Part shown: piece after piece, positions 1-64,000 of the stretch | How positions within the stretch are numbered: position 1 is the first letter of the stretch | Layout of the letters: every line of letters begins with the position of its first letter | DNA from: Bolinopsis microptera | Taxonomy: Eukaryota > Ctenophora > Tentaculata > Lobata > Bolinopsidae | NCBI RefSeq assembly: GCF_026151205.1 | Contig: NC_087081.1 | Coordinates: forward strand, 5,575,246 to 5,639,245 | Reading direction: 5' to 3' | Length of the DNA stretch: 64,000 nt | The notes under the pieces: model-generated | The model's database searches: none | Seen by the model: only the letters and a program-made list of their open reading frames with translations | What the model was told of the DNA's origin: nothing | Made by a program: the position numbers and the translations under genes

Positions 1-2055
1 GTAGCTGCGGAACCGACAATCGTGGCACCAAGCCGGTCCGACGAAGGGACCTTCAAGCTATCAACACTACCACGAACCCTCGTCGCACCCTACCTACGTC
101 AACCCTACCGGAATATTTACCCGGAAACTCCGACGGGTCTCTAAACAAACAGGACTAAGTATCAACGGTAAACAGGTGACGTATCGTGTAAACAACTACA
201 TTATTTTTAATCAATTATATCGATTTAACCCACTTTACAAATTTACCAAATTAAATTGGAAGTTTTTTTAACATTTTTAAATAAGTATTTTAACTCTGGC
301 GTATTCTGATTGCTCTGCCCTACAATCCACTTTTCATACAGTATACTTTCTTTTAGATCGCTACGCTAGCATAAATAACCATATACTAACACTCAATTCC
401 CTTCAGAACGCTGACACGCCACCTAACATGGACTCAACACAACCAGACGTACAACGCCGGGGAGTGAATTTCGTTCAAGGACGCTGGTTCACAGAAGACA
501 CCTGATAAACTATTAAACCCTTTTCTCGACGAACAATGACTAACGTATTTTGCCGTGAGAATAAGAAAAGAACAGATTTTAAATTTTGTTTTGGAGTTTA
601 AACCTATTCTTAACTATAAGCACCACTATTCATTGTTGCATAACAAAGACACTAGAAGTGTATTGCCTACGATAACTATGTACGTTGATTTAACTAAACC
701 AGACTACTAAGTTCAATTATTGTGAAATATTAGCATGCCCCAATTTATATCGCCGCCGCTCCTTATAGAGGGCCACTTTTAATTTATATCACTGCCGCTC
801 CTTATAGAGGGCCACTTTTAATTGACTTTTATTTAACTATGGGTAATTTACAGCATGCCGTAAATTAACTTACACAGCCTTCTAGTCCGCGTAGGAAAAA
901 CCGGAACTACGAACCCTTACAGCCGACGGTGATGAAAGTTCGACAACGACAGCAGAACAACCGATGCTCAACGGAGATGTACCCCCAAATGATTGACGTG
1001 GGCGTCAACTTAAAGAAAGAAAGCTGTAAGAACCCCCGGATCTGACGTTATCCAAGACCGGACCTTACCCAGATAGTTCGCCCCTGGACCAGCGTACATC
1101 GGTTGTCATGGTAACATCGGTTGCCATGGTTACAGAAACCCGACCCTACGGCCGCACCAGCCGAGAGCTGAAGTGTCGATAATTACCATTCAATTGGGTG
1201 ATAAGATACCACGATGGTAATTGGTCTGATAACGAACCAAGCGCGGCCAGCCTCGGTAGGTTACACAGAAGTGCCGCCGAGACTGTCGGTCTCAAGCCAC
1301 CGCTAGCGACCTGTGAACCACGTGTCACGTCGCATCACTTCTCTTGGACCGATCCAGAGTACGTTACGTTTTTCCACTCGTGACTTAAGATGGAAGTATC
1401 CGGAAGGACTTCACCACCTTGATGAACTCTGCCGATTTCTCTGGACCTCACCCTCGAGCGGCTGATGATGATACGCCACTGTCGCAGTACTCCCCGGAGT
1501 AGCCACCACGTCGAACCTTGTCGGATTCTACGCCTCTAAGCTTCACCAGAGATCTAACGACCACCGGAGTGAGTACTCCTAGAAGGCTTTAGGATTAGAA
1601 CTTAAGTTAAATTATTATGACGATATTACGATTATATATATCCATTGCTTGGTATAATTACCTTGATGTCAGAAGCTATATTCTGGCCCCCTAAATAGGC
1701 GTACCTTACTGGTGTTATTATATAAATCAGTGACAACAAGGGTCACCAGCCAGGAGCAATCCTGTGCTGCAAATTGTCATTGAAATTACGTTAAAATAAC
1801 AACACTACTAATACGGAATGATGCCGTGTCTCTCGGAGGCTTTCGAGTGCCACTAAATTAGTGGAACGTTACGAACCCGAGACCCTGGTGGGACCTGAAG
1901 GAGGACATGATGCAGGTAAGTATTGACCCGCTTGCCCGGGCTATCCAGGTTTGATCATGTTTGGGAGCTATAGGAAAGCTTCTATGGAGCCTTAAAATAA
2001 ACTCTCCGCCCTAGGTTGTTTGACATATTATTCCAGGCCACCTTTTGTAGTTCAC
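1..2055. other. No recognised gene
   Basis: Neither strand shows a frame I can assign to a family. Open frames are 60 codons or shorter. A 25-codon frame at 428-505 begins MDSTQPDVQRRG and lacks any supporting context. The segment is more GC-balanced than the rest of the window and could be old transposon DNA, but I see no termini. Confidence 0.4.
742..819. repeat. 39-bp direct tandem duplication
   Basis: Two adjacent 39-bp units differ at about two positions. Each runs from AATTTATATC to the run of T after GGGCCAC. No coding role is visible. Confidence 0.85.
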
Positions 2056-2059
2056 AGCC

Positions 2060-2856
2060 AGTTTAACGACGGCTGGGCTCTTACACTGAGGACATGGACA
2101 AGGCTAACGAGTTCCTGCTCCGAGTAGAATCGGTGGCAGCGAGCGTGGGGCTTCACGTAAACAAAGGCAAGACCAAGGTTATGACATTGAATATGGAGGA
2201 TCGATCTAGCGACCTCCAAAGTCGATCTGGGAAAGCCATAGAAAATGTGGATGATTTCATCTACTTATATAATAGGCTCCTGGATTGAGAGCACAGATAG
2301 GGAGATAAGGGTTAGAAAGGGAAAAGCATGGGGTGCCCTACATAGACTGAAGGATATCTGGAAATCCAATCTCTCAAAGAGCCTAAAGATTAAATTGTTC
2401 ATAGCGGCTTTTGAGTCAGTACTGCTCTGAGGATCAGAAACCTGGACACTGACAAAGGCTCAAGAAAAAAGTTTGGACATACACAAAGATGCTGCGTATG
2501 GTGCTGGGTATCTCATGGAAGGACAAGGTCAGCAATATAACTTTGTATGGTAGTCTACCAAGGCTGTCAAACAAGTTTCGAAGCTTACTTACTTACTACT
2601 TGTACTTGTTACGAAGCAGGAGACTAAAAATGGCGGGACACTGCATCCGACATCCTGAGCTACTTGCCAGTGATTTAGTCTTATGGGAACCTACGCACGG
2701 TAGAGCACAGCAAGGCCGACCAAGACAAAGCTACTTGTCTAATGTCTATGTTACTGAAGGAAGTTGGGACAAACTCTAAAGAGGAACTGCGAACCCTGAT
2801 GCGGGACAGGGATATATGGAGGGGGTTATCTGGCGTAGATCGGACTTAGTTCCGAC
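2060..2856 (+). pseudogene. Non-LTR retrotransposon reverse transcriptase fragment, 3' end
   Basis: The conceptual protein matches the part of a LINE reverse transcriptase downstream of the catalytic YADD box. In order it shows TEDMDKANEFLLRVE, then VNKGKTKVM, a broken 'F-I-Y-L-GSWI' block, SETWTL, and a terminal block with RRLKMAGH, GRPRQSY and EGSWDKL. These are hallmark blocks of the palm and thumb and of the C-terminal domain. The reading is spread over three frames with at least two frameshifts and an in-frame stop before SETWTL, so it is dead. The 5' part of the element, including the endonuclease, is missing. The 3' end runs straight into a TAG trinucleotide tail. A shorter, inverted copy of the same 3' end lies at 13512-13661. 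The exact LINE clade is not determined. Confidence 0.85.
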
Positions 2857-2890
2857 ATAGTAGTAGTAGTAGTAGTAGTAGTTATAGTAG
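2857..2890 (+). repeat. (TAG)n 3' tail of the LINE fragment
   Basis: About nine TAG units follow the last LINE codons. The inverted copy at 13512 carries the complementary tail at the same point, so the microsatellite belongs to the element rather than to the insertion site. Confidence 0.75.
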
Positions 2891-3374
2891 TTAAGCCGGT
2901 CTGGGTTTATCAATTTTACTGTACCGAATATCAAAAATTATTCGGAATTTGCAATGCACATGCCTTGGTCCCCAAACTATTATCATACTGTTCAAATCAA
3001 GATGCAGAAATTTTCCTGTTGCGATATGAATATGCGGTCATTTTTGCATCTTAATAGCATGACATGTCGCGTGATCATGATAAGATTAAACCCTAAGAGA
3101 CAATACGTTTCAATTGAGCTCACGCAATTTTAATGATTGCACTATATAGTTGATATCTGAAATTTGCTTTTTTTTTGTGTCACAAATGTCAAGCAGACCA
3201 TCTCGTAATCGTTGAATTAATAACAAAATGTTGATTAAATCCAGCTTGCAGAGATAATATTTTTGCAGTCGCTAACGCAGTTTTGATAATCGAACCAAGG
3301 TATTATAAAAACAGTCCAATCATCTCAGGACCACTGTTAAGCAATGCAACGGTCAAAAATACATAGTGTATTTG
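2891..3374. other. Unannotated AT-rich stretch
   Basis: I see no gene, terminal repeat or array here. Confidence 0.4.
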
Positions 3375-3957
3375 AGGTCTTATCAGCGTATCAAGCAGAA
3401 AATCGCCGTAATGCCCTATTTTATACCAAAACTCTAGCAGGCAATCAAATAAAAAGCACCCAGATGAGAAATCTGAAATTGCCTGGTATCTATAATATAG
3501 CTCATGTTCTCAATCTCACAAAATGTTATTAGCCTTCTATTCTGACAAATAAAAGCAACTTATAAAATGTATAAAGCTAGTACGTGTGATTTTGGTAGGT
3601 GTGATTTTGGTTAATGAAATTTTGTTCTTGGGAATTCTCAGAGCACCCACTATGGCAACATTTAAATTAATTTCTTTCTAATATCATCAAGTTATTAAAC
3701 TTCGCAGTTGCCCAGGTACCAAGCTCAATCTTTAATAGTCAAGCTTCATCAGACTCATATCATTGGTAATCACTAATTATAAATTTATACTTTTATATAA
3801 TGGCATTGTTTGCAGATATTTCAGAACACTGAGGTTGGGTCCACTAATATTTGTTAATGGTCAAGGTCAAAGAAATAGGTGGACTTCTGTCCATACTCCA
3901 TGCCCAGATTTTGATTCAACACATTCCTTTTAAGTATAGTGCATGTGAGCAAAGTAT
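3375..3957 (+). repeat. Dispersed repeat, copy A
   Basis: This block is colinear with 7006-7802 (copy B). Shared homology starts at AGGTCTTATCAGCG and ends at GCAAAGTATG. Copy A keeps the uninterrupted site (3546-3553, CAAATAAA) into which a MITE has jumped in copy B. Directly downstream comes a 9-bp tandem array, which may be the tail of this element. No coding capacity is recognised, so the class is unknown. Confidence 0.8.
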
Positions 3958-3962
3958 GGTGG

Positions 3963-4207
3963 ATTACAAGGATTACAAGGATTACAAGGATTACAAGGAT
4001 AACAAGTATTACAAGTATTACAAGTATTACAAGTATTACAAGTATTACAAGTATTACAAGTATTACAAGTATTACAAGTATTGCAAGTATTTCAAGTATT
4101 GCAAGTATTACAAGTATTACAAGTATTACAAGTATTACAAGTATTACAAGTATTACAAGTATTACAAGTATTACAAGGATTATAAGGATTACAAGTATTA
4201 CAAGGAT
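3963..4207. repeat. 9-bp minisatellite (ATTACAAGT/ATTACAAGG)n
   Basis: About 27 units. ATTACAAGG units sit at the left edge, and both forms mix at the right edge. Because nine is a multiple of three, every frame is open on both strands, giving artefactual DYK/YKY and VIL/ILV peptides. The reverse complement of the same unit is the tail of the minus-strand LINE at 8512-9232. Confidence 0.95.
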
Positions 4208-4330
4208 TACGTAGGTCGTAGTCAACAAGAATTGTTATATAAAACTCCATCACGGAACAACAGCTATAAAGAGTAAAAAGGACACCTTTCTCAGAGCTTC
4301 AGAGGGAGCTCCATTTGAACTATCTCCCCT

Positions 4331-4889
4331 TAAGACAACAATAAGACAAACATTAAGACAACAAACACCGATAAGACAACAAAATATGATAAAATATTAA
4401 GACAACATTAAGACAACAAATTCATTTAAAACAACATTAAGACAAGTACAACAAACTCGTTTACGACTACATTATTAATGCGACAAAATGTTTAAAATAT
4501 GTAATATACTTTAACCCGTTAATTGAAAGTCGGTTTAACTTTTTATCCCTTCGACCGGGATTTCACTGCCGCAGTTAAAAAGGGTAGGATTATTAACCCG
4601 CTGAGTCAGTAACACATAATCGCATAATCATAAGGTACACTCTGTACCACGACTATTATTTTTTCATATAGCCGCTCGGAAATTTCCCACACACACACAG
4701 ATTTATTGAAATTATCATTTATCAATGATTATAAATTGATACTGAAATAACTGGTTTAAAATATAGAATAAAACAAATATTGGTCTTATTGGTGTTTGTT
4801 GCGTTAATGTTGTCTTAATGTTGTCTTATTGTTGTCTTAATGTTGTCTTAATGTTGTCTTATTGTTGTCTTAATGTTGTCTTATTGTTG
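4331..4889. mobile_element. Candidate foldback element with tandem-repeat termini
   Basis: The left 120 bp carries about eight copies of TAAGACAACA-type units. The right 90 bp carries about nine copies of the inverse TGTTGTCTTA. The two clusters are inverted relative to each other around roughly 350 bp of unique AT-rich DNA. This matches foldback or nonautonomous DNA elements whose termini are internally repetitive. Target duplications were not found. Confidence 0.5.
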
Positions 4890-5040
4890 CATCGGAGTTC
4901 GTTCAAGTGGCCCGTTAAACTTTTTGATCGGTTATTTGGTGATCTGTCTGACGTCGGTTGAAGCCATGAGTTGGTGTGTGTTTAGGGCAGGCTTAGTTGG
5001 GGTACGAACTTAGTCTCAGTGTGAATAGTCCGAGCACAGT

Positions 5041-6003
5041 AAGGGAAATATTGTGAAATATTGTGAAATATTGTGAAATATTGTGAAATATTGTGAAATA
5101 TTGCATAGATGCGGAGTTCGTTGATTTTTGGCGTAGAGTTCGTGGAGTTCGTTCAAAATTTGGAGTTCGTTAGAGTTCGTTGGAGTTCGTTAGTCAATTT
5201 TTCAAAAAAAAACATGGAAAATGTTTTTTTTTTTAAAGTAATCAGCTCAGGATTTCTCGCATGATCTCAGATATTTATCACGTACCAAACTATGCATACA
5301 GATAACTATAAACTGTACATTATTATATCAACTTTACTGTAGTACTGTACACTGTCTACTTTACTGCTGAAAGTTGTACCTACAATGACATTTGAATCAT
5401 CAACTATACCTATAAGTCTATACACAGTGCACTTCAATTTCAAATAGTTCAGTCTGCTGTACATGGCAAAATAAAATGTATACATCATACATGAACACTG
5501 AATGTACAATGTACATTCGGTGTGATCACAGCTGTTTACAGCAGAAGAAAACGAAACGCAACGCCAGAAGTACAAGTTGAAGTTTTCTGCAACGTGTCCA
5601 GGGAACGTGCGCGCGCAAACTATTGGCGCCAGAATGTTCCAGTCGATCGACCAGTCCTTGTACTGTGAAATGTACAGTGTACACGCGACGCGTGGTAGAA
5701 GTTTCGAGTACCAATATATTTAGTTGTTTTACAATCGTAATATGTTATGTGTTGAATTGGCTGAATTGTAAATACAATTTCTGTTTAATTTCATTTTACG
5801 TAAGTTGTACAAAACGAACTCCTCAAGAGTTCGTAATTTTGGGTTGATGAGTTCGTAGAGTTCGTTGTCACTGAGGAGTTCGTAGAGTTCGTACGTATCA
5901 TCTATGAAATATTGTGCAATATTGTGATATATTGAGAAATATTGTGAAATATTGTGAAACATTGTGAAATATTGAGAAATATTGTAAAATATTGTGAAAT
6001 AAG
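5041..6003. repeat. Two short tandem repeats in mirrored order
   Basis: At 5041-5103 a 10-bp unit (TTGTGAAATA) repeats six times, followed at 5110-5195 by GAGTTCGTT-type units. After about 620 bp the order reverses: GAGTTCGTA-type units at 5818-5892, then degenerate GAAATATTGT units at 5905-6003. Unit orientation is the same on both sides, so this is mirrored order and not an inverted repeat. The core at 5200-5815 has short frames only and many TGTAC motifs. Confidence 0.7.
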
Positions 6004-6630
6004 TTACAAAAAGTGCATTCAAAATAAAGCTTTTAGCTGCATATCACGACCCGATATACACTCAACTAATTTAGCTCACATATCTTCATTGTGTAAATGG
6101 TTTCCTGGATGCTCCCAATGCACACATGAAGTTGTTGAGTCCGGACTCTACGGCCTGATACTCTACGTGGTGAGACTCTATTAGATTTCATAACGTATCA
6201 CGCGGCACGCCGTAGAGTTGCGGACCCGAAGTGGTCGTTGATCATTCCTCGGATGTTACCCCTTTATAGTTTATTAATCATCAGCCACAGCACCGTCAAA
6301 CACTTAAACGGGCTAATGGGCTCCCCTAAAATTAAATGGACAGCTACTTTGAAGTCACATGGACCAATCAGAGGGCTGACCAGTTATTTCAGGGGGTGTT
6401 TACCACTTTGGCGATTTTAGGAACGGTCCACTAAATGAAGCGTATTTGATGTTTTCTGAGCAGCATGATTCTATAGAACAGTTTTCGCTAAATGTTGACA
6501 AAATTATGATCCTCATTGGCTCATTTAAACAAAGTATCAACAGGCTTAATGTTAAGTCTCTATGTTTTCTGTTACAAATATCTCCCGCCGCTGGGTATAC
6601 GGTTTGGAGCGTCACTTTACGTAGCTGCAG
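6004..6630. other. No recognised gene
   Basis: Short frames only. The segment may include decayed upstream parts of the transposase relic that follows, but I could not align any block. Confidence 0.35.
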
Positions 6631-7005
6631 GAACGAGCTCTCGAGGGATTGTCTGTCCACGAGTGCTGCCCATGTAATGCACCTTTTTCTGTAGAAGTGC
6701 GATCGAAAAATGCCTCTTTCTTCAAGGAGCACGTTCTACCGGGTACAACTATTCTCACCAAAAAGTGGAAAATTTATAACGCCCTGCAACACCACGGGTT
6801 TTCTCATCAAGTTGTCAACCATAGTCGAGGATTTGTGGACCCGGTGATCACTGGAGTTCACACCAACAGCTCATGTGGTTCCACGCAAAGAACCACATGA
6901 GAAGAGGAACCGGTCGTACCCGAACAGATTCAGCAGCCATGACTGTAGCCCTATCAAAATTTATGTGGTGTATTAAGCGATACGGACTGAAAAGAGACGA
7001 CCCCT
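6631..7005 (+). pseudogene. Merlin/IS1595-like (ISXO2-type) transposase fragment
   Basis: The peptide HVLPGTTILTKKW, followed by VVNHSRGFVDP and GVHTN, matches the catalytic core of ISXO2-type DDE transposases, the family to which animal Merlin elements belong. After a one-base frameshift near 6890 the reading continues with RRGTGRTRTDS and KFMWCIKRYG, corresponding to the family's C-terminal FMWRERYG-type block. The usual aspartate after T-I-x-T is a lysine here, and a stop ends the first frame, so it is inactive. The N-terminal part is absent. The reading is cut off exactly where dispersed-repeat copy B begins. The assignment rests on motif recognition only. Confidence 0.65.
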
Positions 7006-7824
7006 AGGTCTTATCAGCGTATCAAACAGAAAATCGCCGTAAGGCCCTATTTTATACCAAAATTAAAACTCTAGCAGGCAATCAAATAAAAAGCACCCAG
7101 ATGAAGAATATGAAATTGCCTGGTATCTATAATAAAGCTCATGTTCTCAATTTCACAAAATGTTATTAGCCGGAGCCTTCTATTCTGACAAATAAACAGG
7201 GTTGTGAAAAACGTAAATGGTAAACTCAAAAAACGTTAAAAACGAGCTTTTTTCTATTTTTTTCAAAAAACGAGAAAAAACGTTCGCATTTTTACATCCA
7301 GCAATAACTCATAAGTAACACCCAAAACTTAAAAATGCTCCAATTCAAAAAAAACGTAAAACACGTATTTCACAACCCTGCAAATAAAAGCAACTAATAA
7401 AGATACAATGCTAGTACGTGTGATTTTGGTACGTGTGATTTTGGTACGTGTGATTTTGGTTAATGAAATTTTATAATTTTTTCTTGGGAATTCTCAGAGC
7501 ACCCACTATGGCAACATTTAAATTAATTTCTTTCTAATATCATCAAGATATTAAACTTTGCAGTTGCCCAGGTGCCAAGCTCAATTTTTAATAGTCACAA
7601 ACTTTATCAGACTCATATCATTGGTAATCACTATTTATATCTTTATATAATGGCATTGTTTGCAGATATTTCAGAACACTGAGGTTGGGTCCACTAATAT
7701 TTGTTAATGGTCATGGTCAAAGAAATAGGTGGACTTCTTTCCCTGCCCAAACTTTGATCCACCACAGTCCTTTAAAGTATAGTGCATGTGAGCAAAGTAT
7801 GTTGTTTTCGTTAAGGTTAAGTTA
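7006..7824 (+). repeat. Dispersed repeat, copy B (interrupted by a MITE)
   Basis: Colinear with copy A at 3375-3957 except for a 184-bp insertion plus its 8-bp duplication at 7189-7388, and an extra ACGTGTGATTTTGGT unit near 7430. Homology ends at GCAAAGTATG (about 7802). A short non-shared linker then leads into the TCC microsatellite. Confidence 0.8.
7197..7380. mobile_element. 184-bp hAT-type MITE with 8-bp target duplication
   Basis: The insertion begins CAGGGTTGTGAAAAACG and ends with the inverse CGTATTTCACAACCCTG. It is flanked by the direct repeat CAAATAAA at 7189-7196 and 7381-7388. Copy A of the host repeat has a single CAAATAAA at the matching place, giving a clear empty site. CAGGG termini with an 8-bp duplication are typical of hAT elements. 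There is no coding capacity, so it depended on a transposase supplied elsewhere. Confidence 0.9.
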
Positions 7825-8463
7825 TCCTCCTCCTCCTCCTCCTCCTCCTCCTCCTCCTCCTCCTCCTCCTCCTCCTCCTCCTCCTCCTCCTCCTCCTCCT
7901 CCTCCTCCTCCTCCTCCTCCTCCTCCTCCTCCTCCTCCTCCTCCTCCTCCTCCTCCTCCTCCTCCTCCTCCTCCTCCTCCTCCTCCTCCTCCTCCTCCTC
8001 CTCCTCCTCCTCCTCCTCCTCCTCCTCCTCCTCCTCCTCCTCCTCCTCCTCCTCCTCCTCCTCCTCCTCCTCCTCCTCCTCCTCCTCCTCCTCCTCCTCC
8101 TCCTCCTCCTCCTCCTCCTCCTCCTCCTCCTCCTCCTCCTCCTCCTCCTCCTCCTCCTCCTCCTCCTCCTCCTCCTCCTCCTCCTCCTCCTCCTCCTCCT
8201 CCTCCTCCTCCTCCTCCTCCTCCTCCTCCTCCTCCTCCTCCTCCTCCTCCTCCTCCTCCTCCTCCTCCTCCTCCTCCTCCTCCTCCTCCTCCTCCTCCTC
8301 CTCCTCCTCCTCCTCCTCCTCCTCCTCCTCCTCCTCCTCCTCCTCCTCCTCCTCCTCCTCCTCCTCCTCCTCCTCCTCCTCCTCCTCCTCCTCCTCCTCC
8401 TCCTCCTCCTCCTCCTCCTCCTCCTCCTCCTCCTCCTCCTCCTCCTCCTCCTCCTCCTCCTCC
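7825..8463 (+). repeat. Pure (TCC)213 microsatellite
   Basis: The repeat is 639 bp of uninterrupted TCC, ending just before TCTTCC. All pyrimidines lie on the + strand, a mirror-symmetric tract able to form triplex DNA. The long polyproline frame through it (7685-8509) is an artefact. Confidence 0.98.
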
Positions 8464-8511
8464 TCTTCCTTTACAAGTATTACAAGTATTACAAGTACCT
8501 ACCTATTGAAC
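8464..8511 (-). repeat. (TACTTGTAA)n tail of the minus-strand LINE
   Basis: On the minus strand the LINE's 3' sequence ends in TACTTGTAA units next to a short CCTATTGAACC/GATAGGTT inverted motif. This is a typical simple-repeat tail of a non-LTR element, here only about three units long before the TCC tract. Confidence 0.7.
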
Positions 8512-9232
8512 CTATTGATAGGTTTAGAAGTAGGCATCTTCACGGCCATCACGCAATCTGCGGACCACCTCCTTGACTGCACCAGTCTATTATCGAGTTA
8601 GAGTTTTCTGCACTGTATCCAGGAGTAGGGGGCTTGTCTGGAAGGGTGTCTAGGAAGTTTCCAAGAGATGTCTTGAAGCTTGTCAAAGTCCTTTGAGTAT
8701 TGACAATTTTGGGGAGAACATTCCAGAGTCTTCCAGCTCTCACTGCGAATGAGTGGTCGTAGGTGGAGCGTGCAGCAGCTGATGCTTTTTTTGTGAGAGA
8801 AGGGAGTATAACTTTAACTCCCAGTCTAGCATTCTCTCTGAACTGTACATCTAGGTCATTTGGACATATACCCTGGAGAACTTTCCACAGATGTATGATG
8901 GTGTAGCGTTCTCGGCGTCTTTGCAGTGATGCAAGTTTCAGTTCCTTCAGTCTATTCCAATAATCGGTGTCTCTGAGCCCTAGAATTCGTCTAGTGAACT
9001 GGTTTATGTCTCGATAATGTTCATAGATCTTGTTTGGTTCAAAATCGGAGTCGTTCCCAAATGGCCGTTCCAAAGCGGGCAGCAGTCCTCCACTCTGGAT
9101 TTGTAGAGCTGGAGCATAACAAGTGTTGTCCTGTCTTTGAATACTCCAAGAGTGTTGTCCAGTGTTGAGTCTTGATATTCTTTTTTTTTCCTTCGAACGT
9201 TTAATTTCCTGACGATAAGAAACAATAGTCAA
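8512..9232 (-). pseudogene. Non-LTR retrotransposon ORF2 C-terminal fragment
   Basis: A 227-codon open frame on the minus strand carries the conserved C-terminal block of Jockey/CR1-like LINE polyproteins. Marker segments are YWNRLKELKLASLQRRRERY, WKVLQGICPND, RSTYDHSFAVRAGRLWN and LPKIVN. In intact elements this lies after the reverse transcriptase thumb. The upstream catalytic domain is not present; the N-terminal 40 codons look like a frame-shifted remainder. The frame ends in DWCSQGGGP, then a stop and a simple-repeat tail, so the 3' end is intact and the 5' end truncated, as expected from incomplete reverse transcription. The same WKVLQG-CPND block recurs in another fragment at 35745-36027. 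Confidence 0.85.
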
Positions 9233-9958
9233 TTGGAATCATGAATTATTGAACCTATATAGACTTAAGATACAATTGGAACATTAATTTAAAAACTGAA
9301 TAATGATTTGTAGGCAAGAATTGAACCATAAACTAACTTGCAAAATGACCCACCGGTTTAATACGGAGTGGCATGTCTCACTGTCTCAGACCCCTTCACT
9401 ATCCACGGGCTCCGCAACAGCGAGATCATTAGTGATTATAGAGATAAAACATTCCTTAGCTTCATCTGGAACAGACAAGGTTTCACTAATGACAGTAGCG
9501 GACAAACTAAATCATTTTCAAATCGTAAAATACACATAAAATTATTGAACGGTATTAAATTCGACACTCGCTCTGCGCGCGTTTATTGCGCCGCCAATAA
9601 ATTAATTAAAAATTACAATCCGAAAGTGCTGCGATGTAAACTTCTTATGAGGATCTAACCAAAAATTAATATAATTTGAAGATACAAAGAGTTGAATATC
9701 TGTGGTTCTGAAAATATCCTATGTTTTGGTCGAAAGGTTAACTTACTCGAGTACGACAAATAATATACTTGGTAGGGCCAGAGTTCCACGACGCAAGAGC
9801 TTTACGGACTCGCGTTAGAACCGACAAAAATGCAACACAGCCACTCTCAATACCACAGAGAGCTGGGAAAAAGCATCAAGTCTGCCATTAGCCTGTCTCA
9901 TTGCCCATGGTTTTTGAGTCACTCAAAAACACTGAATAACGATCTTCACCTTTGATCA
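9233..9958. other. Stretch with an unrecognised short open frame
   Basis: A 96-codon + frame at 9368-9658 reads with fair composition (for example KFDTRSARVYCAANK and NYNPKVLRCKLL). I do not recognise a family, and no splice or promoter signals mark it. It could be a transposon fragment. The rest holds nothing identifiable. Confidence 0.3.
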
Positions 9959-10324
9959 GTGAGAAGATCCCACATGGCATTAGAAAAAGGTGCATCAAGC
10001 TGGCTGACCGGACAACCTTATGAAGTACGGATATGTCTTGAACAAGCAAGGGTCCAAAGACCTATAGCACTGAGATACGCTCTAACCCATTGCCAACATA
10101 GCGCAAGAAATGCAATTTGTGGCACAAGATACACCTACAACCACATTCCTATTTGCAAGAAAAGGAGCTTTTTCAACACAGGCTTTGTCAAAGCAGACGT
10201 GACCACAGACGCTCCCGAAATTTCACAAAAAGGTATCCAACTTCACAAGATCTTAGACAACGGCTACAACCATGTCGGGGAAAACTCCCCTAAAACAAAG
10301 ATAGCTTGGATGAATAGTGAATAA
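9959..10324 (+). pseudogene. Degenerate retrotransposon C-terminal domain
   Basis: The 121-codon frame contains EKGASSWLT, then ALRY, then a cysteine/histidine cluster C-G-T-R-Y-T-x-N-H-x-x-x-C-K. This matches the widespread invertebrate retroelement C-terminal domain whose intact form runs EKGASSWLT, FRDALxLRYGW, CxCGxxFxxxHxxxC and GGF. The spacing is right but several conserved residues are lost, including the tryptophan after RYG and the second half beyond GGF. It has no flanking reverse transcriptase. I regard it as an eroded fragment rather than a host gene. Confidence 0.55.
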
Positions 10325-11303
10325 GATCTAAAGGCAAAAGATTCTTAACCTCCTTACTCGAGAAGTGGTGCAGAAAGTACTGAGGACCAGGTTATCGCAT
10401 AGCTCAAGGTATAAGCGACGGATTCCAGAAAATACCTCTCGCGGACAGTACAGCGATGTGGAAAACTATTCTAAGGCTATTGACAGGGTAAGTGGCAGCA
10501 GGAACTTTTTTCCACACCCGGCTTGATACAGGTGTTCCTGCCCAATCATACGCTGGTTCAGAGCATCCCTCAAAGAAGAACAGCCCAAGTCCTCTACAAC
10601 GAGCCATGTCAGCAAGCGATCTTTAAGAGACAGGGTCTCCCCAGGGTGCAGTGTCAGCCCTCTGCTTTTTCCTCTTCTAATACACTCAGTGAAGTGACCC
10701 AGAGCAAAGGAGTTAGAGGCTAGCTCTGTTTGCAGATATGCCTCCCTGTGGGCATCAGACATCGATCTCCAACAAGCCAACAGATAATTTCACTAGCTCT
10801 GATTAAGTACAGGAATGGAGCAACAGGAAAAAAATGCTCAATGTAATAAAAGGAAATGCTATAACGTTCTCACTCCAGCTACTAATGACGCAAAGTGGAG
10901 ACCCTGCCTTAGAACCTTGGAAGTAACACCTATTACTTGTAGACAGAGGACACCTCGCCCTGCCAAAAACACTTCAATACTTCAATGTTAGTACGATCCA
11001 TACTTCAATAGTCCAAGCAAGATTGGATACAGCCAGTTTGTAGAATATTTTAAAAAATGTTTAAAATGTACTGAAATACAACCGCCGCGCTGATTGATGA
11101 AGACAATATGATGTTATGAGGAAATCGTTTTCCGTTTTCCTGCCATACATTTTATCTCGAGTAATAACATAATATGTTATGTGATATTTCAGTACATGTA
11201 TGTAAGGATTTAAGGAACAATGTTTATAAAGGAGCAGTATGTATGTAAGGAACAGGCAAACCATTTCAACGTTAATCTCTAATATTTAGTCCACCATAAT
11301 CCT
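10325..11303. other. No recognised gene
   Basis: A 104-codon minus-strand frame (10466-10780) covers part of this stretch but resembles nothing I know and has no signals. The remainder is AT-rich with no repeat structure. Confidence 0.35.
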
Positions 11304-12261
11304 GTATCTGACTGAAAAGCCGCACAATGATTTGAGTATACGAGGTTTGTGATGTTATTTGGGTTTATTGGGGTCTATAGATCAAAAAAAATTTGGGTAG
11401 ACAAAAAGTTATGTGTCCACCAGGTCTGTGGCCACGCCCTTTTATATGATCGTGGGAAAATCTTACCTTTTCCTAATATAAATTCATATTTGCTCAATCA
11501 AAGCAAGTAGGGTATCAAACCTAATGTTTTTTGACCCAAGAAATCGATTGGTGACATCTATTTGACTTTCAGACCATTCCCAGATAAGATAACCACGCCC
11601 ATATTTACAATTGAGCGTCAAAATTCCCAAAAATGTAAGCAATTTTTTTGGGCAAGTTGGGTGTTGAGACCTATGTTTTTTGACCCAAGAAATCGATTGG
11701 TGACATCTATTTGACTTTCAGACCACTCCCAGATAAGATAACCACGCCCATATTTACAATCGAGCGCCAAGAATTCCCAAATACTCATGGATCTGAAGAC
11801 ATTCCCGTCTATATAACTTCCGCCCCGGGGTTTGAGACTTAAAATAACTCAAGTGACCCATCAGAAACAATTTTGACCTGGGAAGAAATTGTAGCTATGG
11901 TGCAGTTTTGCGCAATTGACCACGCCCTTTTTTTGGCACTTTTGCGACTTTATAATCAAAATAGCTCCGCTTCTAATTGGAATTAAAAGCTAAACTTGGC
12001 TTTAGAGTTTTTCAGAATCACAGGGGGGTAGAGCATAATTTTAAAATCACTAGACATCAGGTTGTTGAGTTATATGACCACACCTTTTTTTCTCTCGCGA
12101 GTCATAATTTGCCCACTAAATACCAGATATCTCGGCTTGTGATTGAGCTAGGTGCTTGTCCGGGGCATTAACCTGTTCAAAATCATCAGTTTAAGTAGAG
12201 CATAATTTCAAAGTCCTCAAAGATCAGGTTGTAGATTTTTTTGGCCAAAACCTATTTTTAT
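11304..12261 (+). repeat. Left arm of the 11.3-14.9 kb foldback
   Basis: Matches 13961-14931 in inverted orientation with few differences. It contains an internal tandem duplication of about 130 bp (11535-11770) centred on AAGAAATCGATTGGTGAC, also present in the other arm, so the duplication predates arm formation. Several copies of CCACGCCC occur. Confidence 0.85.
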
Positions 12262-12490
12262 GGGTACCCCGCCAATTGACCCCCCTGACAATTGACCTAC
12301 CGACAGTTGACCCCCTATGTAATTACATTGGAGTCAATTGTCGCGAAATCTAGGGTTTAGTAAGACAATTGACCCCCCGACAATTGACCCCTATGTAATT
12401 ACACTGGGGTCAATTGTCACGAAATCTACGACAATTGACCCCCGATAATTGACCCCCATGTAATTACACTGGGGTCAATTGATCGGGTTA
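12262..12490. repeat. Interspersed ACAATTGACCCC units
   Basis: Multiple direct and inverted copies of ACAATTGACCCC alternate with TGTAATTACACTGGGGTC blocks. Two further copies lie on the other side of the hexamer array at 12740-12770, so the array sits inside this repeat. Confidence 0.7.
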
Positions 12491-12724
12491 CGGTCAGGGT
12501 CAGGGTCAGGGTCAGAGTCCTGGGTTAGGGTTAGGGTTATATTAGGGTTAGGGTCCTGGGTCAGGGTCAGGGTCAGGGTCAGGGTCAGGGTCAGGGTCAG
12601 GGTCAGGGTCAGGGTCAGGGTCAGGGTCAGGGTCAGGGTCAGGGTCAGGGTCAGGGTCAGGGTCAGGGTCAGGGTCAGGGTCAGGGTCAGGGTCAGGGTC
12701 AGGGTCCGGGTCAGGGTCAGGGTT
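12491..12724 (+). repeat. Telomere-like hexamer array (GGGTCA)n with TTAGGG islands
   Basis: About 39 hexamers, nearly all GGGTCA, with two short runs of TTAGGG at 12522-12552. TTAGGG is the canonical telomere unit of most animals. The 107-codon VRVRV frame across it is an artefact. Confidence 0.9.
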
Positions 12725-12779
12725 AATTGTATTAAATTATTGTCGGGGGTCAATTGTCGGGGGGTCAATTGTCGCCCAC

Positions 12780-13245
12780 CCTTTTTACGTTCTTGCGAGT
12801 AGCAATTGCGGCGCTTAAAATTAAAATTAATCAGCTTCTGATTGAAGTTAGGAACTAAACTCGGGCAGCAAAATGGTCAGAATTATCATATGGAGTGGGG
12901 TAGAACTTGGTTTCAAAGTCCTCAGACATCAGGTTGTTGAGGTATTAGGCCACACCCTATTCTTACGCTATCGCGAGTAGCAATTGACACATTGAGTAAA
13001 GAGCTAAACTCGAGCAGAAAAATGGTCAGAATTATCATATTAAGTGGGGCAAAGCATAATTTAAAAGTCCTCAAACATCAGGTTGCTGAGTTTTTTTTTG
13101 GCCAAACCCTATTTTTACGCTCTTGCGAGTAGCAATTGCAGCGCTTAAAATTAAAATTACTTAGCTTCTGATTGGAGTTAGGAGCTAAACTCGGGCAGCA
13201 AAATGGTCAGAATTATCACATTAAGTTGGGTTTCAAAGCAATTAC
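12780..13245. repeat. About 170-bp diverged satellite units in the foldback loop
   Basis: Three tandem, imperfect units share GCGAGTAGCAATTG, AAATGGTCAGAATTATCA and CATCAGGTTG. Related units also make up the inner part of both foldback arms, so arms and loop derive from one repeated module. Confidence 0.65.
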
Positions 13246-13511
13246 TTGCAACAATTACAACACTCATTGAAAGGTATCTCGGCTTCTAATTGGAGTTCGG
13301 TGCTTAGCCTGGGCATGAAGATATTTAGAATTATAGCAGCAAGGGGATTAGAGGCTAGATCATGGTTCTACGTGATGTCTGAGTACTCTATTCAATGCGA
13401 AGCTTTGATCTTTTTGATGTCCAAGATTAACACTCAACTCCCACCAGAAGCGGAGATATCTTACTAGTATTTCACTATGAAATGCAGTTATCACGAATAC
13501 GTAAACTACTT

Positions 13512-13661
13512 ATACTACTACTACTATGTCGGAACTAAGTCCGATCTACGCCAGATAACCCCCTTCATATATCCCTGTCCCGCATCAGGGTTGGCAGTTC
13601 CTCTTTGGAGTTTGTCCCAACTTCCTTCAGTAATATAGACTAGAAGCTTTGTCTTGGTCGC
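13512..13661 (-). pseudogene. Second, 5'-truncated copy of the TAG-tailed LINE
   Basis: The reverse complement matches 2707-2860 almost base for base, including the codons for EGSWDKL, GTANPDAGQGY and VIWRRSDLVPT and the trinucleotide tail. It is inserted in the foldback loop, on the strand opposite to the first copy. Only the last 150 bp were copied. Confidence 0.85.
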
Positions 13662-13739
13662 GTAAAGGTTATGGTCTATTGACTCAGCAACCTGAATACC
13701 AGAGGAAATCACTACTCAATGTGATAGTTTTGAACATAA

Positions 13740-13900
13740 TAGGCAAATTCAGCTTCGAACAAGGGTAGACCGAGGGCAGGATTTGCGACCGAGGCCGGGA
13801 ACGAGAAAAAACCGAGTAATTGTCCTGCTGACCGAGGCCGAGAAAAATCGCTATTCCTCGGTAAAACCGAAGCCGAGGACTCGGTCGACCCTTGGCTTCG
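13740..13900. repeat. Short GACCGAGGCCG-rich patch
   Basis: Several imperfect copies of ACCGAGGCCG and CCTCGGT cluster here, partly inverted. No family was recognised. Confidence 0.4.
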
Positions 13901-13960
13901 AACTCCAATCAAAAGCAGAGTTATATTGATTTTAAGTGCTATAATTGCTATTGGCGAGAG

Positions 13961-14931
13961 CGTAAAAATAGGTTGTGGCCTAATACCTCAACAACCTGAT
14001 CTTTGAGGATTTTGAAATTATGCTCTACCCTACTGAAACTGATGATTTTGAACATGTTAAGGCCCCGGATAAGCACCTAGCTCAATCAGAAGCCGAGATA
14101 TCTGGTATTTAGTGTGCAAATTATGTCTCGCGAGAGAAAAAAAGGTGTGGTCATATAACTCAACAACCTGATGTCTAGTGACTTTAAAATTATGCTCTAC
14201 CCCCCTAAATGTGATGATTCTGAAAAACTCTAAAGCCAAGTTTAGCTTTTAATTCCAATTAGAAGCGGAGCTATTTTGATTATAAAGTCGCAAAAGTGCC
14301 AAAAAAAGGGCGTGGTCAATTGCGCAAAACTGCACCATAGCTACAATTTCTTCCCAGGTCAAAATTGTTTCTGATGGGTCACTTGAGTTATTCTAAGTCT
14401 CAAACCCCGGGGCGGAAGTTATATAGACGGGAATGTCTTCAGATCCATGAGTATTTGGGAATTCTTGGCGCTCGATTGTAAATATGGGCGTGGTTATCTT
14501 ATCTGGGAGTGGTCTGAAAGTCAAATAGATGTCACCAATCGATTTCTTGGGTCAAAAAACATAGGTCTCAACACCCAACTTGCCCAAAAAAATTGCTTAC
14601 ATTTTTGGGAATTTTGACGCTCAATTGTAAATATGGGCGTGGTTATCTTATCTGGGAATGGTCTGAAAGTCAAATAGATGTCACCAATCGATTTCTTGGG
14701 TCAAAAAACATTAGGTTTGATACCCTACTTGCTTTGATTGAGCAAATATGAATTTATATTAGGAAAAGGTAAGATTTTCCCACGATCATATAAAAGGGCG
14801 TGGCCACAGACCTGGTGGACACATAACTTTTTGTCTACCCAAATTTTTTTTGATCTATAGACCCCAATAAACCCAAATAACATCACAAACCTCGTATACT
14901 CAAAACATTGTGCGGCTTTTCAGTCAGATAC
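13961..14931 (-). repeat. Right arm of the 11.3-14.9 kb foldback
   Basis: Inverted copy of 11304-12261, ending at CTTTTCAGTCAGATAC. The flank beyond (TTGATTACC) does not obviously repeat the left flank. Confidence 0.85.
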
Positions 14932-15640
14932 TTGATTACCACGTACAATAGAGAAATAGACCGGATAATAGAGAGGAGATTGATCTGTAGTCTGAGATAA
15001 TCTCATTTCTCAATTTTATGTTCGCTCATCGTAATCTAACTTTAATGTAATTCTATCGAGGCAAAACGTTGTCCCACCTAATCTGTTATATTCAATATTC
15101 ATTGAGCACATTATTGTGCAGTGTTCTGTGCAGTGTGCACTGTGCAGACTGCAGTTCAAACTTCTATTACAACCCGTCCTGCGACTTACATCGTGCACAA
15201 TCCCGGTTAGGTAGAAACCGTTTAGATTTCCCATCTTCTATTTTTATCTGACACTCAGTCGCGGAAATAAATATCTGATTTAAAGAAAATAACCGTGGTT
15301 TCAGAATATTTATTACTTTACTAGATATTACATAATATTCACTAACATATAATATGAGTGAAGCAGTGACAATGGTGACATGTTCAGAATTCTGGCAGCA
15401 ACGCTAGAAAATTATCATCTTGTTTACATTTTCTAAATTTAATGCATGTCTAAATTTAGTATTTATAAGCAACTTTTAAAATTATCACGTCTGGTAGAAA
15501 GACGAAGATATAACTGTAACCTTACTTCATGGTTACTTTAATAATGTTATAATTTGTTAAACATACACAGTGAGCCAGTGAACCGTTACATAATAATATC
15601 TCAAACCATACTGAGCAGTATCATCAGGACTGGATACGTA
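14932..15640. other. No recognised gene
   Basis: Only short frames. A GTGCAGTGT/CTGTGCAG-rich patch lies near 15115-15155. Nothing else is identifiable. Confidence 0.35.
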
Positions 15641-15644
15641 GATA

Positions 15645-15766
15645 TGACCTCACCAGAGCAGTGACGTCACCAGAGCAGTGACGTCACCAGAGCAGTTGTG
15701 AGTGGGAAGAAGATTACCGTGGATTCGTGCACTGAATTTACAGGTTTAGGATATCTGGTATATAAG
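15645..15766 (+). promoter_or_regulatory. Candidate promoter: three tandem CRE units plus TATA box
   Basis: A 17-bp unit repeats three times. Two units carry the perfect cAMP-response palindrome TGACGTCA (15662-15669, 15679-15686) and the first carries TGACCTCA (15645-15652). A TATATAAG box follows at 15759-15766, about 70 bp downstream, a plausible spacing for a CREB-type promoter on the + strand. A 69-codon frame at 15698-15907 overlaps but is not convincing, so the driven gene is unknown. Confidence 0.4.
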
Positions 15767-17756
15767 AGGAGAGATATTGCTGGCATCTTATTGAGTGTTT
15801 TAGCTATCCAGTCAAGTTTTAGAGGAAAAACGAGGATCCTTACACGTTTTACACTGACTTTACAACACAGATACAGTTTACAACCCACAGTTACTGTTAC
15901 CTCCTAACAACACACAGTTACTGTCCCTCAAGTTCTAATTTTTAGAAACTGCATGTTTTATAAAAAAACAGTCTCTAATTGTAGCACACGTGCAACTTAT
16001 AGCACACGTGCAACTTACACAGGCTTTAGAACTGACCTGGAACTAGATATGCACAGTTAGTTACCACACTGTAAAACACTAGGTACAGTGACTAACTGTT
16101 ACCTTCCAACTGCTTCTCTCCAATACCCAGCCTCACCCCAATTACTCAACAATTAAGTATCAACTACTACCCGTCACGTGACTATTATTGTAACCTCTGA
16201 TTGACTGGTGTTATGTCACGTGACATGCGTTCTTGCTTCTCATTGGCTGGCCAACTTCGTGCTGGCCAACTTTCGTTTTTTATTGGGTGTTTGTACACAT
16301 AATTGGTTTTGACTTCTGGTTGGATAATTGCTTACACCATGGATTATAATTTCCACTTCAGTGAATCGTTACGTCATATTCCTATATTATGTTTGACATA
16401 ATATTTTATGGAATTTGAAATTTCAGTCCATGTTTCTGCGGCATTATTTTTAGTGTTCTCGTTTATTGCGAAAAGGAAAAGGCAATCATCTTTTCTTTGT
16501 CGCAAGAAATGGGAACACAACAAATTTTGCCCCAGAAATATTACAACAATAGTTTGTAACATGAACATTTGCTAACAATGCGACTAGTAAACACTGTCCT
16601 GATCCGGATATTGCACAAATTTTAGTCCGTCACGTTATCAAAAATAAAGGCGTATAATGTGCAAATTTCGACCGTACTATATAACATACTGTGTACAATA
16701 AACGTGTAAATTGCGTTAAGTCGTCTATCCAGTTTCTAGGCTGGTGTTTTTGCACAGTAATGCAGAAAACACTAATAAATACTGCATCTGCTGTTCAGAT
16801 AGATTTAAAGTGTTGTACAATTAATATTTGACTTACTAAACTATTTTCACAGCTACAATTAAATACATTAATGAGTCTTATGTAACGTGATGGAAACGTT
16901 TTAAGCGGGTAAAAGCCATTCCAAACCCTGGCTCTATAGCATGGAGGCCTCGTTTTATATTGAAATGACATTGTACATCAGGTAAAGTCTAGTCATTTAA
17001 GGACATCTACCTGAAAATCTTCAGATACTCACGAAACTTTGCACAGACCCAAAGTTTCTGAAAATTTGCAGGTTCATTTCCATAAATGTACATAAATGAC
17101 TGGACTAATGTAGAGTCTAGTCAGGTCTCGTTTGGCAATGATAGCGTTTTATCCAGTTAGAAATTAGGCTGGATTTACTGTATGATCCTATACATTGGTA
17201 TGTAACAAATTCGGAAGTTTTATTAATTATAAACCCGTTATGAAGCCGATAAATGCGATAATTAGATTCGATTACACTGTTAATAAGCTGGTGATATGTC
17301 ACATCCAATACCACTTGCTTAAACGTAAGATTATATATTATAATCTATTTTAATTATTCAATGTGGGAACACGTGATAAGATTCCGGAGCCATTACTTCC
17401 TACCCTTTTACAATTCAGAGAACATTATCCATAACTTTATCTAGATGAAAACTTCCTCTCCCTGTCCTGGCCAGTAATCTCTTCTTATAAGAGATAATAA
17501 CTTATTATAAGAGATAACTTTAAACTATGTGTTGTTAAGTAGTTAAGTGATGTGTTGTAACTGTAAATACTGATATACTGGATAATATCCAGTTATTATC
17601 TTCTCTTCCTCTCAGAACACAAATCTGGTCATTTCTACCTCTAGAAATGAAAAAATGATTTACTAGACCACGTTTAGGTACTCAACAATCACACATTCTC
17701 CTCGATACAACACGCACTGCCTCCAGTTATCCAGTGATGATAGCTTGTTATTGACA
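15767..17756. other. No recognised gene
   Basis: Apart from the E-box pair at 16173-16224 and two copies of AGCACACGTGCAACTTA near 15980-16015, I see no coding exon, terminal repeat or array. Confidence 0.35.
16173..16224. promoter_or_regulatory. Pair of GTCACGTGAC E-box palindromes
   Basis: Perfect 10-bp palindromes lie at 16173-16182 and 16215-16224, 42 bp apart (four helical turns). A CATTGGCTGG CCAAT-like box follows. The core CACGTG is the binding site of bHLH-zip factors of the MITF/TFE and USF/Myc type. No gene start is evident nearby. Confidence 0.4.
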
Positions 17757-18600
17757 GCAAATAGTGTCCTTCTTCAGAAAGACTCGTCAGGATCAGAACT
17801 ATACTGGGGGAGGCAATGTGTTATAGGAAGCGTTATAGTGCTGACGGTCGGTCCTAAAGTGTAACCTCCACAAAATGACAAAATGGTGATGACAACTTTT
17901 ATTAAGTGACAACAAACTATCACGTCCTACTTTAATGAGAATGGAAATGATCTTCCCCTTTCTCGTTGTAATGCCTAGTAATTAGTACTTACTTTAAAAT
18001 AAGGCGACATCCGGCTGTCGATATGGCAGTGCTTCGTAAGTTAGTAGTAAATACCAACAACGTGTTAACCAATGAAGGAACGCTGATAGTAGTCAATACC
18101 AACAACGTGTTAACCAATGAATGAACACTCATAAGTAAACCCTCTCTCTCTCTCTAAAATAAAGGAACCCTGACCTCCTCTAAAATAAAGGAACCCTGAC
18201 CTCCTCTAAAATAAAGGAACCCTGACCTCCTCTAAAATAAAGGAACCCTGACCTCCTCTAAAATAAAGGAACCCTCTCTCTCTCTAAAATAAAGGAACCC
18301 TGACCTCCTCTAAAATAAAGGAACCCTCTCTCTCTCTAAAATAAAGGAACCCTGACCTCCTCTAAAATAAAGGAACCCTGACCTCCTCTAAAATAAAGGA
18401 ACCCTAACCTCCTCTAAAATAAAGGAACCCTGACCTCCTCTAAAATAAAGGAACCCTGACCTCCTCTAAATATCTCACAGTACTTATCCTCACCGGTATC
18501 TTAAGTATCTGTTATCTCTGGACAGGCACGTGTGATAGTTTGTTGTCACTGAGAGGTTGTCATCACTGGAGGACACTATTTGTTGTGAATGGAAAGGTTA
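17757..18600. repeat. Imperfect inverted repeat around a minisatellite
   Basis: Blocks at 17757-17925 (AAATAGTGTCC, GATGACAAC, GACAACAAACTATCACG) recur inverted and in reverse order at 18530-18586. The left arm has extra sequence between blocks. The centre is the 26-bp array. It could be a small foldback element; no target duplication was found. Confidence 0.5.
18141..18470 (+). repeat. 26-bp minisatellite
   Basis: About 12 units with core TCTAAAATAAAGGAACCCTG, ending in either ACCTCC or a CTCTCTCTC variant. Units are nearly identical. Confidence 0.9.
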
Positions 18601-19385
18601 AGTTCTCAATAAACGTGGTCTTGCAAATTATTTTGTATTTTCTGGAGGTGTATTCACGTTAGACAGTGTGATATAGATTTTTAAAAGGGAAACTTTATTT
18701 GATTTTTAACATGTTAAAGATCACGTTACCGTGCAGCTGTGTCCTGTATTACTGATATGTCTAGCGTCGCCACAAATACAACTTATATTTGTTACATATA
18801 ACTCATAACTCAGCTATTAGATTATGCTTGAAGCAGTGGTCTCCATATTATAATAATATTTAACTCTTAAACACTCCGCTTGTAGATTTTTTTTATTGAA
18901 ATCTTTCAAATCAGTCAATTACATACAAGTTTACACAATGAATTAGTTAAATATAATATTGTCCTCTAAGCATGGATTGTCAAAGTTGAAATTGTCTCGG
19001 ACAAAATGTATGTAACCAAAGGACCTGAGGGTCACCAAAACACAGATATTGAGTGCAAATGCAGCTCCTGCACAAGCATGGGCCCTTAAAAGATGTTAGT
19101 AGAGGTTGTAGGCTTTGTTATAATATAGCACTTTATCAGTATGTACCGCACGATGTCAATATGAACCCAAAACCCTTACCTGGGCTTCACTGACATGAGC
19201 TGAAAGAAGAGAAGTTTTAAAAGAATAAACACCGTTCGGGAGATATGAGCCTGTCTTCTCGAATGTAAAGACTCTGTTAAGTTTCTTCAATATTCATTGT
19301 GCGACGTTTTAAATCTACCCGGATAGCAGTATAGTAGTAGTATAATATGTTGCAAAGAAACAAACCTAGAAAGTGGACAGACGAC
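18601..19385. other. No recognised gene
   Basis: AT-rich with short frames only and no repeat structure that I can see. Confidence 0.35.
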
Positions 19386-20141
19386 TTAAGGGGGGGGGGG
19401 GGGGGGGGGGGGGGGGTTCACCCTGATTTTTTTGTGAAACTTGTTTTCGAGATAGCAGTTGACCAACAAACTAGGACCGGTGACCGAACTTTTGAGCGGG
19501 TCCCAGACCCCATCCGCCAAACGGTGCCCGCGGGGCAGCCACGCCCATATTTTGTCCAAATTAGGCCCAATTTAGCCAAATACCCTTAACATGCCCAAAG
19601 CCCAGATTTTAGGTGCTCTACTTGTAGCTAGTGGTCCCTTGAACCCGTATATACATTTTCATCAAGATTGGACAAAAATTAGCTGAGTTATGAGCCAAAA
19701 ACCATATGACCATATTTGGGCATACGCACCAATTTTGATCGATTTTGGCCCATAAATTGATCAAATATCAATATTTTTGAATGAAACTAACTTTATATGG
19801 AAGGTAAGCCTATACTACACATTCTCTATGATTATCAGCTCAATATCTACCTAACTGTGGATTTTGTGTTCAAATAATCGCAAAAAATGAACAAAATTGC
19901 CCATATCTCAGTTCGCGATATTTGCAAAACTGACTTCGCTCAAAACTATAGAACTCAATAGGGTTTCAATATTTTTACATGAAATTTTCAGAATTTGCCG
20001 GGCATTTTTCAGAATTTGGCCGCCAAATTTTTTTAAAGGTCTAACTCAAAATTCTGTCCCAAAACTTAAGGTCGAAATGCGATTCTACGTTGAACCCCCC
20101 ACCCCCCCTCCCCCCCCCCCCCCCCCCCCCCCCCCCCTTAA
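19386..20141. mobile_element. TTAA-flanked element with G27 and C28 ends
   Basis: TTAA (19386-19389) is followed by 27 G and then GGTTCA-type sequence. The other end reads TTGAACCCCCCACCCCCC, then 28 C, then TTAA (20138-20141). The inverted ends and the duplicated TTAA fit a nonautonomous element using TTAA targets, as piggyBac-like transposons do, whose G/C-rich terminus has expanded into homopolymers. The 748-bp interior has no transposase; frames of 80 and 89 codons are spurious. It shares CCACGCCCATA wording with the 11.3-kb foldback. Confidence 0.6.
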
Positions 20142-20594
20142 CACAATTTACACGTTACAGAATTAAAATATGTGATGGTTAATTAACTGAATTCGGAGGT
20201 AAACTAGCAATGGAGTTAATTTATAGATATACAATTGAACGTTCAATTACCAGGTGCTAAAAACTTATATCATCGATCTTTAGTCTGCTGACTCTTGATC
20301 CCTGCAGTAGTAGTGTTGGTTGATGTTATGGGTTTGAAAGAGAATCAGAGATAGCCTTATCTTTGATCAGGATCCTTTTCTCCTATTGAAAAAAAGAGAG
20401 GCTGGACCTGGTGGCCCACGAGAAGATAACATAAAGAATGAAGATGCTTTGCCTGACTCTGAGTATATCATCCCTGTTCGATGCCGGGATAGATGCCGGG
20501 ATAGATGCCTGCTAGATGCCGGGATTAAATGTACTGTGGAGATGATACTATGAAGGATCCATATTCAGTAACAAATACCCTTGCCTTGCACACA
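20142..20594. other. Lead-in to the 40/45-bp array
   Basis: No gene. Near 20480-20525, three copies of GATGCCGGGATA occur with a GCCTGCTAG motif related to the array unit that follows. Confidence 0.4.
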
Positions 20595-21754
20595 GGGGTC
20601 TAGCAGGCGGGATACTCTAAATAATGAAATCAATAAATTGGGGTCTAGCAGGCGGGATACTCTAAATAATGAAATCAATAAATTGGGGTCTAGCAGGCGG
20701 GATACTCTAAATAATGAAATCAATAAATTGGGGTCTAGCAGGCGGGATACTCTAAATAATGAAATCAATAAATTGGGGTCTAGCAGGCGGGATACTCTAA
20801 ATAATCAATAAATTGGGGTCTAGCAGGCGGGATACTCTAAATAATGAAATCAATAAATTGGGGTCTAACAGGCGGGATACTCTAAATAATGAAATCAATA
20901 AATTGGGGTCTAGCAGGCGGGATACTCTAAATAATGAAATCAATAAATTGGGGTCTAGCAGGCGGGATACTCTAAATAATCAATAAATTGGGGTCTAGCA
21001 GGCGGGATACTCTAAATAATCAATAAATTGGGGTCTAGCAGGCGGGATACTCTAAATAATCAATAAATTGGGGTCTAGCAGGCGGGATACTCTAAATAAT
21101 CAATAAATTGGGGTCTAGCAGGCGGGATACTCTAAATAATCAATAAATTGGGGTCTAGCAGGCGGGATACTCTAAATAATCAATAAATTGGGGTCTAGCA
21201 GGCGGGATACTCTAAATAATCAATAAATTGGGGTCTAGCAGGCGGGATACTCTAAATAATCAATAAATTGGGGTCTAGCAGGCGGGATACTCTAAATAAT
21301 CAATAAATTGGGGTCTAGCAGGCGGGATACTCTAAATAATCAATAAATTGGGGTCTAGCAGGCGGGATACTCTAAATAATCAATAAATTGGGGTCTAGCA
21401 GGCGGGATACTCTAAATAATCAATAAATTGGGGTCTAGCAGGCGGGATACTCTAAATAATGAAATCAATAAATTGGGGTCTAGCAGGCGGGATACTCTAA
21501 ATAATCAATAAATTGGGGTCTAGCAGGCGGGATACTCTAAATAATCAATAAATTGGGGTCTAGCAGGCGGGATACTCTAAATAATCAATAAATTGGGGTC
21601 TAGCAGGCGGGATACTCTAAATAATCAATAAATTGGGGTCTAGCAGGCGGGATACTCTAAATAATCAATAAATTGGGGTCTAGCAGGCGGGATACTCTAA
21701 ATAATCAATAAATTGGGGTCTAGCAGGCGGGATACTCTAAATAATCAATAAATT
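20595..21754 (+). repeat. 28-unit minisatellite with two unit lengths
   Basis: Each unit starts GGGGTCTAGCAGGCGGGATA. Long units (45 bp) contain an extra GAAAT that short units (40 bp) lack. The order is 4 long, 1 short, 3 long, 12 short, 1 long, 7 short, which sums exactly to 1,160 bp. Only one substitution (TCTAACAGG in the seventh unit) was noticed, so the array is young. It is not a CRISPR array: there are no variable spacers. Confidence 0.97.
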
Positions 21755-22352
21755 GGGTGTTGAATTTAGCTGGTCGGTGGTTGCACTTCATTCTTTAGCA
21801 ATTGTTCAGCATCAGACTCCATTTCATTACCATATATGGGCAAATATGTAGAATTTGAAGTGATACCACGAAAATTTGGTTGAATTTTAAGTGGCGTCGC
21901 ATATTCGATTACATAGAAATGTTGAGAAAATACTGAATTATATCTTTATATAATTTTCTAAATAATACCAAATTCCAAATAAAGTGTGACCATGAACTTA
22001 TATTACCGGAGTTATATTTCTGCAAAGTTCGATGCAATAATTCCATTTTTTTAAGACACTGAAAAATGTAAAGCAGATATGACTAACCGCTCGTAAACTG
22101 TGTCTTAATAGGATAATATTTCTTTAGAAAACTTCCAAAGAATACAAATAAAGAATACAATGCTTTTAAATATTAGCTTGGTCAGCTGGGTTTAACGACA
22201 CAACACTCGTCCCTAAACGATGACAACATCCCCCCAGAGGCTGCAACAATGACGACATTGCTACAGGAGTACAGGGTGTAACAATGACCTGCAATCCTTT
22301 ATCTTACTCTCATTGTATTACCCTTACATTCAGAGGGGTGTTGGTTATGCAA
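21755..22352. other. No recognised gene
   Basis: AT-rich intervening DNA between two arrays, with no usable frame. Confidence 0.35.
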
Positions 22353-23099
22353 CCTTGAATCATCGTCATAATGTAACGTCGTACCTTGAATCATCGTCAT
22401 AATGTAACGTCGTACCTTGAATCATCGTCATAATGTAACGTCGTACCTTGAATCATCGTCATAATGTAACGTCGTACCTTGAATCATCGTCATAATGTAA
22501 CGTCGTACCTTGAATCATCGTCATAATGTAACGTCGTACCTTGAATCATCGTCATAATGTAACGTCGTACCTTGAATCATCGTCATAATGTAACGTCGTA
22601 CCTTGAATCATCATCATAATGTAACGTCGTACCTTGAATCATCGTCATAATGTAACGTCGTACCTTGAATCATCGTCATAATGTAACGTCGTACCTTGAA
22701 TCATCGTCATAATGTAACGTCGTACCTTGAATCATCGTCATGATGGAACGTCGTACCTTGAATCATCGTCATAATGGAACGTCGTACCTTGAATCATCGT
22801 CATAATGGAACGTCGTACCTTGAATCATCGTCATAATGTTACGTCGTACCTTGAATCATCGTCATAATGTAACGTCGTACCTTAAATCAATATGTATTAT
22901 GTAACGTCGTACCTTGAATCATCGTCATAATGTAACGTCGTACCTTGAATCATCGTCATAATGTAACGTCGTACCTTGAATCATCGTCATAATGACGTAA
23001 CGTCGTACCTTAAATCAATATGTTTTATGTAACGTCGTACCTTAAATCAATATGTATTATGTAACGTCGTACCTTATATCATAATCATAATGTAACGTC
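22353..23099 (+). repeat. 31-bp minisatellite
   Basis: About 24 units built on TTGAATCATCGTCATAATG and TAACGTCGTA. The last units degenerate to a TTAAATCAATATG variant. The internal variants are AATGGAACG (three adjacent units, one of them with GATGG), one AATGTTACG and one CATCATCAT. Confidence 0.95.
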
Positions 23100-23303
23100 A
23101 TTACTCATTATGTAATGAATAATTAGGTGTAGCTAAGCCCAAGCCTAATTGTAACGACAAGGATGTGTTCAAAATGTAAGATGTCAGAGTTTTGTCTAAG
23201 TTGGAAAAAGTTTAAATTTGTTTCTTGAGGGTTATATTAGATTATAACCCTCTTTAAGAAACAATTTTAGGAAGATGGAACTTCTTTCCAGGATATATTA
23301 CAT

Positions 23304-23847
23304 CACGTGATCCCTCATAAACCCCCTGTCACGTGATCCCTCCTAAACCCCCTGTCACGTGATCCCTCCTAAACCCCCTGTCACGTGATCCCTCCTAAAC
23401 CCCCTGTCACGTGATCCCTCCTAAACCCCCTATCACGTGATCCCTCCTAAACCCCCTGTCACGTGATCCCTCCTAAACCCCCTGTCACGTGATCCCTCCT
23501 AAACCCCTGTCACGTGATCCCTCCTAAACCCCCTGTCACGTGATCCCTCCTAAACCCCCTGTCACGTGATCCTCCTAAACCCACTGTCACGTGATCCCTC
23601 CTAAACCCCCTGTCACGTGATCCCTCCTAAACCCCCTGTCACGTGATCCCTCCTAAACCCCCTGTCACGTGATCCCTCCTAAACCCCCTATCACGTGACC
23701 CCTCCTAAACCCCCTGTCACGTGATCCCTCCTAAACCCCCTGTCACGTGATCCCTCCTAAACCCCCTGTCACGTGATCCCTCCTAAACCCCCTGTCACGT
23801 GATCCCTCCTAAACCCACTGTCACGTGATCCCTCCTAAACCCACTGT
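23304..23847 (+). repeat. 26-bp minisatellite carrying CACGTG
   Basis: About 21 units of CACGTGATCCCTCCTAAACC plus CCCTGT, with rare variants. Almost every unit reads GTCACGTGATC across the junction, so the array lays down an E-box core every 26 bp over 540 bp. Confidence 0.95.
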
Positions 23848-24231
23848 TATGTTAGGGCGGCTGTATACTCTTATAATTGAACCGTTCTAACAGTCCTTAA
23901 CCTCTCATAGTGTACGTATTGTTACAATATCCAGGAAATATTATCACAATTAAACCCACATAACGCCATTGCCCACACCATATCATCTGCAAAACACTGG
24001 GTCTCATTGTACTGAAAACATTAACTGTAGTGTCGTAGTGAGTAAACACCGCATGGTACACCAGGTAAATGGTAATGTGTGGTACGGAAAGTACCAGTTA
24101 ATGGGTGAAACAGTATTATATGGGCAATTTCACGTAAAGTAAATTACACTTTGCACAAAAATTTGGCCTTATTCTGACTCTCAAGCATTACACAAACATA
24201 ACAGAATCATGATAAATTGCATGAAACATCT
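23848..24231. other. No recognised gene
   Basis: Unique-looking DNA between the minisatellite and the giant inverted repeat. Confidence 0.35.
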
Positions 24232-24276
24232 CCCTCATAAAAATAAACCTTACTTTAAGTAAGGTTAGTGGGGTTT

Positions 24277-24456
24277 AAAGTAACCTTTATACCTTACTTA
24301 AAGTAAGGTATTAACCTTCCTTTCTTACAAAAAAGTAATGTTAATAAGTTACTTTTTGCGCCGCGCAAAGTAACCTTTATACCTTACTTAAAGTAAGGTA
24401 TTAACCTTCCTTTCTTACAAAAAAGTAATGTTAATAAGTTACTTTTCGCGCCGCGC
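24277..24456. repeat. 90-bp tandem duplication with TTACTTAAAGTAAGG palindromes
   Basis: Two 90-bp units each contain ACCTTACTTAAAGTAAGGT and end in GCGCCGCGC. The same pair is found inverted at 38948-39129, next to the right terminus. Terminal palindromes of this kind are candidate recombinase or transposase binding sites. Confidence 0.85.
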
Positions 24457-26071
24457 GGGTCCTTCACCCGCGCTAACGTTTCTACATTTATAATAAAGCG
24501 TGTTCCAGCAAAATGTAATGAAGACCCTTTCCGAGAAGAAACAATTAAACAGACGGCGATAAGATTTTTCAATTCAGGCGATAATTTTGTATCGTATTGA
24601 GTTCGATGTTATCATTAAGTTGGAAAACTTCAACATGTTTCGCAATTCTTGCTCGTTGATAAGCTGATTTTAATTTAATGATTAAGTCGTTTGACTTACA
24701 CGATAAACGCTAGTATTGTGACGAAATTTCAAAGTGAATGTTATATATATATATACAATTTCTTTATCTATAAAGAAGTATACAGAGTTTCGAATATCAA
24801 ATTGCAACAAAATTTAAATACTATACGTTATAGTCTTATTATGGGCCCTTCATAATATCCAATATGTAACTCATTTTTTGTTTTCAAATGATAGTCCTAA
24901 ACAATCCTAATATCATAATTTCAGCTGTCGGCTGCGACCATTTGTTCAGAAGGCATTTTTTTTCGGCTGCCGCTCTTTAGAACTTCGTAACCTGGATAAA
25001 AAGATGGATTAATTATGAGTTATCTCATTCTTTTTATCCGTGATTGTTTAATATTCATAAAGTACAAAGGTTGATACTGAGGTTGATCCAGCAACCAATC
25101 AAATATGAAGGACAAGAGGAAGCAAATTTAAGTTGTATAAACAAACCAGGTGTGTCGTCGTCCTTTTATCTTGTCGACACCTGAGCGATTCCTGTCAAAT
25201 TGAACAAATGTGACCGACATTGAGAGGCCGAGAACTGAGAAGGCTGCGGAAGAGAATTTGGGTTACCAATTTATCATAAAGTACGGCTCTTTATTAAGAT
25301 ACAAGTAAGTAAAATTAAATACTAAATCATCAACACAATAAAATATAAAACGGACAGAATACATATCTGAAAATCCCAAACATTGTTTTAAAAACAAGAA
25401 TTAAATAACAAGAGTAAAACTTGTTTCTTCAATTCGTTTATGATATGGTATTTTAACCAGTATCACAAATAGAATTAGATTGTTCAATGTGCATGAGTCC
25501 CTTATCGTTCTTATCTCCTCCTCCCCCTCCTCCTCCTACTTCTTCTTCTACTACTCCTATTCTCCTAATCCTCCACAGTTTAATTAAAATTATTGTACAT
25601 TGATATCTTTACAAATTTAAATGCCTGGAGTAGCTGAAGTTTTTGTCTCTTCTGCCTGAACACCGGGAGTTGATCTGTTATGTAGCTTGATCGATAATGC
25701 CAGTGACAATGAAAATCAGTTTGCGGGTATATCGATACTCGATAGTCAATAAAGAGGACGTAAGTTTTTTAGTGATATTTAAATTATAAGTAAGTTCACA
25801 GCTTTCCTGTGTCCTCAATACTTGTGCTGACCTTCAACTGTTGATAACTTTGGAATAATGTGACTGCTTGAATGTTGTTTCTTAACTGATATGTGTGAGA
25901 GCAGATATCGGGGAAGTTGCGGCAGTAAGATATGAGGCAAAGAAAGCTGTTGCCGAGTTAAAACTCGACGAATATCGTATCCGAGATACGAGTGCCTGGA
26001 TATCAAACAAGGTAAATTGTATACAGCTTGTATACAGCTTTTATAATTGTCTTATTTCTTTTTTGATTTAG

Positions 26072-26235
26072 TGGTACCACGATTGGTGTAGTGGTAACAA
26101 ACAGAATGCCTGGGTACAAATCCTGTTGGATGCGAGTAAGCCAGTCATTAAGCTGTGAAATTATACAGCTTAGGCTGGTGGTACACACTCCCTTGCTCAC
26201 AGGCCTACCCCTATAACCATTGTGACCTGCCTGTG
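26072..26235 (+). repeat. tRNA-derived SINE-like segment (left arm)
   Basis: TGGTGTAGTGG at 26084-26094 fits a Pol III A box, and GGTACAAATCC at 26113-26123 fits a B box with one mismatch. The 18-bp gap between boxes is shorter than in a real tRNA, and no cloverleaf forms, so this is at most a decayed tRNA-derived promoter. A mirror copy is at 37185-37345 in the other arm. Confidence 0.35.
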
Positions 26236-27402
26236 TATCTTTTTGTATCATTTTTTTTATTGGTTATTGCTCCTAGTTGAATGCCAAGGTTTGTTCTCTC
26301 CAGCAAACTGAAGCAGCTGGGGATTGATATCATGAGCCATGTTAGGTCCAGATGTTTGGATCATTTGGGGCAGCATTGGGTTAATGTTAACTGGAATCCA
26401 CAAGGGTGTGTCACTTCGTCTAGTGGAGCACCTCAACAATTCATTGTATTTATCTAAAATCTATGCTACATTCTGCTAAAAACCGTTCAATATTTGATTA
26501 TAAAAATATTATTATTATCGTAGTACGGTCTGTATGTAAGTACACTGTACAGTAGTTACGTTTTAGAGAGTTTGGGCAATTGTATGGGAGCAGTAACAAG
26601 AGAAGTTCCAGAGAAGTTTATATTACCATGACAATGTGGTAAAAAACGTATCTATTGCTTAAATTACATATTATTATGTATATAAAACAATAATTCTGTT
26701 TCCATGTGATTTTTGGATATATCATATCTTAGTGAAAGAAGAAGAGATATCAAGAGTACCAAAAAACACCGGCGCCCTTATCTAGTGAGTAGTTAGTAGA
26801 AAAATTGAAGCATTCACATCTCTCAATCATTTCCCGTATCTTGTGCAGGTACCTAGAGCTCTAGAGGTTTTAATTTGAGTGACCTGGGGAATCTAGTAAC
26901 TGAAACCGTAAGTCACAACAGAAACCTTATAAACGCAGAAATTGGAGTAACACATTGAAAGCAGTGTAGAGGTTGTTTTAGTTAGGGCTACACGAGGAAA
27001 AGTTCGGAGGAAAAGTTCCTGTCCGGTTACACCTGGGGTAGCCCGAAATAGAAATGGATCAGCAATGCTGTAGTCGTATTATTCCGTATTACTTAAACTG
27101 TGACAGTGTTATGAAGCCCGAAACAGTGTTACATCCAAAGTATTTTTAGCACTGAATATTTTTCTTCAGTTCCCAAACATCTCAGTATTATGTCAGAGAA
27201 GCGTAAGCAAGACACTGTTGTCAATGAGCAATGTGATACTTCAAGTGCTTACTTGGAACTTCCCAGGATTTAGAGAGTTTAATAACCTTTTTGTTCTCAC
27301 GATGACTATTGGATGGAATCTAATTCTCCAGACATTGGAATGGAAGCTGAAGGTGTTCTTGGTGATATTAGCCTAGTCGATAAAGATACCGAGTTTTATT
27401 AA

Positions 27403-27530
27403 TCAGAAAATATTGCAGTTCCTTTCATTCACTGTGAGACATAACTTGTTATATGAAGCGATGAAAGATCTGATCGAACTCATGGGGCTGGATGAAAAAG
27501 AACTTAAACCTGTGTACCATCTCAGAAAGT
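27403..27530 (-). pseudogene. LINE C-terminal remnant, cut in the left arm
   Basis: The minus strand encodes YTGLSSFSSSPMSSIRSF and SYNKLCLTVNERN, identical to the end of the fragment at 35745-36027 in the right arm. Homology stops abruptly at 27531, where foreign DNA begins. Confidence 0.7.
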
Positions 27531-27841
27531 GAAGTCTCATGAGAGACTTCACAGTACAACCTACCTTACTCGGGAATATTATAACCGGGATAAAGTGGTG
27601 GGTTTTGGAAGATTTCGCCATATTTTTCCCGGTCAAAAATTTTACCAGTCACAAAAAAACCCGCCGACTCAGATTATGGGGTTCCAAGGGGGTGGTGATC
27701 ATCATATTTTACCTGAAGTCTCATATGTGCTAGAGAAGACTTTTGAAGCAGTGGATGGAGGGCTGTAACTTTATTGGCGGTTGCTACCATAATTTCGTTA
27801 TAATAATCACAATTTGGTTATAGAAATCAGATTTCAGGGTG

Positions 27842-28290
27842 GACCGTGATTCTCATTTCTCTTGCCCATGAATCAGTGAATCGTAGAGAAGAAAACAATT
27901 TATATGTTATAGAAGAAAACGAAAATAATAATAATATATAATATATATTATGATAATAATGTCTCTAAAGATTGATTGCTTCTCGTGTGCAGTGTGTAGA
28001 CTAAAGAAAGAGGGAGTTTTCCCCGTTAAAGTAACTTGTGGCCACATCCCGCTAGGAGTGAGTAAACTGTGCCACTATTTCATGGTCCACGGTGGATTGA
28101 TTACTGGAGCAGTAGAAGATGCAAAGCCAAGACGTTCCCCAATACCAAGCGGCGCGGTGGGCAGGAAATTAAGCTCCGGCTGACCTTCAGAGCAGTAGCC
28201 CCATTAGCGGACAAAATGAAAGTCTTGTTAAGACAACAATACAACTTCGAATTTGACGGTCAGCAGCTCAGGGGGATATCAATAATGATA
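27842..28290 (+). pseudogene. HIRAN-like protein fragment
   Basis: The reading goes from HESVNRREENNLYVI through GVFPVKVTCGHIP, GVSKLCHYFMVHGG and KPRRSPIP. After a frameshift near 28150 it continues with QEIKLRLTFRAVAP and DKMKVLLRQQYNFE. The order 'N-rich start, VxGHIPxxxS, FxxxGG, R-S-P-I-P-x-G-G-x-EI' is that of HIRAN-like domains in transposon-associated proteins of invertebrates. HIRAN domains bind DNA 3' ends; here the role would be in a mobile element's own protein. Stops precede and follow it, so it is a relic. The family call rests on memory of the motif layout and is moderate at best. Confidence 0.45.
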
Positions 28291-28558
28291 ATGGCGGGGA
28301 CATCAGCGATAATGAGAATGAGAATACGCTTTAATGAAGATTTGACTTATTATTGCTTAGATTTATTTTCCTTTAAATAGACGTGTTTTTTTTTCTATTT
28401 CTGAGTAATATCAATAACTGTAAATTGAAATAACTTCTTTAACAAGTAACAAAAACAGACATTTCGGTTGAAAATTTGTTGACCTCTGAAAATTTGTTGA
28501 CCTCTAAAAAAACTGATTTAGTGACTTTGGTAGAAGAAATGACAAAAAAATGACCTAG

Positions 28559-29650
28559 CCTCACAAAATGACAGTGTTATGCCTCACAAAATGACAGTTT
28601 TATTTTATGATACAAAGATGGCATATTTATATTGGATGCCCCTTGCCTAATTATTGGTATTCTTAAACCCAGTAAGCTTATGATGAGCCTAAATGTGTTT
28701 GTTTGATCATCAATTTTGATCAAAATGCCTCACAAAATGACACCGAAAAGCCTTACAAAATGACAATGTTTCAGATTGAATTATTTTCATCATCTAAAAT
28801 GGATCAGAAACAGTCAATACAAGAAGGAGTTAAAAATAATCATAATCTGACAATTAACAATCAAGTAGCATTAAAAAAGTGCAGTTCTGATATCAAAACT
28901 TTGATTTCAAACTCTTTGATTTCAAACTCTGATTTCAAAACTCAACGACATAAAGCTTCTATTTTGTGAAAGCAGAGAGTAATAACAACTCCTAAAACAT
29001 GTCAAACGTTAACTAAACACTGAAAAGTGATCTATCCAGTCATAGAAAATATCAAATATAACCAAATACTGTGTTCAAGTATGAAAACAAAAAATGATTT
29101 TTACGCCTCACAAAATGACATTTTTAAAGTTTTTTCAAAGTATAAAAAATGTTCCTTTTTTAATATATTCTGGTAAAAACAGAACTGGTATAATATAAAC
29201 AACATATATATCTAACAGTAAGACACGTGAAAGAATAATGAAACTTTTTCCCAAATCGGATTTGAAGTGATGCCGTTTTGGGTTGTCATTTTGTAAGGCA
29301 CTATCTCACGCGAAATTGCCCAACTTTTTTTAATCATCCTTTTTCCTGTAAAAGCGATTCTAATCTTCAATCTATTATATTTATCTAACTGTCCTAGGTG
29401 AAATCAAATTTCTATAGGCTGCTGTTAAAAAATGACAGCCGTGACGAAATTGTCATTTTGTAAGGCATGTTTTTTTGGAAGATTTCAAAGATGACAATTT
29501 TTATCGCAAAATTTACGGTTTTTCAATCAAATCAACCCCCGGGAAGAAAAATATACCTGTTGAACTACCTATCTGGATAATAAAACATGAAAAAAACTCA
29601 TTTTTGTGCATTTCAGAGCCATCTCCTTTTTCGTGTCATTTTGTAAGGCC
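28559..29650. repeat. Inverted set of TGTCATTTTGTAAGGC repeats
   Basis: GCCTTACAAAATGACA or its GCCTCACAAAATGACA variant occurs in one orientation at about 28557, 28580, 28726, 28750 and 29105. It occurs in the opposite orientation at about 29284, 29451 and 29634. This inward/outward arrangement is typical of subterminal transposase-binding repeats of a DNA transposon. A frame at 28703-28969 inside is lysine/asparagine-rich and unrecognised. Confidence 0.65.
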
Positions 29651-29659
29651 GATACCCGT

Positions 29660-29972
29660 ATCTCGAAATTCTAAAAGGAGTGAAATCTTTTAAATGGTCC
29701 TTAGAACATATCCTGAAAGTTTCAAGGTGATTGCTCAAAAAATGTAGAAGAAGATAAATTTTTAGACTCGATTTTCAGGGCGCACGATTGAAAATCGCTC
29801 GCGCAATACAATTACACATGAGCGCTGACTTTTGACTGGCAATAATTTCGTGTAGGAACAATATTTTTTCATGGGACCAAAAGTAGCAGATAGATATCAC
29901 TCCCCTCTACTAGAAACAACTATAAAATCAATTTCGAGAGAAATTTCATAAGGACCCCCCCTGCCCCCTTAA
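29660..29972. mobile_element. Half copy of the 39.6-kb TTAA MITE
   Basis: Matches the right half of the element at 39607-40178, including the GAAAATCGCTCGCGCAATAC block, CATGGGACCAAAAG and the G/C-rich end CCCCTGCCCCCTTAA. The TTAA lies at 29969-29972. The left half is missing. Confidence 0.75.
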
Positions 29973-30727
29973 CCTTAAATTGGACATAACTTACTAGCTG
30001 AAGTAGATCTAATACGTCCGAGTAGAATCTGTAAGACTGGCCTCCAGCTAACCATTTTTAAGATTCAAGCAAATCAAGGTTGTTCAAAGGATGGAAATTA
30101 TTTCGTAGGCCCTAAAATGACTCCTCCAGATCCAGTCTTAACCTTAAATTGGACAAAACTCAGAGCTGAAATAGCTCTGAAACGTCTGATTAGAATCTGT
30201 AAGACTGGCCTCCAGCTCACCATTTTTAAGATGCAAGCAAATCGAGGTTGTTCAAAGGTTGCAGGATGTTCAGCTCAACTGAACTCAATTCGCGGTATCT
30301 GTTTGATCTGAGCTTTATTCCGGCAGTTGTTAAGTCCATGTGGCTGGGGATAATTTTGCAATAATCTGAGATCCACAAGCTATCTATCAAGTATAACAAG
30401 AATTACGCCCGTGTTTCGTAGTACATCTATATAACGGGAACGGTATCATTACATGATGGCACATTTTAGGATTGAATTAATATTGTCATTAAAATGGTCA
30501 AGATGAAGGGTAGAGATAAACCGTGTCATTACAGAGGATTAGAGGGGGATTTATTGAGCAGGTGTGATTAGTAGAAAGCAGTGAGAGAAGTGAGAGCAGG
30601 GTAAAAAGAAACAGTGTAATTACCGCGACCGACGTTGGGAGGAGGATATTATATTGGACACAGCTTAGGAGCTTAATAGACAAGGCCGAGTAACTTGATA
30701 ATTTATTTATATTGATGAAATCAATAA

Positions 30728-31250
30728 GCAGTCAATGGTGTTGCTCCTGCATATCTGTGTGATCTAGTAACATTTGTTAGTTCGAGTAGCAGAAGAACTT
30801 CCTCCTTACACCTACCCGTCGGATCTACAAGATCACACCCAAGAGCGTTTCAGACTGTTGCTCCGAAAATCTGGAACCAACTACCAATTGAAATTAAGAC
30901 TTGTTCCGATGTTGATCTGTTCAAAACATTATTAAAAACTCACCTGTTTAAGAAAAGTTATGGCATGAGCGATTAATTGACAATATAATAACTTTATGTT
31001 ATTTGCTTAAACTGTTTAGGATGCAACCTAATGTCATGATCTTTTTGAACTTATTAGCAATTAGACTGTTAGCTCGCTTCACAAGCATGTCATCTTCGTT
31101 CCAAAACTTTTTATGTCCTATGCATACACTCCTTGATAGTTATCTTGATCTAGTATCTTTGTTTCACACAATAGAGCATAAGTTTTGTGGTTTATCCACT
31201 GGGCTTAGAGTTTGTGTTTAAGCTACCAAATTTTATTATTATTTTTTATT
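30728..31250 (+). mobile_element. 5'-truncated LINE insertion with ATAA duplication, left arm only
   Basis: 523 bp interrupt the left arm where the right arm is continuous (around 34847). ATAA precedes the insertion (30724-30727) and follows it (31251-31254), while the empty site has one ATAA. The 3' end is an AT-rich TTATTATTATT tail. Coding remains occupy the first half. Confidence 0.8.
30737..30976 (+). pseudogene. LINE ORF2 C-terminus (79 codons)
   Basis: The uninterrupted frame begins without a start codon: GVAPAYLCDLV, then SLHLPVGSTRSH, AFQTVAPKIWNQLP, and a final LFKTLLKTHLFKKSY before the stop. These are the classical last blocks of CR1/L2/Jockey-like LINE polyproteins (P-A-Y-L-x-x-L, A-P-x-x-W-N-x-L-P, FKxxLKTxLF). 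The catalytic domain was lost through 5' truncation. The frame has no internal stop, so the insertion is fairly recent, in agreement with its absence from the other palindrome arm. Confidence 0.85.
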
Positions 31251-31322
31251 ATAAACTTAAGTCATAACATAATATGTTTTAACATATTTATTTGAATGAC
31301 AAACCTTAGTTGATGTCATCTT

Positions 31323-31795
31323 TTAACCGGAATTGAAGATTGACTTAATGTCTTCAGGATATTCCACCATTTTTCTGCTGTTCACATTCTTGCCTACTTC
31401 TTTGAAGTTGAAAAGTGTGTATATATCACTTTGTATGACCCAGAGCTCCTGATCCTCGTCCCTAAAACGATTTTGATTGAGCAAGACAGTTAAATACAAA
31501 TTTCTGGAATCTAAAATTGAAATATGTTCACAGTTAAAAAGTTGAAAAAACAGAATCATAAGTAGGCTGTAGTTATTTTATATACCTTTGTCAAGCTGTA
31601 AATGATGTGCAATACATCTTTGTGATGTTCTACTCTTGATCTTCCTCTAAAACTCCTCAGTATTATATAAACTCTTCCAACCTGAACAGAAATGTGAAAT
31701 GAAAAGCTTCTTGTCCAGGAAGTAGGTTTAGCCCCTTTGTACAATACAGTAGTTGTGTGTTTCCTTCGCAAATAAAGTGGTCTTAAATAAATCAT
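31323..31795 (-). CDS. Two overlapping unrecognised frames, left-arm copy
   Basis: Frame 1 (31795-31556, 79 codons) begins MIYLRPLYLRRKH and contains HHKDVLHIIYSLTKVYKI. Frame 2 (31559-31323, 78 codons) overlaps its stop by ATGA and contains RFRDEDQELWVIQSDIYTL and KMVEYPEDIKSIF. The right arm holds the same frames at about 34307-34776 with one amino-acid change in frame 1. The composition looks protein-like, especially in frame 2, but I know no family. The near identity reflects the inverted repeat rather than proven selection. They could be decayed exons of one gene captured by the palindrome. Confidence 0.3.
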
Positions 31796-33084
31796 GATGG
31801 TGAACAGTTGGACAAGTTATATGTAACAATGAAAGCGATAAGTTTTACTTTTAGGTACTTAATGTTTCTTACGTACACAGAGAGACATATACATGTTGAG
31901 CAGATAGATTCTCCGATCACAACAAAATACCAAATTATTATCTATCACGATTGTTGTTGTGAATGTACCTGAAATTCAGAACATTTCCTAGGATAAAAAA
32001 GGTTTGGATGAAAGGTTACATTATGTGATCCCAGCACAGGTTATAATATGAACATATCAGGCAATTCAAAAAGTGTCGCCAAAGAATGTTCAAAAAGGTA
32101 GTAGAATATTGAACCAATGCCTTGGGAGTATCACACAGATTTCATAAAGTTTAAACAGGCCCCTTCTCATAAATTTAACCATCAATAATGTTTCCGATCA
32201 TTTTGCTGAGTCGACCAAGGATGCATTGCAAAGATGTTTTATTTTGCATAGACCTTACGGATCCTTAGTGAATCCATAAGTGCAGCTATCCAGTGGCATG
32301 GTGAGCTAAGAATTTGTTTGCAATCTCCTAGCTCAACTCAGCAGACTGATTGGGATATTCTTGATCTAGAGGGTAATTTAAGAAGGAGCTTTCCCCAAAA
32401 CGGTTCCCATCAGTACAGCTGTAAGGCAATTTAAATATTCAAATACCAATTGACCATATCATAGCATAGACAATCGCATAAAACATCCTAGATTATTATA
32501 GCTTGATAAGTTAAAACATGAACAATTATCTCACACCTCTGAAGAGACAAAAAATTAAAAAGGAGGGACCCCCAACCCTGCATCTGAGACATCGATTAGA
32601 CCCAAATGGCTTGTTAAAACTCAAGATCTCAATATTTGCAAGAATACCCTTCAGTACACTGTAAAAGATACTGCATTACTGCTACAAAATTTTCGAGAAA
32701 TTGCAAATTTAGAAGAGTTCACAAGAACAGATTTGGCTGTCAGAGCCTGTCGATAGGTAATTCTTGGCAGGCACTGCGAAACTAGACAAGAAAAGTTAAA
32801 CCTTTGGCAACCTCTTGTTTAGGGTAAATGCTATTTACAAGCGAGTCTGAACTAACAAAACAAACCTCGCTGGTCGATTAGAAAGATGACAGACAACAAT
32901 AAAATGCTAGATACCACTACAATTTATTTGCAAGTACAACGTATGGCGTAAAGGTGAGCGCTCGATTCCTAAAAGATTGAAGATTGGTGTGCCGCGCGCA
33001 AAAATTAAATTTTAAGTTCAAATTCATAAATATGAACTTAGTTTTATTTATAAAATTGATAAGTCATTTGAAAATTGTCTCACA

Positions 33085-33479
33085 TCATATATTAAAAAGG
33101 AAAACAAATATAACTAAATATAAAATAACTATTTTGTACTTATTAACAAGTTTCATTTTATTCCATTTAAATTTGTTCCCGTAAAGCTTGACAAAATATT
33201 TTATTTTAAATTAATCGTTCAATGCATTAATTTAAAATTATTTTTGTTGATTTCCGAAACAACTGGCGGAGCTAATTTAAATAAATTACAGTTTAAATTG
33301 AACTAGAATGACCTCCGCGAAAATTGTTTAGTAATAAAACAATTTTTAAATTTTACATTGAGCTAAAGTCTAAACGCGGGCACAAAATTGAAATTTCAAA
33401 TTGAATTAAGTTGTTTTTTATGTTTATAACTACAAAATAATTTTTTATTTATTTGCTTTTATTTTTAATATCTTATGTC
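33085..33479. other. Central spacer of the giant inverted repeat
   Basis: Roughly 400 bp of AT-rich DNA not matched between arms. The arms abut it with AATTTAATTTTTGCGCGCGGC-type sequence on either side. Confidence 0.7.
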
Positions 33480-33939
33480 AAAAAAATGTTCAAATGACTA
33501 ATCAATTTTATAAATATAACTTAGTTCATATTTATAAATTTAAACTTAACATTTAATTTTTGCGCGCGGCTCACCGATCTTTAATCTTTTAGGAATCGAG
33601 CGCTAACCTTCACGCCATACATTATACCTGCAAATCAGCTGCAATGGTATTCGGCATTTTTATCGTTGTCTGTTATCTTCCTAATCGACAAGCGAGGTTT
33701 GTTTTGTTAGTTCATACTCGCTAGTAAATAGCAGTTACCCTAAACAAAAGGTTGCCAAAGGTTTAAGTTTTCTTGTTTAGTTTTGCAATGCCAGCCAAGA
33801 ATTACCTATCGACAGGATCTGACAGCCAAATCTGTTCTTGTGAACTCTTCTAAATTTGCAAAGTCTCGACAATTTTTTAGCAGTAATGAAAATGACTTTT
33901 TTGTAAAGAACTACTTTTTACAGTGTACTGAAGGGTATT

Positions 33940-34150
33940 CTTACATTGAACAATACAGTCATCAAACGTGTTGAAGAAACTAAATTCCTAGGCGTAATGA
34001 TAGACAAAAATCTTAATTGAAAACCCCACACCGCTTATATTGCCTCTAAACTAAAATGTGAAGTCGGTAAACTGTGTCGTATGAGAAGATTTATATCTAA
34101 AGAACTGCATAGTGCATAAGGATCTCTACCACAGCCTCTTCCAAGTACCT
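33940..34150 (+). pseudogene. LINE reverse-transcriptase thumb fragment
   Basis: The frame reads LNNTVIKRVEETKFLGVMID, then K-N-L-N, a stop where tryptophan is expected, then HTAYIASKL and VGKLCRMRRFI. K-F-L-G-V-x-I-D followed by W-x-x-H is the standard block after the catalytic palm in LINE reverse transcriptases. After a stop, DLYHSLFQ in another frame continues the family pattern. The fragment is short, with a stop and a frameshift. Confidence 0.75.
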
Positions 34151-34298
34151 AAAAGTAAAATATCGCTTTGATTGTTACATATAACTTGTGCAACTGTTCA
34201 CCAGTAGTGCATAAGGATCTCTACCACACCCTCTTCCAAGTACCTAAAAGTAAAATATCGCTTTGATTGTTACATATAACTTGTGCAACTGTTCACCA
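34107..34298 (+). repeat. 94-bp tandem duplication
   Basis: Two copies of a unit starting AGTGCATAAGGATCTC and ending CAACTGTTCACC, nearly identical. Only one equivalent (31798-31860, partial) exists in the left arm, so the duplication arose after the palindrome. Confidence 0.85.
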
Positions 34299-34306
34299 TC
34301 ATGATT

Positions 34307-34776
34307 TATTTAATACCACTTTATTTGCGAAGGAAACACACAACTACTGTATTGTACAAAGGGGCTAAACCTACTTCCTGGACAAGAAGCTTTTCATTTC
34401 ACATTTCTGTTCAGGTTGGAAGAGTTTATATAATACTGAGGAGTTTTAGAGGAAGATCAAGAGTAGAACATCACAAAGATGTATTGCACATCATTTACAG
34501 CTTGACAAAGGTATATAAAATAACTACAGCCTACTTAGGATTCTGTTTTTTCAACTTTTTAACTGTGAACATATTTTAATTTTAGATTCCAGAAATTTGT
34601 ATTTAACTGTCTTGCTCAATCAAAATCGTTTTAGGGACGAGGATCAGGAGCTCTGGGTCATACAAAGTGATATATACACACTTTTCAACTTCAAAGAAGT
34701 AGGCAAGAATGTGAACAGCAGAAAAATGGTGGAATATCCTGAAGACATTAAGTCAATCTTCAATTCCGGTTAAAAG
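34307..34776 (+). CDS. Two unrecognised frames, right-arm copy
   Basis: Counterpart of 31323-31795. Frame 1 continues past the left-arm stop because TTAGGA replaces TTATGA, giving 98 codons in the longest reading (34283-34579). The ELWVIQSDIYTL and EYPEDIKSIF segments follow in another frame. Function unknown. Confidence 0.3.
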
Positions 34777-35744
34777 AAGACATCAACTAAGGTTTGTCAT
34801 TCAAATAAGTATGTTAGAAGGTATTATGTTATAACTTAAGTTTATTGATTTCATCAATATAAATAAATTATCAAGTTACTCGGCCTTGTCTATTAAGCTC
34901 CTAAGCTGTGTCCAATATAATATCCTCCTCCCAACGTCGGTCGCGGTAATTACACTGTTTCTTTCTACCCTGCATCTCACTTCTCTCACTGCTTTCTACT
35001 AATCACACCTGCTCAATAAATCCCCCTCTAATCCTCTGTAATGACACGGTTTATCTCTACCCTTCATCTTGACCATTTTAATGACAATATTAATTCAATC
35101 CTAAAATGTGCCATCATGTAATGATACCGTTCCCGTTATATAGATTTACTACGAAACACGGGCGTAATTCTTGTTATACTTGATAGATAGCTTGTGGTTC
35201 TCAGATTATTGCAAAATTATACCCAGCCACATGGACTTAACAACTGCCGGAATAAAGCTCAGATTAAACAATGAACAGATACCGCAAATTGAGTTCAGTT
35301 GAGCTGAGCATCCTGCTCCTTTTGGAGAACCTCGATTTGCTTGAATCTCAAATATGGTGCTAGTGAGTTATGTCCAATTTAAGGTTTAAAATACTGGATC
35401 TGGAGGAGTCATTTTAGGGCCTACGAAATAATTTCCATCGGAATTTTGTCTAACTGAACATCCCGCACCCTTTGAACAACCGAGCTATTTTCTTGAATCT
35501 CAAAATATGGCGAGCAGGAGGCCAGTCTTACAGATTCTACTCGGACGTATCAGAGCTATTTTAGCTAGTGAGTTATGTCCAATTTATGGTTAAGACTGGA
35601 TCTGGACGAGTCATTTTAAGGTCTATCAAAAAATCGTTACCACCATGTTGACCGCCATTTAATTCTACACCTTTTGGAAACAATTGATTTTTATGAATCT
35701 CAAAAATGGCGGTCTGGGGGTCAAGCATACAAAGTGTCATCATA

Positions 35745-36027
35745 AATTTCAGCTATTGAGTTGAAAGTGCTGCAGGGCAAATGCCCAAATGATGTTAACA
35801 TCCAGTTCTCAGTTTGGCAACCAAACGCTTTACAAAAATGTGTTTGCAGTTATTGGATCTCCATTGTGGAACTTAATCCCACCAAATATTCATAATATCT
35901 TTCTGAGATGATACACAGGTTTAAGTTCTTTTTCATCCAGTCCCATGAGTTCAATCAGATCCTTCATCGCTTCATATAACAAGTTATGTCTCACAGTGAA
36001 TGAAAGGAACTGCAATATTTTCTGATA
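35745..36027 (+). pseudogene. LINE C-terminal fragment
   Basis: Readable blocks are LKVLQGKCPNDVNIQF, FAVIGSPLWNLIPPNIHNIF and, after a stop, YTGLSSFSSSPMSSIRSF and LCLTVNERN. It is related to the minus-strand LINE at 8512-9232 (shared W/LKVLQG-CPND). Upstream domains are missing. Its terminal part survives in the left arm at 27403-27530, so the LINE predates the inverted duplication or was copied between arms. Confidence 0.75.
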
Positions 36028-37184
36028 AATAAAACTCGGTATCCTTATCGACTAGGCTAATATCACCAAGAACACCTTCAGCTTCCATTCCAATGTCTGG
36101 AGAATTAGATTCCATCCAATAGTCATCGTGAGAACAAAAAGGTTATTAAACTCTCTAAATCCTGGGAAGTTCCAAGTAAGCACTTGAAGTATCACATTGC
36201 TCATTGACAACAGTGTCTTGCTTACGCTTCTCTGACATAATACTGAGATGTTTGGGAACTGAAGAAAAATATTCAGTGCTAAAAATACTTTGGATGTAAC
36301 ACTGTTTCGGGCTTCATAACACTGTCACAGTTTAAGTAATACGGAATAATACGACTACAGCATTGCTGATCCATTTCTATTTCGGGCTACCCCAGGTGTA
36401 ACCGGACAGGAACTTTTCCTCCGAACTTTTCCTCGTGTAGCCCTAACTAAAACAACCTCTACACTGCTTTCAATGTGTTACTCCAATTTCTGCGTTTATA
36501 AGGTTTCTGTTGTGACTTACGGTTTCAGTTACTAGATTCCCCAGGTCACTCAAATTAAAACCTCTAGAGCTCTAGGTACCTGCACAAGATACGGGAAATG
36601 ATTGAGAGATGTGAATGCTTCAATTTTTCTACTAACTACTCACTAGATAAGGGCGCCGGTGTTTTTTGGTACTCTTGATATCTCTTCTTCTTTCACTAAG
36701 ATATGATATATCCAAAAATCACATGGAAACAGAATTATTGTTTTATATACATAATAATATGTAATTTAAGCAATAGATACGTTTTTTACCACATTGTCAT
36801 GGTAATATAAACTTCTCTGGAACTTCTCTTGTTACTGCTCCCATACAATTGCCCAAACTCTCTAAAACGTAACTACTGTACAGTGTACTTACATACAGAC
36901 CGTACTACGAGAATAGGTTTTTAGCAGAATGTAGCATAGATTTTAGATAAATACAATGAATTGTTGAGGTGCTCCACTAGACGAAGTGACACACCCTTGT
37001 GGATTCCAGTTAACATTAACCCAATGCTGCCCCAAATGATCCAAACATCTGGACCTAACATGGCTCATGATATCAATCCCCAGCTGCTTCAGTTTGCTGG
37101 AGAGAACAAACCTTGGCATTCAACTAGGAGCAATAACGGCAATAACCAATAAAAAAATGATACAAAAAGATACACAGGCAGGTC

Positions 37185-37345
37185 ACAATGGTTATAGGGG
37201 TAGGCCTGTGAGCAAGGGAGTGTGTACCACCAGCCTTAGCTGTATAATTTCACAGCTTAATGACTGGCTTACTCGCATCCAACAGGATTTGTACCCAGGC
37301 ATTCTGTTTGTTACCACTACACCAATCGTGGTACCACTAAATCAA
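37185..37345 (-). repeat. tRNA-derived SINE-like segment (right arm)
   Basis: Inverted copy of 26072-26235, with the B-box-like GGTACAAATCC complement at 37284-37294. The same caveats apply. Confidence 0.35.
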
Positions 37346-39174
37346 AAAGAAATAAGACAATTATAAAAGCTGTATACAAGCTGTATACAATTTACCTTGT
37401 TTGATATCCAGGCACTCGTATCTCGGATACGATATTCGTCGAGTTTTAACTCGGCAACAGCTTTCTTTGCCTCATATCTTACTGCCGCAACTTCCCCGAT
37501 ATCTGCTCTCACACATATCAGTTAAGAAACAACATTCAAGCGGGTCACATTATTCCAAAGTTATCAACAGTTCAAGTCAGCATAAGTATTGAGGACACAG
37601 GAAAGCTGTGAACTTACTAATAATTTAAATATCACTAAAAACTTACGTCCTCTTTATTGACTATCGAGTATCGATATACCCGCAAACTGATTTTCATTGT
37701 CACTGGCATTATCGATCAAGCTACATAACAGATCAACTCCCGGTGTTCAGGCAGAAGAGACAAAAACTTCAGCTACTCCAGGCATTTAAATTTGTAAAGA
37801 TATCAATGTACAATAATTTTAATTAAACTGTGGAGGATTAGGAGAATAGGAGTAGTAGAAGAAGAAGTAGGAGGAGGAGGGGGAGGAGGAGATAAGAACG
37901 ATAAGGGACTCATGCACATTGAACAATCTAATTCTATTTTTGATACTGGTTAAAATACCATATCATAAACGAATTGAAGAAACAAGTTTTACTCTTGTTA
38001 TTTAATTCTTGTTTTTAAAACAATGTTTGGGATTTTCAGATATGTATTCTGTCCGTTTTATATTTTATTGTGTTGATGATTTAGTATTTAATTTTACTTA
38101 CTTGTATCTTAATAAAGAGCCGTACTTTATGATAAATTGGTAACCCAAATTCTCTTCCGCAGCCTTCTCAGTTCTCGGCCTCTCAATGTCGGTCACATTT
38201 GTTCAATTTGACAGGAATCGCTCAGGTGTCGACAAGATAAAAGGACGACGACACACCTGGTTTGTTTATACAACTTAAATTTGCTTCCTCTTGTCCTTCA
38301 TATTTGATTGGTTGCTGGATCAACCTCAGTATCAACCTTTGTACTTTATGAATATTAAACAATCACGGATAAAAAGAATGAGATAACTCATAATTAATCC
38401 ATCTTTTTATCCAGGTTACGAAGTTCTAAAGAGCGGCAGCCGAAAAAAAATGCCTTCTGAACAAATGGTCGCAGCCGACAGCTGAAATTATGATATTAGG
38501 ATTGTTTAGGACTATCATTTGAAAACAAAAAATGAGTTACATATTGGATATTATGAAGGGCCCATAATAAGACTATAACGTATAGTATTTAAATTTTGTT
38601 GCAATTTGATATTCGAAACTCTGTATACTTCTTTATAGATAAAGAAATTGTATATATATATATAACATTCACTTTGAAATTTCGTCACAATACTAGCGTT
38701 TATCGTGTAAGTCAAACGACTTAATCATTAAATTAAAATCAGCTTATCAACGAGCAAGAATTGCGAAACATGTTGAAGTTTTCCAACTTAATGATAACAT
38801 CGAACTCAATACGATACAAAATTATCGCCTGAATTGAAAAATCTTATCGCCGTCTGTTTAATTGTTTCTTCTCGGAAAGGGTCTTCATTACATTTTGCTG
38901 GAACACGCTTTATTATAAATGTAGAAACGTTAGCGCGGGTGAAGGACCCGCGCGGCGCGAAAAGTAACTTATTAACATTACTTTTTTGTAAGAAAGGAAG
39001 GTTAATACCTTACTTTAAGTAAGGTATAAAGGTTACTTTGCGCGGCGCAAAAAGTAACTTATTAACATTACTTTTTTGTAAGAAAGGAAGGTTAATACCT
39101 TACTTTAAGTAAGGTATAAAGGTTACTTTAAACCCCACTAACCTTACTTAAAGTAAGGTTTATTTTTATGAGGG

Positions 39175-39602
39175 CTCTTATGTACTCCACACACAGCTAT
39201 ATTAAGATTTTTACTCCAACTGCTATGGCTTTTGAGTGAGGCACGTTTGAAAATGTAAAGTAAATTACAGGGCACAAATTGACATTCCTGACCAACGTGT
39301 ATTGAAATCTCATTTCGTGCCCAGGTGTGAGAGTAAACATTTAAATATTTTTCATGCACACTGGCAAATGTCTTGCCTGTACTGGAAAGGGTTTGTTTTG
39401 GTAAATGGTTAATAGCTGTGTTCTGTAGAAGCCTTTGTTCCTTGTAAAGTAAGTTACTCTTTTGTGTCAAGTAGTTTACACTGTTACACAATCCTTTGAT
39501 TTTAACTGTTTAAAGCTGCCCCTTTGTCTTTAATTCGTTTGCTAAGTGTATGAACTATGTAATATATGATTAATAATGATATATCAGTTTATCATTAGCC
39601 AA
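39175..39602. other. Flank between palindrome and MITE
   Basis: A 115-codon minus frame (39144-39491) crosses the palindrome edge and has no recognisable domain. Otherwise nothing was seen. Confidence 0.35.
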
Positions 39603-40182
39603 TTAAGGGGGCCGGGGGGGCCTTCATCAAAATTTTCTCGAAATTGACTTTATAGTTGTTTCTAATAGAGGGGAGTGATATCTATCAGATGCTTTTGGTC
39701 CCATGGAAAAATATTGTTCCTAGACGAAATTATTATCGGTCAAATGTCAGCGCTTATGTGTAATTGTATTGCGCGAGCGATTTTCAATTTTTGAAAATCT
39801 TGGACCTCAAAAAATCGTCAAAAAACGAGGTTCAAGATTTTCAAAATCGAATAAAATATGTTTAAAGGCCTATATCAAAATTCTGTTTGGCTCATCTCTT
39901 TTAAATTATCTCTAGAACATATCCTGAAAGTTTCAGGGTGATTGCTCAAAACATGTAGGAGAAAATAGATTTTTAGACTCGATTTTCAGGACACGTGATT
40001 GAAAATCGCTCGCGCAATACAATTACACATAAGTGCTGATCTTTGACCGACAATAATTTCGGCTAGGAATAATATTTTTCCATGGGACCAAAAGCATCTG
40101 ATAAATATCACTCCCTTCTATCAGAAACAATTAAAAAGTCAATTTCGAGGGAATTTTGATGAAGACCCCCCGGCCCCCTTAA
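39603..40182. mobile_element. 572-bp TTAA-flanked MITE
   Basis: TTAA (39603-39606) is followed by GGGGGCCGGGGGGG. The other end is CCCCCCGGCCCCC followed by TTAA (40179-40182). Inverted homology between ends extends about 180 bp, through CATCAAAATTTTC and TTTTGGTCCCATGG. No coding capacity. TTAA targets suggest mobilisation by a piggyBac-like transposase. A half copy lies at 29660-29972. Confidence 0.8.
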
Positions 40183-42060
40183 TTGGTTGATTGATCCACT
40201 GATTGGGTCCACAGTTAGCCCAGTTATACAGAGTAGGTAGGTGGGCGTAAATGTACGAATGTTTCCCAGCTCAAAAATTTGTGTTCAAGCAGGCCACTGG
40301 ATTTTCTGTAAAGTAAAGTATTATTTATATTATATTTTCGAAAAGTCAATTTTTAACCATTTTAAACCATTTTTATAGATTTCTTTAATGAAATTCTGAC
40401 CAGAACCAATCTATTATCACTTTTAAATAACTTTTATTCTGTTTGACAATCGTTACTTGTTGTGTTTTACTACTATTACTGAATAAAAAGCATATGTGTA
40501 AATTACTTGACACGTAAATTACTTGACATGTAACTTACTTGACGCTGGTATTGACATGATCTGATATCTATGGATCTAAATAAACAAGTACATTATGTCT
40601 TGACATCAGAGTTAGCTTGTTTTAGCAAGATTTCAGCAAGAAATAACATGAAATGTGGCCAGCAGAAAACTTTTTTGTTTTTTATGTATAGTAATTTACA
40701 CTAAAAACAGGAGAAAGTAGAATAGCATTGCTCCGAATCTGCTTAAATTTTGAGTCCCAAATTTTGCATACAGCTTCAGTGAAGTGGTATGCACCTTTAC
40801 AGATCAAGAATTAATGAATATTACAACAATCTCTTTTTAGTAAACAGCTTTTATTATAGAGTAGTTTTAGCCTGTAAAACATGACAATTTATGGGTATTT
40901 TGAAAACGCGATAACACAGAAACGAAGTGAGATATTTATAAGCGGTTTTTTGTGTCTAACAGTTTATAATCTTCTCTTTCAGACTCCAATCAAAGCTAGT
41001 GCCATAACTGAAATTTATTTTTTTCCCTCCTTGTTCATGTTTCATGAAATTGCCCATATATGGTACATAATATGGTTCATAATAATATGGTACCACTCAG
41101 TTTGTTAGCTGTTAAAAGTGCTGATTCGCAATAATTTGTAGCCAGAAACAAATTGAATTTCTCTCTACACCACATAGTAGATGGTACTTCTTTAACGACA
41201 TAATCTAATAGATATAAAAAATACCTAGTCGCTGTCAGTCGCAGTACGTCTCATCTCTTTGATGTAGAGGGTGTTTCAAAACTGTTATAGCCAGTACTGG
41301 GTCACTCCTAACACGACGTATTTTAGAGTGTTACACACTTACACTGCAAGCTTAAAACGCCTCTGCAATGCGGGCTACAAATCTCATAATAACATATTAA
41401 TTGTATTGCAGTGAGCGCGAGCAAGTCTAACCTTGCTCGGTAACAATAATGCATTGTGTTTATGATTGAAGGCCCTTCTTATGGAGAAAATGACTCCCAT
41501 GAGTCGACATCATTATCGTATTGAGATTCTTTAAAAATCAGAATATAATTAGCTCTTGATGATCTTGAACAGGTCAAACAGAGCAGTCCAAATCCTGCAT
41601 CGCATTTGTTTAATTACCATTTATAGCATTGTTTAATTACCCTTTATAGCATTCGGGTGTGCAAAATTCCAGACGACAGGTTAGACCAGATCTTGCCATT
41701 ACAAATTCCAACAACATTGTTTGAAGGTTTTTATCGTATTCTGGTGCAAAATTTGAAATGAATGTTTTGGTGGTTATTTAATTGTGAAGTTGTGAAGGAA
41801 CAGGTGTAACCAGTATTATCGGGTGTGATTAATCACATTATCTAGGTCCATTCATGGAAGTACTGTGTTCATTACAATGTTATGTCGCCGACAAGATGAC
41901 CCTATTTAAATCTTTATCTCAACACGAAAATGGAGCTGGTTTAACCCATATCAACCCAACCACTCTAAACATTCGAATTTTTTGATGAAATTTGGTGTCC
42001 TGCGTCCTAAGGGGCTATCTTAGATATTGCAACAGTGATTTTTAAAAATTGTGTTTTGCT
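40183..42060. other. No recognised gene
   Basis: Three degenerate copies of GTAAATTACTTGACA lie at 40498-40545. A 75-codon + frame (40881-41108) and others look random. No array or terminal repeat was found. Confidence 0.35.
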
Positions 42061-42077
42061 TATGACATTTTTAACCC

Positions 42078-42195
42078 GTCCATTTAAAAGGACAGTGAAT
42101 TCTGTCCCGTCCTTTAAAAAGGACAGTGTTTGGAAAAATTACTTAACGTCCTTTATAAAGGACAGTATTGCAAATTACTGTCATTTTAAAAGGAC
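42078..42195. repeat. Four copies of a 16-bp palindrome, left of the minisatellite
   Basis: Variants of GTCCTTTTAAAAGGAC lie at 42078-42093, 42109-42124, 42148-42163 and 42180-42195, spaced 31-39 bp. Together with the cluster at 45592-46082 they bracket the 42-bp arrays. Confidence 0.8.
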
Positions 42196-42323
42196 GGCTT
42201 TCAATTTTTACTTTAGCAAGATGCTATCATGTTGTTAAATTTTCTATTTTTATTCATGATTGGAATAAACATCAATTTTTAATATCATTGAAATACGGAA
42301 GTAATTTTCCCTGAAAACATCCA

Positions 42324-44204
42324 ATGAATTGTGGGGTGTTGCGGAGGCTAGAGAGCCAAGGAGGTGTAGTACCGGATTGTGGGGTGTTAGGGAGGCTAGA
42401 GGGAGGGGTGCAGGTGGTACAGGATTTTGGGGTGTTAGGGAGGCTAGAGGGCCAGGGAGGTGTAGTACTGGATTGTGGGGTGTTAGGGAGGCTGGAGGGA
42501 GAGGTAGTACTGGATTGTGGGGTGTTAGGGAGGCTGGAGGGAGAGGTAGTACTGGATTGTGGGGTGTTAGGGAGGCTGGAGGGAGAGGTAGTACTGGATT
42601 GTGGGGTGTTAGGGAGGCTGGAAGGAGGGGTAGTACCGGATTGTGGGGTGTTAGGGAGGCTGGAAGGAGGAGTAGTACTGGATTGTGGGGTGTTCGGGAG
42701 GCTGAAAGGAGGGGTAGTACTGGATTGTGGGGTGTTAGGGAGGCTGGAGGGAGAGGTAGTACTGGATTGTGGGGTGTTAGGGAGGCTGGAAGGAGGGGTA
42801 ACCGGATTGTGGGGTGTTAGGGAGGCTGGAAGGAGGAGTAGTACTGGATTGTGGGGTGTTAGGGAGGCTGGAAGGAGGGGTGGTACAGGATTGTGGGGTG
42901 TTAGGGAGGCTGGAAGGAGGGGTAACCGGATTGTGGGGTGTTAGGGAGGCTGGAGGGAGAGGTAGTACTGGATTGTGGGGTGTTAGGGAGGCTGGAGGGA
43001 GAGGTAGTACTGGATTGTGGGGTGTTAGGGAGGCTGGAGGGAGAGGTAGTACTGGATTGTGGGGTGTTAGGGAGGCTGGAAGGAGGGGTAGTACCGGATT
43101 GTGGGGTGTTAGGGAGGCTGGAAGGAGGAGTAGTACTGGATTGTGGGGTGTTCGGGAGGCTGAAAGGAGGGGTAGTACTGGATTGTGGGGTGTTAGGGAG
43201 GCTAGAGAGCCAGGGATGGGTAGTACTGGATTGTGGGGTGTTAGGGAGGCTGGAGGGAGAGGTAGTACTGGATTGTGGGGTGTTAGGGAGGCTGGAAGGA
43301 GGGGTAACCGGATTGTGGGGTGTTAGGGAGGCTGGAAGGAGGAGTAGTACTGGATTGTGGGGTGTTAGGGAGGCTGGAAGGAGGGGTGGTACAGGATTGT
43401 GGGGTGTTAGGGAGGCTGGAAGGAGGGGTGGTACAGGATTTTGGGGTGTTAGGGAGGCTGGAAGGAGGGGTAGTACTGGATTGTGGGGTGTTAGGGAGGC
43501 TGGAAGGAGGGGTGGTACAGGATTTTGGGGTGTTAGGGAGGCTAGAGAGCCAGGGAGGTGTAGTACTGGATTGTGGGGTGTTAGGGAGGCTGGAAGAAGG
43601 GGTAGTACCGGATTGTGGGGTGTAAGGGAGGCTGGAAGGAGGGGTAACCGGATTGTGGGGTGTTAGGGAGGCTGGAAGGAGGGGTAGTACTGGATTGTGG
43701 GGTGTTAGGGAGGCTGGAAGGAGGGGTGGTACAGGATTGTGGGGTGTTAGGGAGGCTAGAGAGCCAGGGAGGTGTAGTACTGGATTGTGGGGTGTTAGGG
43801 AGGCTGGAAGGAGGGGTAGTACCGGATTGTGGGGTGTTAGGGAGGCTGGAGGGAGAGGTAGTACTGGATTGTGGGGTGTTAGGGAGGCTGGAAGGAGGGG
43901 TAGTACCGGATTGTGGGGTGTTAGGGAGGCTGGAAGGAGGAGTAGTACTGGATTGTGGGGTGTTCGGGAGGCTGAAAGGAGGGGTAGTACTGGATTGTGG
44001 GGTGTTAGGGAGGCTAGAGTGTCAGGGAGGGGTAGTACTGGATTGTGGGGTGTTAGGGAGGCTGGAGGGAGAGGTAGTACTGGATTGTGGGGTGTTAGGG
44101 AGGCTGGAAGGAGGGGTGGTACAGAATTTTGGGGTGTTATGGAGGCTAGAGGGCCTGGGAGGTGTGGTAATGGATTGTTGGGTGTTAGGGCATAGGTGCA
44201 GATT
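42324..44204. repeat. 42-bp minisatellite, first block
   Basis: About 44 units with core GGATTGTGGGGTGTTAGGGA followed by GGCTGGA-AGG-type sequence. Unit variants (AGGAGG, GGGAGA, AGAGAGCCAGGGAGG) recur in blocks, showing segmental duplication. Because 42 is a multiple of three, long frames run through on both strands, with 14-residue repeats such as VLDCGVLGRLEGGV on + and TPHNPVLPLLPASL on -. The longest is a 329-codon minus frame (43283-44272). It begins with a charged unique leader (MPEEKKSKLKKISREH) but has no promoter, splice or polyadenylation context, so coding is not supported. Confidence 0.95.
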
Positions 44205-44798
44205 TTGTTTTGAGGTGAACTTTTATGTTCCCGAGAAATCTTCTTAAGTTTGCTTTTTTTCTCCTCGGGCACATTCGTAACCTACGGGCTAGGTAAACCT
44301 AAACTACATATTGACCGTTATGTACGTCGGTATCTGTTGAGGAGCCAAATCATCTGAAAAGCCCTAAACCTATATTTTGCTCAGGCACGTAGCCAGGATT
44401 TTTCTTTGGGGGGGGGCTGTCGGCGAGCGAAGCTGCAAGCTGTGGCAGGGGTCTGGGGGCGCAGCCCCCCGGAAAATTTTTGCGAAATAGGGTCTTTTAG
44501 GCTAAATTGAAAGTTTAATGAATTTACAAAAATGTATGGTTTGGCATAATCATTGCCTACAATCCTGACCTGAGTAATTTCCCCCTTTGAGATTTTATTT
44601 TGGGTTGATTGAGTTTATCGAGAGGAAGTGAAAAATCTCTGGTTCAAATTTGGATTTGAAGCCATGTTTAATTTTTTCTGTGGAGGTCACTTTTTTGCGC
44701 AAAAAGCGCTCGATTTTAGGGGAAAAAATTTATGTTTGCTTTTAATTTTTATGGTCCTGTCGGCACCTGAAATCGACGAAATCTGCAGGGGTGTGTTA
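44205..44798. mobile_element. Insertion splitting the minisatellite
   Basis: About 590 bp separates two blocks of the same array. The ends show a short inverted match (TGCAGATTTTGT at the left, ACGAAATCTGCA at the right). Inside is CAGGCACGTAGCCAGGATTT followed by a G-rich segment and GGGGGCGCAGCCCCC, a wording I associate with dispersed repeats in several invertebrates. Class unknown; no target duplication proven. Confidence 0.5.
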
Positions 44799-45335
44799 GG
44801 GAGGCTGGAAGGAGGGGTAGTACCGGATTGTGGGGTGTTAGGGAGGCTGGAGGGAGAGGTAGTACTGGATTGTGGGGTGTTAGGGAGGCTGGAGGGAGAG
44901 GTAGTACTGGATTGTGGGGTGTTAGGGAGGCTGGAAGGAGGGGTAGTACCGGATTGTGGGGTGTTAGGGAGGCTGGAAGGAGGAGTAGTACTGGATTGTG
45001 GGGTGTTCGGGAGGCTGAAAGGAGGGGTAGTACTGGATTGTGGGGTGTTAGGGAGGCTAGAAGGAGGAGTAGTACTGGATTGTGGGGTGTTAGAGAGGCT
45101 GAAAGGAGGGGTGGTACTGGATTGTGGGGTGTTAGGGAGGCTGGAAGGAGGGTTGGTACAGGATTTTGGGGTGTTATGGAGGCTAGAGGGCCAGGGAGGG
45201 TGGTAATGGATTGTTGGGTGTTACTTGTTAGGGAAGCTGGAAGGAGGGGTAGTACTGGATTGTGGGGTGTTAGGGAGGCTGGAAGGAGGGGTGGTACTGG
45301 ATTGTGGGGTACGGGTATTAGGGAGGCTGGAAGGA
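44799..45335. repeat. 42-bp minisatellite, second block
   Basis: About 13 units of the same repeat resume after the insertion and end at a unit broken by GGTACGGGTATTAGGG. Confidence 0.93.
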
Positions 45336-45591
45336 CCGTAAATAATTTATTCCAGTGTATAACGATGGCTTTCCGGTGAAAGCAATTACTGGCCAACCTG
45401 TAGCATCACAAGACAGCACCTGCACAAGGCTGTCTTCAACACATGGCTGCACTCGTAGAGTGGAACACCGCCATCCACTGAGGAGTGGCCACTAGAATAC
45501 GAGGTGGCCACACCTTAGCTTGTTTGCTGAAGAAGGAAAGCTATCCAGACTTATCAGTTAATATGCTAAAATATATCACTGTGGTTGAAAT
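45336..45591. other. Unique DNA after the minisatellite
   Basis: GC-richer patch with CAAGGCTGTCTTCAACACAT and similar text. It has a coding-like feel, but no family or splice signals were identified. Confidence 0.25.
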
Positions 45592-46082
45592 GTCCTTTAA
45601 AAAGGACATGTCAAACGTAGAATCATGTCTTCTCAAATAGGCGTCCTTTTAAAAGGACGCCCTTCAAAAATACTGTCCTTTTAAAAGGACGTAATTTAAA
45701 AAGGACAGCGTTCACAGAAACACTGTCCTTTTCAAAGGACACCCAAAATCTACTTCATTTAATTCAATTTAAAGAAAGTCAGTATACCCCATGTTAGGGT
45801 TTATTGAATAGACAATCATTGGGGCAATTTAGAGTATCCAAAGTTTTGATTTGCCAGGACTTCAAATTTTTCAAATTTTGCCTGAATTGAGCGACATTTG
45901 AAAGTACAATTTTTGACCATGTTTGGCTCTAGTCCATGAATTCTTTGACGGTCTAGATATTTTCAAAACATTGTCAAGTTACCTAGAAGACCTTTTCCCA
46001 ACTAATACAGAAAACCAAATTAAAAAATATAACTACATTCCGAAATTACACTGGTATTTAAAAGCCGTCCTTTTAAAAGGCC
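45592..46082. repeat. Six copies of the 16-bp palindrome, right of the minisatellite
   Basis: GTCCTTTTAAAAGGAC or close variants lie at 45592-45607, 45643-45658, 45675-45690, 45691-45706 (partial), 45725-45740 and 46067-46082. A 14-bp inverted match (GGTTTAACCCATAT at 41938, ATATGGGTTAACC at 46092) lies outside both clusters, suggesting one composite unit of about 4.2 kb. Confidence 0.8.
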
Positions 46083-46106
46083 CATGGGTGAATATGGGTT
46101 AACCTG

Positions 46107-46710
46107 ATTTAGACAAAATTCAGGGACTGTCAGGAAACTTCAGGAAACGTTGAATAATGGCCCAAACTGTAGAGGAGATCCATTACTCGTTTTCTGTAGA
46201 GTAACATGGATAACAGTAACCATATTAACAGTAACCATAGTAACATTGATTGGTCATTATAACTGCACTATTGTCAAGTAGCTGATGAAAACATCGTTAG
46301 TCTTGGTATAGTTCAGTCACTATTCTTACTAAATTACTCCCTAAATGTATGTTATTCATTGAAATAAGTAATAATTCCAGTAATAAGTAATAGTTCCATA
46401 TTATTGTTAATTATGTGGGTATGCAATAGTCATATTGAAGTTAATTACCTAGATGTTCAGATCTTTAGACCTATACTATGACTATAGTCTATAGTGATAT
46501 CTCATTGTTAATGTCTAAAGTCCGGATCTATTACACATTAACACAATATGTTTCCAATTCATCAGTCTTGAAACCTTACATAAACCTACTTGCTAAAGTC
46601 AAAACATTGCGAAGAAACTTGACGATCGTACCATCTAATCGGGGTGATTGGTAGCTTCTAATTTGACGATTAGACACTTTTGTGGCTTGTATGAGACCCC
46701 TGAGACCCTT
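46107..46710. other. No recognised gene
   Basis: AT-rich with GTAACCAT and AGTAATA short repeats only. Confidence 0.35.
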
Positions 46711-46838
46711 TAATGAGACCACTGTTTGACCCCCAACTTTACCAATGTATCTTGCAGTGGGACTGACTGGGGATTAATGAGACCACTGTTTGACCCCCAA
46801 CTTTACCGATGTATCTTGCAGTGAGACTGACTGGGGAT
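46711..46838 (+). repeat. 64-bp tandem duplication
   Basis: Two units starting TAATGAGACCACTGTTTGAC and differing at a few bases. Confidence 0.9.
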
Positions 46839-48674
46839 TGTTGATTATTCAATAAAAGTAATGATCAGTCTGTCTGATGTCTAGAATAATGTCTATAACT
46901 CTATAATAACAGAATTGACACACTTTGATCGTTAATATCATAATATGCTCCTCCGTATTTAAATAAATGCATGGCTGGTTAGAGGATAAAGGGTATGACC
47001 CCAATATTGTGCTATCAAAAACGAGCTACTTTTTTAAGACCTAAAATTCCTACCATGGGTTTCTTTTACCTCCTTCAAAAAAGCTAACTGAAAGTTGAAG
47101 ATAATATTATAGACGTCGGGAAATGTGGCAGTGCTGCAGATGCCTTGAAGCCTCATGATCAAAATATCGTTGCGAGATTTTTGGTTCACATCGATCGAGT
47201 TAAGAAAAATTGTTGATGTCACTTGATTTTCAATTTAAATGATTTTTATTCAACGATGTTTGTTTCATTATTATGGTTATAATTGCCTTGTTACTCCTCT
47301 ATTTTCAAGGAAGGACGAATGATTTTAATGTTAAAGGGTCACATCGAAGATATTGTTGCGTTGTGATGTAAAGAAAGACTAATTTCTGACCGTGTAAAGA
47401 GTTAGTGAGGTAGGAAATGTTTTTATTAGCATGTTTATTTGTTTCAGTACCATTGAAAATATTTGACAAGAATTATTTGCTTTTACTCTCTGTTTATCAG
47501 TACAACTTATCAATGGAAAGTTAAATCATGATATGTCAGAACGGCCTATATTGAAATCATAAGATCAAGAATCTGCTTTTAAATCAACATTCAAATTTTC
47601 CAAAACGACGATTGTTTTGCGGAAGGATCTGGGTAAAATTACATACTTCGTGAAGAGCCTCACAATCCAGAGAGAAGCCATCTGCTTTTCTACTAATTAG
47701 ATTAAAGTATCGTAGGAGCAGGTTATGTTTGTATGAATTTGCAACTCAGGTGGCTAGTCTGGTAAATATGAGAGTTTTATCGCAGAAGGGATACGTCCGA
47801 TGTATTTGAAGGTAATAAATTTTTAACAAACTATTATTATTAACTAAGTGAGGTACAATGATGTATTGGTTTAACTATTTTCCTGCGCCACCTGTTTCAG
47901 GTATTCCCATCAGAATTAATATGCTTCAACCCTATCAAATATGCGAAAATGAATCTCTATTCATCCTAAAATTTGAAAGATAAACCAATGATATCTCCGC
48001 AGATAAAGGTTTCTAACTGCGGCGAAGTACCCGATCATTTCGTGAATGTCGCTGAAGACGAAACCTCCGAAGTTTAAAGGAGGACGAGGGTCTGCCAACT
48101 GGGTTGCAAGAGAGCAAGATGTCAACCGAGAGAACTCTTTAAGAGTATGAGTCGGTGACTTTTTTACGGAGTGACACTCTTATAATATTTTGTTCAAATC
48201 CAAACGTCAACGAGTCGAACTCGTGGCGCGTTTTGGTAGATTGATAACCGTCGATGATCCATGAGCTTTTAAACCGTTCAACTGCGCTGAACCATTCCAT
48301 CATTCAATTATAATGATCATGATGACGTGTTAAGGTGCTTTTATACGTATGTCTTTGAAAATCTCCTATCCTCAGAGAGCAGTGATTATAGGCTATGCTA
48401 ACGACAGTGTACAGTATGCTTCCATTGTAAAGTTTGAGTGTCGGGGTACTTGAACCTGTAGACTTCTCTCCCAGAACAGGTACAATATTTTGGATTTGAA
48501 GCAGGCTTTCTGTCTCTTTGCTTTGAAGCGGACATTTTGATTAGCTCTCACGGAATTAGCGTGATTGGTGTACATAAGGTTGGTTACATAACATTTGGCT
48601 CGACGGTTACACGAGATGCATTAAAATATTTGTTATCTTTCTACCATTCCAACCGTGCTATATTCCCCTTTCAG
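46839..48674. other. Possible intronic or upstream DNA, no firm exon
   Basis: A minus-strand frame (47034-47222) contains LQGICSTATFPDVYNI and a GGTAAAAG donor-like site, but I cannot assign it. Around 48000-48070 a frame IKVSNCGEVPDHFVNVAED follows a CGCAG acceptor-like site on +, then stops. Neither is strong enough to call. Confidence 0.25.
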
Positions 48675-48764
48675 GATGGATAGCGACTGCAGCTGATAGC
48701 GGGGCCTCCTTCCCGATGGTAGATCTTGGAGAGAAGAGTGGTGTGATTAACGATGAAGAAAAAG
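48675..48764 (+). CDS. Candidate internal exon (discoidin-like reading)
   Basis: A pyrimidine-rich acceptor (CCCCTTTCAG) precedes, and a consensus donor (AAAAG|GTGAGT) follows, a 90-bp open segment. Phase 1-1 reading gives WIATAADSGASFPMVDLGEK, then SGVINDEEK. The W-x-A spacing to F-x-x-VDLGE resembles the start of an F5/8 type C (discoidin) domain, where an S/W-W-x-A block leads to L-Q-V-D-L-G. Symmetric phase 1-1 exons are usual for such extracellular modules. No neighbouring exon of the domain was found. A possible follow-on acceptor (CTTTCTCTCAG) lies at 49858. A chance open segment of this length is possible. Confidence 0.33.
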
Positions 48765-50039
48765 GTGAGTCCTGTTATTTATATTAGCCTATGTGCTTCT
48801 ATCTGTAGTTTTCTAAGTTGTTTTATCACTAAAAATTTCCTATTTAAAATGATATGTCTTCTGTTACAAACTTCATTGATTGATGCATATTTCAGGATCG
48901 AGAATTTGAATTTATTGAATTGAAATGGCAATTTAAGAACAAGAACGAAAAACCGGATCACCGGTGTGGAACTTCTTCTTGCGAATATTTCTCGAAAATG
49001 AAAATCTCTGTAATGGAGTTGCTCTATCAGAACTAAGGGAGTGTATCAGAGAAGTTAGAACATTATAGTTTAATAGCCAAATATAGTGTTAATATTTTTT
49101 GGCTCGTAATCCGAGAATTTGGTGTGAAATGTTATCTCATTGCACTTGCAGGGTTTTGATGAAGATAATATTATGTATTAAACCAAGGCGACTTTTTGGT
49201 GACATTGATTTTGTTATATTATTTGAAATTGATAGTTTGTTTTCTATTGGTATTGGGATAACAAGCTAGCGTTTTAGTTATTACCCGCTTCCCTTTCCCA
49301 TGAACAGTGTTTAGAGGGGTCCTGTTCAAATATTACGTATTCAATATTTAGCATTTTCAACACCCCCAACCCCTCCCGTTATTGATGTTTTCCCCTGGAA
49401 AAAACTTTTTCTCTAAACGTTACATGCTAACGGCCTCCCTAATCAGTAATGAGCCGAAATCATTGTTATACATATGATTGTCCGGCCAAGCACCTCCAAC
49501 TACTTACGTTAGCAGCCGGCATACCCCGATCCATTCCTAAATTTCACACCACTATCTAAGTGAAATGAATATTGAATTAAAAAATTGTCCAAAGTGTTAT
49601 ATTCTAAAGGAAAAAAAAAAATTTGTTCACGTATTAATCAACAGCCAACCCTACCACCCCCCCCCCCCCCCCCCCCCTGACCCCCTCCCCCATAATCATT
49701 TGGGAACCCCCTCCCCTCGGCTGGTACGTAATATTATATGTGAAACGACCCCTTACCCGAAATCAGACAATTATCTTAAAGATTTTTTCGTTAACATTGG
49801 GACATTTAACGATCGATTATATTAAATTGAAATGTGTTAAAGGTTCTCTTTCTCTCAGCGGGCAGACATGGGACTTCCGAGCTAGTCAACTCCTGAATTG
49901 GGTGTTTCTATGTGGTGGGTTTTAGGCGGGTTTAGATAACATTTCAACAAGATCGAGTGAATTGAAATTTAATTGAGTTAGAATGTTATGATTGTGTTAT
50001 AATCCCGAAGGTAGTAGCTGAGTCGGATTATGACATACC
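48765..50039. other. No recognised gene; C21 tract at 49657-49677
   Basis: Contains a 21-bp cytosine run and a TTCTCTTTCTCTCAG acceptor-like site ending at 49858, with a short open segment after it. The 86- and 61-codon + frames here are not convincing. Confidence 0.3.
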
Positions 50040-50965
50040 TTATCGGACCTTATTTGACGGACAAAACTTGAACACTGAGGAGGCCCTAGCGTTTCATCTT
50101 AATGTCCGTCAAAAAAAGTCCCGTTCAATTAAGGTCCGTCCAATTTAATGTCCGTTGGAAATTTTTTCAAAAATATTTCCAGTTCGAACTTTTTGTCCAG
50201 AAAATATATGCAACTATAAAACTTTTATTGTGCCGTAAGTTAACACGGAAAGGTCTCCTTGGTCTGCCGGAGGCACAGAAAACTCTACTAAATATGATGT
50301 TTATCAAGGGTCACTTGGGGCACTTGGCGGAAAAATCAACGAAATTATGGCACTCAACAACATAAGTTCAATGAGCTAGTCGGAGTCCCCGCCAAACATG
50401 ACAAACTTGGTTCCACAGCCCCCTCTAGATATTACGCGTAAATCGTGTTGCCAAGGACATTGTCTGACTTTTTTTAGTGCATATTACTGAGGGGAGGGAA
50501 TGAAACAGTGCTAGGAAACTCACGTGAAGGTATAAGGTTAACTAAAGTTGTCTAAGATAAAACCACTTCACGCCGAATGGCTTGTAAAAGTTAACACTGA
50601 AATCAGGGACCGGGGTAGGTTGAGAAAAAAAGGTTTTCCATAAAGCTAGAAATCACTGTTGCTTTTTTTTAAGCATTGGACTATTTTCATGCACTAAAAC
50701 CATTTGATGAAGAGATAATATGTGATATTAGACTCTGAATCATGTACATATGGTTTAAACATGTTTTACTGCTTAATGACTGCTTTTCTTACTTTACTGT
50801 ATAAAAAAAAATGGATTTAAAATCATTTGCTGAACTTTAAAAAACGTCCAAAAAATTGAAAAAATTCGGATTTTTGATGATTTGATATGCCTTCGAGCGT
50901 TCATATTAATGTCCGGTCATAATTATTCCGTTCATGTAATGTCCGTCCAAATAAAGGACCGATAA
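50040..50965. mobile_element. Candidate nonautonomous DNA transposon
   Basis: The left end TTATCGGACCTTATTTGACG and the right end inverse (CGTCCAAATAAAGGACCGAT) form imperfect inverted repeats. GTCCGTC/GACGGAC motifs recur inside both ends (50055, 50103, 50133, 50149, 50912, 50941). No transposase frame and no clear target duplication. Confidence 0.5.
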
Positions 50966-51014
50966 TTATTACACCATGCTGGCAAGCATGACCGTGCCTC
51001 TTATATTCACAATA

Positions 51015-51142
51015 CTATTTACCCTCTATTCTATTTACCCCCCTTTTACTATTTACCCCCTTTAACTATTTACCCACCTTTACTATTTACCCCCTTTACT
51101 ATTTAACCCCATTTACTATTTACCCCCTTTACTATTTACCGC
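51015..51142 (+). repeat. 15-18-bp minisatellite (CTATTTACCCCCTTTA)n
   Basis: About eight imperfect units; the pyrimidine-rich strand is +. Confidence 0.9.
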
Positions 51143-51854
51143 CATGACTTTTATACCCCCTTTACTGATAACCCCTTTAGTGTTTTTCAAGCATAAAGAC
51201 TCATCGAAAGAAGTTCAGCAGGTATATTTTAGTCATAACATTCTATTTTTAATTTAAATATGACAGGAATAAGAAATATATGTGAAGTTTTTTGAGAAAT
51301 TTGCGCAAAATACGCGCCAGCATGTTTATACAAATTTCGGTAAAATCCCAAAATTCCCAGATTCCAGGGGCTTTAAAAACCATGTTAAATTGTGTTTAGC
51401 GATCTGAAATTGTGCAGGGCGTCTAGACTTGACCAAATCGACTGTAACAAAGTTTCAAGTTTCAGGAGCATCGGAAATGGGTTTTCTAGACCCCGGTTTT
51501 ACAAACAGATTGTCGGGGACATATACAGATATACATATATATTCTGGGTAGACGCTTTGCCTAAATATGCCTGTAAATTTAAGTGGTCCATAGATCAAAA
51601 GGATAAAAGATATAGTCCATTTCCCGACCACAGGTCTGCGAATAATTATTTACACTTTAGTTTACATTGTATAGCCATTAATCTCTTATGGAATGTTAGG
51701 CCAAAACCCCCAATTTAGGAAAACACTCCTGTAGGTGATCTGAATGCAAAGAACTGCCGGTAAAAAAACCCACACCATAAGAGCTCAGTGATGATCAATG
51801 AACCGGAAGTAAATTACCTATAAGTGTTCCTGAGTCCGGTCGAGAGAATTCAGT
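51143..51854. other. Unassigned stretch
   Basis: The 108-codon + frame (51392-51718) resembles no protein family I know. The text is probably a noncoding repeat. Confidence 0.3.
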
Positions 51855-52780
51855 AAGGCCAAAATAACACAACTCAAAGTCAAAGGGAGCTCTTTTTTCT
51901 AGACTTCTTAGCATGCAACAATCTACAAATCCTAACTGGGTGTACACTTGGAGATCATATTCGGAGATTTTCAAACCTCGGTTAACTACAACGGAAGCAG
52001 TGTAGATTGAATTATGTTTGCCTGCTACCCCTAATCACCCGCGAGAGTGTATCCTTCATTCCATAATCCTAGAACTCACACATTCCTCTGACCACAAACC
52101 GTGTTTCTGCAAACAAAATGGAAAAGTGTTATCTCCGACGCGGGAAAGCGCTAACAGAAAACCCTGGAAAGATGCAACCCCAAATACATAAATGGAAACG
52201 GGCTGAAAATGAAGCGAACCGGTATCGCTATATTGCGTACAAAATACCCCTCAGTTTGCAGACCCAAATTGAAAGTATAATAGAACTCTGATGTTGATAA
52301 CATAGAAGACGTGAATACGTCCTAAGTCAAGGTATTGTTAAGAGTCTAAATGATGTTGCCGACAAAAATTACTCCTAATAATAATACTAACCCAAAATAG
52401 GAAAAAGCGCAAAAAATACCGAGGAAAAAAGGCTCGGATGAAACCCAAAGCACCCTGGTTTGATGCGCGTGCATCAATAGCAGCGGAGAACCTGAATCGT
52501 CTCTCCAAGTCATACGGAAAAAAACCCGGCATGCCAATACCTTAGAAACAGCTACTATGAGAAACGTCGTATTCACAGAAAAACTCCTCAAACGTAAGAG
52601 TCATCCTTCATTATAGAACTTGTGTAAGTGATAGTGAATCAGGTGACAATTTAATTGGGCAAGATTCCAAGAAACTTAAAGAACTGAAGACAGAAGGTAG
52701 CTCAAACTCTGACGTCTTGGAATGCAAACTCTGCCAATCTTTAAAGATCAATATGGCAAAAAACCTTCATCGATGAAACT
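51855..52780 (+). pseudogene. LINE endonuclease and linker region, heavily decayed
   Basis: Across several frames one reads IIFGDFQTSVNYNGSSVD and then SSDHKP, corresponding to the N-G-S-S-x-x-D-Y and S-D-H-x-P blocks that close the apurinic-type endonuclease domain of LINEs. It continues with QIHKW and SLQTQIESII, then KAPWFDARAS, ENLNRLSKSYGKKPG and EKLLKRKSH. That order (endonuclease end, W-F-D-x-x-C-type block, long basic helix) is the linker before the reverse transcriptase. Many stops and shifts are present; the RT itself is missing. The relic stops before the octamer microsatellite at 52877. Confidence 0.7.
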
Positions 52781-52876
52781 AGAATCGAGCACTGCAGAAC
52801 GGGATGACTAGGAGTTAATTCCCCCAGCACATACAAACAATCGAGTCGGTCATCGTATAAGAATTAAGAACAAAAT

Positions 52877-53032
52877 AAACGAACAAACGAACAAACGAAC
52901 AAACGAACAAACGAACAAACGAACAAACGAACAAACGAACAAACGAACAAACGAACAAACGAACAAACGAACAAACGAACAAACGAACGAACAAACGAAC
53001 AAACGAACAAACGAACAAACGAAAAAACGAAC
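52877..53032. repeat. 8-bp microsatellite (GAACAAAC)n
   Basis: About 19 octamers with one GAACGAAC and one GAAAAAAC variant near the right edge. It directly abuts the stop codon of the Ig exon on the minus strand. The SFVRLFVC peptides are artefacts. Confidence 0.95.
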
Positions 53033-53033
53033 G

Positions 53034-53167
53034 CTAACTTGTTCCGATGGTAACGTTATAATAAGCAACGTCTATCTGATTAGAACCGTCATCAAGTTGG
53101 TAGTTGTACGCTGCACACGTGTACATCCCATCGTGCTCGAAGTTCAGGGCAAACATTACAAGGTCAC
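53034..53167 (-). CDS. Immunoglobulin-domain exon with terminal stop
   Basis: After an AG acceptor (CTAATTAG on the minus strand) the frame reads DLVMFALNFEHDGMYTCAAY, then NYQLDDGSNQIDVAYYNVTI, GTS and a stop at 53034-53036. H-D-G-M-Y-T-C-A-A-Y-N is the D-x-G-x-Y-x-C signature around the second cysteine of an Ig domain, preceded by a strand-E-like L-V-M-F-A-L and followed by a G strand. N-V-T is a possible glycosylation site. The domain's first half should lie in upstream exons. The stop lies against an octamer microsatellite, so the protein may end right after the Ig fold, or the true exon may use the weak donor ACAA|GTTAGC. It would belong to a secreted or cell-surface protein. Confidence 0.6.
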
Positions 53168-53320
53168 CTAATTAGATCTAGTGTTAGTCAAACACAAGGA
53201 AAATGTTTTATAAATTCTCTTAGTTCAACACAAGGAAACATTGTGGTAAGTTATTTCCTTGCTCAAAAGTATAAGATCAATGACAATAACTGATTGACGT
53301 TAAATATCATCAAAAACCAT

Positions 53321-53392
53321 CAAAATCATGATAACTTAACAAGATTATTATATAATATTATATAATAATCTTGTTAAGTTATCATGATTTTG
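53321..53392. repeat. Perfect 72-bp palindrome
   Basis: Two 36-bp arms starting CAAAATCATGATAACTTAAC are exact inverse copies with no spacer, centred between 53356 and 53357 on AAT|ATT. It lies in the putative intron between the two Ig-gene exons, about 115 bp from the tRNA. It can extrude as a cruciform or transcribe to a hairpin. Confidence 0.97.
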
Positions 53393-53508
53393 TATAATAT
53401 ATATACTAAATACCTGACACCAATCATGGCAAGCATGGTTCATCGTTACAATTTCTTTACTTTTAAACTTTTAAACTTTAAAAATAAGATGTATCGCAAG
53501 CAAAATAC

Positions 53509-53582
53509 TGCCCTCCGTGAGGCTCGAACTCACGACCTTCAGATTATGAGACTGACGCTCTAACCAACTGAGCCAGGAAGGC
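53509..53582 (-). tRNA. tRNA-Met (CAT), elongator
   Basis: The minus strand folds as a complete cloverleaf. The acceptor arm is GCCTTCC with GGAGGGC (one G-T pair). The D arm GCTC...GAGC holds a good A box (TGGCTCAGTTGG). The anticodon loop CTCATAA gives CAT, and the T arm GTGAG-TTCGAGC-CTCAC carries the B box. The core GCGTCAGTCTCATAATCTGA matches the conserved animal elongator tRNA-Met rather than the initiator. There is no intron, and discriminator A is present. A TTTT run about three bases downstream serves as the Pol III terminator. It sits inside the putative intron of the Ig-exon gene on the same strand. Confidence 0.96.
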
Positions 53583-53628
53583 CTGGTGTTTAACTAAATA
53601 AACTGATTTCACACTACTAAATACTCAC

Positions 53629-53690
53629 CAATGTTGATGTTCTCTCCCTCTATGACTCCCGTTCCGTGAGAAACAAACATGTTCTCGTCG
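53629..53690 (-). CDS. Candidate upstream exon of the Ig gene
   Basis: On the minus strand, TTCCTGCAG precedes and CATTG|GTGAGT follows a 62-bp segment. Its protein-like frame is DDENMFVSHGTGVIEGE, but this frame does not join in phase with the next exon at 53167. The phase that does join (ending ENINIG, then DLVMF, which looks natural for an Ig strand) meets a TAG inside this exon. Either a small indel has broken the gene here or in the assembly, or these two exons are not spliced to each other. Splice sites are strong, so some exon use is likely. Confidence 0.4.
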
Positions 53691-53699
53691 TCCTGCAGG

Positions 53700-54039
53700 A
53701 ATTTAGGAAATTAGTTAATTAATTGATCAGTTGCATGGAGAGCTATGTTAGTTATCAGTAATAAGATTGGGTGAGGACCATTGTTTCTATTTTTATCATC
53801 ATTGTTAAAACCTTAACTTTTCCCCCGTTCTCAATATATTGAACCCATTCCCCCGTCCTGGATCCAACTTCAATAGTTGGGGTCTATTTCACTACCTAGA
53901 AACCTAAAGGTGCCTTTAAAATTTTCTAAATTTTCTAAATTTTAGAGCGAACATTACAGCCGAGAGGCTTCAGCTTGGATTGTAACTACTAACTGTCCAA
54001 GTGTCTACTGGGCGAATCCTTACAGTCAGAAAAACTGCA
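53700..54039. other. No recognised gene
   Basis: Possible intron or upstream region of the Ig gene. No further exon was identified. Confidence 0.3.
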
Positions 54040-54408
54040 GACAAGTGACAACTACAAGCTCGACAAGGTTGCCGACAAGTGACAACTACAAGCTCGACAA
54101 GGTTGCCGACAAGTGACAACTACAAGCTAGACAAGGTTGCCGACAAGTGACAACTACAAGCTAGACAAGGTTGCCGACAAGTGACAACTACAAGCTAGAC
54201 AAGGTTGCCGACAAGTGACAACTACAAGCTCGACAAGGTTGCCGACAAGTGACAACTACAAGCTAGACAAGGTTGCCGACAAGTGACAACTACAAGCTAG
54301 ACAAGGTTGCCGACAAGTTACAACTACAAACTAGACAAGGTTGCCGACAAGTTACAACTACAAACTAGACAAGGTTGCCGACAAGTGACAACTACAAGCT
54401 CGACAAGC
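54040..54408 (+). repeat. 34-bp minisatellite
   Basis: About 11 units built on GACAAGTGACAACTACAAGC with AAGGTTGCC. Units vary only at GCTCG/GCTAG and GTGAC/GTTAC. Confidence 0.95.
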
Positions 54409-55424
54409 CTGCCTGCAGTTTAATTACTCTACCGAGGCTTCCTGTGAGCGGGGTATAGAATACTTATCACGTGACTATATTTTGGATACTTATCACTTAG
54501 TTTCAATACTTTGTGGGACTCTATCAATCCGGCAAGAGAGACAATAGTGCCTACTTTTATCTATTTATACCCACCACGTACATACCACCATTAGTTAATA
54601 CTTAACAAATTAAGCTAATCACTCCGCTGACGCTCAAACAAAAGCAAATGGTGACGTGATATAGGGTCAGTAAGTGGAGTTAGTTTCACCGCCTTGGTTT
54701 CATTATCGTAGTTCCGCTCTCTGTGTGAAACTGTGTGTATTTTCTGAGCGTGCAGTAAACGTGATAAAAGTAATAAAACGTGATTAAAGTAATAGAACGT
54801 AATAAAACGTGATACAAGTAATAAAACAAATTACGAGTTTTGATTCGAAGATATGTGCTGTTCAGTTAAGCGTAACAGATACGTTCTATGCATAATATAT
54901 TCTTATCAAACCTCTACTGGTTTTATCACACATTACGTTCTACCAGCTGTAACAGGTGTAACACAATTCCGAGTTGACACCTAGACTACAGAAGGGTATT
55001 CCAGTCAGAGACATTCCAACCAGAATATATGCTATATGATATTATGCTAAAGTTCTAGATAACAGATAGTGTAACGCAGCTATCTGATCTTTCTCTAAAA
55101 ACAGAATCATAAGGCTTGCATTCTGCGCCAAATTCTCTTTTCTAAGCAGTATTTCTAAGATAATTTAAATCATAAATACATATATTATTAAGAAATAATT
55201 TCAGTACAGAAGGAAATTCTAGTTAGCTTATCTTTCAGCTCACAGAACCTTATTTTTAATACTTTCAACACTATTACTGTGTTTGTGCGAATATGCCTAA
55301 CATAGCGATTAACAAATAATTTGATATAACGTTATAATTTATAACGAATTAATTTATATAACGTTATAATTTATAACGAATTAAATAACTTGAAATTTAA
55401 CCAACAGATAATTTGAGCACATTA
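54409..55424. other. No recognised gene
   Basis: Contains repeated GTAATAAAACGTGAT-type text near 54755-54830 and two copies of an ATAACGTTATAATTTATAACG unit near 55325-55382. Nothing coding was seen. Confidence 0.35.
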
Positions 55425-55443
55425 GATAGAAAAACGGACAGAC

Positions 55444-55449
55444 TTTATT
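55444..55449 (-). terminator. Polyadenylation signal AATAAA
   Basis: On the minus strand AATAAA lies 81-87 bp past the stop of the terminal exon at 55531, with T/G-rich sequence (AAAGTCTGTCCGTTTTT) just after it. Confidence 0.5.
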
Positions 55450-55530
55450 TTTCTTTAAAGATATTGCAAGCCTTGTCGCTGGCTTTGTCACATTACATAA
55501 TAAACATAGTCTTCACTTTTTAAAGAGATT

Positions 55531-55679
55531 TTAAGCCTTAACGCACACACTATGATCCTTCCTTGGCGGCTGCCACAGTTTGGGCATGGGAGGAGACCAC
55601 TCTCTTTTCTTGACACCGTAGCCAGGGACACAGGGTTGCGGGTAGAAGATCTTCGAACAGTTATGTGCGACAGAACCAT
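55531..55679 (-). CDS. Candidate 3'-terminal coding exon
   Basis: A strong pyrimidine-rich acceptor (CTCTACGTCTCCAG) opens a frame on the minus strand reading DGSVAHNCSKIFYPQPCVPG, then YGVKKREWSPPMPKLWQP, PRKDHSVCVKA and a stop. An AATAAA signal follows within 90 bp. The peptide has a coherent look: proline and lysine rich, two tryptophans, three cysteines, a basic C-terminus. I do not recognise the family. If the intron is not used, the frame extends upstream to MLDRNLLHSTS (55716). No further upstream exon was found. A competing frame (55488-55679) is open too but less protein-like. Confidence 0.4.
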
Positions 55680-55845
55680 CTGGAGACGTAGAGTGGAGGA
55701 GATTTCGATCGAGCATCGCCCAAAGTAAAGTAAGTATGATGAGAATAACTAGACAAATTTATGAGCCTCCATTGCAAGCAATAAAAACTAAGCGAATATC
55801 CAATCAGCTTCCAGCACTGAACTGTAAAACCCCAGAACCATGAAT

Positions 55846-55949
55846 GTCACGTGACTGTTCTAACACATGAGTGTCACGTGTTACTGTCACGTGACTGTTC
55901 TAACACATGAGTGTCACGTGTTAATGTCACGTGACTGACTAACACGTGT
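55846..55949. promoter_or_regulatory. Cluster of six CACGTG E-boxes in a 40-bp repeat
   Basis: GTCACGTGAC occurs at 55846, 55886 and 55926, exactly 40 bp apart. GTCACGTG or ACACGTGT forms lie between and after them. It lies about 170 bp upstream (minus strand) of the terminal-exon acceptor and could be regulatory or simply a small satellite. Confidence 0.5.
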
Positions 55950-56822
55950 CAGGATAAATACAGTTTCCACCAACCACTGAACCTAAACAGTACAAGCTGC
56001 CTGCCAGACAAGTACACAGGACAACCGCTGACTCCTTCAAGTTAAACTCCTTAACTTGTTTAAGTCTTCAGAAACATTAGCTTTCAGCTCGGTATTTATA
56101 GCCTGATTTTCTCACCTTCCATAAAATTAAGATTATTATTATTTCTAGTCTTGTGCCGTCGTGGAATAGGATTACTGTGCCAGTCACAACAGTACTGTGA
56201 TGGACCATTGCTCACTACATGATATGTTGATAAAATATGTTATTAATTCGATATTAAATACCCCATCTATACTGTGCTAGCATACGGTGTTGAACATTAA
56301 TAAGCATATTTTGAATAATATTTGAAAATATATAATTATTACATGTTATAACATTCGTTACAGACAGTCAGCCGGGATGTTGTCTTACATTTTAAACTGA
56401 CATTGCAATAATAATACATATGTAAGTAACAATAATATTTAAGTAATGCGATATTAGATATTATCCTTTTTATGGTCGTGATATAATACATTTGGTGGAA
56501 TATTAGCATATCTAATAGTATTCGAAAAGTATATATTATTATGTAGCACTTCTACAGACAGCGCTAATATTTAAAATTCACATTTTACACTGATATGGGC
56601 TGAAAACTGATATAAAGCATGTAATTAAAGTCTTATCAAATGTCTTAACTGGAATGTCACTAAGTATATTTAATAACATTTGAATAGTATAAGAATGTTT
56701 TATAACACCACTGGTAATTGCAGACAGTAGGACGAGCCCTTATATTATCTTACACGACAAAATATGTAATTAATGTAAAAAATATGTAATTAATGCGATA
56801 TTATAGTCAGGGACGAAACGGA
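55950..56822. other. No recognised gene
   Basis: Very AT-rich. Repeating text such as ATTACATGTTATA and TATTAGATATTA suggests old degenerate repeats. Confidence 0.35.
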
Positions 56823-59800
56823 ATCTCGTTAGCTTTTCGTGTTAAAAGCGATTTCTCAACGGTTATCACCTCTCTAGATGATTCTTAAAACATTTGGACT
56901 TCATTGCATTTTTGAAATAAATGCAATGAGGGCGTTTTCGGCCACACCCTTTTTCAGGGTTTCGCGGTCACTCGAATTTTTGTATTTCGGTCCAGGAAGG
57001 TCTTAAAGGCTATTCCGATACACCAAAATGTGCCTAATAGCCACATTTATATACAACTTATCAAGCAAAATATACCTTAAAATGCTTCGTTTCGGAAATA
57101 TGGCCGAAAATGGTTTTTGGCTTGACGCAGTTCATAATTTCCGTGATTTTTAGCATTTCCGCCTAGGAAGGTTGTAGAGACTATTCTGATACACTAAAAT
57201 GTACATAATGGCCACATTTATATACACCTTATGAAGCAACATATACCCTAAAAGGCTAACTTTCGAAAATATGGCTGAAAAATGGATTTTTGCCTCGCGA
57301 ACAATGACAGTATTCACAAATGGGCTATTGGACTGTTAACTAGAAAGGTCTTAAAGACTCATGAGCAATATAGCATTTGTCACAAGATGTAAGACGACTC
57401 ACTTTGTGTCCAGAAACACCTACAAAAATTGGAGAATGATCTTCTTTATTGGGCATCTCTCTTAATGGGCCAGGACAGCACTCAGCAGCATACTTGTGTC
57501 TTACGAAAGGGCAATTTTTCAAAATTACGGTTACTTTAGTAAAGGTCAAAGTAAAGGTCAAAGGGTCAGTTGCTAACAGCAAATTGTTTGCAATTGCCGA
57601 CTCATGCACATCATATACTCAAAAACGCTCACTTTAGGAGTGATTAGTAAATAAGTTTAACTACTGCATGATTTGTGAAAACTCCAACAATTTTTCCTTG
57701 GCACCAATTTAGCCAAAATGTGTGACGTGCCAGACCAAAATTCAACTTCAAATTTTATTCATTCATAACCATGAACCATGACTAAAGTACCTAATAATAC
57801 CGGACCTAAAATAAATCGGCACTGGATCCGGGCCAGATTGTTGCTTGACCGCTGACCAGTACCCCACTTTATAATTATAATTGACTTCACTGCCTCGACC
57901 AATATTGGTCTGTAATCGCTGATTGAGATCTGTTGGTTGCAGTTTAAGTTAGCTCATTTACCATAATAGTAATACCGCAGTGGTTTGGTTCGCATAGATT
58001 TTCCCATCGTATGATAATGTGTGTCATTCCCTCGTTTTTTAATCAAGTGGTTACTAGCTAGCTCTTTTGTTATTACAGCTGCCTCGAGATCTTATCTAGG
58101 GCACTAATACATTAGTACTAGAACATTAGAACTGTAATTCTAGAACTTCAGATTAAGATTACTTGGCTGAATGGCAGGGCTCGAGATTCGACTCTAAAAC
58201 GCTCAGTTTAGGAGTGATTAGTAGATAACTACTGCATGATATGCGAAAACTCCAGGATCATGCTTAATCAAAGTGGTACTCGACTTGAACTCAAGTCTTG
58301 TTACCTACTGGAGTTTGGGCCACTGAATCGAATACGACCTGATATTAATTTTAGGATGTCGGGAAATTCATTAAGAATTTTATTCTTTGGTTTTTTAATT
58401 GTGCTACAAATTCGAGTTTGAGTTGATAACACCGAATTTCCTGTTTGACTCTCAAAGAGAGGAACCAAGGCTTAGGTTCCTCTTTTTGGCTCTGAGATCC
58501 AACTTTAAGATCGGACTTCGGAGATCCTCGCGTCGGAGATCATGTAAGTGTAACATCAGTACCGGAGATCAGAATTTTTTGCTTGATATTGGACCTATAA
58601 ATCTAATTATATATTCGAAACAGCACGGGATGTAACCAAGGTTAATTTAGATAAGATATACCAGCTTTCGGGGTTACAAGACCCCATGAAAGGCAGGCAG
58701 AGCATCCTAAATCCTCATGCTATCGTCACGTTGACCATCTATGTCCATACCCCAGCCTCTCATTAAAAAACAGCTATTAGGCCCGATATCCGTCCCTTGT
58801 CCCGTAGTGCCCCGTAAGTAAGAGATCGTTCAGATTTTGGTCATTTAGACCCCCATCCCCGCTCTAAAATCCACTTTACCCAAACCTGGAAAATCAGCAT
58901 CTCGAGACCTTCTATTATATAAACTCTGTGATCCTACTATAAGCTTATAACCTATAAGCCATTGCATGCCAAAATTAAGATTCACCTCAACTGGTGATAT
59001 GAACCTGGTATGTTACCTGAATGCCCTCAGTCAAATCTCGAACCCTGCTAAGTGCTAATGCTATTCTGCCAAGTAACCTTAATCTGAGATTCTAGCATTA
59101 CAGTTTTAATGTTCTAGTATTAGTGCCTATGCCCCAGTTAAGATCTCGAGGCAGCTCACAGCTGTAATAAAAGAAGAACTAGCCAGTCACCACTTGATAA
59201 AAAACGAGGGAATGACACGCATTATCATACACGCATTATCATATAAAATCTATGCGACTGAAAAAAAGAATATGGGGTCATTCTGAAGTAGGAACCAAAC
59301 CACTGCGGTATTATAGGAAATTAGCTAAATTAAATTGCGGCCAACAGATCTCAATCCAGGGATTACAGATCAATATTGTTCGAGGCAGCGAAATCAATCA
59401 TAATTATAAAGTGGGGTACTGGACACTGGTCAGCGCGAGCGGTCAAGCAACAATCTGGCCCGGATCCAGTGCCGATTTATTTTAGGTCCGGTATTATTGG
59501 TACATTTATCATGGTTTCATGGCATGAATAAATAAAAAGTTTGAAGTTGAATTTTGGTCAATACATTTTATTTAAATTGGTGCCAAGGAAAAATTGTTGG
59601 AGCTGTCACAAATCATGTAGTAGTTATTTACTAATGACTCCTAAAGTGAGCGTTTTTGAGTATATGACGTGCATGAGTCGGCAATTGCGAACAATTTGCT
59701 GTAAGATCCTTTGACCTTAAGAAACCGTAATTTAAAAAATTTCCCTTTCGTAAGACACAAATATGCTGCTGTCCTGGCCCATTAAAGAGAGATGCCCAAT

Positions 59801-60440
59801 AAAGTAAATCATTCTCCAATTTTTGTAGGTGTTTCTGGACACAAAGTGAGTCGTCTTACATCTTGTGACAAATGCTATGTTGCTCATGAGTCTTTAACAA
59901 ACCTTTCTAGTTAACAGTCCAATAGCCCATTTGTGAATATTGTCATTGTCATTGTCATTGTTCGCGGGGCAAAAATCCGTTTTTCAGCCACATTTCCGAA
60001 AGTAAGCCTTTTAGGGTATATGTTGCTTCATAAGTTGTATATAAATGTGGCCATTATGTACATTTTAGTGTATCAGAATAGTCTCTAAGACCTTCCTAGG
60101 CGGAAATGCCAAAAATCACGGAAATTATGAACTGCGTCAAGCCAAAAACCGTTTTTCGGCCATATTTCCGAAACAAAGCATTTTAAGGTATATTGTGCTT
60201 CATAAGTTGTATATAAATGTGGCTATTAGGCACATTTTGGTGTATCGAAATAGTCTTTAAGACCTTCCTGGGCCAAAATACAAAAATTCGCGTGACCGCA
60301 AAACCCTGAAAAAGGGTGTGGCCGAAAACGCCCTCATTGCATTTATTTCAAAAATGCAATGAAGTCCAAATGTTTTAAGAATCATCTAGAGAGGTGATAA
60401 CCGTTGAGAAATCGCTTGTAACGCGAAAAGCTAACGAGAT
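56823..60440. mobile_element. Second 3.6-kb foldback element
   Basis: Arms 56823-58190 and 59030-60440 are inverted copies; the outer ends read ATCTCGTTAGCTTTTCG and its inverse. Each arm has two diverged copies of a roughly 190-bp unit (GGAAGGT...TATTC-GATACACTAAAATGT...CCACATTTATATAC). The loop (58190-59030) has another copy of an arm-internal block (TAGGAGTGATTAGTA). No transposase. Total length (3,618 bp) and CACACCCTTTTT wording resemble the foldback at 11304-14931 (3,628 bp). Confidence 0.75.
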
Positions 60441-60990
60441 AGCCTTTTAGAACGGTTGGGATCCGACTATTAAATATCCTTCTTAGTCTTCAACATGGAA
60501 TATCATCACAAACATTTTACAACATCTGAAAAAAAATTATATATTTCTACAGACAGCACAGAGAGCTCTAGCGTTCTAATATTACTTTGTACACAGAATA
60601 GTATTATTGGAAATGGGGGAAATATATCGTAACATCCCAAGGTATACTAGCTTACAAATTCTTCATATTATGAAGCCAGGGTGTTGAGTAGCTGCTGGTT
60701 AAACTGCTTCCATCCCATTACATAATACCCAATAAATGTATCTAATTATATTTGCAAAAATATCATCTCGCTTTACAAACAGTAAGATAACAGTTGAAAA
60801 GTGTAAGTATTACAAATACCACTGCTGCATACAGAGTATTGCTCTACATTATACAGATAAGAATACTCCGAGAGATGATACAGTTGACAGTACTGTCCGA
60901 TATTATTAGTATAATTACTTATAAGATTTACAGTGCCTGCCAGTCTAGACGTGCTAGAGTTAGTACAGTGTGTAGTAGAATGTGGGGAGG
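60441..60990. other. No recognised gene
   Basis: AT-rich; the 67-codon + frame is not convincing. Confidence 0.35.
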
Positions 60991-61069
60991 GAACTGATGA
61001 GTAAAGTGTAGAACTGATAAGTAGAGTGTAGAACTGATAAGTAGAGTGTAGAACTGATAAGTAGAGTAT
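60991..61069 (+). repeat. 20-bp tandem repeat, four units
   Basis: Units of GAACTGATAAGTAGAGTGTA, the first slightly diverged. Confidence 0.9.
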
Positions 61070-62334
61070 GAAGAGATAATAAGCAGTGGAGGAACTGAAG
61101 TAGTACAGTGCTGAATTTAGTGCTATGGTTAGTACAGTGTGGAGTACAGCGGAGTATTACAGTGAGGACTGTAGAACTGATATGGAGTAGTTAGTGCTGA
61201 ATTCTAATAATTCTGATAGTTCTAGAACTATTTGTAGAGCTGTTTGTAGATATTTGCGCGGTTTCTGATTAAAAAGGTAGACCTAAAGTTAGAACTGTGT
61301 TTGTAACGACAGTACTAACCAACTTGTCAGTCACAGTTACAGGGACAGTTTAGTATTAGCTCTAGAACTATCTCATAGTATCTGTTTGGTTTCTGGCAAA
61401 GAACCTTAAATACCATGCAGTATTATAAGAGAAATTAGAGTATTTAATATTGAATTTTAGGAATATTTGGTGGGTTTCTAATAGATACCTCTAAGTAGAG
61501 CCCAGCTACAAAACTATCTGCTTATGTTAGCTTGGTCTGTAAAAGAGAAGGTGGACACTAGTGAACTAGCTTGTTGAAGACTAAGAGCTGTGTTAACAGG
61601 AGACACACTAAACCATCTTGTTGCTAAACAGTAAATATACTGTATTTTATTGGGAGCTTATATTGCTAGGTTCTTATATTATGACGCAGTCAAACTATCG
61701 GACTACGATGTATGGATACTTGCCACCCCATGGCAATATTAAAATATATCGACTCTGTTACATCTTTTCCTCAATAAATGCATTTAATTTTAGCAGTGAA
61801 AATAGTTTTAAAATATCAGTGCATCAGTGTCAGTGGCGCGTTGTGTTTAGTGGTAAATAAACCATCTGCTAGAGTTTAGTTTCTGATAGAGAACAGCAAG
61901 AGTCTGTATTATATAATAGAATATTCTACATTATATTAAGTAAGAATTATTTGCTTATATTTGATGAATTTCTTATTCAGACATCAGTAAATCACCGCTG
62001 TAAATGAACAGCGCTATTTTGTCTGGATGCCGGGATTCTTGAAACATTAAAAAATACGATAGTCTGTGACTCTGTACAGTTGCTATAGTAACAGACACGT
62101 GTAATTCGTATTCTAAGTACTAAATCAGTAAATTCAATAACTTTTTGCTTGGTTTCTTAAGAACCGCTAGTAAACTGCAATCAGCTAATATCAGACTAAT
62201 CAGCTAATTGAAGGCGTGGAGTAAGAACTATGTTTACAAAGGAGCTACTTGACCACATGTAAGAGATATCAGTTTTATAGGTCTGGATACTGTTGGGAGG
62301 TGAACCATATTTCTACTGACATGTGAGGGGAGTG
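61070..62334. other. No recognised gene
   Basis: Scattered AGTACAGTG and GTAGAACTG fragments suggest decay of the preceding array. Frames are short. Confidence 0.35.
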
Positions 62335-62376
62335 TGACGTCACACTCCCTCACGTGACGTCACACTCCCTCACGTG
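62335..62376. promoter_or_regulatory. Fused CRE and E-box sites
   Basis: TGACGTCA lies at 62335-62342 and 62355-62362, with CACGTG at 62351-62356 and 62371-62376. This gives a 20-bp unit in which the two palindromes overlap (CACGTGACGTCA). GTGAGGGGAGTGTGACGTCA and the following CACTCCCTCAC also form a long near-perfect hairpin. Confidence 0.45.
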
Positions 62377-62670
62377 ACAACACGCAGCTTTGTAGATCTG
62401 GAGGTATATTTCTACTGACACGTGACAGCTATCAACCAATCAGCCTTCAAAAAGAGAATTTAGTTGTAAATTCACTGGGAGCCCTAGGCGGAAGCCGTTA
62501 CTCAACTGAAGAGATTTACATAGTGCGGACACAAGAATGCTTGCGGAGTCTACCTGAACCATGAGGCATAACGCCAACTAAACTGTCTGTTGCACGTGTC
62601 TTGACATTTTTATGACTGACGTTGATTGTAACAACAGTTACAATAGTACAATTTGCACGTTAATGACAAC

Positions 62671-62784
62671 TTTATGACATGTTTATGACATGTTTATGAC
62701 ATGTTTATGACTGTTTACGACATGTTTATGACTGTTTATGACATGTTTATGACATGTTTATGACTGTTTATGACTGTTTATGAC
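62671..62784 (+). repeat. 9-11-bp tandem repeat (GTTTATGACAT)n
   Basis: About eleven units alternating between GTTTATGACAT and the shorter GTTTATGACT form. Confidence 0.9.
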
Positions 62785-63731
62785 CTATTTATAACTCTCT
62801 AGTTAATTAAAATATCTTACACCAAAGCAGGCTGAGTTACACTACAAGCTACCATTATAATAATATGTGTTTACTATAAATATGTGTATTATCATAAGTT
62901 TAATGTATCCTGTAAAAACAACAAAATATTATAATAGTGTTTTGACAATTAATTATACAGTGTTTTCAAATGCATCAGCACCGGATACACTCCACACTTA
63001 GCAGTAGTAGTAGTTATAGTATGCTGCATCTTGGAATGTGGTTTTATATTGGTTTGACAATTGACAATTGACACGTGACAATCTGCATCTTATTTTAATC
63101 GTTGCTGAAAGTACGATGCACCTCATCTGAATAAATTCTAACATTTTTATTTTTTATTTTCAAATTTACAGAGTACAGCAATAAATTATCATAAAATAGA
63201 ACCGTGCGAAAATATTGCCCCCAGCTGTAAAATATACTGAATTGACTTCGTAACTCGTATATTGTCAATATCAGAGAAATTAAAAATATATTTTAATCTA
63301 CGCTTCATTTCCTTCAGGTTCTGTTAAATCGTAACATGAGTAGAAGTAAAGATTAGACACAGAACACAGTTTATGTCATTAAACGAGAGGAGGCATTGAA
63401 GTAACGAAACGAGATGTTGAGTAGAGTTCAGAGTGCTAACGTCATAATTGCAGTAAATCAGAAGTTAGAAAATTGTGTTTTACGGCGGGTGGCTCTGAAC
63501 ATCACGTTTAGCTAAAATGTTCTAAAATGTTCTAAAACACACAAGTTGGGTTAGTGTCTGTAAACACAGCACTTACTCTGTGACTTTTACCACTGATAGT
63601 TTTCTAGAGAAAGAAACCCACTAAATATACCTAGTCGAACATTTAGATATATATCTAAATGTATTATATATTATATACAAGCAGAATTTCCCAAGAGGCA
63701 GTCAGCCGAGAACAATGGTACCTGAATTCAG
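62785..63731. other. No recognised gene
   Basis: AT-rich; no exon, array or terminal repeat was seen. Confidence 0.35.
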
Positions 63732-63757
63732 CCCCCCCCCCCCCCCCCCCCCCCCCC
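63732..63757. repeat. C26 tract followed by TTAA
   Basis: Twenty-six cytosines end at TTAATG (TTAA at 63758-63761), the same C-run/TTAA junction as at 20110-20141. It may be one end of a related TTAA element, although the adjacent GAATTCAG does not match TTGAACC. Confidence 0.6.
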
Positions 63758-63761
63758 TTAA

Positions 63762-64000
63762 TGTGGTCATTATATCTTCATCATCTGCATTATTTGTTGT
63801 AGAAGGGAGATACATAGTTACACGCCTGTCTCTTAGTCTACATTCAATGTGTCTCGCTGTTTACATTCATATCATTGAACATGACTTTTAGAAAAATTAT
63901 TTGTTGTTTTCTTTAACCCCTATATTATTATAATATTTATTATATATTTTTTCACACAGTGCGATGATATTTTGTAGACATGTGTGATGATGTGATGTCA
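63762..64000. other. No recognised gene
   Basis: Nothing identifiable to the window end. Confidence 0.35.

What the first reader, a model, noticed from the sequence alone, without database searches (positions are those of the whole stretch)
24232..39174. Giant (about 15 kb) inverted repeat with near-identical outer arms
The outer 3 kb of each arm are almost identical at equal distances from the ends. The inner parts carry arm-specific insertions, and the centre at about 33.3 kb is a nested inverted repeat with a 400-bp spacer. Each terminus has duplicated ACCTTACTTAAAGTAAGGT palindromes. This could be a very large foldback element, a chromosomal palindrome kept alike by gene conversion, or an inverted haplotype join in assembly. 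No Polinton polymerase or integrase is visible.
Basis: partly seen in the sequence, partly recalled or inferred. Interest (0 to 1): 0.7.

Follow-up and report, generated by a model that had tools for sequence, protein, structure and literature searches.

The report
Giant palindromic jumping element
This is a 15-kilobase mobile DNA element, probably in a comb jelly, whose two halves are mirror copies of each other; relatives of it lie on several other chromosomes, and its mirror arms are longer than those of the fold-back elements described in the papers consulted.

Summary
Window 24232-39174 is a near-palindrome: outer 3.3-kb arms 98.4% alike with gaps (99.5% without), central arms ~12% diverged. 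It is an inserted mobile element. Its flanks overlap by exactly 2 bp (CT), and 30 of 40 scored genome matches to the joined flanks run uninterrupted across the junction; two were read base by base. Related palindromes lie on other chromosomes. Of eight loci with both ends read, seven have unrelated flanks and all seven show an exact 2-bp target duplication (chance about 9e-9); the eighth, a 1.1-kb copy, stays symmetrical beyond its ends and cannot be used. Removing the C11 element plus 2 bp restores a frame of 1,218 codons. No transposase gene was found. Best reading: giant non-autonomous foldback DNA transposons, moved in trans by an unidentified transposase; outer arms are repeatedly made alike while the window's centre keeps an inherited left/right difference.

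The parts
24232..39174 (.). whole palindromic element, 14,943 bp
   Evidence: empty site
24230..24231 (.). target-site duplication CT, left copy
39175..39176 (.). target-site duplication CT, right copy
24232..24249 (+). terminal motif CCCTCATAAAAATAAACC, left end
   Evidence: the 17-mer CCCTCATAAAAATAAAC has 5 exact genome matches: window 2, C11 2, C1 1
39157..39174 (-). terminal motif, right end
24277..24456 (+). two tandem 90-bp subterminal units with the palindromes CCTTACTTAAAGTAAGG
   Evidence: CCTTACTT occurs 3 times on each strand in the first 300 bp and not in the next 5 kb
38950..39129 (-). mirror copy of the tandem 90-bp subterminal units
24232..27529 (+). left outer arm
   Evidence: (16 mismatches in 3,267 ungapped columns against the right arm)
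35899..39174 (-). right outer arm
27530..29967 (.). left-arm-specific stretch; no matching stretch between the flanking blocks of the C7 relative, and ~300 bp of other sequence on the right arm; includes a copy of a small foldback repeat at 29686-29972
29968..30727 (+). left middle arm block
34842..35594 (-). right middle arm block
30728..31250 (+). left-arm insertion with a retrotransposon-like ORF tail (resemblance recalled), absent from the right arm and from the C7 relative
31251..31860 (+). left inner arm block B, with relatives at 66-79% identity in the C3, C4, C5, C6 and C8 palindromes
34238..34845 (-). right inner arm block B
32444..32550 (+). 107-bp block ~89-90% identical to C8-type palindromes; matched only on the left here, on both arms in C8, C5, C4 and C6
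32637..33148 (+). left central arm, diverged
33421..33945 (-). right central arm, diverged
33149..33420 (.). central spacer (loop)
24116..24231 (+). left part of the dispersed repeat into which the palindrome inserted (left edge approximate)
39175..39426 (+). right part of the same host repeat (continues beyond the stretch tested)

Best explanation
A family of giant non-autonomous foldback (long terminal inverted repeat) DNA transposons. SHOWN: the whole palindrome is the inserted unit, with fixed ends (CCCT....AGGG) and 2-bp target duplications; copies with very different arm divergence exist; no transposase ORF was found in the copies examined; outer arms agree within a copy more than between copies in the C8/C5/C4/C6 group and in the window against C7; the window's central arms keep a left/right difference shared with C7. 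INFERRED: a transposase supplied in trans by another element recognises the ends and the palindromic subterminal repeats and moves the palindrome by cut-and-paste. The arms are made alike again in active lineages by gene conversion, or by gap repair after excision in which one arm templates the other, and drift apart once a copy is dead. Diverged central arms escape because they are too different to recombine.
For: Insertion: of 40 scored genome matches to the joined window flanks, 30 run across the junction at 91-100% identity (57 candidates, 40 scored). In the two read by base the flanks overlap by exactly 2 (CT), with no mismatch over 115+250 bp for the C10 copy and 110+250 bp for the C5 copy. 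C11 removal plus 2 bp leaves an open frame of 1,218 codons across the junction. Exact 2-bp duplication in 7 of 7 elements with unrelated flanks (W, C8, C5, C4, C3, C6, C11), chance 9e-9. Family: related palindromes on C3, C4, C5, C6, C8, C13 and others. Concerted arms: C8 arms differ at 4 positions in a 5,357-column alignment; across C8/C5/C4, 35 sites are shared by both arms of one copy and none separates left from right arms across copies, among 5,315 gap-free columns of 5,612. Window arms are 99.4% alike in 24884-27529 but 97.8% to the C7 left arm. Centre: 28 sites group by side and 1 by copy. Diverged copies: arms ~77-80% over most of C6:8505573-8520445.
Against: No transposase or autonomous partner was found. 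C11 arms are 96.1% alike while the C11 right arm is 99.6-99.7% like the C1 right arm, so arms are not made alike at every move. In the 29968-30727 block the window arms (95.6%) are no closer to each other than the left arm is to C7 (96.1%). C5-left is closer to C5-right by mismatches (15) than to C8-left (21), but C5-right is closer still to C8-left (6). The short C12 copy stays symmetrical for at least ~290 bp beyond its ends (82%), which a simple insertion of a palindrome does not explain. Large elements (C11, C6, C3) carry long unique interiors; C11 has a 798-aa ORF of unknown role, so autonomy of some member is not excluded. Of the 23 single-arm changes in C5-left, 21 lie between alignment columns 4867 and 5452, so some may be assembly error. 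The superfamily is unassigned.
Confidence: 0.85

Rival explanations
1. Assembly artefact: inverted join of two haplotypes or a read foldback.
For: Palindromes are a classic assembly error; no reads were available here.
Against: Symmetry stops at defined termini with unrelated flanks and 2-bp duplications in 7 of 8 loci with both ends read; window arms differ by substitutions and by extra stretches of 0.5 and 2.4 kb; the window flanks rejoin to an exact empty site.
Confidence: 0.02
2. A chromosomal palindrome formed in place by inverted duplication and kept alike by gene conversion, as on sex chromosomes.
For: Outer arms evolve in concert. At the short C12 locus the symmetry runs on beyond the ends, which suits local inverted duplication there.
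Against: For the window: empty site and target duplication, unrelated flanks; related palindromes on several other chromosomes.
Confidence: 0.03
3. Transposition itself regenerates the palindrome: one arm is copied into the other through a hairpin or template switch at every move.
For: Arms are most alike in copies that resemble each other closely and most diverged in old ones; no left/right polymorphism shared by C8, C5 and C4.
Against: C11/C1 and the window centre carry old left/right differences through moves.
Confidence: 0.15
4. A decayed virus-like giant element (Polinton/Maverick or other) whose genes were lost.
For: Similar overall length; long inverted ends.
Against: 2-bp rather than 5-6-bp duplication (the latter recalled); no ORF of 150 aa or more in the window element, none over 110 aa; the arms themselves fill most of the element.
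Confidence: 0.02
5. Some member is autonomous (for example C11 with its 798-aa ORF) and the palindromes are its internal-deletion, arm-expanded derivatives.
For: C11 has window-type termini, a 2-bp duplication and a unique interior.
Against: The 798-aa ORF has no Pfam match at E 0.1 and a long low-complexity middle; no match in the other loci fetched, and only a weak 28-residue one in the C1 piece; its genome search did not complete.
Confidence: 0.2

Closest known systems
Galileo (P superfamily, Drosophila)
   Same: Long, internally repetitive inverted arms; non-autonomous two-arm copies; 98-100% identity between the arms of one copy is stated in PMC3573991 (passages read).
   Different: Arms 18-1,250 bp there against ~5-7 kb here; copies bounded by 7-bp sequences there against 2 bp here; P transposase known there, none found here.
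Tetris foldback transposon (Drosophila virilis)
   Same: Non-autonomous, no conserved ORF, tandem units in the arms, autonomous partner not found (PMC4079207, passages read).
   Different: Arms up to 1,735 bp and 8-10-bp duplications there.
CACTA/EnSpm and the CMCT group
   Same: 2-5-bp duplications (PMC12730594, passages read); repeated subterminal motifs in both orientations (recalled for CACTA; seen here); the end CCCTACAAAAAAT of the C8-type copies resembles the En/Spm end CACTACAAGAAAA (recalled).
   Different: CMCT ends are 5'-CA..TG-3' in most cases; here CCC..GGG. No transposase shown.
Teratorn
   Same: Giant mobile element with long inverted repeats (PMC6431247, passages read).
   Different: 41-182 kb with herpesvirus genes and a piggyBac-like transposase there.
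Gene-converted chromosomal palindromes
   Same: Arms kept alike (recalled).
   Different: Not mobile, no target duplication (recalled).

Membership tests
Foldback-type (long-TIR, non-autonomous) DNA transposon | Long inverted arms occupying most of the element | tested here: met
   not so for C11, whose repeated arms are ~1.7 of 20.3 kb
Foldback-type (long-TIR, non-autonomous) DNA transposon | Precise ends and target-site duplication at dispersed loci | tested here: met
   7 of 7 usable loci; window empty site
Foldback-type (long-TIR, non-autonomous) DNA transposon | Tandem or subterminal repeats in the arms | tested here: met
Foldback-type (long-TIR, non-autonomous) DNA transposon | Moved by a transposase in trans | not testable with these tools
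   no partner found; functional assay needed
Galileo / P superfamily | 7-8-bp target duplication | tested here: not met
   2 bp in 7 of 7
Mutator-type foldback | 8-10-bp target duplication | tested here: not met
   2 bp in 7 of 7
CACTA/EnSpm (CMCT) | 2-5-bp target duplication | tested here: met
   range
CACTA/EnSpm (CMCT) | 5'-CA..TG-3' termini | tested here: not met
   ends are CCC..GGG; says 'in most cases'
CACTA/EnSpm (CMCT) | CACTA transposase (PF02992) in the genome | tested here: inconclusive
   0 matches, but 0 of 14 control genomes rang either
Polinton/Maverick | Protein-primed polymerase and integrase genes | tested here: not met
   no ORF of 150 aa or more listed in the window element
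Polinton/Maverick | 5-6-bp target duplication (recalled) | tested here: not met
   2 bp

The most novel reading that the evidence does not exclude
A transposition cycle in which the mobile unit is a 15-kb palindrome that copies one arm into the other as part of each successful move (hairpin or template-switch regeneration), so that the arms act as each other's repair template and mutations in one arm are erased or doubled at every round, except near the centre.
Probability: 0.13. Interest if true: 0.85.

Novelty: new variant of a known kind. Interest (0 to 1): 0.6.

Why it matters
Palindromes in DNA are widely regarded as fragile (abstract start seen in a listing, PMC7999016), yet this genome holds palindromes of 14.5 to 36 kb that moved as units and whose aligned outer arms are 97-99.9% alike. 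They offer natural experiments on palindrome stability and arm-to-arm gene conversion in an animal that is probably a comb jelly. A transcript through one would be a multi-kilobase hairpin, a possible trigger of small-RNA silencing (inference). They also show that transposons with 2-bp duplications can carry arms several times longer than those in the foldback papers consulted.

Tried and rejected
Coding potential of the arms: stop-to-stop ORFs in the window element reach 110 aa at most; those in the palindromic arms of fetched copies are short. Pfam on seven ORFs found one reverse-transcriptase piece below its cut-off; on five more, one clear reverse transcriptase, one weak one below cut-off, and weak hits below cut-off in two others. 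Blocks conserved between sub-families have gaps that are not multiples of three, so they do not look coding. Rfam at gathering threshold: one tRNA, outside the element, in six sources.

C12:9264432 and its 284-aa ORF were followed as a possible autonomous element; the similarity to the short C12 copy stops after ~560 bp and the ORF lies outside. C6:12941217 was followed as a lone terminus; a 1.4-kb self-palindrome (95%) lies near it and no transposase-like ORF was seen. The C6 14.4-kb interior is a separate insertion with its own CACTC..CAGTG ends and a 5-bp AGATT duplication. The C11 798-aa ORF has no Pfam match; role unknown. CACTA transposase PF02992: 0 matches, controls silent too.

Dropped from the duplication count: the short C12 copy (symmetrical beyond its ends, so a matching self-complementary TA proves nothing) and C6:8505573-8520445 (different outer sequence, no clear duplication).

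Literature: nine searches. Among the titles and abstract starts listed (lists were capped) none was about giant palindromic transposons or such elements in comb jellies; only open-licence papers are held. Passages were read in PMC3573991, PMC6431247, PMC4079207, PMC12730594, PMC11797021, PMC10232365 and PMC12221973; other papers were seen in listings only.
Full report
WHAT IS THERE. Window 24232-39174 is an imperfect palindrome of 14,943 bp. The outer arms align over 3,307 nt at 98.4%, with 16 mismatches in 3,267 ungapped columns, one of them in the first ~1.5 kb. Further in, the arms match at 95.2%, 98.2% and, next to the centre, 88.1%, around a spacer of 272 nt or 408 nt by exact seeds. The left arm carries extra stretches at 27530-29967 and 30728-31250. 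No stop-to-stop ORF of 150 aa or more lies in the element; the longest seen is 110 aa.

IT IS AN INSERTION. The two flanks share exactly CT and are otherwise unrelated. A search with the joined flanks, one CT kept, scored 40 of 57 candidates and gave 40 matches: 30 run across the junction at 91-100% identity, 2 are the window's own flanks, and 8 are partial. In the two copies read by base, the left and right flanks overlap by exactly 2 bp; the C10 copy has no mismatch over 115 bp on the left and 250 bp on the right, the C5 copy none over 110 and 250. So the palindrome sits inside another dispersed repeat. Because that repeat copy is still identical to others, the insertion looks recent. The centre, 12% diverged, is then older than the insertion: the element arrived as an imperfect palindrome (inference, supported by the sites shared with C7 below).

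IT IS A FAMILY. A search with the outer 1.2 kb gave 38 matches, among them seven opposed pairs 10.7-27 kb apart, the window's included. Fetched loci confirm palindromes at C8:3405544-3421203, C5:22709942-22724468, C4:7541144-7556020, C3:1925931-1952238 and C6:15773077-15809467, and a 20.3-kb element with window-type ends at C11:18204457-18224800 whose repeated outer arms are only ~1.7 kb. Inner blocks point to more loci with opposed pairs (C13:9062366-9077310, C6 near 8.51, 12.43 and 15.53 Mb, C5 near 13.73 Mb, C12 near 8.76 Mb, C7 near 17.13 Mb). Eight loci had both ends read. Seven have unrelated flanks, and all seven show a duplication of exactly 2 bp: CT (window), TG (C8), TT (C5), CA (C4), TT (C3), CA (C6), TA (C11); chance 9e-9 from dinucleotide make-up. 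The eighth, the 1.1-kb copy C12:9228812-9229907, is symmetrical for at least ~290 bp beyond its ends (82%), so its TA cannot count, and it may have arisen by local inverted duplication or lie inside a larger palindrome. C6:8505573-8520445 has other outer sequence and no clear duplication and is not counted; C1, C7, C13 and others lack a readable pair of ends. At C11, removal of the element plus 2 bp gives an open frame of 1,218 codons, open at both fetched ends (removal of 5 or 8 bp also keeps the frame, as it must; the sequence match is 2).

HOW THE ARMS BEHAVE. C8, C5 and C4 outer arms (six sequences, 5,612 columns, 297 with a gap dropped): of 5,315 columns, 5,240 are invariant; 29 separate both C4 arms and 6 both C5 arms from the rest; 40 are single-arm changes, 23 of them in C5-left and mostly clustered; none separates left from right arms across copies. 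C8 arms differ at 4 positions over 5,357 columns. In the window against its decayed C7 relative: in the outer stretch 24884-27529 the window arms are 99.4% alike and each 97.8% like C7; in block B 5 sites group by copy and 1 by side; in the 29968-30727 block the window arms (95.6%) are no closer to each other than the left arm is to C7 (96.1%); in the central arms 28 sites group by side and 1 by copy. Thus the outer arms were made alike within the window's lineage, the 30-kb block shows no such sign, and the centre carries an inherited polarity. A further exception: the C11 arms are 96.1% alike although the C11 right arm is 99.6-99.7% like the C1 right arm. The C6:8505573-8520445 copy has arms of ~77-80% over most of its length, so likeness is not kept for ever.

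WHO MOVES IT. Unknown. No transposase ORF was found in the copies examined. The ends CCCT..AGGG with 2 bp fit no group tested cleanly: the CMCT group makes 2-5-bp duplications but mostly has CA..TG ends (PMC12730594); PF02992 gave 0 matches with silent controls. The likeness of CCCTACAAAAAAT to the En/Spm end is recalled, a lead only.

WHERE. The genome has 264,652,675 bases in 232 contigs; contig lengths shown include 26,206,493 (C1) and 20,825,282 (C11). PMC11797021 lists Bolinopsis microptera with 265 Mb, 13 chromosomes, largest 26.2 Mb, N50 20.8 Mb, GC 38.5% and 346 scaffolds. Size, largest contig and the N50 value fit; the scaffold number does not (346 against 232 here). This comb jelly is the likely source by inference; no tool named it.

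COMPARISON. Galileo arms are 18-1,250 bp, Tetris arms up to 1,735 bp with 8-10-bp duplications. The present elements work like foldback elements but have arms of about 5-7 kb and 2-bp duplications, so they are filed as a new variant of that kind, superfamily open. The literature searches named under Tried and rejected listed nothing on such elements.

Noticed in passing
window 24116-24231 and 39175-39426+: A dispersed repeat with 30 of 40 scored matches 91-100% identical across the palindrome's insertion point, so itself probably recently active. Its full extent and class were not determined.
   Followed up: partly
L033:1-1701 (C12:9228500-9230200): A 1.1-kb member of the family whose inverted symmetry continues for at least ~290 bp beyond both ends (82%), unlike the seven other loci tested.
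   Followed up: partly
window 11297-14938 and 56823-60440: Two smaller inverted-repeat structures (arms 976 bp at 96.7% and ~1.4 kb at 84%); the first has a possible 3-bp flank match, and their ends differ from the giant element's.
   Followed up: partly
window 39583-40203 and 29686-29972: A small G-rich-ended foldback repeat next to the element and again inside its left arm; related stretches occur in the C3, C4, C5, C6, C8 and C10 loci.
   Followed up: partly
window 20595-21757, 22352-23099, 23303-23847, 42358-44147: Long minisatellites (units 40, 31, 26, 42 bp); GC skew is +0.71 over 42-44 kb.
   Followed up: no
L022:1269 to L023:5703 (C6:15782268-15796702): A 14.4-kb insertion in the centre of a palindrome, with ends CACTCCTGCGCGC..GCAGTG and a 5-bp AGATT duplication; possibly Transib-like (recalled).
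   Followed up: partly
L015:6307-8700 (C11 element interior): A 798-aa ORF with a repetitive Ser/Ala/Pro middle and no Pfam match inside a family member.
   Followed up: partly
L015:2-1501 and L017:1779-4001: An uncharacterised frame of at least 1,218 codons without Pfam match, interrupted by the C11 palindrome.
   Followed up: no
window 53509-53582: A tRNA gene on the minus strand, near a perfect 72-bp palindrome at 53321-53392.
   Followed up: no
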